In this document: piece after piece, positions 1-64,000 of the stretch
Position numbering within the stretch: the stretch's first letter is position 1
Layout of the letters: every line of letters starts with the position of its first letter
DNA from: Acidovorax sp. NB1
GTDB lineage: Bacteria; Pseudomonadota; Gammaproteobacteria; Burkholderiales; Burkholderiaceae_C
Length of the DNA stretch: 64,000 nt
NCBI RefSeq assembly: GCF_005405905.1
Contig: NZ_BJHU01000021.1
Coordinates: 186,001 to 250,000, forward strand
Reading direction: 5' to 3'
The notes under the pieces: generated by a model
The model's input: the letters and a program-made list of their open reading frames with translations, nothing else
Databases searched by the model: none
What the model was told of the DNA's origin: nothing
Position numbers and translations under genes: made by a program

Positions 1-1
1 C

Positions 2-403
2 GAATACAGCCTGGTGGTCGGCGTGGTCACCCTGAACGACGTGATGAGCACCGTGATGGGCGACCTGGTGGGCCCGGCGGACGAGGAGCAGATCGTGCGG
101 CGCGACGAGGATTCGTGGCTCATCGATGGCGTCACGCCCATTGAAGATGTGCTGCACGCGCTGTCGCTCGATGAACTGCCCCACACCGGCGAGTACGAGA
201 CCCTGGCGGGGTTCCTGATGGTGATGCTGCGCCGCGTGCCACGACGCACCGACAGCGTGAGCTGGGGCGGCTACAAATTCGAGGTGCTGGACGTGGACAG
301 CTACCGCATCGACCAGGTCATGGTCTCGCGCGTGAACTCTGCCAGTGGCAGTGGCAACCCGCCCACCCCACACGCGGAGCGTGCCTTGGGCGCTGGGGGC
401 TGA
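2..403 (+). CDS. CorC/HlyC family protein, C-terminal part (5' end outside window)
   Basis: The open frame is already running at the window edge, so only about 133 C-terminal residues are visible. It starts inside the last CBS-like segment (VVGVVTLNDV) and continues into a CorC_HlyC-type transporter-associated domain (WLIDGVTPIEDV, then TLAGFLMVMLRRVPRRTDSVSWGGY). Proteins of this family are usually membrane-anchored (UPF0053/CNNM type) or soluble CorC-like and are linked to divalent-metal homeostasis. With the N-terminus missing, the visible part cannot tell a membrane-anchored paralogue from soluble CorC. The stop is followed at once by the convergent lytic transglycosylase gene. Confidence 0.75.
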   Translation, partial: EYSLVVGVVTLNDVMSTVMGDLVGPADEEQIVRRDEDSWLIDGVTPIEDVLHALSLDELPHTGEYETLAGFLMVMLRRVPRRTDSVSWGGYKFEVLDVDSYRIDQVMVSRVNSASGSGNPPTPHAERALGAGG

Positions 404-462
404 TCCAGGGTGTCAGGTTGTGTGCGCGCCCGCTGGCTGCCATGCCAGCCAATGCCCACCCG

Positions 463-1173
463 TCATACGGCAGGCGCCCCCGCAGGCCTGTCGGCAAACG
501 CCCAACTGCGCTGGGCACCAAACACCGCATCCGGGTAGGGCGAGCGGCCACGGCTACCGTTGTAACGACCCAGGGCCATGAAGAGGTTGCCCTGCTCCCG
601 GTCAATGTAGTGGCGCAGGATCACGCAGCCAAAACGCAGGTTGGTCTGCATGTGGAACAGCTTGCCCGCATCGCCATCGCCGATCACCCGCGTCCAGAAC
701 GGCATGACCTGCATGTAGCCCCGGGCACCAACGCTGGACACGGCAAATTTGCGGAACCCACTCTCCACCTGGATGAGCCCCAGGACCAGCGACACATCCA
801 GGCCCGCACGCTTGGACTCGTACCAGACCGTCTGCAGAAAGTCGCGGCGTACCTCCCACTCGGGCTTGCGGCGGCGCAGCCGGTCGCTCTGGGTGCCCAG
901 CCAGCGCAGGTAGTGCAGGCGGGCTTCGGTGGTGAAAAACTCGGGCTCGGGCGGCGCCTGGTTGGCAATGGCCGAACTCAGCGCCGTGCGCACGGAATCC
1001 ATCAAGGGCTCTTCCTGCTGCCCTCCAGCGTGCGCCACCTGCGGTGCGGCCAGCCAGGCAACAGGCGCTGCGAGCGAAGCAGTGGCCAGCAGGCATGCGC
1101 GCCGCGAGAGTCCTGCCGCCGCGCCAGGTAGCACCACGGAGGATGCGTGGGCGTCCCGCTCGCTCATGCTCAT
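463..1173 (-). CDS. Lytic transglycosylase (SLT domain), exported
   Basis: A 236-residue protein with an SLT-type lytic transglycosylase domain, which cleaves the MurNAc-GlcNAc bond of peptidoglycan in the periplasm. The core VESGF (catalytic Glu137) is followed by [15 protein letters not shown] and later by ALGRYNGS, the usual family order. The N-terminus has a twin-arginine-like motif SRRACLL before a hydrophobic stretch and an AHA-type cleavage site near residue 49, so Tat export is plausible. The start codon overlaps the proS stop by 4 nt (ATGA), which implies co-transcription and translational coupling with proS. The exact SLT subfamily is not assigned. Confidence 0.85.
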
Positions 1174-2912
1174 ACCACCATGCGGCCCTTCACATGGGCC
1201 AGGATGTCTGCCACCGCCACCTTGGTGGCGGCCGTGTCACGGCGGTTCTGGTACTCGACCATACCCTCCTTGAGGCTCTTGTCGCCAATGGTCACGCGGT
1301 GGGGCACGCCGATCAGCTCCCAGTCGGCAAACATGGCGCCGGGGCGTTCACCACGGTCGTCCAGGATCACATCCACACCGGCTGCCAGCAGGTCGGCATA
1401 GAGCTGCTCGGCTGCAGCCTTGACGGCCTCGCTGCGGTCCATGCCCACGGGGCAGATCACCACGGTGAAAGGCGCAATCGCGTCGGGCCAGATGATGCCG
1501 CGCTCGTCGTGGTTCTGTTCGATGGCCGCCGCAGGCAGGCGCGTCACGCCAATGCCGTAGCAGCCCATCTCGAAGAACGCGGGCTTGCCGTCGTCACCCA
1601 GGAAGGTGGCGTTCATGCCCTTGCTGTACTTGGTACCGAGGTAAAACACATGGCCCACTTCGATGCCGCGCTCGATGGCCAGCTCACCCTTGCCATCGGG
1701 GGAGCGGTCACCCGCCACCACGTTGCGCAGGTCGGCCACCGCATCGGGTTCGGGCAGGTCGCGCCCCCAATTCACGCCGGTGATGTGGAAGTCCACCTCG
1801 TTGGCGCCGCAGATCCAGTCGGCCATCTGTGCCACTTCGCGGTCCACCACAATCTTGAGGGGCTTCTTCAGGCCGATGGGGCCCAGATAGCCGGGCTTGC
1901 AACCAAAGTGGTCCTCGATCTCGGAGAGCGTGGCAAAACGGAAGCCTGCCAGGCCAGGCACCTTACCCACCTTGATCTCATTCATATCGTGGTCGCCACG
2001 CAGCAGCAGCAGCCAGACCTGGCTCTTGACAATCTCGCCTGCCTCGTTGGTTTCATCCGTGGCCAGGACCAGCGACTTCACGGTGGTGCTCAAAGGCACA
2101 CCCAGCAGCTCTGCCACGTCGGCGCAGGTGCTCTTGCCGGGCGTCGCCGTCTTTTCCATGGCCTTGGCGGGTGCAGGGCGTGGACCGGCAGGCGCCAGGG
2201 CCTCTGCCTTTTCCATATTGGCGGCGTAGTCGCTCTGTGGGCAGTAGACGATGGCGTCTTCGCCCGTAGCGGCGATCACCTGGAACTCCTCGGACAGGTC
2301 ACCACCGATGGCGCCGCTATCCGCCGCCACGGCACGGTAAGTCAGGCCGAAGCGATCAAAAATGCGGCGATACGCCTGGGCCATCACCTGGTAGCTGGCC
2401 TTGGCGGCCACCTGGTCGCGGTCGAAGCTGTAGGCATCCTTCATGATGAACTCACGGCCGCGCATGAGGCCGAAGCGAGGACGGCGCTCGTCGCGGAACT
2501 TCGTCTGAATCTGGTAAAGGTTCTTCGGCAGCTGCTTGTAGCTCTTGAGTTCCTGGCGAGCGATGTCAGTGATCACTTCTTCGCTGGTCGGCTGTACCAC
2601 AAAGTCACGGCCATGACGATCCTGGATGCGCAGCAACTCAGGGCCCATCTTGTCGAAGCGGCCCGTCTCTTGCCACAGCTCTGCGGGCTGCACCACGGGC
2701 ATGGTCAGTTCCACGGCACCTGCGCGGTTCATTTCCTCCCGCACGATGGCCTCCACCTTGCGGATGACCCGCAGGCCCATGGGCATGTAGTTATAGATAC
2801 CCGCGCCCAGTTTCTTGATCAGCCCTGCCCGCGTCATGAGTTTGTGGCTGACCACTTCTGCGTCGGCCGGGGCTTCCTTGAGGGTGGAGATAAAGAATTG
2901 GGAGGCTTTCAT
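1170..2912 (-). CDS. proS: Prolyl-tRNA synthetase
   Basis: A 580-residue class II aminoacyl-tRNA synthetase that charges tRNA-Pro in the cytoplasm. The start [20 protein letters not shown] is typical of bacterial ProS. Motif 2 ([23 protein letters not shown]) is present, and the length of about 580 residues fits the bacterial form with an inserted editing domain between motifs 2 and 3 (about residues 230-390). The C-terminal anticodon-binding region contains [27 protein letters not shown]. It is divergent from rppH with a 92-bp gap and is coupled to the downstream lytic transglycosylase. A tRNA-Pro gene lies 5 kb away, probably by coincidence. Confidence 0.97.
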
Positions 2913-2946
2913 CGGAATCGATTTCAGGCGGAACGGGGCCGTCCAC

Positions 2947-2974
2947 TTGCTGCGCGCTAGGCGCCGTGCATAAT
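2947..2974 (+). promoter_or_regulatory. Probable sigma70 promoter of rppH
   Basis: TTGCTG at 2947-2952 and CATAAT at 2969-2974 are separated by 16 bp and sit about 30 bp before the rppH ATG at 3005. Both boxes are close to the sigma70 consensus. Assignment is by sequence match only. Confidence 0.5.
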
Positions 2975-3004
2975 GGACACAGTTTAAAAATTTGGGGTTT
3001 GATT

Positions 3005-3679
3005 ATGCTTGACCGGGACGGCTTTCGGCCGAACGTCGGCATCATCCTGCTCAACCAGAAAAACCAGGTGTTCTGGGGCAAGCGCATACGCACCCACAGC
3101 TGGCAGTTTCCGCAGGGTGGCATTGACCGGGGCGAAACCCCTGAGCAGGCCATGTTCCGCGAGCTGCACGAGGAGGTGGGATTATTGCCTGACCACGTGC
3201 GCGTGGTGGCCCGCACCCGGGACTGGTTGCGCTATGAGGTGCCTGACCGGTACATCCGCCGCGATGCGCGCGGACATTACAAGGGCCAGAAGCAAATCTG
3301 GTATCTGCTCCAACTGGTGGGCCACGACTGGGACTTGAATCTCCGCGCGACCAACCACCCCGAGTTTGATGCCTGGCGCTGGAACGATTACTGGGTGCCT
3401 CTGGATGTGGTGGTGGAGTTCAAGCGCGGGGTCTACGAAATGGCCTTGACCGAACTGTCGCGCTATCTGCCGCGGCACGAACAACGCAACCGCTATCTCC
3501 GCAGTGGCATGCGGACACGGGAAGGCGAACACACAGGGACCAGCATGTACCGCACAGGGTCCATGCTGATCAATCCGGGCATGGAGCTGCCACCCGGCGC
3601 CAGTTTTGACCCCGACCCACAGAACAGCATGCCCGGGGAGCTTGATGGGATTCCACCCCTGACCACCACACCCCGTTGA
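3005..3679 (+). CDS. rppH: RNA pyrophosphohydrolase (Nudix)
   Basis: A Nudix hydrolase of the RppH/NudH type that removes pyrophosphate from mRNA 5' ends and so triggers decay. The start [17 protein letters not shown] is the conserved RppH N-terminus; an ATG 39 nt upstream is in frame but lies within the promoter region and is not used here. The Nudix box runs from [17 protein letters not shown] into HEEVGL. The 224-residue length exceeds the roughly 160 residues of enterobacterial RppH. The extra C-terminal tail (about residues 160-224, rich in Pro, Gly and Met) is low in complexity and of unknown role. A strong palindromic terminator follows the stop. Confidence 0.93.
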
Positions 3680-3691
3680 GCTCCTCGGCCA

Positions 3692-3729
3692 CCAATAAAA
3701 AAGCCTGCAATTGCAGGCTTTTTTATTGG
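3692..3729. terminator. Perfect 38-bp palindrome, bidirectional terminator
   Basis: Nineteen bases are followed at once by their exact reverse complement, centred at 3710/3711. The core is AAAAAAGCCTGCAA/TTGCAGGCTTTTTT, so each strand has a GC stem followed by a run of six T. It lies between the convergent ends of rppH and proB and should terminate both. Confidence 0.9.
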
Positions 3730-3790
3730 CTGGACCGCAATGCGCCGGAGCACACAAGCATTCAAGTGGGAGGTTCTGGCGCTCAGGCGA

Positions 3791-4933
3791 TCAAGCCCCC
3801 GCAGCCAAAACCAGGTTGTCGCGGTGGACCATTTCTGGCTCGGCCGTATAACCAAGCAGCTTTTCAAACTCGGCCGAAGGCTTTCGGCACAGCAAGCGCG
3901 CCTCAGCAGCCGCATAGTTGGCCAGGCCACGTGCAATTTCAGCCCCGGAGGCATCCCGCACGGCAATCACGTCACCCCGCGAAAAGTCGCCCTCCACCGC
4001 CGTCATACCAATCGGCAACAGGCTCTTGCCTTCGTCGCGCACCTTGGCGGCGGCCCCGGCATCCACCACCACCGAGCCCCGCAGTTGCAGGTGGTCGGCC
4101 ATCCATTGCTTGCGGGCCTGTTTCTTCTGGGTTTGTGCGACAAGCAGCGTCCCCAAGGGCTCGCCCCCAACCAAGCGCAGCAGCACATCCGGCTCTCGCC
4201 CCCAAGCGATCACAGTAGACGCGCCCGAACCTGCAGCCCGCTTGGCCGCCAGGATCTTGGTGATCATCCCGCCCCTGCCAATGCTGGAGCCTGCGCCCCC
4301 GGCCATGGCCTCCAGGGCCAGATCCCCCGCCTTGGCTTCGTGCACAAATTGCGCGGAGGGATCGCGGCGCGGATCGGCGGTGTACAAACCTTTCTGGTCC
4401 GTGAGGATGATCAGCGCATCGGCCTCGACCAGATTAGCCACCAGCGCCCCCAGGGTGTCGTTGTCGCCAAACTTGATCTCGTCGTTGACGACCGTGTCGT
4501 TCTCGTTGATCACCGGCACCACGCCCAAGCGTAGCAGCGTGAGCAAAGTAGAACGCGCATTCAGATAACGTTCGCGGTCGGCCAGGTCGGCGTGGGTGAG
4601 CAGCACCTGGGCACTGCCCATACCCTCCTCGCGCAGCTTGGTTTCGTACATTTGCGCCAGGCCCATCTGCCCTACGGCCGCTGCAGCCTGCAGCTCGTGG
4701 ATTTCCTGCGGGCGCGTGGTCCAGCCCAGGCGCTTCATGCCCTCGGCGATGGCACCACTGGACACCATCACCACCTCGCGCGCCGCCCCGCCTTCACCAC
4801 GCACCAAGGCGGCCAGCTGGCGGCTCCATTCACCAATGGCGGTTTCGTCCAGGCCACGGCCTTCGTTGGTCACAAGGCTGGAGCCCACCTTCACTACGAT
4901 GCGGCGGGCATCTCGCAATACGCTGGAAACCAT
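3791..4933 (-). CDS. proB: Glutamate 5-kinase
   Basis: ProB phosphorylates glutamate to gamma-glutamyl phosphate, the first step of proline synthesis. An amino-acid kinase domain ([59 protein letters not shown]-like segment [13 protein letters not shown]) is followed by a C-terminal PUA domain (about residues 285-360), as in full-length ProB. The ATG at 4933 ([11 protein letters not shown]) is preferred to an in-frame TTG 12 nt upstream because it fits the family N-terminus. Downstream of obgE on the same strand, with 96 bp between them; ProB and CgtA/Obg are often neighbours in betaproteobacteria. Confidence 0.95.
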
Positions 4934-4981
4934 TGTTTCAATCAATTTGGGCCACTACCGCGCGCTCATCAAGCGTTAGCA

Positions 4982-4998
4982 GCTATTAAAAATATAGC
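4982..4998. repeat. Dispersed intergenic palindrome GCTATTAAAAATATAGC
   Basis: A 17-bp inverted repeat (GCTAT...ATAGC) in the obgE-proB gap. The same sequence recurs at 56632-56648, with one base changed at 41119-41135, and related forms occur at other intergenic places in the window. All copies lie in the chromosomal part and none was found in the integrated element. Confidence 0.75.
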
Positions 4999-5029
4999 AA
5001 TCCCACGACGGAACCCGCAGCACCCGGCA

Positions 5030-6112
<1,083 letters not shown>

Positions 6113-6231
6113 TTACAAAAAGGCGCCGGACCGACCGACAGCCAACGGCCGATTGTGGCGGAACAACGGAGCGCCTTCCAGGCGCCTCAGGCGGACGGCA
6201 TGCAACAGCCACCCGTACAGACCAAACAACA

Positions 6232-6253
6232 AAGCCCCGGCAAAGCGGGGCTT
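6232..6253 (-). terminator. Hairpin between rpmA and obgE
   Basis: AAGCCCCG (6232-6239) pairs with CGGGGCTT (6246-6253) across a 6-nt loop. Read on the minus strand, the stem is followed by TTTGTTGTTT. It probably acts as a partial terminator that lowers obgE expression relative to the ribosomal protein genes. Confidence 0.6.
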
Positions 6254-6277
6254 CGTTGCTTGCCGGAGGAAAATTCC

Positions 6278-6535
6278 TCAGGCGGGAGTCACATTGACCG
6301 TGGACTTGGACAATGCACCCTTGGTGCCGAACGACACGTGGCCGTCCACCAGGGCGAACAAGGTGTGATCCTTGCCGACACCGACGTTGTTACCGGGGTG
6401 GAAACGCGTGCCACGTTGACGCACGATGATCGAGCCTGCGCTGATCAGTTCACCACCGAACGCCTTGACACCCAGCATCTTTGGCTTGGAGTCGCGCCCA
6501 TTTCGCGTAGAGCCGCCGCCTTTTTTCTGTGCCAT
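6278..6535 (-). CDS. rpmA: 50S ribosomal protein L27
   Basis: An 85-residue ribosomal protein starting [24 protein letters not shown], the canonical L27 N-terminus whose tail reaches the peptidyl-transferase centre. No extra N-terminal cleavage segment of the Firmicutes type is present. It lies 16 bp downstream of rplU, in one operon. Confidence 0.98.
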
Positions 6536-6551
6536 GACTCAGCTCCTTCGC

Positions 6552-6863
6552 TTAAGCAGCAATCGCACCGATTTGCAGTTCGGTGAACTGCTGGCGATGG
6601 CCTTGGCGTTTTTGATAGTGCTTGCGACGGCGCATCTTGAAGATGTGCACCTTGTCGTGCTTGCCGTGGGCCACAACAGTGGCTTTCACGGTTGCGCCGG
6701 ACACCAGGGGCGTACCAACCTTCAGTTCAGCGCCGTTGCCGACAGCCAGAACCTGGTCGATCACGATCTCCTGGCCTACGTCCGCAGCAATCTGTTCTAC
6801 TTTAATTTTTTCGCCGGAAGCAACGCGATACTGCTTGCCGCCGGTTTTTATGACCGCGTACAT
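6552..6863 (-). CDS. rplU: 50S ribosomal protein L21
   Basis: A 103-residue protein starting [25 protein letters not shown] and containing [23 protein letters not shown], the signature of L21, which binds 23S rRNA. First gene of the rplU-rpmA-obgE operon; a good sigma70 promoter lies about 50 bp upstream. Confidence 0.98.
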
Positions 6864-6912
6864 GTTGACCTCTTAATATGAGTTCCGCAGACGGATTTCT
6901 GCAGAGCCAATG

Positions 6913-6941
6913 AGTATAGCGCATCGCCAGAAAAGCGTCCA
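6913..6941 (-). promoter_or_regulatory. Probable sigma70 promoter of rplU-rpmA-obgE
   Basis: On the minus strand TGGACG (6936-6941) and TATACT (6913-6918) are separated by exactly 17 bp, 50 bp before the rplU start. It is divergent from the ispB promoter. Confidence 0.6.
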
Positions 6942-7004
6942 GCCCCTGCACAGACCAGCACAACAAGCAACGCCTGCGCTGCAATGACCCCGCTCAGGCC
7001 TTCC

Positions 7005-7010
7005 TATAAT
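7005..7010 (+). promoter_or_regulatory. TATAAT box upstream of ispB
   Basis: A consensus -10 hexamer lies 13 bp before the ispB GTG start, so the mRNA leader would be only a few bases long. No clear -35 hexamer is visible 16-18 bp upstream. If real, the transcript is close to leaderless. Confidence 0.45.
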
Positions 7011-7023
7011 CCGGGCACTTCCT

Positions 7024-8019
7024 GTGACCGCCATCTTGACTGACCATACCGCCCCCACAGCCTCCCCCCTCACGCTCGTTGCCGATGACATGCACGAGGT
7101 CGATCAGGTCATTGGGCGGCGCCTGACGTCCAGCGTACCGCTGGTCGCCCAGATATCGCAGTACATCATTGCCGCCGGAGGCAAACGCCTGCGCCCTGCG
7201 CTGCTCCTCATGGTGTGTGGCGCACTGGGCTATCGCGGCGCCCATCGATTCAGCCTCGCAGCGGTGGTCGAGTTGATTCACACCGCTACATTGCTGCATG
7301 ACGATGTGGTGGACGCATCCACACTGCGCAGGGGCCGCCCCACGGCCAACGAGACATTCGGCAATCCAGCCAGCGTGCTGGTGGGCGACTTCCTGCACAC
7401 CCGCTCCTTCCAGATGATGGTGGAAGCAGGAAGCATGCGGATCATGGAAATCCTCTCGGAAGCCACGAACGTGATCGCCGAGGGCGAGGTACTGCAGCTC
7501 ATGAATATGCATGATGCCTCGCTGGACGAAGCGGGCTATTTGCGTGTGATCCGCTCCAAAACAGCCAAGCTGTTCGAAGCCAGCGCCAGACTCGGCGCCG
7601 TACTCGCCGACAGCACACCCGAAATCGAAGAAGCATGCGCCACCTACGGGCAAGCGCTGGGTACCGCCTTCCAGATCATTGACGACGTCCTGGATTACGA
7701 CGGCGATGCCTCGGAAATGGGAAAAAACCTGGGCGACGACTTGCGCGAAGGCAAGTCCACGCTGCCATTGATTGCCGCCATGGAGCGAGGAACCCCCAGC
7801 CAGGCCCTCATTGTTCGCCAGGCCATCGAACAAGGTTCAACAGAACAATTGAGCGAGATCATCCTCATTGTTCGAGCCACCGGAGCCTTGGATGTAACTC
7901 GCGCAGCCGCATTCGCAGAAGCACACCGAGCCATGGCTGCCGCAGAGCGACTTCCAGCCAATGCGCATTCAAAGGCCTTGCTAGAATTAGCCGCACAATT
8001 GTTAGCTCGGCGCAACTAA
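7024..8019 (+). CDS. ispB: Polyprenyl (octaprenyl) diphosphate synthase
   Basis: A 331-residue trans-prenyltransferase making the ubiquinone side chain. The first aspartate-rich motif is LLHDDVVDAS and the second is IIDDVLDYDG, with GGKRLRP near residue 58 and KTAKLFEASARLGA between them, all characteristic of IspB/IspA-type enzymes. Initiation is probably at GTG (7024). The product chain length (octaprenyl) is inferred from the ubiquinone-8 of this bacterial group. The following tRNA-Pro gene is 39 bp downstream. Confidence 0.92.
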   Translation: MTAILTDHTAPTASPLTLVADDMHEVDQVIGRRLTSSVPLVAQISQYIIAAGGKRLRPALLLMVCGALGYRGAHRFSLAAVVELIHTATLLHDDVVDASTLRRGRPTANETFGNPASVLVGDFLHTRSFQMMVEAGSMRIMEILSEATNVIAEGEVLQLMNMHDASLDEAGYLRVIRSKTAKLFEASARLGAVLADSTPEIEEACATYGQALGTAFQIIDDVLDYDGDASEMGKNLGDDLREGKSTLPLIAAMERGTPSQALIVRQAIEQGSTEQLSEIILIVRATGALDVTRAAAFAEAHRAMAAAERLPANAHSKALLELAAQLLARRN

Positions 8020-8058
8020 AACGCCCACTCCGCTCACAAACGGATGTATTGCAATTCA

Positions 8059-8135
8059 CGGGGTGTAGCTTAGCCTGGTAGAGCGCTACGTTCGGGACGT
8101 AGAGGCCGGAGGTTCGAATCCTCTCACCCCGACCA
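8059..8135 (+). tRNA. tRNA-Pro (anticodon CGG)
   Basis: A 77-nt cloverleaf with CCA encoded. The acceptor stem CGGGGTG pairs with CACCCCG, the anticodon arm CTACG-TTCGGGA-CGTAG gives anticodon CGG, and the T arm contains GGTTCGAATCC. The 3' 47 nt form the left attachment site of the integrated element; the tRNA is left intact. Confidence 0.97.
8089..8135 (+). repeat. attL: 47-bp direct repeat, 3' part of tRNA-Pro
   Basis: The bases from the anticodon arm to the CCA end are repeated without mismatch at 35313-35359. Flanking bases differ on both sides. This is the usual footprint of a tyrosine integrase that uses a tRNA 3' end as attB. Confidence 0.95.
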
Positions 8136-8147
8136 GGAATAAAACGG

Positions 8148-8182
8148 AAAAGCCCAAGTGAATCAAGCACTTGGGCTTTTTT
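8148..8182 (+). terminator. Rho-independent terminator after tRNA-Pro, supplied by the element
   Basis: AAAAGCCCAAGTG (8148-8160) pairs perfectly with CACTTGGGCTTTT (8168-8180), with a 7-nt loop and a T run. It lies inside the element, 12 bp past attL, so the inserted DNA provides the tRNA transcript end. No equally strong stem follows attR. Confidence 0.85.
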
Positions 8183-8612
8183 GCTTTTGGTCGTCATGAA
8201 TGACGATTCAGAGTAAATCTTGGTCCTCGATGGCCCAAGAATGGCCCACGTCGGCATGCAGGTTGCGCGCGGTAAAGTGCAGCTCTACACTGATCGCACT
8301 GACTGACCTGTGTGGCTGGTGCGGTGGATGTGGAGTAGTGCCCCTCCACCCGGTGTAATTTAAGGGAAGCGCCAGCACGTTCCTTGGGCGATTTAGCGAT
8401 AGCCCGACACGCCAAACACAGTGCCCGGAAATCCCCGAGGCCGCGACGCATGCGGACAGTCTTTTAGCGCCACGATGGCGAGTTGAGTCTGGGATGGGAT
8501 TGTGTGACTCCCCTTAGCCCATAGTTCCAGACTCAAAAGGGAACCTGCTCTCATCTGATTTGAATCGCTCAACGAACCGGCCACCGGTTCGCCGATGTCG
8601 ATTGGAAGAGTC
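8183..8612. other. Left-end non-coding region of the element
   Basis: About 430 bp without a convincing gene. It holds ATGGCCCAAGAATGGCCCA at 8230-8248, a 19-bp exact match to 35243-35261 at the other end and a candidate integrase or excisionase arm site. A perfect inverted repeat, CGAACCGG-CCA-CCGGTTCG at 8573-8591, lies 21 bp before the AlpA-like gene and is a candidate operator. Short open frames here look random, and one is the tRNA read in reverse. Confidence 0.6.
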
Positions 8613-8975
8613 ATGGAGATCCCTGTCCTGCCAGAAGCACACTCTGGCCATTACCTTGTCAGCGCCCTCCTCGCTGAGCCCCCTCCACCCGTTCGCATCC
8701 TCTTCATCGAGCAGCTCTCGCTGCTGATCGGCAAGAGCTGCACCACCATTCGGACCTTCGCGACCTGCGAAAAGTACAAGGACCGGAACTTGATCCCCCG
8801 GCCTTTCAAGATGCCGGGCTCAAGGCGCCTGTGCTGGTATGAACGCGATGTCCTCGCGTGGATCGAATCCACTCGCCCTGCGGAGCCACCCCCGCCACGC
8901 CGCCCTCGCGGCCGCCCGACCAAAGCCGAACAACTTGCTCGACAGCGCTGGGCCAACTCGGCGGGAGGGCGCTGA
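8613..8975 (+). CDS. AlpA-like helix-turn-helix protein
   Basis: A protein of about 120 residues with an AlpA/MerR-type winged helix (VRILFIEQLSLLIGKSCTTIRTFATC, then LIPRPFKMPGSRRLCWYERDVLAWIE). The C-terminal tail RRPRGRPTKAEQLARQR resembles an AT-hook. The ATG at 8613 follows GGAAG; another at 8595 has no ribosome site and abuts a palindrome. Small AlpA-type proteins often control integrase expression or act as excision factors, and its place just inside attL next to the initiator gene fits that. Its target is unknown. Confidence 0.7.
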   Translation: MEIPVLPEAHSGHYLVSALLAEPPPPVRILFIEQLSLLIGKSCTTIRTFATCEKYKDRNLIPRPFKMPGSRRLCWYERDVLAWIESTRPAEPPPPRRPRGRPTKAEQLARQRWANSAGGR

Positions 8976-8978
8976 ACC

Positions 8979-9908
8979 ATGGCAGCGCTTTCCTCCAACA
9001 CCCAATGCAGCCCGCAATCACAGCAACACCGTCTGGATCAGGCTCTCGGCCGGTTACGCCAGCGCGTCCTTGAGCGGTCTGCCGCGGCCTCGGCGACGCC
9101 GCGTGCGACCAAAGAAGCAGTCGTCCAGCTTCCGTGGTGGCATGACCTGGATCGCGCGATTCCAAACCACATTGCGCGGTCAAGCCTCTTTGCCCCAGTG
9201 GCCCGAGGCCGCAGAGCTACCCACGAGGGAAAGGTGCTCACCAGCCGATCAGATGTGCAACTGCGGTACTGGGGCGTTCAGCTCGATGAGCCCGACTCCG
9301 ATGTCTGGATGCAAGCCCTTCACGAGGCACGTCGTCATCCTGTTGGTGCGCCAGTGCCCGTCGTTCGCTCGCACTTTCTGAAGTCCTTGGGGCGACACAT
9401 CGGGAGCACGGATTACGGATGGCTGCATGAGTCGTTCTTGCGGCTCAGCCTCGGCATGTTGGAGATCAAAACGCGGAAGTACACCGTGGGCGAAGTTCCG
9501 GGCGACGCCGCGCCGAGCAAGGGCATTCACCGCGTCCTGCACCTGATCGACGGCTTCGATTTGGACGAGGAACTGGACACCTACGTTCTGCGCATCGACC
9601 GTCGCATGGTTCGCCTGTTCAGCAACCGTGAGTTCGCGCTGATCGATTGGGAGAAGCGATTGCAGATCAAGGTCCAGCGGGACATGGCAAAGGCGCTGCA
9701 ACGCCTGGTCGCCACCTCGTCAGACGCGACCCAGCGCCACAGTCTTGCCTGGCTGAAAGACAAGCTGCAATACAGCAGCCCGATTTCCAAGTTCCGTCAA
9801 CCAGTGCTGGCTGCTGCAGCTGAGTTGGAGCGACTGGGAATCATCGCTGGAGCGCGCCTGGAACAAAGCACCCACGGGAAGGAGCAGATCGTATGGACGA
9901 GGCTGTGA
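8979..9908 (+). CDS. TrfA-like plasmid replication initiator
   Basis: A 309-residue protein that I assign to the TrfA family of iteron-binding initiators. The segment VQLPWWHDLDRAIPNHIARSSLF matches the family N-terminal signature in form, and it is followed by VLTSRSDVQLRYWGVQLDEPDSDVWMQALHEAR and by a C-terminal winged-helix-like half (RLFSNREFALIDWEKRLQI). TrfA binds origin iterons and recruits the host DnaB helicase. The gene follows the AlpA-like gene by 3 bp and overlaps the next gene by 16 bp. On the excised circle it would lie about 2 kb from the iteron cluster at 34004-34086. Confidence 0.8.
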   Translation: MAALSSNTQCSPQSQQHRLDQALGRLRQRVLERSAAASATPRATKEAVVQLPWWHDLDRAIPNHIARSSLFAPVARGRRATHEGKVLTSRSDVQLRYWGVQLDEPDSDVWMQALHEARRHPVGAPVPVVRSHFLKSLGRHIGSTDYGWLHESFLRLSLGMLEIKTRKYTVGEVPGDAAPSKGIHRVLHLIDGFDLDEELDTYVLRIDRRMVRLFSNREFALIDWEKRLQIKVQRDMAKALQRLVATSSDATQRHSLAWLKDKLQYSSPISKFRQPVLAAAAELERLGIIAGARLEQSTHGKEQIVWTRL

Positions 9909-11014
9909 TTTCCAGCGCCACCGATCAACCCCGACCGCAGTCCGACGAAGACGCAGCTGCAGCAGAACACCTGCCCGAGGTTCAGCGCCTCGTGGATGCC
10001 GTCCGCGCGTGCCTGAACGCTCTGCCTGCGATCAAGTCGAAGGGGGAGCCAACAAGCAAATCCGCAGCCACGCAGGAGGAGTACCTGAAGCTGGCAAGGC
10101 AGCTGCTTTATCGCGGCAACACCGGCGAGGACGACCTCGTTTCAGTGGTGAGCAACACTGGCCGCTCAACCACGTTCTACAAGCGCTTGGCCGCTCTTCG
10201 GTATCACTGCCTCTGGAGCGTCGGTGCGATGTCATCGGCTCTGCCACAGGCATGGGACACATCGACCCGCGAACGGTTGATGGCCTCGTGCAGCCAACTG
10301 TTGATGACCATGCGGGCCCTGGTCCGGCTTCAGCAGCAAGGGATGACGCAGCCAAGGTCCAAGCGCCGAAGCAAGCGCCAGGCGCTGCGTGGACTGCCAT
10401 CCACGTGGAGGGAAGACATTTGCGCACGCGGCATGCATGGCAAGTACGCCGACGCGCTCTTGATCTCCGCGCTGACTGGCGCCCGCCCTTCCGAGCTGGC
10501 GACAGGAATCGATGTGTGGGTGGAATTCGACGACCTGCTGCGCAAGCACATCCTCTGCTTGCATGTGATTGGCGTCAAAGTCAAAGCAAGCCAGGGCCAA
10601 CCGAATCGCTTTGTGGCCTACGCGGAGGACGACGCCCATCCACTGGTTGCTGCCCTTGCACGGCGACTCAGGATGGAGCCTGGAAAAAAGCTGCATGTCC
10701 AGATTGCCAGCGCTGCCAACTTCACAACCGAAGTCCGACGGCTCGGGCACGCCCTCTGGCGGGACCACGCTCACACAATCACCGCCACCTGCTTTCGACA
10801 CCAGTGGTCCGCAGACCTTAAGGCGTCAGGCGACGGAGATGCCGCCAGCCGTGGTCTTGGCCACCGCAGCAGCAAGACACGCCGCAATTACGGCACAGCG
10901 CACCAGGCGAGCAGCGGGCGCGTCTTGCGCCCGGTTCGCGTCGAAGCGGAATTGCCCGTGAAGACGCAGCAATCCTGGCCTCGCCTCGAAGCTAAAGCGC
11001 CGCGACTGGAATGA
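9893..11014 (+). CDS. Tyrosine-recombinase-like protein, degenerate catalytic box
   Basis: A 373-residue protein whose C-terminal half has the tyrosine recombinase fold: GARPSEL (Arg198), a candidate lysine at 229 or 231, FRHQW (Arg302), LGHRSSKT (His324) and NYG (Tyr333). The usual histidine three residues before Arg302 is Thr299, a deviation from H-x-x-R. The start overlaps the initiator gene by 16 nt, so the two are co-expressed. A role in dimer resolution or copy control of the element is inferred from this pairing; it is clearly distinct from the integrase at 34111-35223. It could also be a DNA-binding protein that has lost catalysis. Confidence 0.65.
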   Translation: MDEAVISSATDQPRPQSDEDAAAAEHLPEVQRLVDAVRACLNALPAIKSKGEPTSKSAATQEEYLKLARQLLYRGNTGEDDLVSVVSNTGRSTTFYKRLAALRYHCLWSVGAMSSALPQAWDTSTRERLMASCSQLLMTMRALVRLQQQGMTQPRSKRRSKRQALRGLPSTWREDICARGMHGKYADALLISALTGARPSELATGIDVWVEFDDLLRKHILCLHVIGVKVKASQGQPNRFVAYAEDDAHPLVAALARRLRMEPGKKLHVQIASAANFTTEVRRLGHALWRDHAHTITATCFRHQWSADLKASGDGDAASRGLGHRSSKTRRNYGTAHQASSGRVLRPVRVEAELPVKTQQSWPRLEAKAPRLE

Positions 11015-11030
11015 GGGAACGCGAACGACG

Positions 11031-11069
11031 AATGGGGCAATGACGCCAGTCATTGCCCCATTTCTGTTT
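11031..11069 (+). terminator. Strong terminator after the replication module
   Basis: A perfect 14-bp stem, AATGGGGCAATGAC (11031-11044) and GTCATTGCCCCATT (11049-11062), has a GCCA loop and is followed by TTTCTGTTT. It closes the AlpA-like/initiator/recombinase operon. Confidence 0.9.
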
Positions 11070-11187
11070 GGATATCCAGCCGTGATCTACGACCCCCTGC
11101 CACTGCGCCCGGCCTGGTGCAACATTGCATTGCGCTATTGCATGCAAAGGCAGTACATTTACCAGACACCATTGACGAGACGCTGCC

Positions 11188-11379
11188 ATGTCACGCCTGA
11201 AGGACGAAACCCTTTCCATCCGCACCTCCGCCGAGATCAAGCAGCTTTTGCGCTTGGCGGCTGATCGCGAGCGTCGCTCGGTGGCGTCGATGATCGAAAT
11301 TTTGGTGTTGGAGTACGCGCGCAGCCATGACTTGAGACTGGACCGCCCGAACGGAGAACCGGCCAAGGCGAGCGCTTGA
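11188..11379 (+). CDS. Small ribbon-helix-helix protein
   Basis: A 63-residue protein, MSRLKDETLSIRTSAEIKQL followed by LRLAADRERRSVASMIEILV, with the beta-strand plus two-helix pattern of Arc/CopG/MetJ DNA-binding proteins. A 10-bp palindrome TTGCATGCAA lies at 11138-11147, 41 bp upstream, and could be its operator. It stands alone between the replication module and hsdR, so it may regulate the RM operon or be the remaining half of an antitoxin pair; no toxin gene is adjacent. Confidence 0.65.
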   Translation: MSRLKDETLSIRTSAEIKQLLRLAADRERRSVASMIEILVLEYARSHDLRLDRPNGEPAKASA

Positions 11380-11450
11380 CGTGGCCACCCTAGCCACAGG
11401 GAGCCGCCTGCCCGCAAACCACACATATCCATGACGGCAGGAACAGATTC

Positions 11451-14447
11451 ATGACGACCACAGAACACCAAATCGAGCTTGACCTGATCGCCAAGCTCGG
11501 TGACCTCAAATACAGCTACCGCCCAGACATTCGCGACCGAGCTGCGTTGGAAGCTAACTTCCGCACCAAGTTCGAAGCGCTCAACCGAGTGCGGTTGACC
11601 GACAGCGAGTTCCTACGCCTGTTGGACAGCATCATCACGCCCGATGTCTACAAGGCGGCACAAACGCTGCGCAACATCAACGCCTTCGAGCGCGACGATG
11701 GCACGCCGCTGAACTACACCCTGGTGAACATCCGGGACTGGTGCAAGAACGACTTCGAGGTCGTCAACCAGCTGCGCATGAACACCGACAACAGCCATCA
11801 CCGCTACGACGTGATGCTGCTCATCAACGGCGTGCCGGTGGTGCAGATCGAGCTGAAGACGCTGGCGGTCAGCCCGCGCCGTGCCATGCAGCAGATCGTC
11901 GATTACAAGGGCGACCCCGGCAACGGCTATGGCAAGACGCTGCTTTGCTTCTTGCAGCTCTTCATCGTCAGCAACCGCACCGACACCTGGTACTTCGCCA
12001 ACAACAACGCCCGGCACTTCAGTTTCAATGCCGATGAGCGCTTCTTGCCGGTCTACCAGTTCGCCAGCGAGGACAACAAGAAGGTCACCCAGCTCGATAG
12101 CTTCGCCGAGAAGTTCCTCGCCAAGTGCACCCTGGGCCAGATGATCAGCCGCTACATGGTGCTGGTGGCCAGCGAGCAGAAGCTGCTGATGATGCGGCCG
12201 TACCAAATCTACGCCGTCAAAGCCATCGTGGAGTGCATCCACCAGAACTGCGGCAACGGCTACATCTGGCACACCACGGGGTCAGGCAAGACCCTGACCT
12301 CGTTCAAGGCGTCCACCCTGCTCAAGGACAACCCGGACATCGACAAGTGCCTGTTCGTGGTTGACCGCAAGGACCTGGATCGCCAGACACGTGAAGAATT
12401 CAACCGGTTCCAGGAAGGCTGCGTCGAAGAGAACACCAACACCGAGGCGCTGGTGCGCCGCCTGCTGTCTGACGACTATGCCGACAAGGTGATCGTCACC
12501 ACCATCCAAAAGCTCGGCCTGGCGCTGGACGAAAACAGCAAGCGCAACAAGCAGAAGGAAAAGCAGGGCCAGGAGACCTACAAGCAGCGTTTGGAGCCCC
12601 TGCGCGAGCAGCGCGTGGTGTTCATCTTCGACGAGTGCCACCGCTCGCAGTTTGGCGACAACCACAAGGCCATCAAGGAGTTCTTCCCGAAGGCCCAGTT
12701 GTTTGGCTTCACTGGCACCCCGATCTTCAAGGACAACGCGACGGCCGTACAGATTGAAGGCCAGCAGGCCAGCTACCGCACCACGGATGACCTGTTCCAG
12801 CGATGCCTGCACGAATACACGATCACGCACGCCATCGAGGACCAGAACGTCCTGAAGTTCCACATCGACTTCTTCAAGCCCGAGGGCAAGAAGCCGCCCA
12901 AGCCGGGCGAGGGCTTGCCGAAAGCCAAGGTCATCGAGACCATCCTGGCCAAGCACGATGCTGCCACCAACGGGCGCAAGTTCAATGCTGTGCTGGCCAC
13001 CGCCAGCATCAATGACGCCATCGAGTACTTCGAGGCCTTCAAAGAACTGCAGGACAAAAAGCAGGCTGAGGATGACGGCTTCGTCCCGCTGAACGTGGCC
13101 TGCGTGTTCTCTCCCCCTGCCGAAGGCAACAAGGACGTGCAGCAGATTCAGGAAGACCTGCCGCAGGAGAAGGCCGACAACCAGCAGGACCCCGAAGGCA
13201 AGAAGGCCGCGCTCACGCGCATCATGGCCGACTACAACGCGCGTTTCGGTACCAACCACCGCATTGCTGAGTTCGACCTGTACTACCAGGATGTGCAGAA
13301 GCGCATCAAAGACCAGCAGTACCCGAATGCCGATCTGCCGCACAGCCAAAAGATCGACATCACCATCGTGGTGGACATGCTGCTCACCGGTTTCGACTCC
13401 AAGTACCTCAACACGCTGTACGTGGACAAGAACCTCAAGTACCACGGCCTGATCCAGGCGTTCTCCCGCACCAACCGCGTCTTGAACGACAGCAAGCCCT
13501 ACGGCAACGTGCTCGACTTCCGCCAGCAGCAAAAGCCCGTGGAAGAGTCCATCGCGCTCTTCTCGGGTGAGAAGACCAACAACCCGCGTGAAATCTGGCT
13601 GGTAGATCCAGCGCCCAAGGTCATCGACACCTTGCAAGCCGCCACCCAGAAGCTGGCGGACTTCATGCAGTCACAAGGCCTGACGAACGCCCCAGAGGAA
13701 GTCGCGAACCTGAAGGGCGACGCCGCCCGCAGCCAGTTCGTCAACCTCTTCAAAGAAGTGCAGCGGCTTAAAACGCAGCTGGACCAATACACCGACCTGT
13801 CGGAAGAGCAGAAAACGCAGATCACCCGGATCGTGCCGCCCGACCAGATGCTGGGCTTCAAGGGCGTATACCTGGAGACCGCCAAGCGCTTGAAGGCCCT
13901 GCAAGACCGCGACCAAACGCCGCCCGAAGTGCAGCAGCTCGACTTCGAGTTCGTGCTCTTCGCCTCGGCGGTGATCGACTACGACTACATCATGGGCCTG
14001 ATCGCGCGCATGACGCAGCAGAAGCCCGGCAAGCTGACCTTGAACCGCGAGCAACTCATCGGCCTGATCCAAGCCGATGCCAAGTTCATCGACGACCGCG
14101 ACGACATCGCCGAGTACATCCGTGGCCTGCCCGTGGGACAGGCGCTGGACGAAGACGCCATTCGCAAAGGCTTTGATCGTTTCAAGGCCGAAAAGAAGAG
14201 CCGGGTGCTGTCAGAGGTGGCCCTACGCCATGGCCTGGGAGCTGATGCGCTGCGAGGCTTCGTCGATGGCGTGCTGCGCCGCCGCATCTTTGATGGCGAA
14301 GCGCTGAGCGAGTTGATGGCACCACTGGATCTGAGTTGGAAGGCCCGCACACAGAAGGAATTGGCGTTGATGGAAGAACTGACGCCGCTGCTGCACAAAC
14401 TGGCGCAAGGGCGAGAGATTTCAGGTTTGAGTGCGTATGAACAATAA
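11451..14447 (+). CDS. hsdR: Type I restriction enzyme, R subunit
   Basis: A 998-residue motor and nuclease subunit. The N-terminal PD-(D/E)xK nuclease is visible as Asp120 (RYDVMLL) and Glu134-x-Lys136 (QIELK). The SF2 translocase has Walker A HTTGSGKT (274-281), DECH (393-396) and the downstream motif FTGTPIF. The C-terminal helical region contacts HsdM. The complex cuts unmodified DNA far from its site after ATP-driven translocation. Gene order is R-S-nuclease-M with overlapping starts, so one transcript is likely; R-first order is unusual. Confidence 0.95.
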   Translation: MTTTEHQIELDLIAKLGDLKYSYRPDIRDRAALEANFRTKFEALNRVRLTDSEFLRLLDSIITPDVYKAAQTLRNINAFERDDGTPLNYTLVNIRDWCKNDFEVVNQLRMNTDNSHHRYDVMLLINGVPVVQIELKTLAVSPRRAMQQIVDYKGDPGNGYGKTLLCFLQLFIVSNRTDTWYFANNNARHFSFNADERFLPVYQFASEDNKKVTQLDSFAEKFLAKCTLGQMISRYMVLVASEQKLLMMRPYQIYAVKAIVECIHQNCGNGYIWHTTGSGKTLTSFKASTLLKDNPDIDKCLFVVDRKDLDRQTREEFNRFQEGCVEENTNTEALVRRLLSDDYADKVIVTTIQKLGLALDENSKRNKQKEKQGQETYKQRLEPLREQRVVFIFDECHRSQFGDNHKAIKEFFPKAQLFGFTGTPIFKDNATAVQIEGQQASYRTTDDLFQRCLHEYTITHAIEDQNVLKFHIDFFKPEGKKPPKPGEGLPKAKVIETILAKHDAATNGRKFNAVLATASINDAIEYFEAFKELQDKKQAEDDGFVPLNVACVFSPPAEGNKDVQQIQEDLPQEKADNQQDPEGKKAALTRIMADYNARFGTNHRIAEFDLYYQDVQKRIKDQQYPNADLPHSQKIDITIVVDMLLTGFDSKYLNTLYVDKNLKYHGLIQAFSRTNRVLNDSKPYGNVLDFRQQQKPVEESIALFSGEKTNNPREIWLVDPAPKVIDTLQAATQKLADFMQSQGLTNAPEEVANLKGDAARSQFVNLFKEVQRLKTQLDQYTDLSEEQKTQITRIVPPDQMLGFKGVYLETAKRLKALQDRDQTPPEVQQLDFEFVLFASAVIDYDYIMGLIARMTQQKPGKLTLNREQLIGLIQADAKFIDDRDDIAEYIRGLPVGQALDEDAIRKGFDRFKAEKKSRVLSEVALRHGLGADALRGFVDGVLRRRIFDGEALSELMAPLDLSWKARTQKELALMEELTPLLHKLAQGREISGLSAYEQ

Positions 14448-14460
14448 GGAAAAGAGCGCC

Positions 14461-15714
14461 ATGCGCGAAGACAAGAACGGGCCAGGACTGGTCCCTCGGC
14501 TGCGGTTCCCGGAATTTTTGAATGCTGGGCAGTGGAGTGCGCCAACGCTCGCAGACATTTCCACGCCAGTCGAGGAGCGCGTCGGCGACAGAACCCTCAC
14601 ACCAGTCAGCATCTCGGCAGGTATCGGATTTGTCCCGCAGGCCGAGAAGTTTGGCCGCGACATCTCGGGCAACCAATATCGGATGTATACCGTGGTACGA
14701 GACGGTGACTTTGTTTACAACAAGGGAAATTCACTCAAATTCCCTCAAGGATGCGTATACGACCTTCAGGGCTGGGGTGAAGCAGCTGCGCCTAACGTAT
14801 TTATCTGCTTCCGACCAAAAGCCGGGTATGAAAATAGCTTTTTGCGGCAGTGCTTTGAGCAAAATATTCATGGGATCCAGCTCAAAAAGAAGATTACCAG
14901 CGGCGCTCGAAGCAATGGCCTACTAAATATTAGCAAGGAAGCGTTTCTTGGGATAAAGATTCCGACACCCAGTCAAGCAGAACAGCGCCACATTGGTGAA
15001 TGCCTGTCTTCGCTGGATAACACGATTGCCGGAGAAGTCAAAAAGCTCGAAGCCCTCAGGCTGCATAAAGATGGCTTGATGCAAAGGCTTTTCCCGAGCA
15101 CTGAAAGATCTATCCCCGAGCTACGGTTTCCGGAGTTTGATGACGGTAGTGCCTGGCCAAAAGTTCCAGCTGGAGATGTTTTCACCAATCGGATCGAGCG
15201 CGGGAGATCTGATCTTCCAATTTACTCGGTAACGATGACTGACGGGATGGTCCCGCGCGCCTCGCTAGATCGAAAAATTGAAGATACAGCAGTGGCTGGA
15301 GTCAACAAGACGGCACGCGCAGGCGATATTGCTTACAACATGATGCGGATGTGGCAAGGCGCTTTAGGCGTTGCCCCTGAGAATTGCATGGTTAGCCCCG
15401 CGTACATTGTTCTTGAGCCACAAGGCATCAATCCATTCTTTTACTTTTATCTATTGAAGAAACCTCAACTCCTTCATATTCTAACTGCCCATTCAAGAGG
15501 CTTGACGGAGGATCGATTGCGGCTTTACTACGACGATTTTGCGAAGATTAAACTACCATGCCCCCCACTAGCTGAGCAAAATCGAATCGCGGACTGCCTG
15601 CTATCAGTCGACCAACTCATCACCGCCCAAATTAAACGAGTTAATGCGATCAAAACTCAAAAGAAGGGACTGATGCAGCGGCTCTTTCCCGACCTAAGCC
15701 GGGTGGGTGTATGA
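14461..15714 (+). CDS. hsdS: Type I restriction-modification specificity subunit
   Basis: About 417 residues with two target-recognition domains (about 10-180 and 225-390) separated by helical spacers. The halves end in the repeated segments DGLMQRLFP and KGLMQRLFP, the internal symmetry of HsdS. It sets the DNA site for both methylation and cleavage. The ATG at 14461 follows AAGGAA; upstream in-frame ATGs at 14431 and 14437 overlap hsdR. The domains are visibly richer in A+T than the flanking hsd genes, as often seen for horizontally exchanged HsdS modules. Confidence 0.93.
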   Translation: MREDKNGPGLVPRLRFPEFLNAGQWSAPTLADISTPVEERVGDRTLTPVSISAGIGFVPQAEKFGRDISGNQYRMYTVVRDGDFVYNKGNSLKFPQGCVYDLQGWGEAAAPNVFICFRPKAGYENSFLRQCFEQNIHGIQLKKKITSGARSNGLLNISKEAFLGIKIPTPSQAEQRHIGECLSSLDNTIAGEVKKLEALRLHKDGLMQRLFPSTERSIPELRFPEFDDGSAWPKVPAGDVFTNRIERGRSDLPIYSVTMTDGMVPRASLDRKIEDTAVAGVNKTARAGDIAYNMMRMWQGALGVAPENCMVSPAYIVLEPQGINPFFYFYLLKKPQLLHILTAHSRGLTEDRLRLYYDDFAKIKLPCPPLAEQNRIADCLLSVDQLITAQIKRVNAIKTQKKGLMQRLFPDLSRVGV

Positions 15715-16850
15715 AACAGGGCCAAACCTTCGCCGACTTGCCACAAGTGGCCTCGCATCTGCGCCGAGAACTGGAGAATAAAAAGACTATCGTCTTGTAT
15801 GCCTACAACGGCACTGGCAAGACGCGCCTGTCCATGGCCTTCAAGGACATTGGAAAACAAGGCGGCGCCAACGCAGAAGCGCGTGACACCCTGTACTTCA
15901 ATGCCTTCACCGAGGACCTGTTCCACTGGGATAACGACCTAGAGGGTGACAGCGACCGCAAGCTGACGCTGAACGCCAGCTCGCGCTTCTTCGCCGGCTT
16001 GGCAGAGTTGGAGATGGACAACCGCATCCGCCCGTTGCTGCAGCGCTATGCGGACTTTGACTTCCGCATCGACACCCAGGAATGGGCGGTGCGGTTTTCG
16101 CGCACAGTGGACGGGCAGGTCATCGACAACATCAAGGTCTCTCGTGGGGAAGAGAACATCTTTGTTTGGTGCTTCTTCCTCGCCGTCATGCGGCTGGCGA
16201 TGGACCCGGAGATTGAGGCTTACCGCTGGGTGAAGTACGTCTACATCGACGACCCGATTTCGTCGCTCGATGAGCACAACGCCATTTCGGTGGGCAACCA
16301 CTTGGCGCAGCTCTTGAACAAAGCAGACAACCCGCTGAAGGTCGTTATCTCGTCGCACCATCCGCTGTTCTTCAACGTGATGCACAACGAACTGGATGCG
16401 CGCAAGTCGAAGAAGGTCTCGGCGCACTTCTTGTCGCGATCCAAAACGGATGGTTCATACACCTTGGCCTACACCGGGGCGACCCCGTTCTTTCACCATG
16501 TGGCGGTGCTGACGGACCTGTACCAGGCGGCGCAATCGGGCGAGCTGTACACCTACCACTTCAACATGCTGCGCTCGGTGCTGGAGAAGTCAGCGAGCTT
16601 CCATGGCTTCTCGAAGTTCTCGGCCTGCATCCCAACCGACGATGCGGACGACCCGGAAGGCGTGCTGCATGCCCGGCTCATCAACATCCTGAGCCACGGC
16701 GACTATTCCTTGTTCGAACCCAAGCCGATGGGGGACGAGAACAAGGAGCACTTCAAGACGATTCTGAATGGCTTCCTGAGCCGTTACCCATTCAACCCCG
16801 ATTTGTTCTCCCAGCCTGCTCCGGCTGCCGCACCCGCAGGTACACCATGA
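15711..16850 (+). CDS. prrC: PrrC-family anticodon nuclease (latent tRNA-cutting toxin)
   Basis: A 379-residue protein with an ABC-type NTPase core: Walker A YNGTGKT (32-38), a signature-like SRGEEN (144-149) and Walker B VYIDDPISSLD (177-187). The C-terminal third has Arg288-x3-Glu292 (LRSVLEK) and His329 (ILSHGDY), matching the R-x3-E...H catalytic arrangement known for PrrC and RloC nucleases. Length is near that of PrrC (about 396) and lacks the long zinc-hook insert of RloC. In E. coli PrrC is held silent by its type I RM partner and cuts tRNA-Lys when a phage inhibitor disarms restriction. Here it lies between hsdS and hsdM with 4-nt overlaps on both sides, which supports the same logic. 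The tRNA target is unknown. Confidence 0.85.
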   Translation: MKQGQTFADLPQVASHLRRELENKKTIVLYAYNGTGKTRLSMAFKDIGKQGGANAEARDTLYFNAFTEDLFHWDNDLEGDSDRKLTLNASSRFFAGLAELEMDNRIRPLLQRYADFDFRIDTQEWAVRFSRTVDGQVIDNIKVSRGEENIFVWCFFLAVMRLAMDPEIEAYRWVKYVYIDDPISSLDEHNAISVGNHLAQLLNKADNPLKVVISSHHPLFFNVMHNELDARKSKKVSAHFLSRSKTDGSYTLAYTGATPFFHHVAVLTDLYQAAQSGELYTYHFNMLRSVLEKSASFHGFSKFSACIPTDDADDPEGVLHARLINILSHGDYSLFEPKPMGDENKEHFKTILNGFLSRYPFNPDLFSQPAPAAAPAGTP

Positions 16851-18454
16851 CCGATTACGAAAAGCAAAAACTAGGCAAGACCCTTTGGGCGATTGCGGAC
16901 CAACTGCGCGGTGCCATGAACGCGGACGACTTCCGCGACTACATGCTCGCCTTCCTGTTCCTGCGCTACCTCTCGGACAACTACGAGGCCGCCGCAAAGA
17001 AGGAACTGGGCCAAGACTACCCGAAGCAGATCGACGGTTCAGTCACTACGCCGCTGCAGCTTTGGTACGAGGCCAACGAAGGCGACGTGAAGGAGTTCGA
17101 GAAGCAGATGCGCCGCAAGGTGCATTACGTGATCGAACCTCAATACCTATGGGGCAACATCGCCGAGATGGCACGCACCCAAGATGCGATGTTGCTGAAC
17201 ACGCTTCAGCGCGGGCTGGGCTACATCGAGACTGAATCCTTCGCCAGCACGTTCCGGGGCTTGTTCTCTGAGATCAACCTGGCCTCGGACAAGCTGGGCA
17301 AGACGTACACGGAGCGCAATGCCCAGCTGTGCAAGATCATCAAGGAGATTGCAGACGGGCTGAGCCAGTTCTCGACTGACAGCGATACGTTGGGCGATGC
17401 CTACGAGTATCTGATCGGCCAGTTCGCAGCAGGCTCAGGCAAGAAGGCGGGCGAGTTCTATACCCCGCAGCCCATTTCCAGCATCCTGTCAGCCATCGTC
17501 ACGCTGGACGGGCAAGAGCCCGCCACGGGCCAGCGCTCGCACCTGGACAGCGTGTTGGACTTTGCCTGCGGGTCTGGTTCGCTGCTGCTGAACGTGCGCC
17601 ACCGCATGGGGCCGCACGGCATCGGCAAAATCTATGGGCAAGAAAAGAACATCACCACCTACAACCTGGCGCGCATGAACATGCTGCTGCATGGGGTGAA
17701 GGATTCGGAGTTCGACATCTTTCACGGCGACACCCTGCTCAACGAGTGGGATGACCTGCGTGAGACCAATCCGGCCAAGATGCCGAAGTTCGATGCGGTG
17801 GTGGCCAACCCGCCGTTCAGTTATCGCTGGGAGCCCTCGGAATCGCTCAGCGAGGACATGCGCTTCAAGAACTATGGCCTGGCGCCCAAGTCGGCTGCGG
17901 ACTTCGCATTCCTGCTGCATGGCTTCCACTTCCTGAAGCAGGACGGCGTGATGGCCATCATCCTGCCGCACGGGGTGTTGTTCCGTGGCGGCGCCGAGGC
18001 ACGCATCCGCACCAAGCTCCTCAAGGATGGGCACATCGACACGGTGATTGGCCTGCCGGCCAACCTGTTCTTCTCCACGGGTATCCCGGTCTGCATCCTG
18101 GTGCTGAAGAAGTGCAAAAAGCCGGACGACGTGCTGTTCATCAATGCCGCCGAGGAGTACGACAAGGCCAAGCGGCAGAACGTGCTCCAGCCTGAGCACA
18201 TCAACAAGATCATCGGCACCTACCAGTTCCGCAAGGAAGAGCAGCGCTACTCGCGCCGGGTGAGCATGGAAGAAATCGAGAAGAACGATTTCAACCTGAA
18301 CATCTCGCGCTATGTGAGCACTGCGGAAGACGAAGAAGAGATCGACCTGGCAAAGGTGCACGAGGAGTTGGTGGCTTTGGATCGGAAGATCAAGACCGCC
18401 ACACAGCAGCACAACGAGTTCCTCAAGGAGCTGGGGCTGCCATTGCTGCCCTGA
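16847..18454 (+). CDS. hsdM: Type I restriction-modification methyltransferase subunit
   Basis: A 535-residue N6-adenine methyltransferase. The SAM motif is VLDFACGSGSLLLN (Asp238 to Gly244) and the catalytic motif is NPPF (321-324). The N-terminal helical domain (YEKQKLGKTLWAIADQLRG) is typical of HsdM. Two copies combine with one HsdS to methylate, and HsdR is added for restriction. The start overlaps the anticodon nuclease stop by 4 nt (ATGA). Confidence 0.96.
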   Translation: MTDYEKQKLGKTLWAIADQLRGAMNADDFRDYMLAFLFLRYLSDNYEAAAKKELGQDYPKQIDGSVTTPLQLWYEANEGDVKEFEKQMRRKVHYVIEPQYLWGNIAEMARTQDAMLLNTLQRGLGYIETESFASTFRGLFSEINLASDKLGKTYTERNAQLCKIIKEIADGLSQFSTDSDTLGDAYEYLIGQFAAGSGKKAGEFYTPQPISSILSAIVTLDGQEPATGQRSHLDSVLDFACGSGSLLLNVRHRMGPHGIGKIYGQEKNITTYNLARMNMLLHGVKDSEFDIFHGDTLLNEWDDLRETNPAKMPKFDAVVANPPFSYRWEPSESLSEDMRFKNYGLAPKSAADFAFLLHGFHFLKQDGVMAIILPHGVLFRGGAEARIRTKLLKDGHIDTVIGLPANLFFSTGIPVCILVLKKCKKPDDVLFINAAEEYDKAKRQNVLQPEHINKIIGTYQFRKEEQRYSRRVSMEEIEKNDFNLNISRYVSTAEDEEEIDLAKVHEELVALDRKIKTATQQHNEFLKELGLPLLP

Positions 18455-18475
18455 CTCTCCGGAAAGGCCGACCGC

Positions 18476-19468
18476 GTGAGCTATCCCAAACCCTGGAAGA
18501 GCTATGCCGATCAACTGGACCAGTTGATCGGCCGGGGCATGGTCGTCACCGACCGTGCTCGGGCGCTGGACTACCTGGAGCGCATTGGCTATTACCGCCT
18601 CAGCGGCTACTGGTTCGCGTTCCGCGAACGCAGCGAGCCGTTATGCCTGTTGGATGAGCACGGTCGCAAGCCTAAGAAGGTGCGCGAAGAGCGCATCGCC
18701 CTTGATGCCTTCCGGGCTGGGACCACCTTCCAGAATGCGGTGGACCTGTACGTCTTTGACAAGCAGCTTCGGCTGCTGGTCATGGACGCATTGGAACGCA
18801 TCGAAGTCGCGCTGCGCGTGGACGTGTCCCACACCCTTGGGCAACTTGACCGCTTTGCCTACCTCAAGCCCGAGCTCTTCCACGACGAGTTCAGCGTCAA
18901 GCTGGACAAGGATTCCGGCCTCACCCGGCACCACGAGTGGCTGGGCAAGCATGCCCAGTTGATCGGCCGCTCCAGGGAAGAATTCGTTCGGCACAACCGG
19001 ACGAAATATGGCCTACCACTGGCAATCTGGGTGGCCTGCGAGGTGTGGGACTTCGGCACGCTTTCGACGCTGTTCAACGGCCTTCGCGAGGCCGAGCAAG
19101 ACGCGATTGCCAGCCAGTACGGCGTGAGCAACGGCCGGGTGTTCGCGACATGGCTGCGAAGCCTGAACTATCTGCGCAATGTCTGTGCGCACCACAGCCG
19201 TCTCTGGAATCGGAACATCGTCGATCAGCCGAAGCTGCCGTCGTCTGCAGAGCAGGCCTGGGTCACACCGTTTGAGACCGATGCGCACGCGCGGGCGCGC
19301 TGCTTCTTGCTCTTGAAGATCACCCGACATCTGCTGGGCGTGGTCAATCCTCGGTCGAGCTGGCCTGATCGGATGAAAGCGCATCTGCTCGCCTTCCCCG
19401 ATCTCTCTCACCTCGGCCTGAACCTGGCGGGCATGGGCGCCCCTGGTGCGTGGGAGGCAGACTGGTGA
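18476..19468 (+). CDS. Abi_2 family abortive-infection protein (HEPN-type)
   Basis: A 330-residue protein with a GTG start and the Abi_2 (AbiD/AbiF-like) layout: LDYLERIGYYRLSGYWFAFR near the N-terminus, FDKQLRLLVMDALERIEVALR in the middle, and a C-terminal R-x4-H motif, LRNVCAHHSRLWNR (Arg234, His239). That motif is the RNase signature of HEPN domains. Abi_2 proteins act in phage exclusion by cell suicide, probably by cutting RNA. It starts 21 bp after hsdM and may be part of the same transcript; a stem-loop follows its stop. Confidence 0.85.
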   Translation: MSYPKPWKSYADQLDQLIGRGMVVTDRARALDYLERIGYYRLSGYWFAFRERSEPLCLLDEHGRKPKKVREERIALDAFRAGTTFQNAVDLYVFDKQLRLLVMDALERIEVALRVDVSHTLGQLDRFAYLKPELFHDEFSVKLDKDSGLTRHHEWLGKHAQLIGRSREEFVRHNRTKYGLPLAIWVACEVWDFGTLSTLFNGLREAEQDAIASQYGVSNGRVFATWLRSLNYLRNVCAHHSRLWNRNIVDQPKLPSSAEQAWVTPFETDAHARARCFLLLKITRHLLGVVNPRSSWPDRMKAHLLAFPDLSHLGLNLAGMGAPGAWEADW

Positions 19469-19485
19469 GCACAGGCAATAAAAAA

Positions 19486-19528
19486 CCCCTCAGCAGCTTC
19501 TCTGCCGAAGCAGAGTCACCGAGAGGGG
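19486..19528. other. Nested stem-loop after the Abi_2 gene
   Basis: An outer stem CCCCTC (19486-19491) with GAGGGG (19523-19528) encloses a perfect hairpin CTCTGC-CGAA-GCAGAG (19500-19515). It ends the hsd-abi transcription unit or is a small structured RNA; there is no T run directly after it. Confidence 0.5.
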
Positions 19529-19634
19529 CCGTGTTGATACGAATTCTAGGCTACCGGGCCGGTACCGTCAACGCCCGTACTTGTCCGCAGACGTGCGCCA
19601 AGGACTAGGAAAGCGCGCAATTAGGGAGGAAAAG

Positions 19635-20675
19635 ATGGCAATTTGGTTGATTCGCGCTGGATCTCACGGCGAATACGAACAGAAGTTCATCCAGGAAGGT
19701 AGGGTCTATGTGACCTGGGATGAGCTGAACCTGGATCTGTCTAAGCTGCAGCAGCGAAGCGAGTTGACCGCTGAAATGACCCAGCGCTACCCGGAGGCTA
19801 AGCCCAAGGCTGTGCTGAACTGGGTCAGTCAGGTCTGGCCCTTCGCCCACGAGATGCAGAAGGGCGACCTCGTAGTGTTGCCCCTGAAGACGCAGCCTGC
19901 GGTCTACATCGGTGAGATCACGGGGGACTACCACGCCGAGACGGCTGGCCCGAACCCCTTCTTCCACTGGCGAGCTGTGAAGTGGATCGGCGAAGCCATC
20001 CCCCGGACGCACTTTGGCAAGGACCTGTTGTTTTCCTTCGGGGCGTTTCTCACCATCTGCCGTATCCAGCGCAACAACGCCGAGCAGCGCATCGCTGCCA
20101 TGCGCGCCCATGGGTGGAAGGCAGAAACGCTGGCAGCACCTGCCAAGGCAGCGACGGCAACGACCGCCGATGTCGAGGCCGCAGATGCCGACCTGGACGA
20201 GTTGGCACGCGACCAGATCGCCGCTCTTGTTGCTGCTCGCTTCAAGGGGCACGGCTTGACCCGACTGGTTGAGGGCATCCTGAAAGCCCAAGGCTACACC
20301 ACCTACCGCAGCCCGGAAGGAGCAGACGGCGGTGCAGACATCCTTGCAGGCTCTGGCCCCTTGGGGTTTTCCGCGCCGCGTCTGTGCGTGGAGGTGAAGT
20401 CTGAGGACTCGCCGATTGGCCGCGAGCCGGTGGACAAACTGCTGGGCGCCATGACCAAGTTCAATGCTGATCAGGGCCTGTTCGTGGCCTGGGGTGGCTT
20501 CAAGGGCAACGTGCAGAAGGAGCTGGCCTCCCAGTTCTTCCGGCTCCGGCTCTGGACGCAAAAGGAGCTGCTCGAACAGCTGTTCGAGCAGTACGAGCGT
20601 CTGGATGAAGACCTCAAGGCCGAGCTGCCACTGAAGCGGGTGTGGATGGTGGCATCGCAAGATGAGGTGCTTTGA
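19635..20675 (+). CDS. Mrr-like restriction endonuclease
   Basis: A protein of about 346 residues. The N-terminal domain (MAIWLIRAGSHGEYEQKFIQ, then VYVTWDEL; GDLVVLPLKTQPAVYIGEITGDY) resembles the small folds that read DNA in type IV enzymes. The C-terminal Mrr_cat domain has EGADGGADILAG (Asp235) and LCVEVKSED (Glu253-x-Lys255), the PD-(D/E)xK active site. Such enzymes cut modified DNA, for example methylated phage or plasmid DNA. The ATG at 19635 follows AGGGAGG; the in-frame ATG at 19581 has no ribosome site. Substrate is inferred from the family only. Confidence 0.8.
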   Translation: MAIWLIRAGSHGEYEQKFIQEGRVYVTWDELNLDLSKLQQRSELTAEMTQRYPEAKPKAVLNWVSQVWPFAHEMQKGDLVVLPLKTQPAVYIGEITGDYHAETAGPNPFFHWRAVKWIGEAIPRTHFGKDLLFSFGAFLTICRIQRNNAEQRIAAMRAHGWKAETLAAPAKAATATTADVEAADADLDELARDQIAALVAARFKGHGLTRLVEGILKAQGYTTYRSPEGADGGADILAGSGPLGFSAPRLCVEVKSEDSPIGREPVDKLLGAMTKFNADQGLFVAWGGFKGNVQKELASQFFRLRLWTQKELLEQLFEQYERLDEDLKAELPLKRVWMVASQDEVL

Positions 20676-21133
20676 AAGCCAAGCAAGGCGAGGTGTTCGC
20701 ACCTTGTTCGGCCGGATGTCACCACACTGTTCGCACAGTTCACGGCACGCTGTCGCCAACGTCTTTGCACATTGCCCCCACCTGCTTCGCACAAAGCAGG
20801 CACCGGTCTTCGCGCAAGGGTTGGCACCGTCTGTCGCACATTCATGTTGGACGCACGGTCGCAGGGAGGCTGTCCCCACCGCATTCGACACATTCTTTGA
20901 GTTCGCTTCTTCGAGCTCAAAGAATGTGGCCGCTGGACGCCAAGCCGACAGGTTTGGTGGGCAGCGGCAGCTGGGGACACTGCAGAGAAAGGCTGCGTCC
21001 AGATCAGGCAGCAGGCTGAATCCTCGCTGCGGCCACGGGCCGGATTGCCGCCATGGGCGGCAGTGGGGGACAGCACGAGGCATGGGTTCGCACCCCGTGC
21101 GCCGTGCCAGCATTGCAGCTAGGTTGACCTGAC
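20676..21133. repeat. Non-coding region with periodic TTCGCACA motifs upstream of jetABCD
   Basis: A 458-bp gap without a convincing gene. Degenerate copies of TTCGCACA begin near 20696, 20707, 20730, 20752, 20764, 20786, 20809, 20833, 20858 and 20884, mostly 22-26 bp apart on the same strand. A long perfect hairpin follows at 20889-20928. The spacing of about two helical turns suggests a protein-binding array, for example an operator, iterons or a loading site; the binder is unknown. Confidence 0.5.
20889..20928. repeat. Perfect 13-bp inverted repeat
   Basis: CACATTCTTTGAG (20889-20901) and CTCAAAGAATGTG (20916-20928) are exact reverse complements around a 14-nt spacer that itself contains TCG...CGA. 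It lies 205 bp before jetA. Without a T run it is more likely an operator or cruciform site than a terminator. Confidence 0.7.
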
Positions 21134-22393
21134 ATGGCCAATCCCCGTTCGTTGGTCTACGCCTTGTACAACCATTGGGACACCGTCGAGGTCCTGGTGA
21201 GGTTGTCCCGCGAGTTTGCGGTGCTCACCACCGAACAAGTGCTGGGCTGCATCGCGAAGGTGGCACCGCAGCTGGATGCCGAGGCACAGGGGGCAGCCCT
21301 TCGCGCCATGGTGAATGCAGACATCCTCCAACCCTGCGCCCGCAGCAGCGACCTGCAGCTCAATGCGTACGTGCTGGACTTCGTGCGCGGGCTGACTCGC
21401 GAGCACGAGCTCGGTCTGGCTGCGGTGCTTCAAGCACGCGTTGCTGCCATCCGCGAGGCCACGGAGGCTCTCAACGAGGGCATGCAGGCTGCCGACATGG
21501 ATCGGACGCGGGGGGCTGCCAACAAGCTCGCTGAACTCTTCCGCCAGATCAGCCTGCAACTGGATCAAGACCGCCACGCACTGCTGGAACTTGCCGAAGA
21601 CGCCAAGAGCGCCGACGCCAGCATGCCCATCGCCCAGCGCTACCGGCGTGTGCTGGAGGCCTATGACCACTACGTGGAGCCGATGAACCAGATGATGGAC
21701 ACCGGCCCGCAAGGCACGTTTTACCGTTACCTGGAAGACGCCGAACGCTCGCTCGATCTCGCCTTTGAGCAGCTGTCGGTTCAAGGCGGGCTGTACTCGC
21801 ATCGCCTGCAGCTCAGGCAGGTGGCGCACCAGGCCAAGGAGCTGCGGCGATTTGGCCGTCTGATCGCTCAACAGTGCGCCGACACGGTGCTGCCGTTGCG
21901 CGAGGAGATGCGTCAACACAATGCGCTGACCAGTGCCGTCAGCCTGCTGCTGGGCCAAGTTCGCAAACGGGGCCTGCGCAGAGCCTTGTCGCGGCATACC
22001 GTCGGCACCGAGATGCCCGTTTGGCGCAATGAGCGGGGCTTCCGCCTGCAGCTGGGCGATGAGGTGCGCACCGTGATGGCCGCAGCGCAGCAGTACCAAC
22101 CGCAGTCGGTGGCCTTCCCGCAAGATGACCCTGGCAACGCCCCGCCGCTGCTGGAGCACGTGGACGAGGTGGGCATCCGGCAGCAGCTGAGAAGCAGCCT
22201 CCCGGTGGACAACCTGCTGGACTGGCTGCATACCCATCACGGTCATCTGCAGGATGCGACGCTGCTGCGGCTGTTCCATGAGCTGCAGCACGAGGGCAGT
22301 TGGCAGATCGAAGCCAGTGCGCATCCTGAGACCACCACTTTGCAGACCATCCGCGTGCTGCACCATCCTCACCGCGTGAGCATTCCGGAATGA
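21134..22393 (+). CDS. jetA: Wadjet JetA (MukF/MksF-like kleisin)
   Basis: A 419-residue protein with an N-terminal winged-helix-like region (SRSEFAVLT-type segment LSREFAVLTTEQVL), a long helical middle (about 95-290) and a C-terminal region (LLDWLHTHHGHLQDATLLRLF) consistent with a second winged helix. This is the kleisin layout of MukF-type subunits, which bridge the SMC heads. Recognition rests mainly on its place as the first gene of a four-gene operon with MukE-, MukB- and TOPRIM-like products. The stop overlaps the next start by 4 nt. Confidence 0.82.
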   Translation: MANPRSLVYALYNHWDTVEVLVRLSREFAVLTTEQVLGCIAKVAPQLDAEAQGAALRAMVNADILQPCARSSDLQLNAYVLDFVRGLTREHELGLAAVLQARVAAIREATEALNEGMQAADMDRTRGAANKLAELFRQISLQLDQDRHALLELAEDAKSADASMPIAQRYRRVLEAYDHYVEPMNQMMDTGPQGTFYRYLEDAERSLDLAFEQLSVQGGLYSHRLQLRQVAHQAKELRRFGRLIAQQCADTVLPLREEMRQHNALTSAVSLLLGQVRKRGLRRALSRHTVGTEMPVWRNERGFRLQLGDEVRTVMAAAQQYQPQSVAFPQDDPGNAPPLLEHVDEVGIRQQLRSSLPVDNLLDWLHTHHGHLQDATLLRLFHELQHEGSWQIEASAHPETTTLQTIRVLHHPHRVSIPE

Positions 22394-23001
22394 CAACGCC
22401 TCATCCACTGACGCCGCAACTGGCGCAGATGCCAGCACTGGCCGAGCTCTTCCGCTTGTTCATGTCCGGCAAGCACCTGAACCGCATGGCCGAGCCCGCA
22501 CTTTGGGCCGAACTTGAGCAGCACGAACCGGCCTACGCAGGTCTTTTCGCAGCGCTGGGCTTTGAGCTGCGCGTGGATGCGCGAGGCTTTGCTTGGTTCC
22601 ACAGCACCGATGCCAGCAGCAACATCGGCAAGGTCAGCCGTCAACTGGCGCTGCTGTTCATGGTCATCTTCGACGCCCAAGCCAATGCCGGCAAAGCGCT
22701 ACAACGCTTCACTGACTGGCTCGTTGATCGGGAATGGCTGGCCGAGGTGCACGAACAGCAGAAAGACCTACTGGACGCCGAAGGGCTGTCTCCCGATGGG
22801 CTGATCGATCTGCTGGGCCGCGCCTGCACGCTGGGATTCGCAGTGGCGGAGCCGGCAGGCTGGCGCCTGTTGCCCGCCGTCTGCCGCTACCTGGACCACT
22901 TTGAGGGCCTGGCCGCAGCCTCCCGAGATGACGACAACGAGGCGGACGCTGCCCCTGAGGAGAGCGGCGACGAGGTGCTGAACGACGAGGAGGGCGACTG
23001 A
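22390..23001 (+). CDS. jetB: Wadjet JetB (MukE/MksE-like)
   Basis: A 203-residue protein starting MTTPHPLTPQLAQMPALAEL, with LFRLFMSGKHLNR and a compact helical body, then an acidic tail (EADAAPEESGDEVLNDEEGD). MksE-like proteins (about 200-230 residues) dimerise on the kleisin and help shape the SMC motor. Overlaps jetA by 4 nt and shares its last base with the jetC start, indicating a coupled operon. Confidence 0.82.
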   Translation: MTTPHPLTPQLAQMPALAELFRLFMSGKHLNRMAEPALWAELEQHEPAYAGLFAALGFELRVDARGFAWFHSTDASSNIGKVSRQLALLFMVIFDAQANAGKALQRFTDWLVDREWLAEVHEQQKDLLDAEGLSPDGLIDLLGRACTLGFAVAEPAGWRLLPAVCRYLDHFEGLAAASRDDDNEADAAPEESGDEVLNDEEGD

Positions 23002-25754
23002 TGCAGCACGGCTTTCAACGCCTGGTTTTGCTTGGCAGCGCAGGCTACTCCCGCGCCGAGCTTCCGCTGGATGGCGCAGTCTCCCTGGTGGCGCCCAACA
23101 ACACGGGCAAGACCAGCCTGATCAATGCCCTGCAGTTCCTGCTGATCATTGACCGGCGCCGCATGGACTTTGGCGCGCACGACGTGGAGAAGAGCCGGCG
23201 GTTTTACTTCCCCAACAACAGCGCCTATGTGCTGCTGGAGGTGTCGTTGCCGGAATCCGGCACCGTGGTGCTCGGGTGTGTCGGCAAGGGTGTGAGCTTC
23301 GAGTACGAGTACTTTGCCTACGCCGGCCCGCTCAAGGTGGAAGAGTTCTGCCTGCCCGATGGCTCGCTTGTGGCACAGCCCAAGCTGGCCAGCCATCTGG
23401 CCACCCATGGGCGCCGCGTGTTCAGCTACAGCGGCAGCGAGTTCGCCGACATGGTGTATGGCGGCCGGAATCGCAAGCTCAGCGGATCACAAGACTTCTG
23501 CGTGTTCCGCCTGGAGCACGCCAGTGACGCCAGCGTCTTCCAGCGTGTGCTCACCCGGACGCTGCGGCTGGACAAGCTGCGGTCCAGCGAGGTGAAAGAC
23601 TACCTTCTGCAAATCTTCCGGCGTGATCTGCCGGATGCCAGCATCGACTTCAAGGCGGAGTGGGACAAGGCCTTTGCCGACCTCAACGCGGAGCGCAGTC
23701 AATACCTGGCCGCCGAACGCCTCAAAGGCAGCCTCGCTGAACTGGAGCGCAAGCAAGATGCTCGACTGACCCTGCGCGGCAAGCTGCTGTGCTGGCGGCC
23801 CATGATCGACGAGGCCCTGTGCCAGTGGCAGCAGCACTTCGAGTCACGCCAGCAAGCCCTTCAGCACGAGCTGCAGCAGTGCGATGGCGAGCTGGACCGC
23901 TTGCGAGAGCAGGATCGCCAGGCCGTGCGGGAGCAGAGCCAGTGGGAGCTGGAGCAGAAGCAACTGCGCCAGGAGCGCCAACAGCTGCAAGCATTGCAAC
24001 AGCGATTCGCTCTGGTGGAAAGCCGGGCGGTTCTGGAGACGTGCCGCCGCGACGTGCAGGCACAACGAGATGCTCTGGTGGTCCGCTTGGGCCAAGCGCA
24101 AAGCCGGCCACCGGCATCCATCGAACGCGATCTCTCCCGTGTGGACAGAGAGCTGGCCCAGCTGACACAGGAGATGCGCACCCAAGGCCACAACCTCTAC
24201 CAGCAGCTGGCAGGCGCTTTGCCGCCCGATCAATTGGCGGCGCTGAACAAGGTGCTGGCCAGACCCGTGCTGACCTTGGGCGCCGAAGACTTCCAGCTCG
24301 ATGGCCAGGCGCTCTCCAAGGCTTTGGGAGATGCCAATGGTGAGCATGCTGGCCTGCCGGGCCTGCAGCTGCGCGTCGCCGCCCTGCCTGAGCAGCACCA
24401 ACAGCGCGGCCTGGCCGAGCTGGGCGAGCTGCTGCGGGATTTGCAGCAACAGCAGGTGCAGCTGAAAGAGCAGCTGGAGACGGCACAAGCGCTGGCACTT
24501 GTCCAACGCGAACGTGATGGATTGGAACAGCAGCTTGTGCAGCTGGACGCCGAGTTGCGGGACTACAGCCAGTTGCAGGCCCTGCAAGGCAGCGACGCTG
24601 CGCGGCAAGCACGGCTTGTGACACTCGACCAGAAGCTCGCCGAGCTGGCCACCAGTTTGGCGCAATCGGCTGCCCGGTACCGGGCGCTGGATCAGCAGCG
24701 TCAACAGAGGCAGAAGGATCTGGATTCACTCGGGCAACAACACCGGCAGATCGAGCAACGCCGCAACCAACGCATCGATCAGGAAGGCCCGTTCACCTGG
24801 CTGTCCGACTCACCCCACCACCCCTGGTTGGCGCAGCCGGAGTTCGCGCTGGAACAGCTGGCCGAGCGCCTGCAGACCTATCAGGCTGACTGCCGCCAAT
24901 TGCTGGAACTGGACGACCAGATCCGCCGACTGCTGGGCGAAATCCACACGGGCGGGCTCACCAAGTACCAGTTCGTCGGTGAGCCCGAGGCAGAAATCGC
25001 GCGCCTGGTGGAGTTCGCCCATCACCTGCCTCAGGAGGCTGAGGCCCTGGAAAAGAAGGTGCGGTCGGCGGTGGTGAATGTGGCCGCTTGCCTGCGCGAA
25101 CTGCGCGATGGCTTGGCCGCCTTCAAACGCCGGATGCGCGAGTTCAACCGCAAGATCAGCGGGCGCCAGCTCTCCGATCTGGCGGTCTTCAAGATCGAAC
25201 CCGAAGACGAAACCGCGCTTGTCGAGGCCATCGAGCTGCTCATCAGCACGGCTGCCACAGTCGGCAATGGCGAGACCTTCGAGCTCTTCAACCAGCAGAG
25301 CGTGCTGGATGATGACCAGCTCAACCGTGCCAAGACCCTGCTCATCGAGGAAGGCAACGCCCGCCACGGTTTGCGCGTGGCCGACCTGTTCCGTCTGCGC
25401 TTCTGGGTGGGCAAGGCGGGTCGCGAGCCGGAAGCCTTTGATGACCTCGACAGCGCCGCCTCGAACGGGACGGTGCTGATGGCCAAGCTGGTGACGGGCT
25501 TGGCGATGCTGCACCTGATGCAGGATCAGCGGCGCCCGATCCAAGGCATTTGCTATTTGGACGAAGCCCTGGCGCTGGATGCGCGCAACCAGCGCAGTCT
25601 GATCGAGACCGCTGCCGAGTTCGGCTTCTCGCTGATCTTCGCCTCCCCGGCGCCGCTGACCACCGTGCGCTACTGCGTGCCCATTCATCATCGGCAGGGC
25701 AGCAACCAGATCAGCCGCTTCAGCTGGCAGATCATCGAACCCGTGGAGGCCTGA
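23001..25754 (+). CDS. jetC: Wadjet JetC (MukB/MksB-like SMC ATPase)
   Basis: A 917-residue SMC-type protein. Walker A is APNNTGKTS (31-39) and Walker B is ICYLDEALALD (850-860, Asp854-Glu855). Between them is a long coiled coil rich in Gln, Leu, Arg and Glu (about residues 225-640), with a likely hinge in the less charged stretch near residues 400-440. The motor extrudes DNA loops and in Wadjet measures small circular DNA for cleavage. It is shorter than MukB (about 1480 residues), as for MksB/JetC proteins. Its stop overlaps the jetD start (TGATG). Confidence 0.9.
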   Translation: MQHGFQRLVLLGSAGYSRAELPLDGAVSLVAPNNTGKTSLINALQFLLIIDRRRMDFGAHDVEKSRRFYFPNNSAYVLLEVSLPESGTVVLGCVGKGVSFEYEYFAYAGPLKVEEFCLPDGSLVAQPKLASHLATHGRRVFSYSGSEFADMVYGGRNRKLSGSQDFCVFRLEHASDASVFQRVLTRTLRLDKLRSSEVKDYLLQIFRRDLPDASIDFKAEWDKAFADLNAERSQYLAAERLKGSLAELERKQDARLTLRGKLLCWRPMIDEALCQWQQHFESRQQALQHELQQCDGELDRLREQDRQAVREQSQWELEQKQLRQERQQLQALQQRFALVESRAVLETCRRDVQAQRDALVVRLGQAQSRPPASIERDLSRVDRELAQLTQEMRTQGHNLYQQLAGALPPDQLAALNKVLARPVLTLGAEDFQLDGQALSKALGDANGEHAGLPGLQLRVAALPEQHQQRGLAELGELLRDLQQQQVQLKEQLETAQALALVQRERDGLEQQLVQLDAELRDYSQLQALQGSDAARQARLVTLDQKLAELATSLAQSAARYRALDQQRQQRQKDLDSLGQQHRQIEQRRNQRIDQEGPFTWLSDSPHHPWLAQPEFALEQLAERLQTYQADCRQLLELDDQIRRLLGEIHTGGLTKYQFVGEPEAEIARLVEFAHHLPQEAEALEKKVRSAVVNVAACLRELRDGLAAFKRRMREFNRKISGRQLSDLAVFKIEPEDETALVEAIELLISTAATVGNGETFELFNQQSVLDDDQLNRAKTLLIEEGNARHGLRVADLFRLRFWVGKAGREPEAFDDLDSAASNGTVLMAKLVTGLAMLHLMQDQRRPIQGICYLDEALALDARNQRSLIETAAEFGFSLIFASPAPLTTVRYCVPIHHRQGSNQISRFSWQIIEPVEA

Positions 25755-26620
25755 TGACGGAGCAGGCCCTGCGCGCGGCGTTGCTCAAGCTGCAAGGCAA
25801 AAGCACCTTACCCGCCAGCCAGTTCACCGCTGCACAGCGCATGGCTCTGGATCAATTTGCCCGGCGAACAGGTGCCGTGAACTGTCTGCGCCAGGGCCGA
25901 GGAGACGTGTACAGCGTTTGCGATCAGGCGGTGTTCGACACTCACGTCTCGCAGCTCTCTCCTCGGCTTGAGCCGTCTATCGCCGAACAACTGCCTCTGC
26001 GCGCACAGCACGTGGCCCATGCCCGCGACAGCAAAGCCCGGCGTCATCAACACGGCAGCTATTACCCGCTGCTCAAGGCGGTCGGCGACGCGGTCAGCTG
26101 GCATGAGGCCGAAGGAGGCTCGGAGTTGGTACTGAGTGCTGCCACACGCGACTTCGGTGCGGCCTCACTATGCATTCAGTCAGATGACGCTTGGCACTCC
26201 GAGCAAGCGCTCTGGCTCGTCGAGAACCAAGCCTTGTTTGATCGCACGGACTGGCTGCCCGAAGGCACGCAGGCCTCGCTGCTGTACTACGGAGGGCAGC
26301 TCGACGGCAGGCTACTGTCGTGGCTGGGTCATCGCCCCCGTGCCAGCCAGGTCATCCTTTTTGCCGACTATGACGGCGTGGGCCTGAGCAATTTCGCGCG
26401 ACTTCGTGAAGCGCTGGGCGATGCTTGCGATTTCTGGCTGATGCCGCAGTGGGAAGCCAAGCTGGCGCGCTATGGCAGCGTGCAGCTATGGCGGGACACC
26501 TTGCGCCACTTCACCAAGGCCGTGGCGCAACTACCAGCGCCCGTGCGCGAGCTGACCGAGCAGATGCAACACCTGGGGATGGCACTGGAGCAGGAAGCGG
26601 TCTGGCTGCCCTCGTCCTAG
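25754..26620 (+). CDS. jetD: Wadjet JetD (TOPRIM nuclease)
   Basis: A 288-residue protein whose C-terminal half is a TOPRIM domain: LVENQ (Glu157) and FADYDGVG (Asp205-x-Asp207...Gly210). In Wadjet, JetD cleaves the circular plasmid after the SMC complex has extruded it. The ATG at 25754 overlaps the jetC stop; frame continues upstream in an antisense-like way and is not used. The protein looks compact for the family, so the N-terminal arm may be reduced. It is convergent with the following regulator gene with only an 18-bp gap. Confidence 0.85.
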   Translation: MTEQALRAALLKLQGKSTLPASQFTAAQRMALDQFARRTGAVNCLRQGRGDVYSVCDQAVFDTHVSQLSPRLEPSIAEQLPLRAQHVAHARDSKARRHQHGSYYPLLKAVGDAVSWHEAEGGSELVLSAATRDFGAASLCIQSDDAWHSEQALWLVENQALFDRTDWLPEGTQASLLYYGGQLDGRLLSWLGHRPRASQVILFADYDGVGLSNFARLREALGDACDFWLMPQWEAKLARYGSVQLWRDTLRHFTKAVAQLPAPVRELTEQMQHLGMALEQEAVWLPSS

Positions 26621-26638
26621 TCGCGTTCGTTCGGCAGT

Positions 26639-27397
26639 TCAGCCAGGTTTGGCTTTGCCTGGACGGGGGAAGTCGTCTTCATCGAGACGCATCGTCTCGA
26701 TCTTTAACGCCAATTGCGTGGGGCTCAACCCCCTGCGCATCGCACTGCGCAAGCTCACCTCCAAGATGCGCCAGCCCAACGAGTCGCCGTTCGTGAGCAC
26801 AAAGTCCTGCCCAGGCGGCGCTCCAAGGCGTTGCATGAAGCCATGGGCCAGTTCGCCAGTGGGGATCTCCTGCCCACCCTGCTCGGCGAGGCTCAAGAGC
26901 GCAGAAGCGGTCGCTTGCGGGTCTTGCGTGGGGATGCCTTCCAGCGCAACGGGCAGCACGATCATTCGGTCGGGGCTGACCATCGCGGCCAAATCGTCCT
27001 GCGCAGTCGGCCCCGGCGTGAGAGACAGCCGAACCCATGCCTCGCCCCACTGCAGGAATCTTGTATGGGACATGCCAGGATGCTCATCGAGAAACAAGCA
27101 TCGGGGCGCCACTGGCGCCTGGAGCAGGTTGAAAACGGTGCGCAGGTGTGCCCATTCACCTTGGTCGCTCCAGGTGTGCACCATGTCCGACCGAAGCTGC
27201 CCCCCTTGGACACCCAGGTGGTAAAGCAACGCCGTCACGCGCGCCGCAGAGATGACCTGCGGTCTGCCTTTAAGCCATGCAGACAGGTTGGCCGCGCGAA
27301 TGCCCGTGGCGTCAAACACCGCTGCCAACGTGAGGCCTCGCAGACGCAAGAGCGCGCCGGCCAGTATGGGGAGTTGCTCGCTGCTCAAGGCAGACAT
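26639..27397 (-). CDS. Helix-turn-helix regulator divergent from the Lon-like ATPase gene
   Basis: A protein of about 252 residues with an N-terminal helix-turn-helix (LTLAAVFDATGIRAANLSAWLKGRPQVIS) and a C-terminal region of unknown fold. The ATG at 27397 follows GGAGG; an in-frame GTG at 27418 has no such site. It is divergent from the AAA+ gene across a 119-bp gap that holds a 14-bp inverted repeat, so it probably regulates both genes. No effector-binding domain is recognised. Confidence 0.65.
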   Translation of the reverse strand: MSALSSEQLPILAGALLRLRGLTLAAVFDATGIRAANLSAWLKGRPQVISAARVTALLYHLGVQGGQLRSDMVHTWSDQGEWAHLRTVFNLLQAPVAPRCLFLDEHPGMSHTRFLQWGEAWVRLSLTPGPTAQDDLAAMVSPDRMIVLPVALEGIPTQDPQATASALLSLAEQGGQEIPTGELAHGFMQRLGAPPGQDFVLTNGDSLGWRILEVSLRSAMRRGLSPTQLALKIETMRLDEDDFPRPGKAKPG

Positions 27398-27420
27398 GTC
27401 CGCCTCCAAAAGAATCACAG

Positions 27421-27494
27421 TAAATCACTATAACCAAGACTAACGCGGCAAGCGAACACTGGATCATCGCGCCTGACATTGTTATAGTAATTTA
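27421..27494. promoter_or_regulatory. Inverted-repeat operator in the divergent promoter region
   Basis: TAAATCACTATAAC (27421-27434) and GTTATAGTAATTTA (27481-27494) are reverse complements with one mismatch, separated by 46 bp. A further TTATAGTTA half site overlaps the right arm. The region is clearly richer in A+T than its neighbours. It is the likely binding site of the helix-turn-helix regulator. Confidence 0.65.
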
Positions 27495-27516
27495 TAGTTA
27501 ATCAAAAGAGGCCGCC

Positions 27517-29115
27517 ATGACTCGTCCTAACAGCCGTCGCCCCATGAGCCGCGCCGCCTACCAAGCGAGCCTGGCAGCCTTGAAAGCCGAGCACCCATGG
27601 CTGGACAAGCAGGTGGTGGAGCCCGCCCCTGGCCACCTGGCGGTACTGGCCCATTTCGTAGGTCAGTGCGAGCTGCTGATGAAGCCGGCCGACTACCGCC
27701 ACCTGCCGCTGTTTTGCGCCACCAACCAGCGCGACAAGCTCAGCCTGCGGGTGGAACTGGTGGGCGCCAGCGTGAACAGGGACAGGGCTTTGTTGGATCT
27801 GATCGAGGCCGCCCGACATTCCGCCCAACAACATTGCCCGGTTTGCTCGGCGCCCGTGATTGGCGGCGATGCGAACGCAGGCCTGGGAGTCCGCTGCAAG
27901 CAGCACGAGGCCACCATCGGCCTATTCGCCGAAGACCTCAAGCGCAATCACAAACTCGCGGTAGCGGCAGGGCTACTGCCGGCCGCCACCAAGCCCGAGA
28001 AGTCGGTACGTGGCGAGCCGCTCGATCCGTCCATCGACGATGCAGTACACGCGCTGGTGCAGTCGCTGCCCGACATGAAGCCACCGGCAGCGGCGCCGGA
28101 TCAGCCCGCGCCGCAGGCACCTCGGGCAACACCCCAAATCGCGTTTCTTGACGCCGCAGGCCTGCGCAGCTTTGTCGAGCGCCACCGCGCCAAGCCCGAC
28201 GAGAAGGCCAAGCGGGCCCAGTACATCGCCGAGCGCATCAGGGCCGCTGGCCACGAACGCCGCAAGCTGGGTGAGCTACCCGATGACTGGACAGAGCTGA
28301 TCGAAGACTTCCAGCGCGACTTCCCCAACTTCGCTGAGCTGGCCGAGGTACTGCACGACCACTTCGCCCTGCATGCGATGGGCGATGGCCGCGTGGCATG
28401 GTCGCCTATCCTGCTGGTCGGAGCTGCCGGGATTGGCAAGACAGAGGCCGCCCGCTGGCTGGCTGCGCGGCTGAGCCTTCCCTTCCGTGTGATCGACATG
28501 GCCAGCACCCAATCCAGCTCACCGCTGGCGGGATCGGAATCGTTCTGGTCGAACTCGGAGCCCGGCGTGGTGTTTGAGCTGCTGGCCTACCAGCCGCTGG
28601 CCAATCCGGTGATCGTGCTGGACGAGCTCGACAAGACCGACCAGCAACGTCAGTACGACCCGCTCGCGGCGCTCTACACCCTGCTGGAACCTCGCAGTGC
28701 ACGCGACTTCATCGACCTTTCGATTCGCGACTTTGCCATCGACGCCAGCCACGTGAACTGGATCGCCACGGCCAACAGCATCGAGAGCATCCCTGCACCG
28801 CTGCTGTCGCGCATGACGGTGCTGCATGTGCAGGCCCCGACGGCCGCACAGATGGCTCACATCGCTCAACAGATTTATGGGCGCATGCGGGCTGAGAGTC
28901 CATGGGGTGGGGCCTTTGAGCCAGCACTGGATGAGCAGGTTGTGGATCGACTCAAAGGACTTCCGCCGCGTAGCCTTGGGATGACGCTGAAGCGAGCACT
29001 CGGCAAAGCAGCCCGCGCCGAGCGCTGCCGGATCTTGTCTGAAGACCTCCCACAGGCATCGTGTGAGGTGAGGAGAAGCATTGGGTTTACGGCGGTAGTC
29101 TCCAAGCCAGCCTAA
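27517..29115 (+). CDS. Zinc-ribbon, Lon-like AAA+ ATPase without protease domain
   Basis: A 532-residue protein. A zinc ribbon is likely at Cys107, Cys110, Cys127 and His130 (CPVCSAPVI; GVRCKQHE). The AAA+ domain (about 290-510) has Walker A GAAGIGKT (302-309), Walker B IVLDELDK (366-373), sensor-1 IATANS (Asn420) and an arginine finger in LLSRM (Arg432). The order LDELDK, DPLAALYTLLEP, FIDL, ATANSIESIPAPLLSRM is like the Lon ATPase module, but no Ser-Lys protease domain follows. The function is unknown; the place between Wadjet and the ImmA/IrrE cassette suggests defence. Confidence 0.7.
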   Translation: MTRPNSRRPMSRAAYQASLAALKAEHPWLDKQVVEPAPGHLAVLAHFVGQCELLMKPADYRHLPLFCATNQRDKLSLRVELVGASVNRDRALLDLIEAARHSAQQHCPVCSAPVIGGDANAGLGVRCKQHEATIGLFAEDLKRNHKLAVAAGLLPAATKPEKSVRGEPLDPSIDDAVHALVQSLPDMKPPAAAPDQPAPQAPRATPQIAFLDAAGLRSFVERHRAKPDEKAKRAQYIAERIRAAGHERRKLGELPDDWTELIEDFQRDFPNFAELAEVLHDHFALHAMGDGRVAWSPILLVGAAGIGKTEAARWLAARLSLPFRVIDMASTQSSSPLAGSESFWSNSEPGVVFELLAYQPLANPVIVLDELDKTDQQRQYDPLAALYTLLEPRSARDFIDLSIRDFAIDASHVNWIATANSIESIPAPLLSRMTVLHVQAPTAAQMAHIAQQIYGRMRAESPWGGAFEPALDEQVVDRLKGLPPRSLGMTLKRALGKAARAERCRILSEDLPQASCEVRRSIGFTAVVSKPA

Positions 29116-29255
29116 GGGCAGGCGCAACAACTCCATGAGCGGATCGCCATCACAAGGCTGGAAGCCTCAAGCTTTTAGGAAGACCGGCTTTTAAACGAAA
29201 CATTTTTGTGGCATACTCAGCGATAGCGAAATAAACTCAGATGCCAGGACTGACC

Positions 29256-29906
29256 ATGCGTCACCAAGACTCGATCCACGAGCTTCTCGTGAAGAACATA
29301 CCGCGTCAGCTTCTTCTGGGGCTTGAGGAGGCCAAACTGGTCGGCGCTCAACGTGCCTATGCTGCAGCGCGGGGGATGGACGACGGGCACTTGCCCAGTG
29401 TGGTGGGGCAGCTGCGCCACTTCCATATGAATGAGTCCTTCCATCGCGCACTCGCCGTTGCCGACGCATCTCCTTCACCGCTACGCGGCAATCAGATCGT
29501 CACAGGCCGGTCAGGGATCTTCACCTTGGCACGGTTCAACACCAAGTATGGGGTCTGGAACAGCGGGCGGCGTAGCGAAACCCGAAAACAGATGTCCCTG
29601 GCGAACGCAGCCATCGAGCCACTGGTTCAACCCGGACTCTTTTCAGGCTACGTGGAGCCATCCCAAGCGGTTGTGTTCGTCGTGGCCTGCTTTGCAGGGT
29701 CGCTTCACAGCCAGCCGGACACACCCGTCTCCATCGAAATCGCGGTTCCAGATCGCCACATGCAAGGCTGGCTTTTCCGGGAACCCATTGATGCATTCAT
29801 CAAGCGCTACGACCAGCAGCCGACAGCAGGCCAGGACGATTTGGCTGTGCCGAAGCTGAAGAAGAACATCGGCAAACAACAAGACAAAGACGGAACAGGA
29901 TCATGA
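29256..29906 (+). CDS. Hypothetical protein, first gene of the XRE-ImmA/IrrE cassette
   Basis: A protein of about 216 residues without a recognised domain. Visible segments include DSIHELLVKNIPRQLLLGLE, ARGMDDGHLPSVVGQLRHFHMNE and GRSGIFTLARFNTKYGVWNSG, and the tail is highly charged (PKLKKNIGKQQDKDG). The ATG at 29256 follows AGGA; another ATG at 29241 is in frame. It overlaps the next gene by 4 nt (ATGA), so it is coupled to the XRE-ImmA/IrrE protein and may be its partner or substrate. Confidence 0.6.
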   Translation: MRHQDSIHELLVKNIPRQLLLGLEEAKLVGAQRAYAAARGMDDGHLPSVVGQLRHFHMNESFHRALAVADASPSPLRGNQIVTGRSGIFTLARFNTKYGVWNSGRRSETRKQMSLANAAIEPLVQPGLFSGYVEPSQAVVFVVACFAGSLHSQPDTPVSIEIAVPDRHMQGWLFREPIDAFIKRYDQQPTAGQDDLAVPKLKKNIGKQQDKDGTGS

Positions 29907-31111
29907 GCAGGGGCGGTGTACAAGGATTTCAGAAGGATCGACTCAGCCAAATTCTTGCGGCCCGTCGCCTGACTCAAGTCCAGCTGGCCTCAATGGTCGA
30001 CGTTTCGCCGGCGACCGTCAGTAAGTGGCGCGCAGGAACGCAAGCGCCCGAGCGTGACGCGCTTGAACGCCTTGCTGGCGTGGTCAACGTTACGCCGGAA
30101 TGGTTTACGCGTGCGCCCGGGGCGAAGTTGTCGTTGCCGCTTTTTCGCAGCAACGCTTCAGCGCACGTCGCTGCACGAGCCATGCTGGAGGCCCGCCTTG
30201 AATGGGCCCAAGACGTGGCGGCTGCCTTGATGGAGTACGTTGACTACCCCGATGTCAATTTGCCATCGCGTAATTACACCGAGCCGGAGCAGATAACTAA
30301 CGAGGACATCGAGAAGGCTGCCTGCGAATGCCGGGATCTTTGGCGTCTGGGCCGCTCGGCGATTCAAGACTTGGCTCTGGCCGTGGAAGGCGCTGGGGTC
30401 ATCCTCGTTCGGGAGGAAACCGGCGTTGCCCAGATTGAAGGGCTGTCGGCTTGGAGTGAGGTACTGGGCAGACCGTTGATCCTCCTGTCCGCCGACAAGG
30501 ACAATGGTTACCGCAGTCGCTTCGACCTTGCCCACGAAATCGGGCATCTTGTACTGCATCGTCATATTCAGCGCACGACTGACAGCGCACGCCACAAACT
30601 GATGGAGCAGCAGGCGCACCGCTTCGCAGGCGCATTTTTGCTGCCAGCCGAAACGTTCGCCAGCGAAGTTCGTGTGCCACCGACTCTGGATGACTTGTTG
30701 CTGCTCAAGCGCCGTTGGGGCGTATCGGCGGCGGCGATCATCATGCGGCTCAAGGCTCTTGAGATGCTGGATGAAGATGGCGCTCTGATGCTTTTCAAGC
30801 GTCGCTCTGCGCGGTGGGGTGCGAAATCGGAACCCGGAGACGAGGATCGCCGACCAGAGCAGCCACGCCTGCTTCGTCGCACCATTGATCTGTTGGTCGA
30901 AGAAAAGGTCATGCCCTTAGAAGCCATCCCGAGGCACATCGGGCTGGCGGCGGGAGACGTGGAAGCACTCGCCGGATTGCCCGAAGGCTACTTCCAGGGC
31001 AAAACCAATGTCGTGGAGTTTGCGCGACTGAAAGCAACCCAGAAGCACGTTGATGACCAACCAGCCCAAGGCAATAAGGTGGTGCCATTCCGGCCCGTCT
31101 CCAAATCCTGA
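29903..31111 (+). CDS. XRE helix-turn-helix plus ImmA/IrrE metallopeptidase
   Basis: A 402-residue fusion. Residues about 10-70 form an XRE-type helix-turn-helix (LSQILAARRLTQVQLASMVD, then VSPATVSKWRAG). The ImmA/IrrE zinc peptidase domain follows with FDLAHEIGHLVLH (His211, Glu212, His215). Such proteins sense stress or a phage trigger and cleave a repressor or antitoxin; in ICEBs1 ImmA cleaves the repressor ImmR. Here the DNA-binding and protease parts are on one chain, so it may be both repressor and sensor. Cleavage target is unknown; the upstream gene product is a candidate. Confidence 0.85.
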   Translation: MSRGGVQGFQKDRLSQILAARRLTQVQLASMVDVSPATVSKWRAGTQAPERDALERLAGVVNVTPEWFTRAPGAKLSLPLFRSNASAHVAARAMLEARLEWAQDVAAALMEYVDYPDVNLPSRNYTEPEQITNEDIEKAACECRDLWRLGRSAIQDLALAVEGAGVILVREETGVAQIEGLSAWSEVLGRPLILLSADKDNGYRSRFDLAHEIGHLVLHRHIQRTTDSARHKLMEQQAHRFAGAFLLPAETFASEVRVPPTLDDLLLLKRRWGVSAAAIIMRLKALEMLDEDGALMLFKRRSARWGAKSEPGDEDRRPEQPRLLRRTIDLLVEEKVMPLEAIPRHIGLAAGDVEALAGLPEGYFQGKTNVVEFARLKATQKHVDDQPAQGNKVVPFRPVSKS

Positions 31112-31127
31112 TGTGAAAGGAGCAGCG

Positions 31128-31376
31128 ATGTCCAAGAACACTAAGCAGACGTCCTCACGAATTGGTCGGCTGGCGTCGGAAACGCTGCAAAGCAGCAGTT
31201 CGTCGCAAGTGGCCAAGAGTCTGGCTGCTTCGGCACTGTCTCAGCGCAGCGGCGACAAACAGACCGGTGCCCAGATGGAAGACAAGGCCGCACGCGTTCT
31301 GGCCAGCGACCGATACGCCAAAGAGACGAAAGAACTGGCGGCCTCGGTCCTGTCCCAAGCCAACAAGCAGCGCTGA
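31128..31376 (+). CDS. Small Ser/Ala-rich protein
   Basis: An 82-residue protein, MSKNTKQTSSRIGRLASETL onward, with the near-repeat ASALSQRSGDKQTG and ASVLSQANKQR. It is hydrophilic, without a signal peptide or membrane segment. The ATG follows AAGGAG by 6 nt, a strong ribosome site; a longer upstream frame overlapping the previous gene is rejected. It is the third gene in the ImmA/IrrE cassette. Function unknown. Confidence 0.65.
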   Translation: MSKNTKQTSSRIGRLASETLQSSSSSQVAKSLAASALSQRSGDKQTGAQMEDKAARVLASDRYAKETKELAASVLSQANKQR

Positions 31377-31396
31377 GCCAGGGAGTCGAGTCCCCC

Positions 31397-31849
31397 ATGT
31401 CACAGGATCTGAGCGACTCGCAACTGAAGGATCTCTGGCGGCAGGGAAGAATCCCGGTCATCTTTAAGCGCAATAAGCCACTCCCGGCCTTGGCGCGCGT
31501 TCCGTTTGACCAAGGGAACATGGAGTGGCTGCGGGATGGCCGACGCCTGAAGCCAGATTGGTGCGCGCAGTTCAAAGCCTGGGAAATTCCGACGGCGTGG
31601 TTCGACAGCGTGATCAAACTTGCGCTGAGGCGACACCAAGAGGTCTACGTGATCCAGTTGTACCGGGAGCACCAGAAATGCGCTTCAGCATGCTGGAACG
31701 CTGGGGGTTTTCATTGCGAATGCTCCTGCATGGGGGAGAACCATGGCGGTGGTCATCCGGGTGGCAAGTGGTACGAGGTTTCAGAAACCTTCGCCGTATC
31801 CTGGGGCCAACAGCGCTATTCATGCCGCCATCTCCGGGTGCGTGCATAG
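31397..31849 (+). CDS. Cysteine-containing hypothetical protein
   Basis: A 150-residue protein. The N-terminal half (RRLKPDWCAQFKAWEIPTAW, FDSVIKLALRRHQEVYVIQ) is followed by a cysteine cluster HQKCASACWNAGGFHCECSC and ENHGGGHPGGKWYEVSETF, a possible metal site. It lies 20 bp after the small Ser/Ala-rich gene and likely belongs to the same cassette. No known domain is recognised; a metal-binding role is inferred from the cysteines only. Confidence 0.6.
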   Translation: MSQDLSDSQLKDLWRQGRIPVIFKRNKPLPALARVPFDQGNMEWLRDGRRLKPDWCAQFKAWEIPTAWFDSVIKLALRRHQEVYVIQLYREHQKCASACWNAGGFHCECSCMGENHGGGHPGGKWYEVSETFAVSWGQQRYSCRHLRVRA

Positions 31850-31858
31850 GGCTGCAGT

Positions 31859-31884
31859 TACCGTAATTACGGTAGTTACGGTAA
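31859..31884. repeat. Palindrome TACCGTAATTACGGTA plus a third half-copy
   Basis: A perfect 16-bp palindrome at 31859-31874 is followed at once by GTTACGGTAA (31875-31884), giving three copies of TTACGGTA in 26 bp. It sits between two convergent genes. It lacks a T run, so a protein-binding site is as likely as a terminator. Confidence 0.6.
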
Positions 31885-31898
31885 TCCGACTAGATCCG

Positions 31899-32366
31899 TC
31901 ATCCCCGCTGGTGTGCCTGCCCACAGGTATGGCAGAACCAAGTGTTCTGCCACTGGCGCTTCGCGGCACTGTATGCCTTCGCCTGGGCATGCCAGCCCTT
32001 CATCAGCAGCCAGCCCAGCGCGATGAGTCCCACGCCGACTGCCGCTTGCTTCCAGTTGTAGCGCAGGCCCGCCAGTCCGACGTACACGCACTCACGCGCC
32101 AACAACGGGCACACAGTCATCGACATGTAGATGATGATGCCGCCAATCCCATAGGCTCCAATGAACGGCAGAGGTGATGGCGGCGCAGGTGGAGCGCAGT
32201 GCTGGGCCAGCGCCGTGGACTGCGAGCCCTGGCTGCTACCTTGAACGAACTGCCCATCTGAAGTGACCGCCGTGTGCGTTGCGTGGAACTGCTGCGTGCC
32301 GCCTGCATGCACGACAGCCATCGGCTGAATGTGCGTGCCGCCACAACTCGGGCATTGCATCGCCAT
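31899..32366 (-). CDS. Membrane protein with zinc-ribbon ends
   Basis: A 155-residue protein starting MAMQCPSCGGTHIQPMAVVH. A CxxC pair at the N-terminus and another at the C-terminus (WFCHTCGQAH) could form one zinc site. Two hydrophobic segments, FIGAYGIGGIIIYMSMTVC and AAVGVGLIALGWLLMKGW, predict membrane insertion. It lies 2 bp downstream of the lipoprotein gene, so the two are co-transcribed. Function unknown. Confidence 0.6.
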   Translation of the reverse strand: MAMQCPSCGGTHIQPMAVVHAGGTQQFHATHTAVTSDGQFVQGSSQGSQSTALAQHCAPPAPPSPLPFIGAYGIGGIIIYMSMTVCPLLARECVYVGLAGLRYNWKQAAVGVGLIALGWLLMKGWHAQAKAYSAAKRQWQNTWFCHTCGQAHQRG

Positions 32367-32368
32367 GG

Positions 32369-33547
32369 TCAGCCCTCCGAACCTTCGGTGTTGACTGTGC
32401 AGGTCAGCGTGGCCTCGCCGCCGTCCATGCCCGCCGAAAGCACGCCGACCTTGGTCAAACGGCCATAGGTCTTGCCGTCCTTGCCCAGCTTCAACGAGCC
32501 TGATTTCGCAAGCTGCTGGACCGTAAGGCCGGGCAAGTAGCTGCGGTAGGTTTGCTCACCCCCGTCACGTGACACCGCTACCTTGCGGACGCTGAACCCA
32601 TAGACCTTGACGGGCTCGGCGAGCGTGACCGGCGTTACGCCTTGATCTGGATTCCATCCCGACTGCTTGAGCAGCGACTCAGCCAGTTCAAATCGTGGAC
32701 CGATGGCCGTGCAGCTCAGCGCCTGTTCGAGCTGCGCCTTGGTCTTGGCGTCCACGGGCTGCAACGCTCCGTTGCTGGAGGCAGGAGGCACGGTTGGCTT
32801 GATGACCACGTTGGCGTCATACCCTACCAACCAGAGATTGGTCGGGGCGCCCGGCTGCCATCCGGTGTCGAGCACCAGTTGCTGGATAAACCCCTGGAAG
32901 GCGAGCTGCTGCCCCTCACTGATCGGCTGCCGGTCGGGAATGGCCAGCATGGGCGGCTTGGGGCCAACGGTGCGGACATTGCCGCTGTGCTCGACCGCCG
33001 TCTGCTGCATGAAGAGGTGCAAGTTGGCGGCGTTGTTGACCGCGTACCCCACTGACTGCCCCCAGCACACCGAGAAGGCGGGCACAGCTTCGGACTTTCT
33101 CTGACTCCACCAGATGGTGGCCGTACCGATCCAGCAGTCGTTGCGAGACCAGTCCGTGACCGTGACAGCCACGCGGGGGAAGTAGCTCTTGGGCGTTCCG
33201 TCGTAGGGGTACTTGCTGAAGACGCCTGCCAGTGCTGTCGAACGGATGCCGGCGAAATTGGAAGAAACGCTCGGGGCTGTCCTCGGCTGCTCGGCAACCG
33301 GCGCCGACCGGACCTTTGGGGTCAAGACTTGAGCGGGGAGATCGCTGCCCTGACTGGCTTCAGGTGGCACACCGAGTGAGATGCGCACCTTCGTTGAGCC
33401 ATCAGTCTGGGGCTGTGTCGTGACGCAGCCGCCCATGCCGATCACTGCCGGGACGATCATGAAGGCCCTCTTCGCCATGGCGCCAACAGCGCTCAACGGG
33501 ACGGTGAGTCCGGTGCTCCGCGCCAACAAGGTGTGTAGGTGCTTCAT
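32369..33547 (-). CDS. Predicted lipoprotein of unknown function
   Basis: Up to 392 residues. A hydrophobic signal (RAFMIVPAVIGMGGC) ends in a possible lipobox with the lipidated cysteine in MGGC; a start at the inner Met (33478) would place the signal closer to the N-terminus. The mature part is soluble, with a WWSQRKSEAVPAFSVCWGQS segment and repeated Gln/Ala-rich stretches. No known domain is recognised. It is paired with the zinc-ribbon membrane gene, which suggests an envelope complex, perhaps for exclusion, but this is inference. Confidence 0.6.
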   Translation of the reverse strand: MKHLHTLLARSTGLTVPLSAVGAMAKRAFMIVPAVIGMGGCVTTQPQTDGSTKVRISLGVPPEASQGSDLPAQVLTPKVRSAPVAEQPRTAPSVSSNFAGIRSTALAGVFSKYPYDGTPKSYFPRVAVTVTDWSRNDCWIGTATIWWSQRKSEAVPAFSVCWGQSVGYAVNNAANLHLFMQQTAVEHSGNVRTVGPKPPMLAIPDRQPISEGQQLAFQGFIQQLVLDTGWQPGAPTNLWLVGYDANVVIKPTVPPASSNGALQPVDAKTKAQLEQALSCTAIGPRFELAESLLKQSGWNPDQGVTPVTLAEPVKVYGFSVRKVAVSRDGGEQTYRSYLPGLTVQQLAKSGSLKLGKDGKTYGRLTKVGVLSAGMDGGEATLTCTVNTEGSEG

Positions 33548-33587
33548 CTGCCTCCCCCAAAAAATTCGATAGCAGTTCGATTGTTAT

Positions 33588-33607
33588 CTATAGACACGTG
33601 TCAATAG
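33588..33607. promoter_or_regulatory. Likely XRE operator with palindrome GACACGTGTC
   Basis: GACACGTGTC (33593-33602) is perfect, and the 20-bp dyad CTATAGACACGTGTCAATAG has one mismatched pair. It lies between the divergent lipoprotein and XRE genes. TTGTTA-18-TAGTAA on the plus strand and TTGACA on the minus strand overlap it, so binding would affect both promoters. Confidence 0.6.
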
Positions 33608-33634
33608 TAAACCAAACCCGAAGACTTTGGGCCT

Positions 33635-33934
33635 ATGCGTCCAAGTCGAAACCAACTGCTGATCAATGCCCTGGGGGTAGAGGTCAAGGTGCGCCGGTTG
33701 GAGTTGGCGCTATCCCAGGAAGATGTAGCGGGGCGTTGTGAGCTCGATCGCCCGTTCATCACGATGATTGAGAGCGGACGCAAGCAGCCCACCATCAGCG
33801 TCCTGCACCGCCTGGCGGGGGCCCTGGATCTGTCGTTAGGTGAGCTCTGTCAAAGGGTGGAAGGGCGCTATCGCGCAGAGGCGGCTGCGGCAGCCGCAGC
33901 TGCCAGCCTATCCACAGGCCGGTCCGGTAGATGA
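33635..33934 (+). CDS. XRE-family helix-turn-helix regulator
   Basis: A 99-residue protein with a Cro/C1-type helix-turn-helix (VRRLELALSQEDVAGRCELD, then RPFITMIESGRKQPTISVL) and an Ala-rich tail. Such small XRE proteins are common repressors in RM systems and mobile elements. The palindrome just upstream suggests autoregulation. The gene abuts the iteron region, so it could also control replication or the integrase. Confidence 0.8.
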   Translation: MRPSRNQLLINALGVEVKVRRLELALSQEDVAGRCELDRPFITMIESGRKQPTISVLHRLAGALDLSLGELCQRVEGRYRAEAAAAAAAASLSTGRSGR

Positions 33935-34109
33935 CTGGTAGAAGACGGTAGAGGCTGCGCGGCCAGCCGGAAACCGTTGTGCCAGTTGGTCTTTCAGCAA
34001 GCGTGACGGAACGCCATCCCGACGGATCGGAAAGTCATCCCGATGGCGCGGCATGCCATCCCGAACAGCATGGAACGCTATCCCGATGCCTGCCCCCGAG
34101 TTATCCACA
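33908..34109. other. Candidate replication origin: four iterons and DnaA boxes
   Basis: Four direct repeats with consensus CGGAAnGCCATCCCGA have cores CATCCCGA at 34015, 34036, 34057 and (as TATCCCGA) 34079, at 21, 21 and 22 bp spacing. A consensus DnaA box TTATCCACA is at 34101-34109, and a one-mismatch box CTATCCACA is at 33908-33916. The element also encodes a TrfA-like initiator, which acts on iterons. Sequence match of iterons to this initiator is not established. Confidence 0.65.
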
Positions 34110-34110
34110 A

Positions 34111-35223
34111 TCAGCCGAGTTTCTTCGCGAGGTCCTCGGCTCTGGGGTGGTAGTAGCGCTTGAGCATGCGCAAATCCTTGTGGCCGGTGACAGCAGAGAG
34201 CTCCAAGACGTTGTTGAGCCTCTCTGCCAGGCGTGATGCAGCCTCGTGGCGAGTGTCATGAAAGTGAACATCTTCCAAGAAGCCTGCAACGGGCCGGAGC
34301 TTGGCCTGCTTGCAGTCAGCACGGTACTGTTCTTGCGCACGCTCAATAGCCCGCGCAAATCCCTTTCGCAGTGCTAGTGCTGTTGTCCGGAAGACGGGCC
34401 CAGAACGTTGAACCTCGGTTCCGTCCTCAACATCCTCTTTGGCCTCTGGTGCAGGCAGCGCCTTGAGGATGGCCACGGCCCGAGTAGACAAAGGCACCGT
34501 TCGTGCGTCACCGTTCTTCGTCAGAGGTAGGTGGGCCGTCTGACGCTCCAGGTCCACGTTCTCCCATGTCAGCGATAGCAGCTCACCGCGCCGCATGGCC
34601 GTCTCAATGGCGAGTTGAACGAGCGGTAGCAACCATGGATTGCGTGCTCCTTTGCTGAACGTACCATCGGCCAGACGCTCGCCACCCGTCAGCGCGGCCA
34701 GCAAGTAGGACTCCTCCTCGGCCGAAAAGCGACGATCACGCGCTCGCGCCTTCTCCGGTCGTTTAATGAACGGGATCGGGTTCTCAACATGGATGCCCCA
34801 CTCCCGACGTGCGTGGTTGAGCACTGCGGACAGCACGTCGATCTCGCGGTTCACAGTGGCTCCGCTAACTTCCTTGAGTCGGCGATCTCGCCAGCTAGCG
34901 ATGGCGCTGCCCGCAAGTGCCGACATCTTGAGCTTTGGCAGCACCGCATCCTTCATGATCACGTCGATCTTGACCGATTCGATGGAAGCGGACCTCTTGG
35001 TGGGGGTCACCTCTTGCTGGTAGCGGCGGAGAACTTCCCCTAGCGTGTTCTTGTCCGCCTCGCGGCGATCCACGAAACCAGAGGTCTCCAGCTCCCGCTC
35101 GACGGTCCGGATCCACTTCTCCGCGTCCTCCCGGTAGGTGAAGGTGCGCGACTGCTCCGGGAAGCCCTTGCGCCGAACCTTAGCCCGCCACTGGTACTCG
35201 CCGCGCTTCGTGATCTGTCCCAT
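34111..35223 (-). CDS. Tyrosine site-specific integrase
   Basis: A 370-residue phage-type integrase. N-terminal arm-binding region MGQITKRGEYQWRAKVRRKG, then a core-binding domain (about 60-150) and the catalytic domain with Arg211 (AMRRGEL), Lys236, His322-x-x-Arg325 (HDTRH), His348 (TGHKD) and Tyr357 or Tyr358 (KRYYH). Start is set at ATG 35223; the open frame upstream is the tRNA fragment of attR. The gene lies 89 bp inside attR and is transcribed away from it. It is the likely catalyst of insertion in the tRNA-Pro 3' end. Confidence 0.93.
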   Translation of the reverse strand: MGQITKRGEYQWRAKVRRKGFPEQSRTFTYREDAEKWIRTVERELETSGFVDRREADKNTLGEVLRRYQQEVTPTKRSASIESVKIDVIMKDAVLPKLKMSALAGSAIASWRDRRLKEVSGATVNREIDVLSAVLNHARREWGIHVENPIPFIKRPEKARARDRRFSAEEESYLLAALTGGERLADGTFSKGARNPWLLPLVQLAIETAMRRGELLSLTWENVDLERQTAHLPLTKNGDARTVPLSTRAVAILKALPAPEAKEDVEDGTEVQRSGPVFRTTALALRKGFARAIERAQEQYRADCKQAKLRPVAGFLEDVHFHDTRHEAASRLAERLNNVLELSAVTGHKDLRMLKRYYHPRAEDLAKKLG

Positions 35224-35234
35224 ACGTCTCCCTG

Positions 35235-35261
35235 ATGGCCCAATGGCCCAAGAATGGCCCA
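35235..35261 (+). repeat. TGGCCCA repeats near attR, candidate integrase arm sites
   Basis: Three copies of ATGGCCCA in 27 bp; the 19-bp part ATGGCCCAAGAATGGCCCA (35243-35261) is identical to 8230-8248 near attL. The copies lie just before the integrase start, so binding could also regulate its gene. Confidence 0.65.
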
Positions 35262-35312
35262 AATAATCAGGAACCACGTTAAACCACCAGTAAAAACGGC
35301 ACAAGGGCCAAG

Positions 35313-35359
35313 CGTTCGGGACGTAGAGGCCGGAGGTTCGAATCCTCTCACCCCGACCA
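35313..35359 (+). repeat. attR: 47-bp copy of the tRNA-Pro 3' end
   Basis: Exact copy of 8089-8135. It marks the right border of the element. The chromosomal sequence resumes at 35360. It is not a tRNA gene: the 5' half is absent. Confidence 0.95.
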
Positions 35360-35486
35360 CAAATCAATCGCACGCGCATTTGCGCCGCCTGTGGCGCGGT
35401 TACCAATATCCAGCGCTGTACACCCTCTGTGCGATCGGTGATGATAGGATGGTTTCTTCTCCACACCTAACACATATACCGGTTAC

Positions 35487-37226
35487 ATGGCCGCTGTTGA
35501 TACTGTCCCCAAAGAAGCCTCTGCAGTAGCCCTGCCCGGACTGGGTCGGGCTTTGATGTCTGCTGGCAAACTGACCCAAAAGTCAGCCGAGGACATTTAC
35601 AAAAAATCACAAATCAGTCGCACCAGTTTTATCGCCGAACTGACGGGCTCTGGTGCGGTATCTGCAGCTGATTTGGCCCACACCGTTTCTGCCGTGTTTG
35701 GCGCGCCACTGCTGGACTTGGATGCTATTGATCCACTTCGGCTTCCCAAAGAGCTGCTGGACGGGAAAATATGCCAGGCCTACCGTGTTGTAGTGCTCAG
35801 CAAGCGCAACAACCGGCTGATCGTCGCCACGGCCGACCCCACCGACCAAGAAGCTGCCGAGAAAATCAAATTTACCACGCAGATGGGCGTGGATTGGATT
35901 ATTGCGGAATATGACAAGCTGAGTCGCTTGGTTGAATCATCGACCAAATCCACGAGCGAATCCATGGATACGCTGGTCAGCGGCGGCGGCGATTTTGAAT
36001 TTGATGATGTTTCCATTGAGGAAGCGCCAGACGAAGCCGACACGGGCGTCACTGAAGTCGAAGACGCCCCCATCGTCAAGTTTCTTCACAAAATGCTGCT
36101 CGATGCTTTCAATATGCGGGCATCTGATTTGCACTTTGAGCCTTACGAGCACCAGTACCGCGTACGCTTTCGGATTGACGGCGAACTGCGCGAAATAGCC
36201 TCCCCTCCGATCGCCATCAAGGACAAGTTGGCTTCGCGAATCAAAGTGATTTCGCGATTAGACATCTCGGAAAAGCGCGTGCCGCAAGATGGCCGCATGA
36301 AGCTGAAAGTGGGCCCCGACAGGGTCATCGATTTCCGCGTCAGCACGCTGCCTACTTTGTTTGGTGAAAAAATCGTGATCCGTATTCTGGATCCGAGCAG
36401 CGCCAAACTAGGTATTGACGCACTGGGCTACGAGCCCGTGGAGAAGGAACGACTCCTTCAAGCCATTGGTCGCCCTTACGGCATGATTCTTGTTACTGGC
36501 CCTACAGGGTCCGGCAAGACAGTGTCCCTTTACACCTGCCTGAATCTTCTCAACAAACCGGGCGTCAATATTGCGACAGCTGAAGACCCCTCGGAAATCA
36601 ACTTGCCTGGCGTCAATCAGGTCAATGTGAATGAGAAGGCTGGCCTAACATTTGCTGTCGCACTCAAATCCTTTCTCCGCCAGGATCCTGACATCATCAT
36701 GGTGGGTGAAATCCGGGATCTGGAAACTGCCGACATTTCGATCAAGGCAGCCCAAACCGGTCACTTGGTGTTGTCCACCCTGCACACAAACGATGCACCG
36801 ACGACGCTGACACGGATGCGCAACATGGGCATAGCGCCCTTCAACATTGCCTCGAGCGTGATCTTGATCACCGCCCAGCGGCTGGCGCGCAGGTTGTGCC
36901 CTGCATGCAAGGCCCCTGCCGATATTCCCCACGAAACACTGGTGGAAGCCGGCTACAAGGAGGACGACATCGACGGCTCCTGGGTCACCTACCGCCCCGT
37001 CGGCTGCTCTGCCTGCAACAACGGATACAAAGGCCGAGTCGGCATTTACCAGGTCATGCCGGTATCCGAGGACATCCAGCGCATCATTCTTCGCGATGGA
37101 AGCGCCCTGGAAATTGCGGAACAAGCGCGGGCCGAAGGCGTGCGTTCGCTGCGGGAGTCTGGGCTCCACAAAGCCAGGCTCGGAATGACTTCACTCGAAG
37201 AAGTCTTGGCAGTTACCAATGAATAG
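35487..37226 (+). CDS. pilB: Type IV pilus assembly ATPase
   Basis: A 579-residue GspE/PilB-type ATPase that drives pilus extension. The N-terminal MshEN-like region (about 20-150) is followed by a RecA-like core with Walker A GPTGSGKTVS, Asp box GEIRDLETADI, His box TGHLVLSTLHTNDA and the zinc-binding cysteine pairs CPACKAP and CSAC. Co-directional with pilC and pilD, 20 bp upstream of pilC. No pilA or pilT gene is in the window. Confidence 0.95.
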   Translation: MAAVDTVPKEASAVALPGLGRALMSAGKLTQKSAEDIYKKSQISRTSFIAELTGSGAVSAADLAHTVSAVFGAPLLDLDAIDPLRLPKELLDGKICQAYRVVVLSKRNNRLIVATADPTDQEAAEKIKFTTQMGVDWIIAEYDKLSRLVESSTKSTSESMDTLVSGGGDFEFDDVSIEEAPDEADTGVTEVEDAPIVKFLHKMLLDAFNMRASDLHFEPYEHQYRVRFRIDGELREIASPPIAIKDKLASRIKVISRLDISEKRVPQDGRMKLKVGPDRVIDFRVSTLPTLFGEKIVIRILDPSSAKLGIDALGYEPVEKERLLQAIGRPYGMILVTGPTGSGKTVSLYTCLNLLNKPGVNIATAEDPSEINLPGVNQVNVNEKAGLTFAVALKSFLRQDPDIIMVGEIRDLETADISIKAAQTGHLVLSTLHTNDAPTTLTRMRNMGIAPFNIASSVILITAQRLARRLCPACKAPADIPHETLVEAGYKEDDIDGSWVTYRPVGCSACNNGYKGRVGIYQVMPVSEDIQRIILRDGSALEIAEQARAEGVRSLRESGLHKARLGMTSLEEVLAVTNE

Positions 37227-37246
37227 CATCCACTGACGAGGGCAGT

Positions 37247-38467
37247 ATGGCGACCGTAGCATCAAAAAGAGATATCAAGGATTTTGTCTTCGAATGGGAA
37301 GGCAAAGATCGCCACGGAAAAATTGTTCGCGGCGAAATTCGTGCTGTTGGTGAAAATCAAGTACAGGCTACCTTGCGGCGTCAGGGGGTTTTTCCGACAA
37401 AGATCAAAAAGCGCCGGATGCGTTCTGGCAAAAAAATCAAACCGAAAGATATTGCCCTTTTCACCCGGCAACTTGCAACCATGATGAAGGCTGGCGTCCC
37501 TTTATTGCAAGCATTTGATATTGTAGGAAGAGGCAATACAAATGCCAGTGTCACCAAGCTTCTTAATGATATTCGTGCTGACATCGAGACAGGGACATCA
37601 TTGAATGGCGCCTTTCGAAAATATCCTATGTATTTCGATAGCCTTTACTGTAATTTGGTCGAGGCAGGGGAAGCTGCGGGTATTTTGGAAGCACTTCTGG
37701 ATCGCCTTGCCACTTACATGGAGAAGACGGAAGCTATTAAATCAAAAATCAAATCGGCCTTGATGTATCCGATATCGGTGATCATTGTTGCTTTTGTGGT
37801 TGTGACAGTGATCATGATTTTTGTGATTCCGGCATTCAAGGAAGTTTTCACATCCTTTGGGGCAGACTTGCCCGCGCCTACACTTTTTGTGATGGCCGTA
37901 AGCGAAATTTTTGTTAAATGGTGGTGGCTGATCTTTGGCGCCATAGGCGGCGGGTTTTTCTTCTTCATGCAGGCGTGGCGCCGCAACGAAAAGATGCAAA
38001 TGTTCATGGATCGGTTGCTGCTGCGCATGCCCGTCTTTGGAGCGCTCATCGATAAATCATGCGTCGCGCGCTGGACCCGGACTTTGTCCACGATGTTTGC
38101 AGCGGGTGTCCCCCTTGTAGAAGCACTCGACTCTGTGGGGGGGGCAGCAGGCAACTCCGTCTACGCCATGGCTACCGACAAGATCCAGCAAGAAGTGTCC
38201 ACCGGCACCAGCCTAACCGCCGCGATGGGCAATGCCAACGTTTTCCCTTCCATGGTGCTGCAGATGTGCGCCATCGGGGAAGAATCCGGCTCCATTGACC
38301 ACATGCTCGGCAAAGCCGCCGATTTCTACGAAGCTGAAGTGGACGATATGGTGGCAGGCCTTTCCAGCCTGATGGAGCCCATCATCATTGTGTTCCTGGG
38401 TACCTTGATTGGCGGCATCGTTGTTTCCATGTATCTCCCCATCTTCAAACTGGGTCAGGTTGTGTAA
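37247..38467 (+). CDS. pilC: Type IV pilus inner-membrane platform protein
   Basis: A 406-residue GspF/PilC protein with two repeated GspF domains (residues about 70-195 and 275-395) and three membrane segments, including ISVIIVAFVVVTVIMIFVIP and IIIVFLGTLIGGIVVSMYLP. It connects the PilB motor to the pilin pool. The typical RQLATMMKAGVPLLQAFDI and RTLSTMFAAGVPLVEALDSV repeats are visible. The first third is richer in A+T than the rest of the operon. Confidence 0.95.
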   Translation: MATVASKRDIKDFVFEWEGKDRHGKIVRGEIRAVGENQVQATLRRQGVFPTKIKKRRMRSGKKIKPKDIALFTRQLATMMKAGVPLLQAFDIVGRGNTNASVTKLLNDIRADIETGTSLNGAFRKYPMYFDSLYCNLVEAGEAAGILEALLDRLATYMEKTEAIKSKIKSALMYPISVIIVAFVVVTVIMIFVIPAFKEVFTSFGADLPAPTLFVMAVSEIFVKWWWLIFGAIGGGFFFFMQAWRRNEKMQMFMDRLLLRMPVFGALIDKSCVARWTRTLSTMFAAGVPLVEALDSVGGAAGNSVYAMATDKIQQEVSTGTSLTAAMGNANVFPSMVLQMCAIGEESGSIDHMLGKAADFYEAEVDDMVAGLSSLMEPIIIVFLGTLIGGIVVSMYLPIFKLGQVV

Positions 38468-39339
38468 TGGAGTTCGAGGTCTGGTCGGGCGCTGCACTGG
38501 GCGGCGTCATTGGTTTGCTGATTGGCAGCTTCCTGAACGTCGTGATTTATCGGCTGCCCAAGATGATGGAGCGGCAATGGGCGGCAGAGCTGGCTCAGTT
38601 GGAGGCAGAAAAACAAGGCACAGAATCTCCTACGGGTACGCAGGAGCCCTTCAACCTCATGACCCCTCGGTCGCGTTGCCCAGGTTGCGGGCATGCGGTG
38701 CAGTGGTATGAGAATGTTCCCGTCCTGAGTTATCTGTTTCTGCGGGGCCGATGCTCGGCCTGCAAGACACGGATCAGCGTTCGCTACCCACTGGTCGAGC
38801 TGCTGACGGGGGCACTGTTCTTCTTCTGCATCTACCGCTGGGGTGTAACCCCGGCCGGTTTTGCGTGGTGCGGCTTTTCGGCAGCACTGGTGGCATTGGC
38901 CTTTATCGACTGGGACACCACGCTGTTGCCAGACGACATCACCTTGCCCTTGCTCTGGGCGGGCCTGCTCTCTGCCGCCTTTCAGTGGACTGCCGTTCCG
39001 CTGCATGCCTCCGTGGTGGGTGCTGCTGCCGGTTATTTGTCGTTGTGGCTGGTGTACTGGGGCTTCAAGCTGGCGACGGGCAAGGAGGGCATGGGGTACG
39101 GAGACTTCAAACTGTTCGCCGCGCTGGGCGCCTGGTTCGGCTGGCAAGCACTGGTGCCCATCATTCTGATGTCGTCGATCATTGGCGCCATCATCGGCAT
39201 CGCCATGAAGATCTTCAGCAGCCTGCGCGAAGGTGGCTACATTCCGTTCGGTCCGTTCCTGGTGGGCGCTGGGCTGACGGCGATGGTGTTTGGCCCCAAC
39301 GCTATCCTGAACACAGTGCTGAGCGCGCTGGGGCTATAG
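38467..39339 (+). CDS. pilD: Prepilin peptidase and N-methyltransferase
   Basis: A 290-residue bifunctional membrane aspartyl peptidase that cleaves and methylates prepilins. The N-terminal cytoplasmic loop has two cysteine pairs (CPGCGH and CSACK), and the active-site aspartates lie in FIDWDTTLLPD and GMGYGDFKLFAALG. Its start overlaps the pilC stop (TAATG). The adjacent coaE gene follows 13 bp downstream, a common order in proteobacteria. Confidence 0.95.
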   Translation: MEFEVWSGAALGGVIGLLIGSFLNVVIYRLPKMMERQWAAELAQLEAEKQGTESPTGTQEPFNLMTPRSRCPGCGHAVQWYENVPVLSYLFLRGRCSACKTRISVRYPLVELLTGALFFFCIYRWGVTPAGFAWCGFSAALVALAFIDWDTTLLPDDITLPLLWAGLLSAAFQWTAVPLHASVVGAAAGYLSLWLVYWGFKLATGKEGMGYGDFKLFAALGAWFGWQALVPIILMSSIIGAIIGIAMKIFSSLREGGYIPFGPFLVGAGLTAMVFGPNAILNTVLSALGL

Positions 39340-39352
39340 CGTTAGCTCGACC

Positions 39353-39973
39353 ATGGCAAACCAGAGGCGCCCGGTGCGCCTGGGCCTGACCGGCGGGATT
39401 GGCAGCGGCAAGAGCACAGTGGGCGGCATGTTTGTATCGCTCGGAGCCACCTTGATCGATGCAGACCAGATCGCACGCAATGTGACAGGCCCCCAGGGCG
39501 ATGCCATGGATGCCATCCGCAGCACATTTGGCGACACGTTCGTGGATGACTCTGGCGCCTTGGACCGCACCAGGATGCGCCAACTGGCCTTCAGCGAACC
39601 CGAGGCCCGCACGCGGCTGGAGGCGATCGTGCATCCGCTCGTGACCCGCCACAGCCTTTTGCAGACGCAACAGGCCCTTGCCGCAGGCACCCGCATGATC
39701 GTGCACGACATTCCACTGCTGGCGGAATCCGGCCGGTGGGCGCGCCAGCTGGATGCTGTGGTGGTCGTGGACTGTCCCGTTGAGACGCAGATCGAGCGGG
39801 TTGTGCAACGCAATGGCCTCGCACGCGAGGTAGTGCAAGGCATCATCGCGTCGCAAGCCACGCGCCATGCGCGTCGGGCAGTGGCCGATATCGTGATAAC
39901 CAACGGGCCTGGCTGTACGCTGCCCGCATTGCAGGCCCAGGTGCGGCAAGCAGCCGCCCTGTTCGGGCTATGA
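39353..39973 (+). CDS. coaE: Dephospho-CoA kinase
   Basis: A 206-residue kinase for the last step of coenzyme A synthesis. P-loop GLTGGIGSGKST is near the N-terminus, followed by the LIDADQIAR motif and VVVDCPVETQIERV, typical for CoaE. It follows pilD by 13 bp and precedes zapD, the widely conserved pilD-coaE-zapD-yacG cluster. Confidence 0.95.
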   Translation: MANQRRPVRLGLTGGIGSGKSTVGGMFVSLGATLIDADQIARNVTGPQGDAMDAIRSTFGDTFVDDSGALDRTRMRQLAFSEPEARTRLEAIVHPLVTRHSLLQTQQALAAGTRMIVHDIPLLAESGRWARQLDAVVVVDCPVETQIERVVQRNGLAREVVQGIIASQATRHARRAVADIVITNGPGCTLPALQAQVRQAAALFGL

Positions 39974-40001
39974 TGCACCAGAGCCTCAAGAATCCGCCAG
40001 C

Positions 40002-40757
40002 GTGATCCTTTACGAATACCCCTTTAACGAGCGTCTCAGAACCTATCTGCGGCTTGAGCAGTTGTTCCGCCGGTTGGGGGAGCTGATTCCCCGCACCCAC
40101 GCGCTGGACCACCACTTCGCCCTGGTCACGATCTTCGAGATCATGGATGTGGCTGCACGGGCCGACCTGAAGTCGGACGTGCTCAAGGACATCGAAAAAC
40201 ACAAGCACCAGCTCGATGGTTACCGTGGCAATCCTTCCATCTCGGAGGCGGCACTGGACGCTGTGATCGCGCAGCTCGACCGGTGCTTCACAGCACTGAA
40301 CGGACAAAGTGGGAAATCGGGCCACGCGCTGACCGAAAACGACTGGCTGATGAGCATCCGCAGCCGCATCGGCATTCCCGGTGGTACCTGTGGGTTTGAT
40401 CTGCCTGCCTACTACGCGTGGCAACACCACACCCCCGACGTGCGCCAGCAGGCGCTGGAGCAATGGGCGTCCACCCTCGCTCCACTGGCTGAATCGATCT
40501 ATGTGCTGCTCAAGCTGCTGCGAGACTCAGGGGTCCCCCAGAAGGTGGCGGCAGAACGCGGCCAGTTCCAGCAGAATCTGCCACAAGGCCGCACGTTCCA
40601 GCTGCTGCGCCTGCGCATCGACCCCGCCCTGAACCTCATTCCCGAGATCAGCGGCAACCGGCTGATTGTTTCCGTGCGCCTCATGCGGCTTGAAGGAGAT
40701 GGTCGCCTGCACGCCTGCAACGAAGATGCGGCCTTTGAACTCACACTCTGCGCCTGA
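40002..40757 (+). CDS. zapD: Cell division protein ZapD
   Basis: A 251-residue protein (former DUF1342) that bundles FtsZ filaments. It begins at GTG with ILYEYPFNERLRTYLRLEQL, the family signature. The pattern of helices (about 1-110) and a beta-rich C-terminal part (LLRLRIDPALNLIPEISGNR) fits known ZapD. It sits between coaE and yacG, as in many gamma- and betaproteobacteria. Confidence 0.93.
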   Translation: MILYEYPFNERLRTYLRLEQLFRRLGELIPRTHALDHHFALVTIFEIMDVAARADLKSDVLKDIEKHKHQLDGYRGNPSISEAALDAVIAQLDRCFTALNGQSGKSGHALTENDWLMSIRSRIGIPGGTCGFDLPAYYAWQHHTPDVRQQALEQWASTLAPLAESIYVLLKLLRDSGVPQKVAAERGQFQQNLPQGRTFQLLRLRIDPALNLIPEISGNRLIVSVRLMRLEGDGRLHACNEDAAFELTLCA

Positions 40758-40829
40758 GTCTTCGTTCAATGGCCTGCAACGCGCCAGGCCAAGCTGACTG
40801 ACCCTGGCGACCCGGAGGCACAACCCGCC

Positions 40830-41051
40830 ATGACCCGCCCCACGCCCACTGACCATCCAACCGCACGCACTGTGGCCTGCCCCAGTTGCGGCGGCGACAG
40901 CATCTATAGCCCCGCCAACGCCTACCGGCCTTTTTGCAGCGAACGCTGCAAGCAGGTCGATCTGGGCGCCTGGGCCAGCGAGGACTTCCGCATGCCCGCC
41001 GAGGCCCCGCCAGCGGACGCCCAGTATGGCGATCCGCGCCTGCAGCATTGA
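40830..41051 (+). CDS. yacG: DNA gyrase inhibitor YacG
   Basis: A 73-residue zinc protein. The four zinc cysteines are in CPSCGG and [14 protein letters not shown], the latter being the family hallmark. YacG binds GyrB and protects against excess gyrase. It is the last gene of the pilD-coaE-zapD-yacG cluster. Confidence 0.93.
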
Positions 41052-41118
41052 TGTGGGCACCGGGCCATCAAGAATTACAGAAAATCGGCCTTCTGCGCCT
41101 GACTGCAAAGACTTTTAA

Positions 41119-41135
41119 GCTATTGAAAATATAGC
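41119..41135. repeat. Dispersed intergenic palindrome GCTATTGAAAATATAGC
   Basis: A copy of the 17-bp element at 4982-4998 with one substitution. It lies in the 158-bp gap between the convergent yacG and Nudix genes and is preceded by CTTTTAA. No gene is seen in this gap. Confidence 0.7.
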
Positions 41136-41209
41136 AAACAGATCGGCCTTTCGACCACCCCCTGGCACAGCGGGCAGGTGGGCAGGTGGCGCGACTACCC
41201 GCCGAGCAC

Positions 41210-41659
41210 TCACTCGGGGGTGAACACCAGGCCCCGCTCCTCGGCCAGCCATTGCAGCACCGGGTAGGCGCCTGGCAATACGGGGCTTACCGTCAGCGGC
41301 ATCTGCTGCCAGGCCATGGACTGGCCTTCGCGCATCTCGAACTCCCCCGTCCACGCCCAGACCTTGCACCAGTGCAGGCGCACCAGGGCATGGGGATAGT
41401 CGTGCTCCGTGACTTTCCAGACGCTGGCCGCCCCAATGGTCACGCCCAGCTCTTCGATCAGTTCGCGGCGCAGCGCCTCTTCCACCGTTTCGCCCGCCTC
41501 CAGCTTGCCGCCCGGAAACTCCCAATAGCCCGCATAGGGCTTGCCCGGTGGGCGCGTGGACAGCAGCATCGCGCCATCCTCGCGCAGCAGGATGCCCACG
41601 GCCACCTCAGTGTGTTTGCGTGCTTCAGCCACTGTGGCGCCCCGCATAGTCGCGCGCAA
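41210..41659 (-). CDS. MutT-like Nudix hydrolase
   Basis: A 149-residue Nudix protein. The Nudix box is GGKLEAGETVEEALRREL continuing IEELGV. The flanks (VAVGILLREDGAMLLSTRPPGKPYAGYWEFPG) match MutT, which hydrolyses 8-oxo-dGTP and prevents mutation. The start overlaps the upstream ATPase gene by 35 nt; an inner Met at 41647 is an alternative. MutT is the most likely identity but other Nudix substrates cannot be excluded. Confidence 0.85.
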   Translation of the reverse strand: MRATMRGATVAEARKHTEVAVGILLREDGAMLLSTRPPGKPYAGYWEFPGGKLEAGETVEEALRRELIEELGVTIGAASVWKVTEHDYPHALVRLHWCKVWAWTGEFEMREGQSMAWQQMPLTVSPVLPGAYPVLQWLAEERGLVFTPE

Positions 41660-42497
41660 ACTGGTAGGCCACGCGGCCGCTGCGCGAGCCCCGTTCCAGC
41701 GCCCAGACCAGCGCCTCGGGCCGGGCCGCAGCGATGGCAGAGGCAGGCACGCCCAGCGACGACAGCCATTGCGCCGTGATGGTCAGGTACTCCTCCTGGC
41801 TGAAAGGGTAGAAGCTCACCCACAGGCCAAAACGCTCTGACAGGGAAATTTTCTCTTCCACCACTTCACCGGGATGCACCTCACCATCCTCGGCGTGGGT
41901 GTAGGTGAGGTTTTCCTTCATGTACTCCGGCAACAGGTGGCGCCGGTTGCTGGTGGCGTAGATCAGTACATTGGGCGTGGCCGCAGCCACCGAGCCGTCG
42001 AGGATGGACTTGAGCGCCTTGTAGCCGGGCTCGCCGTCTTCAAAACTCAGGTCATCACAGAAAACAATGAATTTCTCAGGTCGGCCCGACACCACGTCCA
42101 CGATGTCGGGCAGATCGGTCAGGTCGGCCTTATCCACTTCGATGAGGCGCAGGCCCTGCGCCGCATAGGCGTTCAGGCAGGCCTTGATGAGCGAGGACTT
42201 GCCCGTACCGCGTGCGCCAGTCAGCAGCACGTTGTTGGCGGGCTTGCCTTGCACAAACTGCTGCGTGTTGCGCTCGATCTTTTCCTTCTGGGGATCGATT
42301 TCCTTGAGGTCCGCCAGCGCCATCGCGGCCACATGGCGCACCGGCTCCAGGGTGCCATGGCCACTGCTGCGCTTGCGGTAGCGCCAGGCGATGGCGGCCG
42401 ACCAGTCGGGCGCCGAGAGCGGCTGGGGCAGCACGAATTCGATGCGGGCGATGAGCTGCTCGGCGCGCTCGATCAGATGTTCAAATTTCTGGTTCAT
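41625..42497 (-). CDS. DUF815-family ATPase
   Basis: A 290-residue AAA+-like ATPase with Walker A GARGTGKSSLIK and Walker B-like FIVFCDDLSFE, then TSNRRHLLPEYM as a sensor-like segment. This family is widespread beside mutT, argJ and secA in betaproteobacteria, but its cellular role is poorly known. Overlaps the downstream mutT-like gene by 35 nt. Confidence 0.8.
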   Translation of the reverse strand: MNQKFEHLIERAEQLIARIEFVLPQPLSAPDWSAAIAWRYRKRSSGHGTLEPVRHVAAMALADLKEIDPQKEKIERNTQQFVQGKPANNVLLTGARGTGKSSLIKACLNAYAAQGLRLIEVDKADLTDLPDIVDVVSGRPEKFIVFCDDLSFEDGEPGYKALKSILDGSVAAATPNVLIYATSNRRHLLPEYMKENLTYTHAEDGEVHPGEVVEEKISLSERFGLWVSFYPFSQEEYLTITAQWLSSLGVPASAIAAARPEALVWALERGSRSGRVAYQFARDYAGRHSG

Positions 42498-42560
42498 TTT
42501 GGCATCTACCGCGCTTCCATCATGCGCCAGCAGCTATCAAATCAGGAGTATTTCGATGAA

Positions 42561-43790
42561 TCAGGAACGGTAGTCCGCGTTGATCGTCACATATTCGTGG
42601 CTGAAATCGCAGGTCCACACCGTGTCCGCAGCATCGCCACGGCCCAGCAGCACGCGCACGGTGATCTCGGCCTGCTTCATCACGCGCTGGCCGTCTTCCT
42701 CGCGGTAGGCGGGGTTGCGGCCGCCCTGCACGGCCACATGCACGTCGTCCAGGTACAGGTCGATGGCGGTCTGGTCCAGGTCGTCGATGCCCGCATAGCC
42801 CACGGCTGCCAGGATGCGGCCCAGGTTCGGGTCGCTGGCAAAGAAGGCGGTCTTGACCAGGGGCGAATGGGCAATCGCATACGCCACCTTGCGGCATTCG
42901 TCGCCTGTCTTGCCGCCTTCCACCCGCACGGTGATGAACTTGGTAGCGCCTTCGCCATCGCGCACGATGGCCTGGGCCAGCTTCTGCGACACCGCCAGCA
43001 TGGCCGCCTTGAGGGCCTGGCCCTCGGCACTGTCGAGCGTAGTGATGGGCGCGTGCGCGGCCTTGTTGGTGGCCACCACAACGAAAGAGTCGTTGGTCGA
43101 GGTGTCGCCGTCGATGGTCACGCGGTTGAAGGAACCATCGGCCAACTCGCGCGCCAGTTGCTGCACCACAGCGGGTGACACACAGGCATCGGTGGCCAGG
43201 AAGCCCAGCATGGTCGCCATGTTGGGGCGGATCATGCCCGCGCCCTTGCTGATGCCGGTGATGGATACCGTAGCGCCGCCAATCTGCGCCTGCGCAGAGA
43301 ACGCTTTGGGCAGCGTGTCCGTGGTCATGATGCCTTCGGCCGCGCGCGCCCAGTGGCCCGGTTGCGCATCCGCAATCGCTGCGGGCAGGCCTGCTTCGAT
43401 GCGGTCATTGGGCAAGGGCTCCATGATCACGCCGGTGGAAAACGGCAGGATCTGTTCGGGCGCTACGCTCAGCTGGCGGGCGAGCGCAATGCAGGTGGAG
43501 CGTGCACGCGCCAGGCCATCGGCACCCGTGCCCGCATTGGCATTGCCGGTGTTGATGACCATGGCACGGATCGGCTGGCCGCTGCTCAGGTGTTCGCGGC
43601 TGATCTGCACTGGGGCGGCGCAGAAGCGGTTCTGGGTGAACACGCCCGCCACGCTGGCGCCTTCGTCCAGCAGGAACACGGTGAGGTCCTTGCGGTTGGC
43701 CTTGCGGACACCGGCTTCGGCAACACCAATCCGGACACCGGCAATCGGGTGCAGGTCGGCGGCAACAGAGGCAACAAGATTCACAGGCAT
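42561..43790 (-). CDS. argJ: Glutamate N-acetyltransferase / amino-acid N-acetyltransferase
   Basis: A 409-residue ornithine acetyltransferase that recycles the acetyl group in arginine synthesis. The self-cleavage site is in [13 protein letters not shown], where the Thr becomes the N-terminal nucleophile of the beta chain. Flanking signatures [15 protein letters not shown] and [10 protein letters not shown] are typical. A half copy of the dispersed repeat (GCTATCAAAT) lies in the 63-bp gap after the gene. Confidence 0.95.
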
Positions 43791-43905
43791 GGGACGGGGC
43801 CTTTCTATCGGAGGGAGGGGTCGGGTGCATGGCGGCTACACAGCCTCTGCATCCGTCAATGAGGATTGCGGCCGATTATCCGGAAAACCGTGGCGCGCCA
43901 ATGAA

Positions 43906-43927
43906 AACACGGGCCGAAGCCCGTGTT
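43906..43927 (-). terminator. secA terminator
   Basis: A 9-bp perfect stem, AACACGGGC/GCCCGTGTT, with a CGAA loop lies 16 bp past the secA stop. On the minus strand it is followed by TTTTCATT. Confidence 0.8.
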
Positions 43928-43942
43928 GCGTAGATCAGGAAA

Positions 43943-46696
<2,754 letters not shown>

Positions 46697-46822
46697 GCGA
46701 ACAGGACCGCTTGCCCGCTGCAATCAGCGCGCCAAGCGACCGAAATCCCTAAGATGAATTGAGTTCAGGTGGGTCCTTTGGCCGGGTTTGCAACCCAGGC
46801 AATGAACACCGGACCCGTGATT

Positions 46823-47785
46823 TTACCTGCCCGGGGTGGCCCCGGGCCCCTGTGCAGTGGCCACCTGTGCATTGGTGGCCGTGCCCCCGGCACTCAGAAA
46901 TTTCTGGGGGTCCTGAAAAACGCCCTGCACCAGCACTTCAAAGTGCAGATGGGGCCCGGTAGACCGCCCCGTGGTGCCCACCTCGGCAATCTTCTGCCCC
47001 CGGCGCACGATGTCCCCTTGCTTCACAAGGGTACGCGAGGCATGGGCGTAGCGAGTGATCAGTTGGTTGCCATGGTCCACTTCGATCATGTTGCCGTAGG
47101 CTGGGTGGTATTCCTGCGTCACCACCACACCCCCTGCGGCCGCCAGGATGGGGGTTCCGGTGTCCGCCTGAAAGTCCAGGCCGGTGTGCAAGGCCGACTG
47201 GCCTGTGATCGGGTCCAGTCGCCAGCCAAACCCCGATCCTGCGGCCCGCCCAGTCACAGGCGCGTGGGTCGGCACCATCTTCTTGCGGATGTGCTGGTCA
47301 AACAGCCGGGATTCGAGCACCGTCATCAGATCCACACGCTGGCTGGTCAGGCGCTCCAGCTCATCCAGCGTGGCCTGCAGCTCTTCCATTGACAGATTGT
47401 GGGCGCTGACCAGCGCGCCACCACGCGCGTCCGCCTTCTGGAGATCACCCGGCGCCATACCAGCCAGACCCAGGACACGCTCCCCCAGCGATTCCAGCTG
47501 CACCATGCGCGCCTGCATTTCACCCACGCGGCGCGCCATGGCATCAAGGTTGGCACGCATAAAGCGGTCACGCTCGGCAAACTCATCCTTGACCACCAGC
47601 CGCACGAGGGAGCCAACAATAGGCCAACCCTCCCGCGCGCCCTTCAGAAAAACCCAGTGGTACAAGGTGGCTGCCACCAGCATGAGACACAGCGACAACG
47701 CCAAGCCCGCCAGAAGCAGGCGCGCGCCCGACAGATGAATGGCCCGGCTGCGCGCCAACCTGGCGTCCGTGATAATCAAATGCAC
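46823..47785 (-). CDS. M23-family peptidase, membrane-anchored
   Basis: A 320-residue protein with one N-terminal membrane segment (LLLAGLALSLCLMLVAATLY), a coiled-coil region (about 75-165) and a C-terminal LytM domain. Zinc ligands lie in HTGLDFQ and HLHFEV. GFGWRLDPITGQ is typical of active M23 enzymes. Such proteins either cleave peptide cross-links in peptidoglycan or activate amidases. Divergent from the DciA-like gene with a 32-bp gap. Confidence 0.88.
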   Translation of the reverse strand: MHLIITDARLARSRAIHLSGARLLLAGLALSLCLMLVAATLYHWVFLKGAREGWPIVGSLVRLVVKDEFAERDRFMRANLDAMARRVGEMQARMVQLESLGERVLGLAGMAPGDLQKADARGGALVSAHNLSMEELQATLDELERLTSQRVDLMTVLESRLFDQHIRKKMVPTHAPVTGRAAGSGFGWRLDPITGQSALHTGLDFQADTGTPILAAAGGVVVTQEYHPAYGNMIEVDHGNQLITRYAHASRTLVKQGDIVRRGQKIAEVGTTGRSTGPHLHFEVLVQGVFQDPQKFLSAGGTATNAQVATAQGPGATPGR

Positions 47786-47817
47786 TACGAATTCCCCACG
47801 CCCGAAGACGCCACACC

Positions 47818-48117
47818 ATGAATCGCCGCCACCACGCTGTCACTGTGCAGCAAGCCAGCGCGGAATCTCCCACGCTGGCCAGGCTCACAGCGCTGACACG
47901 CGACTCCAGTGATCGGCTCAAGGCCATTGAATTGCTGATACCCGCAGCCTTGCGTCCAGCCATCCAGGCCGGCCCCATCGATGGGGACAGCTGGTGCCTG
48001 CTAGTCAAGAGCAATGCCGCAGCGGCAAAAATACGCCAACTGCTGCCTGCGTTGCAGGCGCATCTGCGCAGTCGGGGGTGGGAGGTTAACGCGATTCGCC
48101 TGAAAGTTCAAACCTGA
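47818..48117 (+). CDS. DciA-like (DUF721) small protein
   Basis: A 99-residue protein. RLKAIELLIPAALRPAIQAG followed by SWCLLVKSNAAAAKIRQLLP and LQAHLRSRGWEVNAIRLKVQ matches the short DciA-type fold, which in some bacteria loads the replicative helicase. Position next to the M23 and secA genes is usual. Assignment is moderate since the domain is short and divergent. Confidence 0.6.
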   Translation: MNRRHHAVTVQQASAESPTLARLTALTRDSSDRLKAIELLIPAALRPAIQAGPIDGDSWCLLVKSNAAAAKIRQLLPALQAHLRSRGWEVNAIRLKVQT

Positions 48118-48162
48118 CGGTCAACGCCAGAACCAGGGAATGCAGAAGAAAGCAAGAAAAAT

Positions 48163-48238
48163 GGTGCCGGTTGTCGGAATCGAACTGACGACCTACCGCT
48201 TACAAGGCGGGTGCTCTACCAACTGAGCTAAACCGGCG
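48163..48238 (-). tRNA. tRNA-Thr (anticodon TGT)
   Basis: A 76-nt cloverleaf on the minus strand with CCA encoded: acceptor GCCGGTT with AACCGGC, D arm GCTCAGTTGGTAGAGC, anticodon loop CTTGTAA and T arm with GTTCGATTC. Reads ACA codons. Confidence 0.95.
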
Positions 48239-48286
48239 AAGGCAGTATTTTATCCTGTAAATACAGCCCAAAAATCGAAAGCAGCG

Positions 48287-48814
48287 CTACTTGACGCGCT
48301 TGAGGGACGGGCGCGCACCACCAGAGACAGGTGGAGGCCGGGGAGCATCGCCCCCGTCATCTTTGGCGCCGTCGTCACTGCCCACCAGCTGAACCACCCG
48401 GTCCTCTGCCGATGCAGGCGCCGCCACCGCAGGGCTCGCGGGCGCGGGCGCAGACGCCAGCACGGGAGGCACATCCCCGCCCGCCAACATGTCCACTGGC
48501 GGAGGGAACGCCATGCCCTGGCCATTTTCACGGGCATAGATCGCGATCACCCGGCCTACGGGCACCAGGATCTCACGGGGCTTGCCACCAAAGCGGGCCT
48601 TGAATTCAATGAAGTCATTACCCAGCTGCAGCGCACTCGTGGCATCAAAACTGATGTTGAGCACGATCTCGCCATCCTTTACATACTCACGCGGCACCTG
48701 CACGGAATCGTCCACGCGCACAGCCACATAGGGCGTGAGCCCGTTGTCTGTGCACCACTCGTACAAGGCACGAATGAGATACGGGCGCGTGGAGGTGGAT
48801 TCCTGTGCGGTCAT
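48287..48814 (-). CDS. sspB: ClpXP protease specificity-enhancing factor
   Basis: A 175-residue protein. The N-terminal SspB fold (TRPYLIRALYEWCTDNGLTP, then VDDSVQVPREYVKDGEIVLN, FKARFGGKPREILVPVGRV) binds ssrA tags and brings them to ClpXP. A long Ala/Pro linker (about 115-150) leads to a basic end with PSLKRVK, the ClpX-binding tail. It is downstream of sspA on the same strand with a 55-bp gap. Confidence 0.95.
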   Translation of the reverse strand: MTAQESTSTRPYLIRALYEWCTDNGLTPYVAVRVDDSVQVPREYVKDGEIVLNISFDATSALQLGNDFIEFKARFGGKPREILVPVGRVIAIYARENGQGMAFPPPVDMLAGGDVPPVLASAPAPASPAVAAPASAEDRVVQLVGSDDGAKDDGGDAPRPPPVSGGARPSLKRVK

Positions 48815-48869
48815 TGGGATGGATGTATGCCAGCGGCGTGGATGGGAAGGAATGTAGACAAACCGCAGC

Positions 48870-49481
48870 TTACTTGCGCATGACCTTTTCGGACGGCGTC
48901 AGTGCCTCAATGTAGGCCGGGCGCGAGAAGATGCGCTCGGCATACTTGAGCAACGGAGCCGCATTCTTCGACAGGTCGATGCCGTAGTAGTCCAGACGCC
49001 ACAGCAGCGGGGCGATGGCCACGTCCAGCATCGAGAAGTTGTCACCCAGCATGTACTTGTTCTTGAGGAACACAGGGGCCAACTGCGTGAGGCGGTCGCG
49101 GATATGGGCGCGGGCCTTTTCCAGCGCCTTTTCGTTGCCCTTGGTCGCGCGCGATTCGAGCGTGTTCACATGCACGAACAGCTCTTTTTCGAAGTTCAGC
49201 AGGAACAGACGCACGCGGGCACGGTCCACAGGATCTCCAGGCATCAGCTGTGGATGGGGGAAGCGCTCGTCGATGTACTCGTTGATGATGTTCGACTCGT
49301 ACAGGATCAGGTCGCGTTCGACCAAGATGGGCACCTGGCCATACGGGTTCATCACGCTGATGTCTTCGGGCTTGTTGTACAGGTCCACATCGCGGATTTC
49401 GAAGTCCATGCCCTTTTCGAACAGGACAAAGCGGCAGCGGTGGGAGAAGGGACAGGTCGTACCCGAGTAAAGCACCATCAT
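48870..49481 (-). CDS. sspA: Stringent starvation protein A (GST fold)
   Basis: A 203-residue glutathione-S-transferase-like protein that binds RNA polymerase in E. coli. N-terminal thioredoxin-like domain (MVLYSGTTCPFSHRCRFVLF) and C-terminal helical domain. The conserved VPILVERDLILYESNIINEY is present. A strong terminator just upstream separates it from petC, so it has its own promoter or depends on read-through. Confidence 0.93.
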   Translation of the reverse strand: MMVLYSGTTCPFSHRCRFVLFEKGMDFEIRDVDLYNKPEDISVMNPYGQVPILVERDLILYESNIINEYIDERFPHPQLMPGDPVDRARVRLFLLNFEKELFVHVNTLESRATKGNEKALEKARAHIRDRLTQLAPVFLKNKYMLGDNFSMLDVAIAPLLWRLDYYGIDLSKNAAPLLKYAERIFSRPAYIEALTPSEKVMRK

Positions 49482-49505
49482 GGTGGGAGGCTCCTAAAAA
49501 TCAAA

Positions 49506-49532
49506 AGAGTGGGAGCCCAAAGCGCCCACTCT
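49506..49532 (-). terminator. Terminator after the petABC operon
   Basis: AGAGTGGG (49506-49513) pairs with CCCACTCT (49525-49532). On the minus strand the stem is followed by TTTTGATTTTT. It lies between petC and sspA. Confidence 0.85.
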
Positions 49533-49590
49533 GCAAACAATCCAGCGGCACCCCGAAGGGCGCCCGATCAAGGATTGGCGGCTCGTGCTG

Positions 49591-50352
49591 TTACTTCACG
49601 TCCTTCCAGAAAGCTGCGTTCAGCCTCCAGGCAACGAGAGTGAAAACGCCGAGGAAAATCAGCACCCACACGCCAACGCGCACGCGGGTGTTTTGGGCGG
49701 GCTCGCCCATCCACTGCAGGTAGTTCACCAGATCACCCACGGTCTGGTCGAACTGCAGCGTAGTCATGGTCCCAGGCTTGACCTGCTCCCAGCCCTTGAA
49801 GACCTGGGTCTTGTGGCCGTGGCTTTCATGCTCTTCGAACACGGGGCGGCGGTCGCCCTGCATTTCCCACAGCACATGGGGCATGCCCACGCTCGGGAAA
49901 GCGAGGTTGTTCCAGCCCGTGGCCTTGGTCTCGTCACGGTAGAAGGTGCGCAGGAAGGTGTAGAGGTAGTCAGCACCCGTGCCACCGTGGCCAGCACGCG
50001 AACGCGCGATCACGGTCAGGTCGGGCGGATTCGCACCAAACCATTCCTTGGCCTGCTTGGGATCGATGGACGCCTTCATGGTCTCGCCGACCTTGTCGGT
50101 CGTGAACAGCAGGTTGTCTTTGATCTGCTGCTCGGTCAGACCGATATCACGCAGGCGGTTGAAGCGCATGAACGCAGCCGAATGGCAGTTCAGGCAGTAG
50201 TTGACGAACACCTTGGCGCCGTTTTGCAGCGAAGCCAGGTCGTTGGTCTTGTTGGGCGCCTTGTCCCAGGCAATGGTATCGCCACCGGCAGCATGGGCTG
50301 CACCGGCAACCAGGCCCACAGCGGCGATCAACGTGAGGATGATTTTCTTCAT
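49591..50352 (-). CDS. petC: Cytochrome c1
   Basis: A 253-residue subunit of the bc1 complex. A signal peptide (KKIILTLIAAVGLVAGAAHA) is followed by the haem motif CLNCHS (CxxCH). The axial-ligand Met lies in the later segment FPSVGMPHVLW. A C-terminal membrane helix (VGVWVLIFLGVFTLVAWRLN) anchors it. Last gene of petA-petB-petC; electrons pass from the Rieske protein to a soluble cytochrome c. Confidence 0.96.
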   Translation of the reverse strand: MKKIILTLIAAVGLVAGAAHAAGGDTIAWDKAPNKTNDLASLQNGAKVFVNYCLNCHSAAFMRFNRLRDIGLTEQQIKDNLLFTTDKVGETMKASIDPKQAKEWFGANPPDLTVIARSRAGHGGTGADYLYTFLRTFYRDETKATGWNNLAFPSVGMPHVLWEMQGDRRPVFEEHESHGHKTQVFKGWEQVKPGTMTTLQFDQTVGDLVNYLQWMGEPAQNTRVRVGVWVLIFLGVFTLVAWRLNAAFWKDVK

Positions 50353-50369
50353 TGTTGTTGTCTCCAGGC

Positions 50370-51782
50370 TCAGTGCGCCACAAAGGTCACGCGGTCAGGC
50401 ACGGGCTTGGTTTCACCAATGCGGCTCCACCAGGGCATCAGCAGGAAGAAGCCGAAGTAGAACAGGGTACCCACTTGCGACACACGCTCGCCGATCGGCG
50501 ATGGCGGCTGCACACCCAGATAGCCCAGGATCAGGAAGTTGATCACAAAGATGCCATACAGGTACTTGTGCCAGTCAGGACGGTAGCGGATCGACTTGAC
50601 CGGGCTGAAGTCCAGCCAAGGCAGGAAGAACAGGATGATCACAGCACCACCCATCACGACCACGCCCCAGAACTTGGCATCGATGGACAGCATCATGGCC
50701 ACCACCACCAGGGCCACGCCCACGATGCCGGTCTTGATGAAGCTGGGCAGCTTGGCCTTGAGCACACCAAAACCCGCACCCGCCACCACACACAGAATCA
50801 GGGCATACATCATTTCGGTGGTGATGGCACGCAGCATCGAATAGAACGGCGTGAAGTACCAGACCGGCGCGATGTGCGCAGGGGTCTTGAGCGGATCCGC
50901 AGGGATGAAGTTGTTGTATTCGAGGAAGTAGCCACCGAACTCGGGTGCGAAGAACACCACTGCCGTGAAGGCCATGAGGAACATGCTCAGCGCGAAGATG
51001 TCATGCACCGTGTAGTAGGGGTGGAAGGGCACGCCGTCCAGCGGTTTGCCGTTGGCATCCTTGGGCGCCTTGGGGCCCTTGATTTCCACGCCATCGGGGT
51101 TGTTGGAGCCTACATCGTGCAGCGCCAGCAAGTGCGCCACCACCAGGCCCAGCAGCACCAGCGGCACGGCGATCACGTGGAAACTGAAGAAGCGGTTCAG
51201 CGTCGCATCGCCCACCACATAGTCGCCACGGATCAGCAGAGCCAGATCAGGACCGATGAAGGGGATGGCAGCGAACAGATTCACGATCACCTGAGCGCCC
51301 CAGTAGGACATCTGGCCCCAGGGCAACAGGTAGCCCATGAAGGCCTCGGCCATCAGGCACAGGAAGATCGCGCAGCCGAAGATCCAGACCAGTTCGCGCG
51401 GCTTGCGGTAGCTACCGTAGATGAGACCCCGGAACATGTGCAGGTACACCACCACAAAGAACGCCGAAGCGCCCGTGGAGTGCATGTAGCGGATCAGCCA
51501 GCCCCAGGGCACATCGCGCATGATGTACTCGACTGAAGCGAACGCCAGGTTGGCGTCTGGCTTGTAGTGCATGACCAGGAAGATGCCGGTCACGATCTGG
51601 ATCACCAGCACCACCAGGGCCAGCGAGCCAAAGATGTACCAGAAGTTGAAGTTCTTCGGAGCGTAGTACTCCGACATGTGCACCTTGTAGGCATCGAACG
51701 CGGTCGGGAAGCGGTTCTCGAACCAGTTCGTGACCTTGGCGCCTGCCGAGGCGTTGGGAGAGATTTCCTTGAATTCAGCCAT
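50370..51782 (-). CDS. petB: Cytochrome b (bc1 complex)
   Basis: About 470 residues with eight or more membrane segments. The haem-binding histidines are in the paired helices (RYMHSTGASAFFVVVYLHMFR and FHVIAVPLVLLGLVVAHLLALHD), and the Qo-site PEWY-like motif is in HIAPVWYFTPFYSMLRA as PVWY. ATG 51782 (MAEFKEISPN) is preferred to the in-frame start at 51800, which overlaps petA. Confidence 0.96.
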   Translation of the reverse strand: MAEFKEISPNASAGAKVTNWFENRFPTAFDAYKVHMSEYYAPKNFNFWYIFGSLALVVLVIQIVTGIFLVMHYKPDANLAFASVEYIMRDVPWGWLIRYMHSTGASAFFVVVYLHMFRGLIYGSYRKPRELVWIFGCAIFLCLMAEAFMGYLLPWGQMSYWGAQVIVNLFAAIPFIGPDLALLIRGDYVVGDATLNRFFSFHVIAVPLVLLGLVVAHLLALHDVGSNNPDGVEIKGPKAPKDANGKPLDGVPFHPYYTVHDIFALSMFLMAFTAVVFFAPEFGGYFLEYNNFIPADPLKTPAHIAPVWYFTPFYSMLRAITTEMMYALILCVVAGAGFGVLKAKLPSFIKTGIVGVALVVVAMMLSIDAKFWGVVVMGGAVIILFFLPWLDFSPVKSIRYRPDWHKYLYGIFVINFLILGYLGVQPPSPIGERVSQVGTLFYFGFFLLMPWWSRIGETKPVPDRVTFVAH

Positions 51783-51796
51783 GTCGTCGTGCTCCT

Positions 51797-52396
51797 TCAA
51801 GCCTTCTTGTCTTCACCGATCACGAGGCGCGTGTCGGACAGGTACATGTGCGGAGGAACTTCAAGGTTGTCGGGCGCGGGCTTGTTCTTGAACACGCGGC
51901 CGGCCATGTCGAACGTGGATCCATGGCAAGGGCACAGGAAGCCACCCTTCCAGTCGTCGGGCAGCGACGGCTGTGCGCCGGTCTGGAACTTGTCCGACGG
52001 CGAGCAACCCAAGTGCGAGCAGATGCCCACACCCACAAAAATCTCCGGCTTGATCGAACGCGCCTCGTTGCGCGCGTACTCGGGGGTCAGCTCGGAAGGC
52101 TTGCGCTCGGACTTGGGGTCGGCCAGCTGGCTATCGAGTTTGGGCAGCTCTGCGAGCTGCTCGGGCGTGCGCTTGATGATCCAGACGGGCTTGCCGCGCC
52201 ACTCCACGGTGACTTTTTCTCCAGGCTTGAGGGCGGAGATATCCACCTCTACCGCAGCCCCGGCGGCTTTTGCGCGCTCGGAAGGCTGGAAGGTACTCAC
52301 GAAAGGGACGGCAGTTGCCACGCCGCCCACCGCACCAGCACATGCTGACGTGATGATCCACGTCCGCTTGCTGGAGTCGATTGGAGTGTCACTCAT
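51797..52396 (-). CDS. petA: Rieske iron-sulfur subunit
   Basis: A 199-residue protein. The 2Fe-2S cluster motifs are CSHLGC and CPCHGS. The N-terminal signal anchor (SSKRTWIITSACAGAVGG) has a Lys-Arg in place of the usual Arg-Arg pair of Tat-exported Rieske proteins; tatABC is in this same window. First gene of the petABC operon. The first 40 residues form the membrane anchor. Confidence 0.95.
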   Translation of the reverse strand: MSDTPIDSSKRTWIITSACAGAVGGVATAVPFVSTFQPSERAKAAGAAVEVDISALKPGEKVTVEWRGKPVWIIKRTPEQLAELPKLDSQLADPKSERKPSELTPEYARNEARSIKPEIFVGVGICSHLGCSPSDKFQTGAQPSLPDDWKGGFLCPCHGSTFDMAGRVFKNKPAPDNLEVPPHMYLSDTRLVIGEDKKA

Positions 52397-52547
52397 GGGG
52401 ATCCTCGATTGATCATCGCTAGATTGGGGTCAACCGCGAATTGTAGCGGAGTGAAAATGGTTATTTCAACGCGTTCGTCTGTCTTGACAGCCCATTGTGC
52501 TGAGCAATACTCCCGCATCAACATCCATTCGCACAAGGAGCAACAAC

Positions 52548-52979
52548 ATGGGGATGATGCAAGAGTTCAGGGAATTTGCGGTCAAGGGCAATGTGGTGGA
52601 CCTCGCCGTGGGGGTCATCATCGGTGGCGCCTTCGGCAAGATTGTGGATTCTGTCGTGTCCGACCTCATCATGCCGGTGGTCGGCCTGGTGTTCGGCAAG
52701 CTCGACTTTTCCAACCTGTTTGTGGTGCTGGGCACGATCCCGCCAGGTACGGGCACCACGCTGGATGCGCTCAAGAAGGCCGGGGTGCCGGTGTTTGCCT
52801 ATGGCAACTTTTTGACGGTGGGCGTCAATTTCCTGATCCTGGCGTTCATCATCTTCATCATGATCAAGCAGATCAACCGCCTCAAGCGCGAAGCCCCGGC
52901 ACCCGCGCCTGAAGCCCCTGCAGCCCCCGCAGAAGACATCGTGCTGCTGCGCGAAATCCGGGACAGCTTGAAAAAGTAA
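52548..52979 (+). CDS. mscL: Large-conductance mechanosensitive channel
   Basis: A 143-residue two-helix channel that opens under osmotic down-shock. The start [20 protein letters not shown] (52548) has AAGGAG 8 nt upstream; a longer upstream frame is rejected. TM1 ([20 protein letters not shown]) and TM2 ([20 protein letters not shown]) and the C-terminal helix are present. Divergent from petA. Confidence 0.96.
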
Positions 52980-52994
52980 ACACCCCCTGAGTCG

Positions 52995-53105
52995 CTTCGC
53001 GCCTTCCCCCTCTCTCGCATGGCTGCGCCATGCGGGAGGGGGACGCCCCCAGCGCGGCGGGGCTGCCCTTGCGCGGGGCACTCGCTTTGGCCGCGTCAGT
53101 TTCGC
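52995..53105. repeat. REP-like intergenic repeat
   Basis: A large imperfect hairpin centred near 53025: CCCCCTCTCTCGCATGGC (53006-53023) with GCCATGCG and GAGGGGG (53027-53042), then a GC-rich tail with several short inverted repeats. It lies between the convergent mscL and pdxA genes and holds no gene. Confidence 0.65.
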
Positions 53106-53141
53106 AGGCTGTTGCCGATGGGCGGCATAAACACCGACCTG

Positions 53142-54170
53142 CTACGTGGACAACTGGCGGGCCATGTGCACCGCCTCCACCAGACTGGATGCGTCGGCAA
53201 TGCCCTGCCCTGCAATGTCAAACGCCGTGCCGTGGTCGGGGCTGGTGCGCACCAGGGGCAGGCCCAGCGTCACGTTCACCCCCTTGTCCACCCCCAGGTA
53301 CTTCACCGGGATCAGGCCCTGGTCGTGGTACATGGCGATCACCACATCGAACTCGCCCGCGCGCTGTGGCGTGCTGCGTGCGCGCATGAACACCGTGTCG
53401 GGCGCAAACGGACCATGCACATCCAGCCCCTGGGCGCGTGCTGCAGCGATGGCTGGGGCGATCATCTCCAGCTCCTCGCGGCCAAACAGGCCGCCCTCGC
53501 CCGCATGCGGGTTCAACCCCGCCACTGCGATGCGCGGCACACGGCCCAGGCTGCGCAGCAGGGCGGCATGGGTGATCTGCAGCGTCTGCAGCACGTTGTC
53601 GTGCGTGACAGCCGCCAGCGCATCGCGCAGCGACACATGGATGCTGACCAGCACGGTGCGCAGCTCGTCGTTGGCCAGCATCATGCGCACGGGCATGCGG
53701 GCCAGCGGCACGCCCTGGTGGGCTGCAGCCTCGGCTTGCAGCAGCTCGGTGTGCCCAGGAAAATCCACGCCCGCAGCAGACAGCGCCTCCTTGTGCAGCG
53801 GCGCGGTGACCATCGCCGCCACCTCACCGCGCAATGCAGCACGGGCCGCCCAGACCACGCAATCAGCCGCCGCCCGCCCCGCTGCGGCGCTGACCTGGCC
53901 CCAGGGCTGAGGGCCCGGAATGCCCGGCACTGGCAGCACAGGCACGCAGCGCGGGGGCATGGCCAGCGCCTCTTGCGGTGCACTGATCTGAGCCACCGGC
54001 AAGCCCCCCACACCCGGCCGCGCAATGGCCTGCGCCGCACGCCGCAGCGTGGCCACATCGCCCACCACAAAACAATGGCGCAGCACCTCGGGCGCGTCGC
54101 GGAAGGCCTTGGCCACGATCTCGGGACCGATGCCGGCGGGGTCTCCCTGGGTGATGGCGATGGTGTACAT
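53142..54170 (-). CDS. pdxA: 4-hydroxythreonine-4-phosphate dehydrogenase
   Basis: A 342-residue NAD-dependent enzyme of vitamin B6 synthesis. It starts MYTIAITQGDPAGIGPEIVA, the family signature, and has the metal-binding HTELL, GLNPHAGEGGLFGREE and YHDQGLIPVKYLG motifs. It is on the same strand as the Nif3-like gene upstream, with a 122-bp gap that carries an inverted repeat of the dispersed family. Confidence 0.95.
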   Translation of the reverse strand: MYTIAITQGDPAGIGPEIVAKAFRDAPEVLRHCFVVGDVATLRRAAQAIARPGVGGLPVAQISAPQEALAMPPRCVPVLPVPGIPGPQPWGQVSAAAGRAAADCVVWAARAALRGEVAAMVTAPLHKEALSAAGVDFPGHTELLQAEAAAHQGVPLARMPVRMMLANDELRTVLVSIHVSLRDALAAVTHDNVLQTLQITHAALLRSLGRVPRIAVAGLNPHAGEGGLFGREELEMIAPAIAAARAQGLDVHGPFAPDTVFMRARSTPQRAGEFDVVIAMYHDQGLIPVKYLGVDKGVNVTLGLPLVRTSPDHGTAFDIAGQGIADASSLVEAVHMARQLST

Positions 54171-54201
54171 GGTTCTCTCGAAGGTTTTATGCCGCTACCG
54201 C

Positions 54202-54223
54202 GCTATCAGAAAGCCTTGATAGC
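54202..54223. repeat. Inverted repeat of the GCTAT family
   Basis: GCTATCA (54202-54208) and TGATAGC (54217-54223) around an 8-nt spacer, followed by GAATAAGTGAGC. It is a variant of the dispersed GCTATnAAAA elements, in the Nif3-pdxA gap. Confidence 0.6.
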
Positions 54224-54292
54224 TATGAATAAGTGAGCAAACACCCGCGCAGCGTGGGCAACCGACGCGGGATGCAACAGCCAAGCGGGCAG

Positions 54293-55054
54293 CTACGCGG
54301 GGTTGTCGATCTCGATGAACTGGTGGTCCAGCCCGCACTGCGCTGCCACATGGGCGGCCACGGCGGGCGCGCCGTAGCGCTCGGTGGCATGGTGCCCGGC
54401 GGCAATGAAGCCCACGCCCATCTCGTGCGCCAGGTGGGCCTGGGGTTCGGAGATTTCACCGGTGATGAACGCATCGGCACCCGCTGCAATGGCCGACTCG
54501 AAATACCCCTGGGCGCCCCCGGTGCACCAGGCCACACGTCGGATGGGCCGCTGCGCGCCGTCTGGCGCGGGCTGTACCAGCGTCACGGCGCGGCCCAGCA
54601 CCTGCGCCACATGGTCGGCCAGGGCCTGGCCGCTCGCAAAAGACGCCGGCGCGGAGAACCCCAGGTCCTGCTCGCCAAACCGCGCATCGGCGGCAAAACC
54701 CAGCACCCGGCTCAGTTGCGCGTTGTTGCCCAGCTCGGCATGGGCATCGAGCGGCAGGTGGTAGGCAAACAGGTTGATGTCGTGCGCCAGCAGCAATTGC
54801 AGCCGCTGCTTCATCCAGCCCGTGATGCGGCCGTCCTGCCCGCGCCAGAACAGGCCATGGTGCACAAAGATGGCGTCTGCGCGGGCAGCAATGGCAGCCT
54901 CGATCAGGGCGCGGCTGGCGGTCACGCCGCTCACCACGCGCTGGATCTCGGCCTTGCCCTCGACCTGCAGGCCGTTGGGGCCGTAGTCCTTGAAGCGCTC
55001 GGGTTGCAGCAGGCCGTCGAACGCCTGCAAAAGTTGGTGGCGAGAAATGCTCAT
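54293..55054 (-). CDS. Nif3-like dinuclear metal centre protein
   Basis: About 253 residues of the NIF3/YbgI family. Start MSISRHQLLQAFDGLLQPER (55054). Metal ligands are in IFVHHGLFWR, HLPLDAH and AGHHATERYG. Some members hydrolyse or hydroxylate GTP-related substrates in vitro but no clear function is known. The open frame runs upstream to 55315, but that part looks non-coding. Confidence 0.9.
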   Translation of the reverse strand: MSISRHQLLQAFDGLLQPERFKDYGPNGLQVEGKAEIQRVVSGVTASRALIEAAIAARADAIFVHHGLFWRGQDGRITGWMKQRLQLLLAHDINLFAYHLPLDAHAELGNNAQLSRVLGFAADARFGEQDLGFSAPASFASGQALADHVAQVLGRAVTLVQPAPDGAQRPIRRVAWCTGGAQGYFESAIAAGADAFITGEISEPQAHLAHEMGVGFIAAGHHATERYGAPAVAAHVAAQCGLDHQFIEIDNPA

Positions 55055-55324
55055 GGCGCTATTGTCGCGCGCAGCCCCGGCCACTGCGTCAGAGACATTG
55101 GTGGTGCGAAGGGACTGCGAGGAGATGCATAGCAAGGCAGGCAACGCCGCCGCGAACCCGCTGCAGCCCAGGCCCGTTGTGGATTTCTTGGATTCGGTGG
55201 ACCCACCCCCACATGGGGGACAATGCCGCCGTGACAGCGCGCCGCAGCCGCCCATGCGTGGCGCCCGGCCCGCGTCCACGCTCCATCGCCCACCACCTCG
55301 TACGTGCATTGGCACGTGAATTTC

Positions 55325-56476
<1,152 letters not shown>

Positions 56477-56822
56477 GCGGGAGGGAGCAGCGAGCGGGCA
56501 GGCCCCGCCCCGTGGCGTGGCCCGGACTGCAGGGCAAACGCATCTGCCCCACCCTGCCCTGTCCTGGCCCAAGACGACGCCCACAGGAATCACCATCACT
56601 GGCGGTGGCAGATCCAAGACAAGCACTTTTAGCTATTAAAAATATAGCTACAAGTGCTTTATAGATGCGCGGTAACGGCCAACTTTATTCAAAATCAGCC
56701 ACCCAAACAGGGTCAGAGGCGGGCACAGGCCGCTGTGGCCTTGACCCGCTCAGCTTGCCCCACGCATGTGCTGGCGCAGGGTGCGCCAGGGGTTGCTTTG
56801 TACACCCCCGGCGTTGAGAACT
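56477..56822. other. Intergenic region with a 39-bp palindromic repeat
   Basis: A 346-bp gap between the convergent Deg-family and tatC genes. It contains GCTATTAAAAATATAGC at 56632-56648, flanked by AAGCACTT (56621-56628) and AAGTGCTT (56652-56659), so the whole 56621-56659 stretch is an extended inverted repeat that may end transcription. Short open frames here have no recognisable features, and I see no gene. Confidence 0.6.
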
Positions 56823-57617
56823 TCAGGAGGCCGAGGCGGACTCTTCCGCTTCTTCCGGCGCCTTGGTGTGCTTGATGAAGATCTGTGCCGCCCAGATGCC
56901 CACCTCGTACAGGATGCACATGGGGATGGCCAGCGACAGCTGAGATACCACATCGGGCGGGGTGACGACGGCGGCGATCACGAAGGCGACCACGATGAAG
57001 TAGCCCCGGAACTCGCGCAGCTTCTGCACGCTGACCACGCCCATGCGGGCCAGCACCACCACGGCGATAGGCACTTCGAACGCGAGGCCAAAGGCCAGGA
57101 ACATCGACAGCACAAAGCTCAGGTAGGCCTCGATGTCAGGCGCGGCCGTGATGCTCTTGGGTGCAAAGCTCTGGATGAACGCGAACACCTGGCCAAACAC
57201 CAGGTAATAGCAAAACGCCACGCCGATGAAGAACAGCAGCGTGCTGGAGATCACCAGCGGCAGCACCAGTTTCTTCTCGTGCGAGTACAGGCCGGGCGCC
57301 ACAAAGGCCCACACCTGCCACAGCACAAACGGCAGCGCCAGCAAGAAGGCCGACATCAGCAAGATCTTGAGCGGCACCATGAAGGGCGAAATCACCGAGG
57401 TGGCGATCAGCGTGGCCCCCTTGGGCAGATGCGCCACCAGGGGCGCCGCCAGAAAGTCATACAGCGCGCCAGGGCCGGGGAAGAAGAACAGGATCGCCGC
57501 CGCAATCGCGATGGCGATCATGGCCTTGACCAGCCGGTCGCGCAGCTCCATCAGGTGCTGCACAAACGGCTGCTCGGTGCCGGCCAGCTCGTCTTCTTTG
57601 GTGGGGGTTTCGGACAT
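56823..57617 (-). CDS. tatC: Sec-independent translocase subunit TatC
   Basis: A 264-residue protein with six membrane segments and the family N-terminus EQPFVQHLMELRDRLVKAMI. FVLPLVISSTLLFFIGVAFC and TPPDVVSQLSLAIPMCILYE are characteristic. TatC recognises twin-arginine signals. Last gene of tatA-tatB-tatC, 68 bp after tatB; the C-terminal tail is acidic and basic rich and cytoplasmic. Confidence 0.97.
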   Translation of the reverse strand: MSETPTKEDELAGTEQPFVQHLMELRDRLVKAMIAIAIAAAILFFFPGPGALYDFLAAPLVAHLPKGATLIATSVISPFMVPLKILLMSAFLLALPFVLWQVWAFVAPGLYSHEKKLVLPLVISSTLLFFIGVAFCYYLVFGQVFAFIQSFAPKSITAAPDIEAYLSFVLSMFLAFGLAFEVPIAVVVLARMGVVSVQKLREFRGYFIVVAFVIAAVVTPPDVVSQLSLAIPMCILYEVGIWAAQIFIKHTKAPEEAEESASAS

Positions 57618-57685
57618 GGTGGGTTTTCAGGGGCGCACAGGGCGCCCATGCAGCGCCGCGCACAAAAGTCCGCGCGGCATCATCG

Positions 57686-58147
57686 TCAATGGAATTTCTG
57701 GGGGCGGAAGCGGGCCACGCGCGCCGCGCCCGACTGCGCCTTGGTGCGCACACCGCTTCTGGACTTGTACCACTGGGGCACGGCACCGCGCTTGAGGCGC
57801 CAGTTCTTGCCCGGGTGCTTGTAGGCAGGCACCACCGTGGTCTGCTCGTTCAGGGCAGCAGTGGCGGTGTCGGTGGCTTCGGCCCAGTCCTTCTCGAACT
57901 CGCTGGCGCTGGTCTGGATGGAACTCTGCACATCGCGTGCGGCGTTCTCGACCGTGTCCTTCATCTTCTTGAGTTCGTCCAGCTCCATCGACCGGTTGAC
58001 CTCGGCCTTCACGTCGGACACGTAGCGCTGGGCCTTGCCCAGCAGCATGCCCACGGTGCGCGCCACACGGGGCAGCTTTTCGGGGCCGATGACGATCAGC
58101 GCCACGGCGCCGATCAGCGCCATCTTGGACAGGCCGATATCAATCAT
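57686..58147 (-). CDS. tatB: Sec-independent translocase subunit TatB
   Basis: A 153-residue protein with the N-terminal membrane helix [20 protein letters not shown] and the [13 protein letters not shown] hinge. The amphipathic helix ([20 protein letters not shown]) is followed by a long tail rich in Arg and Lys. The glutamate in the helix-hinge junction is conserved. It acts with TatC in the receptor complex. Confidence 0.96.
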
Positions 58148-58209
58148 GGATGGATCAGGCGCAAAGGCAAAACAGAGTGCAGCGTGTGCCGGTCAGCAGC
58201 CACAGCGGC

Positions 58210-58449
58210 TCAGCTCTTTTGCTTGGCTTCGACATCGATGGTGGTCTTGTCGCTGGCCTGGCTGTTGGCCACCTGACCTGCGGGAGGCGTTGCAGCGTTG
58301 TCAGGGGTGGAGCCGTCCTTCATGCCGTCCTTGAAGCCCTTGACGGCGCCCCCGAGGTCGGAGCCCATGTTCTTGAGCTTCTTGGTGCCAAACACCATGA
58401 CAACGATCAGCAGCACAATCAGCCAGTGCCAGATGGAAAAAGAGCCCAT
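58210..58449 (-). CDS. tatA: Sec-independent translocase subunit TatA
   Basis: A 79-residue pore-forming subunit starting [20 protein letters not shown], then [20 protein letters not shown], the hallmark hinge and amphipathic helix. The ATG at 58449 is chosen; the open frame upstream lacks the family N-terminus. First gene of the tat operon. Confidence 0.97.
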
Positions 58450-58557
58450 GGAATATCTCCTAACGAATTGCAACCATTTTAGACGGGGGCTGTGACCAAA
58501 GTTCGGCACACAGGCCCCCAAGAGCGGGAAACCACCGGCTCGCGCCGTCAGCCTGGG

Positions 58558-58914
58558 TCAGCCTTTAAGCCACGGACGGGGGCCGCCCATCACGTGGACA
58601 TGCAGGTGGTGGATTTCCTGTCCGCCTTCCAGACCGGTGTTTACCACGACGCGAAAGCCACCCTCGGGGTACGGGTTGCAGCCTTGCTCCAGGGCCAGCT
58701 TCGGGGCCAGCGCCATCATGCGCCCCAGCACGCCCGCATGCTCGGCAGTGACCTGGGCCATCGAAGGGATATGCAGCTTGGGAACCATCAAGAAATGCAC
58801 CGGCGCCCAGGGGTGGATGTCGTGGAAGGCGAAGATTTCTTCGTCCTCATAGACCTTCTTCGAAGGAATCTGGCCCGCGATGATCTTGCAGAAAAGGCAG
58901 TTCGGATCGTGCAT
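58558..58914 (-). CDS. HIT-family nucleotide hydrolase (HinT-like)
   Basis: A 118-residue protein with the histidine triad HLHVHVMGG near the C-terminus and the start MHDPNCLFCKIIAGQIPSKK. HinT proteins hydrolyse adenosine phosphoramidates. It lies between the patatin-like gene and tatA, on the same strand, in the common his-hit-tat order. Confidence 0.92.
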   Translation of the reverse strand: MHDPNCLFCKIIAGQIPSKKVYEDEEIFAFHDIHPWAPVHFLMVPKLHIPSMAQVTAEHAGVLGRMMALAPKLALEQGCNPYPEGGFRVVVNTGLEGGQEIHHLHVHVMGGPRPWLKG

Positions 58915-59003
58915 GGAAAAAATGTCAAAACGAAGTTAACAGTTCAGCGGGCGCTGCTCGGCCCCCAAAGCGATTGAAACCGGCGTACCCGAGACCAGTG
59001 CCA

Positions 59004-59064
59004 CCGTGGAACTGGCTCCGCCAGGCCACGGGTGGCATTCCCCTGAGGGGGAAGGCGCCGCAGG
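59004..59064. repeat. REP-like repeat, copy 1
   Basis: CCGTGGAAC (59004-59012) and CGCCAGGCCAC, then a CCCCTGAGGGGG-type stem and GGCGCCGC. The same ordered blocks recur at 62953-63018 (CCGTGGAAC, CGCCAGGCCAC, CCCCAGGGGGAGG). Located between the HIT and patatin genes. Confidence 0.6.
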
Positions 59065-59078
59065 CGACACAGGGGGCT

Positions 59079-60129
59079 TCACGCATTTTCAGCGATCTTG
59101 ATGGAGGGCCGCACGCCCACATCCTTGCGGTGCGCCTGCAGCCATTCCTGCCCGGCCGTGCGGCCCAGCGCGAACAGCTTGCGCACAAAGGGAAGGTCCG
59201 CGCGGGTCTTGCTGTCTGCCCCCGAAGGGCGCGAGCACGGCGCCGCCGTCGATGCGGTGCATGCGCACGCTCTTGTAGCGGCGCGGGTCCAGCTTGCCCT
59301 CGGCCAGCAGGCGGCGCACGAACTCGATGGCGCGCATCTCGGCCAGCAGGCTGGCGTTGAAGGTGACCTCGTTCATGCGCTCCATGATCTCGGGGCCGGT
59401 ATGGGGCAGCTCCAGGTGTTCGATGGGGTTGATCTGCACGAGCAGGATGTCGGAGGTTTCGGTCTGGTAGATCAGCGGGTGCAGCGCGGGGTTGCCCGAA
59501 TAGCCGCCGTCCCAGTAGTGCTGGCCGTCGATCTCTACCGCCTTGAACAGCAGCGGCAGGCAGGCCGAAGCCATCACCGCATCGGCGCTGAGCCGGGGGC
59601 CGGAGAAGATCTCGCCGCGCCCCGTGCGCACATTGGTGGCGCACACAAACACCTTGGGCCCGCCTGCGGCGCTGATCGCGCGACGCTCGGAACACAGCAG
59701 GTCAAAGTCCACCTCGCGCTCCAGCAGGCGGCGCAGCGGGTTGATGTCGAGCGGGTTGGTCTGGTAGGGCGAGAGCCATTGGCTGATCATGCCCAGCATG
59801 GGGTTGGCGGCCGACAGGGGCGAGCCCCACATCAGGCTGCCCAGCGTGCCCACGCCCTCCCACAGGCGGGTGAGGGTGTCGCGCGCCTGCTGGCAACCGG
59901 CCTGGTGCGCCTCATGCGGGTCTTTGTGTTCCTTGGCGGCTGTGGCAAAGCCGTGAGCCAGCGCCACGGCATTCATGGCGCCGGCGCTGGTGCCGCTCAC
60001 GCCATCGAACTGCCACTGCCCGTCTTCGAGCAGCGCGTCCAGCACGCCCCAGGTGAGCGCACCGTGCGAACCGCCGCCTTGCAGGGCCAGGTTCAGGCGC
60101 GGCAGCGGGGCTGCGGGGGCTTCAGGCAT
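59079..60129 (-). pseudogene. Patatin-like phospholipase, apparent frameshift near the 3' end
   Basis: The frame from 60129 encodes a patatin domain: oxyanion loop LQGGGSHGA, catalytic serine GTSAG and catalytic aspartate in WDGGYSG. After HRIDGGAVLAPFG the reading frame ends in a low-homology Arg/Gly-rich tail stopping at 59089. If one G of a five-G run (near 59217-59221) is removed, the frame continues as ADSKTRADLPFVRKLFALGR and on to KDVGVRPSIKIAENA, ending at 59079. This is either a real frameshift or a sequencing error in the homopolymer. The catalytic domain is complete, so activity may persist. The start overlaps the upstream gene stop by 8 nt. Confidence 0.75.
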
Positions 60130-60508
60130 CCACCGCCCGGTTGTTGCTCATGGCCAGCATGCCGCGCACGATGCGGTACAGGAACCACAGCGAAATGATG
60201 CCCCAGGCAATCCAGCCCGGCGCAATCAGCAGCAGCCACAGGGGTGCAGTCACGATGTACAGCACACCCACCCAGATCGTCGAACGGATGCGCCAGGAGA
60301 AATGATTGGCCTGCCAGGTGCCTTCGGCATCGCCGCGCTTGACCAAGTCGATCACTAGCGCAATCACCAGCAGCAGTGCGCTGGCCTGTGCCCCCGGCAG
60401 CACCGCCCCCACGGCCACGATGAGGTGCAGCACATAGCTGACCCAGCCAACGTTCTTGAGGCCCTGGGCCTTCTGGTCGTTGGTCTGCACATCGACGATA
60501 TCGCTCAT
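60122..60508 (-). CDS. DUF4870-like membrane protein
   Basis: A 128-residue protein with three or four hydrophobic segments ([27 protein letters not shown] and [26 protein letters not shown]). The start [20 protein letters not shown] overlaps the hisE stop (ATGA). Small membrane proteins of this kind often accompany his-tat clusters in Comamonadaceae. No function is known. Confidence 0.75.
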
Positions 60509-60903
60509 GAAGAACCCTCCTCGGTGGCACGCGCATCGGCCTTGCGCAAGGCTTTTTCTTCGATGCCGCTGGTGCCCTCGCGGCGCTCCAGCTCGGCCAG
60601 CACGTCGGCGGGCGTCAGGCCGTAGTGGGCCAGCGCCACCATGGAGTGGAACCACAGGTCCGCCACCTCGTACACCAGCGTGGACTTGTCCGCGCCATGG
60701 TCTACGTCCTTCGCCGCCATCACCACCTCGGTGGCCTCTTCGCCGATCTTCTTGAGGAAGGCGTCCGGCCCCTTGTGCAGCAGGCGCGAGACATAGCTCG
60801 TCGCAGGGTCGCCGCCATTGGCAGGCTTGCGGCTTTCAATGACGGCGGCCAAACGCGCGAGCGCGTCTTGCGACGCGGGGGCGAGGGAATCGTTGGAACT
60901 CAT
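60505..60903 (-). CDS. hisE: Phosphoribosyl-ATP pyrophosphatase
   Basis: A 132-residue all-alpha pyrophosphohydrolase, second step of histidine synthesis. The signature [20 protein letters not shown] followed by [11 protein letters not shown] and [19 protein letters not shown] is clear. Stand-alone hisE, not fused to hisI. It is 5 bp downstream of hisI. Confidence 0.95.
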
Positions 60904-60908
60904 GGGTG

Positions 60909-61298
60909 CTATTTGTAGATGGATTCGGGGTCTTTCAAGACCGGATCGACTGGCGTCCAGGCGCCGTCCTTGAGCACGCTGAAGAAACAGCTGTGGCGGC
61001 CGGTGTGGCAGGCGATGCCGGGTTCGTGGCCCTGCTGGGTGACCTTGAGCAGCACCACGTCGTTGTCGCAGTCGAGGCGGATCTCGTGCACGGTCTGCAC
61101 ATGGCCCGATTCTTCGCCCTTGAACCACAGCTTCTTGCGCGAGCGGCTGAAGTACACGGCGCGGCCGAGTTCGGCGGTTTTCTGCAGGGCCTCGCGGTTC
61201 ATCCACGCAAACATCAGCACGTCGCCCGTGCCCTGCTCTTGCGCAATCACGGGCACCAGGCCCTGCGCATCCCATTTCACTTCGTTGAGCCAGTTCAT
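60909..61298 (-). CDS. hisI: Phosphoribosyl-AMP cyclohydrolase
   Basis: A 129-residue zinc enzyme, third step of histidine synthesis. [40 protein letters not shown] and [10 protein letters not shown] are the family motifs, including the zinc cysteines. Confidence 0.96.
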
Positions 61299-61538
61299 GG
61301 CGGGGATTGTCGGTGATTTGCCCGGCGGGCCTTTGCAGCAGGCACCGGGGGACGCGGTTTTTTTGCCCTTTGGGCGCGACCATCAAGCCCTGTCAGCTAT
61401 CAAAACATGAGTAAACCGCCCCCACCGGATCGCAGGCACCGGGCCCTGCTGCAGCGCAACCGGCCCGCCACACATCCATTCAAAAATGATAGCTACCAAC
61501 GCTTGCCCAGCGCGCGGGAGAGCCGTTTTACCTTCTAA
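61299..61538. other. Intergenic region with half copies of the dispersed repeat
   Basis: 240 bp without a gene. GCTATCAAAA at 61396-61405 and TGATAGC at 61487-61493 are half elements of the dispersed family in opposite orientation. The gap breaks the his cluster between hisI and the exported protein gene, so hisI-hisE may have an own promoter here. Confidence 0.5.
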
Positions 61539-62119
61539 CTATGGAGCCACAGTCAGGAAGACCCATTTGCGGTCCCAGTTCTTGCGCCCCAGGTACTTGA
61601 TGGCGAAGGCATACCGGCCCGGGGGCAGGAAGTCCTGCGTGAGGGTTTCCTGCTGCGTCACCACCGGCTGGCCGTTGATGCGCACGCTTTGCTGGGCCAC
61701 CAGCTCGGATTCGCTGTCCAGGTCCTGGCCATCCAGGGCGTAGACGATCACATCGGGCTCTTCCTGCTCGTCCCCCACATGGGGCAGCCCCTGCGCGGTG
61801 GCACGGGTTTCCACATCCAGCGCCTGGGCGCCCGGCACGGGCTCGCGCACGATCCAGTGCACGTCGCGCACATTGCGGTTGAGCGTTTGCAGCAGGGCCT
61901 TGAGCTTGTCGAATTCGGCCTTGTCAGCAATCACGTCCACCCGCTTGCCGCCGATGGTGGCGTCAAAACACCGGCCGATGCGGTGCACACAAGGCAGGCG
62001 CTCAGAAAAACTGGCGTATGACGGGGGCGGCACCTGGGCCGCAGCGGGCAGCGCCGTGGCCATGAAGGCCACAGCAGCCAGGGCGGCCAGCGCCCCGCAG
62101 GCGCCCGCGAACCGCGCCA

Positions 62120-62120
<1 letters not shown>
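61539..62120 (-). CDS. Exported protein of unknown function inside the his cluster
   Basis: A 193-residue protein with a signal peptide (GALAALAAVAFMATALPAAAQ) and a soluble domain; two cysteines (LPCVHRIGRCFD) could form a disulfide. C-terminal part (LPPGRYAFAIKYLGRKNWDR) is conserved in style but not recognised. Its start overlaps the hisF stop (TAATG), so it is translated with hisF though exported. A role in histidine synthesis is unlikely. Confidence 0.7.
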
Positions 62121-62899
<779 letters not shown>

Positions 62900-62952
62900 G
62901 TCGGTAGTCAGTCAGCGATTCGTGGGTGGGGCGCCGCCGAGGCCAGCAGACG

Positions 62953-63018
62953 CCGTGGAACGGGCTTCGCCAGGCCACTGGCGCGTCCCCAGGGGGAGGC
63001 GGCGCTGCCGCTCAGGGG
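62953..63018. repeat. REP-like repeat, copy 2
   Basis: Shares the ordered blocks CCGTGGAAC, GGCT-CGCCAGGCCAC and a CCCC-AGGGGG stem with the copy at 59004-59064. It lies in the hisA-hisF gap on the same strand orientation. Confidence 0.6.
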
Positions 63019-63027
63019 GTATCTGTC

Positions 63028-63768
63028 TCAGCCGTTCAACTCGTCGGCGCGCGCTTGCGCAGCGGCAAAGTCCAGGTCGCCGCTGTAGATCGCGCGACCG
63101 CAGATCACGCCCTCGACGCCCTCGCCTTCCACGGCGCACAGCTGTTCGATGTCGGCCATGTTCGACAGGCCGCCCGAGGCGATCACGGGGATGGAGAGCG
63201 CCTGCGCGAGCTTGACGGTGGCGTCGATGTTGATGCCCGAGAGCATGCCGTCGCGGCCGATGTCGGTGTAGATGATGGACTCGACGCCCCAGTCCTCGAA
63301 CTTCTTGGCCAGGTCCACGACCTCGTGGCCGGTGAGCTTGCTCCAGCCGTCGGTGGCCACCTTGCCGTCCTTGGCGTCGAGGCCCACGATGATGTGGCCG
63401 CCGAAGGCGCTGCACGCATCTTTGAGGAAGCCAGGGTTCTTCACGGCCGCCGTGCCGATGATCACGTAGCGCAGGCCGCCGTCGATGTATTTTTCGATGG
63501 TGTCCAGGTCACGGATGCCACCGCCGAGCTGCACAGGAATATCGGAGCCGACCTCTTTGAGGATGGACTTGATGGCGCCGTAGTTCTTGGGCACGCCCGC
63601 AAAGGCGCCGTTCAGGTCCACCAGGTGCAGGCGGCGTGCGCCCGCATCCACCCACTTGCGCGCCATGGCGGCGGGGTCTTCACCAAAGGTGGTGGATTGG
63701 TCCATATCGCCTTGTTTGAGGCGTACACAGTGGCCGTCTTTGAGGTCGATGGCGGGGATAAGCAGCAT
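63028..63768 (-). CDS. hisA: ProFAR isomerase (HisA)
   Basis: A 246-residue TIM barrel, [20 protein letters not shown] being the family start with catalytic Asp8. The second catalytic Asp is in [14 protein letters not shown]. It converts ProFAR to PRFAR, the HisF/HisH substrate. Confidence 0.97.
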
Positions 63769-63852
63769 GGTGGTGGGGGTTCGGGGGAGAGGCCTGGTCT
63801 CGGCACAGCCCGAACGGGGTGGTTGAAGGGGAAGGAAGGGGTGGTTGGAAAA

Positions 63853-64000
63853 TCAGGGATTCCAGTGCAGAAAGTTGCGGTACAGGGCCAGGCCGTGTTC
63901 CGCGCTTTTCTCCGGGTGGAATTGCGTCGCAAAAATATTATCGCGTGCAATGGCCGCAGCAAACAAACCGCCGTAGTCGGTTTGCCCCGCACAGTGGGCG
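63853..64000 (-). CDS. hisH: Imidazole glycerol phosphate synthase, glutaminase subunit (C-terminal part)
   Basis: The last 48 residues are visible: [20 protein letters not shown], then [20 protein letters not shown] and [14 protein letters not shown] carries the catalytic His and Glu of the class I glutaminase. The 5' end lies beyond the window. Gene order hisH-hisA-hisF is the standard one. Confidence 0.93.

What the first reader, a model, noticed from the sequence alone, without database searches (positions are those of the whole stretch)
21134..26620. Complete Wadjet operon carried by a plasmid-like element
jetA-jetB-jetC-jetD are coupled by overlaps of 1-4 nt. JetC has SMC Walker motifs and coiled coil; JetD has TOPRIM Glu157 and D205-x-D207. 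Known: Wadjet destroys small circular plasmids. Inference: the element encodes an initiator and iterons, so its own circular form should be at risk. Possible answers are the large size (27 kb), regulation of the operon, or use only in the integrated state against rivals.
Basis: partly seen in the sequence, partly recalled or inferred. Interest (0 to 1): 0.78.

Follow-up and report, generated by a model that had tools for sequence, protein, structure and literature searches.

The report
Plasmid-cutting SMC operon on plasmid-like island
A mobile DNA island that carries its own plasmid replication origin also carries four genes for a machine of the kind that finds and cuts small circular DNA, so its own free circle should be a target, which makes it a clean test of how such machines spare their carrier.

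Summary
The operon is real: four genes at 21134-26620 overlapping by 4, 1 and 1 nt, kept by purifying selection. It matches none of the three Wadjet types in PADLOC. JetABC resemble the three-subunit Mks condensin; JetD is a DUF7281 protein whose E157, D205 and D207 are invariant in 25 of 25 sequences and whose predicted catalytic domain matches solved MksG (Z 13.4) and JetD (Z 12.5). It is best called MksBEF plus a TOPRIM nuclease: a Wadjet-like variant.

The carrier is a 27,224-bp island in tRNA-Pro with identical 47-nt ends; 33 of 46 congeners show the empty site. It holds a TrfA-type initiator, four iterons and a DnaA box; the same iteron motif lies beside trfA on a free 27-kb Xanthomonas plasmid. 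The operon is cargo: 6 of 10 related islands hold it.

Size is a poor shield: sized jet-bearing islands are 27-53 kb, and Wadjet reportedly takes circles below about 50-100 kb. Three four-gene plasmid homologues sit on 156-190-kb plasmids. Most likely the operon works from the chromosome against small rival plasmids and is silent or tolerated while the island is circular. Anti-plasmid activity is inferred, not shown.

The parts
8059..8135 (+). tRNA-Pro (CGG), the integration target; its 3' part 8089-8135 is attL
   Evidence: ARAGORN; 47/47 repeat
8595..8975 (+). small AlpA-like DNA-binding ORF of the left core (name is a guess from sequence; no Pfam hit)
   Evidence: no Pfam hit; conserved at this position in relatives
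8979..9908 (+). TrfA-type replication initiator
   Evidence: PF07042 1.1e-10; 52-54% identical to trfA of 15-30-kb plasmids
9893..11014 (+). unknown ORF (373 aa) always beside the initiator slot
   Evidence: no Pfam/PHROG hit; 43-69% identical in relatives
11451..20675 (+). other defence cargo: hsdR, hsdS, PrrC-like ATPase, hsdM, AbiD, Mrr-type PDC-S02 nuclease
21134..22393 (+). JetA / MksF-like kleisin, 419 aa
   Evidence: NCBIfam NF040857 1e-33, far below its equivalog cut-off
22390..23001 (+). JetB / MksE KITE subunit, 203 aa
   Evidence: PF21980 MksE 4.5e-33, over cut-off
23001..25754 (+). JetC / MksB SMC ATPase, 917 aa
   Evidence: NCBIfam NF040859 9.6e-98, below its equivalog cut-off; Walker A, signature, Walker B
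25754..26620 (+). JetD / MksG-like TOPRIM nuclease, 288 aa, DUF7281
   Evidence: PF23947 5e-9; E157/D205/D207 in 25 of 25; predicted domain Z 13.4 to 8b7f, 12.5 to 7til
26639..27418 (-). HTH regulator of the element core
   Evidence: HTH_26; also present in islands without jet
27517..29115 (+). AAA+ ATPase of the element core
   Evidence: PF00004 8e-14; also in islands without jet
31899..33547 (-). two core ORFs of unknown function (31899-32366 and 32369-33547)
   Evidence: conserved in relatives; the second has no match in 72,556 plasmid records
33635..33934 (+). XRE-type regulator of the right core
   Evidence: PF01381 3.8e-11
34007..34086 (+). four iteron-like 16-nt repeats, spacing 21, 21, 22
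34101..34109 (+). TTATCCACA, a perfect DnaA box (consensus recalled) 14 nt after the last iteron
34111..35466 (-). tyrosine integrase (the real start is probably inside attR or later)
   Evidence: PF00589 1e-23
35313..35359 (+). attR, 47-nt copy of the tRNA-Pro 3' end

Best explanation
The operon encodes an Mks-type SMC motor (kleisin JetA, KITE JetB, SMC JetC) armed with a TOPRIM nuclease (JetD) that, like Wadjet/MksBEFG, extrudes circular DNA until it stalls and then cuts it. It is cargo of a 27-kb integrative element with an SGI1-like life style: it sits in tRNA-Pro, can excise, and carries a TrfA/iteron replicon. From the integrated state the operon removes small and medium plasmids that compete with the island or burden the host; very large plasmids, including any large conjugative helper, are spared by size. 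During the brief circular stage the island avoids self-cutting by not expressing the operon, or by integrating before the complex builds up. Shown here: operon, fold and residues, purifying selection, integration site, replicon, cargo status. Inferred: nuclease activity, plasmid target, circular stage, silence of the operon in the circle.
For: Subunit identity. Active-site residues 25 of 25. TOPRIM model pLDDT 91.5, Z 13.4 to MksG 8b7f, 12.8 to Topo VI A, 12.5 to JetD 7til. Profile link DUF7281 to JetD_C: hhalign probability 84.5%, E 6.9e-6; a plasmid homologue (Halioglobus, L131) matches both DUF7281 1.7e-11 and, just under cut-off, JetD_C 3.6e-4. Constraint. Integration; 33 of 46 congeners have one contiguous match across the joined flanks, while the own genome matches in two pieces. 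Replicon: TrfA; iterons plus DnaA box conserved in G182 and L010; same motif, 5 copies, beside trfA of X. albilineans plasmIII. Islands with RepA_C in the initiator slot (G093, G204, G565) lack these iterons. Size: sized jet-bearing islands are 27.2, 27.0 and 52.8 kb, a fourth about 36 kb on two contigs.
Against: No activity data. Proteins lie outside curated Wadjet models. JetABC resemble a condensin that in Pseudomonas works in chromosome segregation (PMC10586767), so a chromosomal role with the nuclease as an accessory is possible. A type III Wadjet deletion in Cupriavidus had no plasmid phenotype (PMC12645576). No promoter seen by a simple scan. No relaxase or transfer gene was recognised among the element ORFs scanned with Pfam, so mobilisation by a helper is conjecture. 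The core ORF 32369 finds no plasmid in PLSDB, so a free form has not been seen.
Confidence: 0.6

Rival explanations
1. The complex is mainly a chromosome-organising condensin like Pseudomonas MksBEF, and JetD is a rarely used or regulatory subunit; the island gains by stabilising itself or its host, not by killing plasmids.
For: JetA and JetC match the Mks condensin models NF040857 and NF040859 and JetB matches MksE; matches to Wadjet JetC models are weak, best 6e-6.
Against: JetD is co-translated, keeps all catalytic residues and is under purifying selection; the operon is patchy (8 of 399 genomes of the order) and sits in a defence cluster on a mobile island, unlike a housekeeping condensin.
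Confidence: 0.2
2. Anti-phage rather than anti-plasmid: the complex cuts circularised or otherwise odd phage DNA, acting with the neighbouring hsd, PrrC, AbiD and Mrr genes.
For: Neighbours are anti-phage type genes.
Against: Solved relatives MksG and JetD belong to anti-plasmid systems (PMC10123090, PMC10586767, passages).
Confidence: 0.12
3. The circular stage is irrelevant: the element moves only by whole-chromosome transfer or transduction and its replicon is a relic, so there is no self-risk.
For: No plasmid record carries the core ORF 32369; no transfer genes recognised.
Against: Initiator, iterons and DnaA box are conserved with a relative (77.7% TrfA, G182); the initiator slot is filled by either TrfA or RepA_C; ends are 47/47 identical in all four islands whose two ends were held on one contig.
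Confidence: 0.2

Closest known systems
Mks condensin MksBEF (Pseudomonas type; NCBIfam NF040857-NF040859, Pfam MksE)
   Same: Kleisin, KITE and SMC subunits in the same order; best sequence models for JetA, JetB, JetC.
   Different: The 16 above-cut-off copies found (unnamed family f55, presumably Pseudomonadaceae) and G802 show no DUF7281 gene within the ~1.5 kb flanks held, some of them cut by contig ends; the window operon adds the nuclease. Below the equivalog cut-offs.
MksBEFG / Wadjet type I (JetABCD)
   Same: Gene order, four subunits, TOPRIM fourth subunit with E and DxD residues; fold match to 8b7f and 7til.
   Different: No match to PADLOC JetA, JetB or JetD models; JetC only 6e-6. 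JetD has DUF7281, not DUF3322/JetD_C.
CBA-D operons with a ~1230-aa DUF3584 SMC and DUF7281
   Same: Same nuclease family DUF7281.
   Different: Gene order C-B-A-D and a much longer SMC; separate SMC clade. Not detected by PADLOC in the one operon scanned (L074) and two proteins of a second (L071).
SGI1-family integrative mobilisable elements
   Same: Chromosomal island with its own rep gene and iteron origin; initiator slot filled by RepA_C or TrfA in different members (PMC7433901 abstract; PMC9035990 passages).
   Different: SGI1 sits at the 3' end of trmE and depends on IncC AcaCD; this one sits in tRNA-Pro; no such dependence tested.

Membership tests
Wadjet type I-III (PADLOC models) | JetA, JetB, JetC, JetD match the type models | tested here: not met
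   At E <= 0.001: JetA, JetB, JetD 0 families; JetC weak JetC1 hits, best 6e-6, beside LmuB and others. Positive control: 3 of 3 type I JetD domains hit JetD1 at 1e-68 or better.
Wadjet type I-III (PADLOC models) | TOPRIM nuclease as fourth subunit with the catalytic E and DxD | tested here: met
Wadjet type I-III (PADLOC models) | Restriction of small circular plasmids | not testable with these tools
   Needs cells or purified complex.
MksBEF(G) | MksE, MksF and MksB homologues in one operon | tested here: met
   PF21980 over cut-off; NF040857 1e-33, NF040858 3e-21, NF040859 1e-97, none over its equivalog cut-off.
MksBEF(G) | SMC Walker A, signature and Walker B intact | tested here: met
MksBEF(G) | MksG-type nuclease fold | tested here: met
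   Z 13.4, rmsd 3.0, 154 residues to 8b7f; Foldseek E 0.011, probability 1.00. The full-length model (pLDDT 71) matched only winged-helix proteins through its N-terminal domain.
Integrative element in tRNA-Pro | Direct repeats, integrase, empty site in relatives | tested here: met
TrfA/iteron replicon | Initiator, iterons and DnaA box | tested here: met
   The X. albilineans plasmid shares the iteron motif; the Thiothrix plasmid (TrfA 54%) does not and has its own 22-bp repeats.
TrfA/iteron replicon | Autonomous replication | not testable with these tools
   Needs a mini-replicon assay.
SGI1 family | Integration at the 3' end of trmE | tested here: not met
   Site is tRNA-Pro.

The most novel reading that the evidence does not exclude
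The island uses an armed Mks condensin as a size filter: it destroys small rival plasmids but spares very large conjugative plasmids that could mobilise it, and switches the filter off, or outruns it, during its own 27-kb circular replicating stage. The nuclease-less condensin of Pseudomonas and this island operon would then be sister forms of one machine, with and without the nuclease.
Probability: 0.3. Interest if true: 0.75.

Novelty: new variant of a known kind. Interest (0 to 1): 0.55.

Why it matters
A size-sensing plasmid destroyer on a DNA element whose own circle falls inside the reported target size is a natural test of self-tolerance by SMC immunity. The operon also places a TOPRIM nuclease beside an Mks condensin, which bears on the published suggestion that Pseudomonas MksBEF came from a nuclease-bearing ancestor (PMC10586767, passages); my tree could not tell loss from gain. 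Defence catalogues that rely on the present Wadjet models would miss it, and probably its C-B-A-D cousins.

Tried and rejected
Direction of nuclease gain or loss. An SMC tree of 28 rows (8 of 16 near-identical f55 rows dropped beforehand) puts 11 nuclease-bearing rows in one clade (SH-aLRT 100) and 8 f55 rows in another (100), but G802 (no nuclease) and G307 (distant, nuclease) have long, unresolved branches. Rejected as evidence either way.

Full-length JetD model. Mean pLDDT 71; its fold search returned only winged-helix regulators. Replaced by the domain model. Sequence searches of the four proteins against PDB found no Wadjet or Mks chain.

HTH regulator and AAA ATPase as part of the jet system. 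Rejected: both are present in the jet-less islands G182, G481 and G525.

Positive selection on JetD. JetD is more diverged than JetABC in the pairs compared with the window (for example 75% against 96% for G093), but its dN/dS stays at 0.12-0.34 and DNA identity drops sharply at the jetC-jetD border in G093 and G204, so recombination explains it better.

Plasmid sizes as proof of self-protection. JetC relatives are on 5 of 72,556 plasmid records, all 156-972 kb. Three of them cover the whole protein and have four genes; the two Pseudomonas records matched only 25-32% of the query and were not examined. Type I JetD: 10 records, 8 of 186 kb or more, 2 of 42 and 60 kb. A sample of 60 of 1,466 plasmids with hsdR: 16 at 150 kb or more, 26 under 100 kb. 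Fisher p 0.0025 (5 of 5), 0.002 (8 of 10), 3e-5 (13 of 15) for 150 kb or more; 0.04 for under 100 kb. Suggestive only: host groups differ and the two small type I plasmids go against it.

Promoter and terminator scan upstream of jetA: nothing. Two primary Wadjet papers were not held; the size limits come from passages of the review PMC10586767 and of PMC12375680. Paper searches; DUF7281 occurred in none of the papers listed. I found no paper on this island type in those listings, which does not show there is none.
Full report
What is there. The window holds a four-gene operon at 21134-26620: jetA 21134-22393 (419 aa), jetB 22390-23001 (203 aa), jetC 23001-25754 (917 aa) and jetD 25754-26620 (288 aa), overlapping by 4, 1 and 1 nt. 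JetC keeps Walker A, the SNGT signature and Walker B; the K, SNGT and DE positions are shared by the 29 SMC proteins aligned. Of 56 dN/dS values over 14 genome pairs and four genes, 55 lie between 0.06 and 0.36; the one outlier (1.93) rests on a dS of 0.01. The operon is maintained.

Which family. Against PADLOC, which has Wadjet types I-III, JetA, JetB and JetD match nothing at E 0.001 and JetC only weakly (JetC1 6e-6, LmuB 8e-8); type I JetD domains from relatives hit their models at 1e-68 or better, 3 of 3. NCBIfam puts JetA, JetB and JetC nearest to the Mks condensin (NF040857 1e-33, NF040858 3e-21, NF040859 1e-97), all below the equivalog cut-offs; Pfam calls JetB MksE, over cut-off, and JetD DUF7281, over cut-off. 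So the motor is Mks-like and the fourth subunit is a different family from the DUF3322/JetD_C nuclease of type I.

Is JetD a nuclease of the MksG/JetD kind? In 25 diverse DUF7281 proteins, E157, G181, D205, D207, G210, P231 and Q280 are invariant. The predicted domain (residues 105-288, pLDDT 91.5) matches C. glutamicum MksG 8b7f (Z 13.4, rmsd 3.0, 154 residues), Topo VI A 1d3y (12.8) and P. aeruginosa JetD 7til (12.5), above the next group at 7.0, after the other Topo VI and Spo11 chains. Foldseek puts Topo VI A first (E 3.7e-4), with 8b7f at E 0.011 and 7til at 0.016. Profile comparison with 12 JetD_C domains gives probability 84.5%, E 6.9e-6, and 67% with the full-length alignment. A homologue on a Halioglobus plasmid matches DUF7281 (1.7e-11) and, just below cut-off, JetD_C (3.6e-4). 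I read this as good evidence for the fold and active site; cleavage is inferred.

Relatives of the operon. JetC at E 1e-20 is in 8 of 399 genomes of the order: seven besides the window, of which G307 is distant (23%). A 92%-identical JetD occurs in an Acidovorax MAG and in Parachitinimonas caeni, among 4 loci found; the latter contig has the length and matches of G565, so I treat them as one. In the phylum sample the SMC model NF040859 matches 19 of 398 genomes: 16 above cut-off in one unnamed family (f55, presumably Pseudomonadaceae) plus G802, G814 and the window. DUF7281 lies just after the SMC gene in G814 and the window, and was not found in the ~1.5-kb flanks of the other 17, a few of which are cut by contig ends. 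DUF7281 also serves a second kind of operon, SMC of about 1230 aa, then B, A and D, in congeners and Gammaproteobacteria.

The carrier. The 3' end of tRNA-Pro(CGG) at 8089-8135 is repeated, 47 of 47 nt, at 35313-35359, 27,224 bp away, next to a tyrosine integrase. Joining the flanks gives one contiguous match across the junction in 33 of 46 other species of the genus; 8 more match in part and 5 not at all; the own genome matches in two pieces. Four islands with both ends on one contig have the identical 47-nt ends: window 27,224 bp, G093 27,032, G204 52,815 and G182 21,610 bp; G565 is about 36 kb over two contigs. G182 has no jet.

Cargo or core? Ten genomes carry the right-hand core (AAA ATPase at 50% identity or more, or core ORF 32369 at 60% or more): G000, G093, G182, G197, G204 and G411, G481, G507, G525, G565 (a weak partial hit in G536 was dropped). 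Six have jetABCD; G182, G411, G481 and G525 have none in the 52-58 kb read. Identity between islands is high across jetABC and falls at the jetC-jetD border in G093 and G204 (about 90-93% to 78%) and upstream of jetA, so the operon recombines between islands.

The replicon. The initiator is TrfA-type (PF07042 1.1e-10) and 52-54% identical to trfA of free plasmids of 15-30 kb. Four 16-nt repeats with spacing 21, 21 and 22 lie at 34007-34086, followed by TTATCCACA at 34101. The expectation for the iteron pattern (0.02) is not an independent test, as the pattern was drawn from the sites; conservation is: G182, which has TrfA at 77.7%, and L010 keep repeats and box. X. albilineans plasmIII has five copies of the motif (12-13 of 16 matches, spacing 21-24) directly after trfA; the Thiothrix plasmid has a different repeat. 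In G093, G204 and G565 the slot is filled by a RepA_C initiator (G204 by near-identity to G093) and these iterons are absent. The same swap of RepA_C and TrfA is described for SGI1-related islands (PMC9035990, passages), and SGI1 replicates as a plasmid after excision (PMC7433901, abstract).

The paradox. A review states that circles above about 100 kb escape Wadjet, that targets are below 50-100 kb, that Wadjet operons sometimes lie on plasmids, and that most work was on type I (PMC10586767, passages). The 27-kb circle is inside that range, so size alone does not protect it if this variant behaves like type I. In public plasmids the relatives sit on large records (5 of 5 at 156 kb or more; type I 8 of 10 at 186 kb or more, with two of 42 and 60 kb) against 16 of 60 for an hsdR sample; host bias is not excluded. 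The integrated state, with the operon silent or outrun in the circle, is the reading I favour. No promoter was recognised.

Verdict. The operon is a complete, conserved MksBEF-plus-nuclease variant of the Wadjet kind on an SGI1-like island. The anatomy is well supported; function and self-tolerance are inference. A negative precedent exists: deleting a predicted type III Wadjet in Cupriavidus necator changed neither electroporation nor plasmid stability (PMC12645576, passages).

Noticed in passing
L074:4313-10707, L071:5172-11660, L114, L116-L119, L121, L122: C-B-A-D operons with a ~1230-aa DUF3584 SMC and a DUF7281 nuclease; in the one operon (L074) and two L071 proteins scanned, PADLOC found nothing. 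Looks like an uncatalogued Wadjet-like type.
   Followed up: partly
window 25754-26620 and G093/G204: DNA identity drops sharply at the jetC-jetD border: the nuclease gene appears to be exchanged separately from jetABC.
   Followed up: partly
window 8979-9908 and relatives G093, G204, G565: The initiator slot of this island family holds TrfA with iterons or RepA_C without them.
   Followed up: partly
window 9893-11014: Unknown 373-aa ORF always beside the initiator slot in the islands where that end was read; no family hit.
   Followed up: no
window 15711-16850: PrrC-like ATPase gene nested between hsdS and hsdM, the classic anticodon-nuclease arrangement (recalled); this protein is short (379 aa).
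   Followed up: no
NCBIfam NF040857 and NF040859: Names look swapped: the 412-position model called MksB matches the kleisin-sized protein and the 926-position model called MksF matches the SMC.
   Followed up: no
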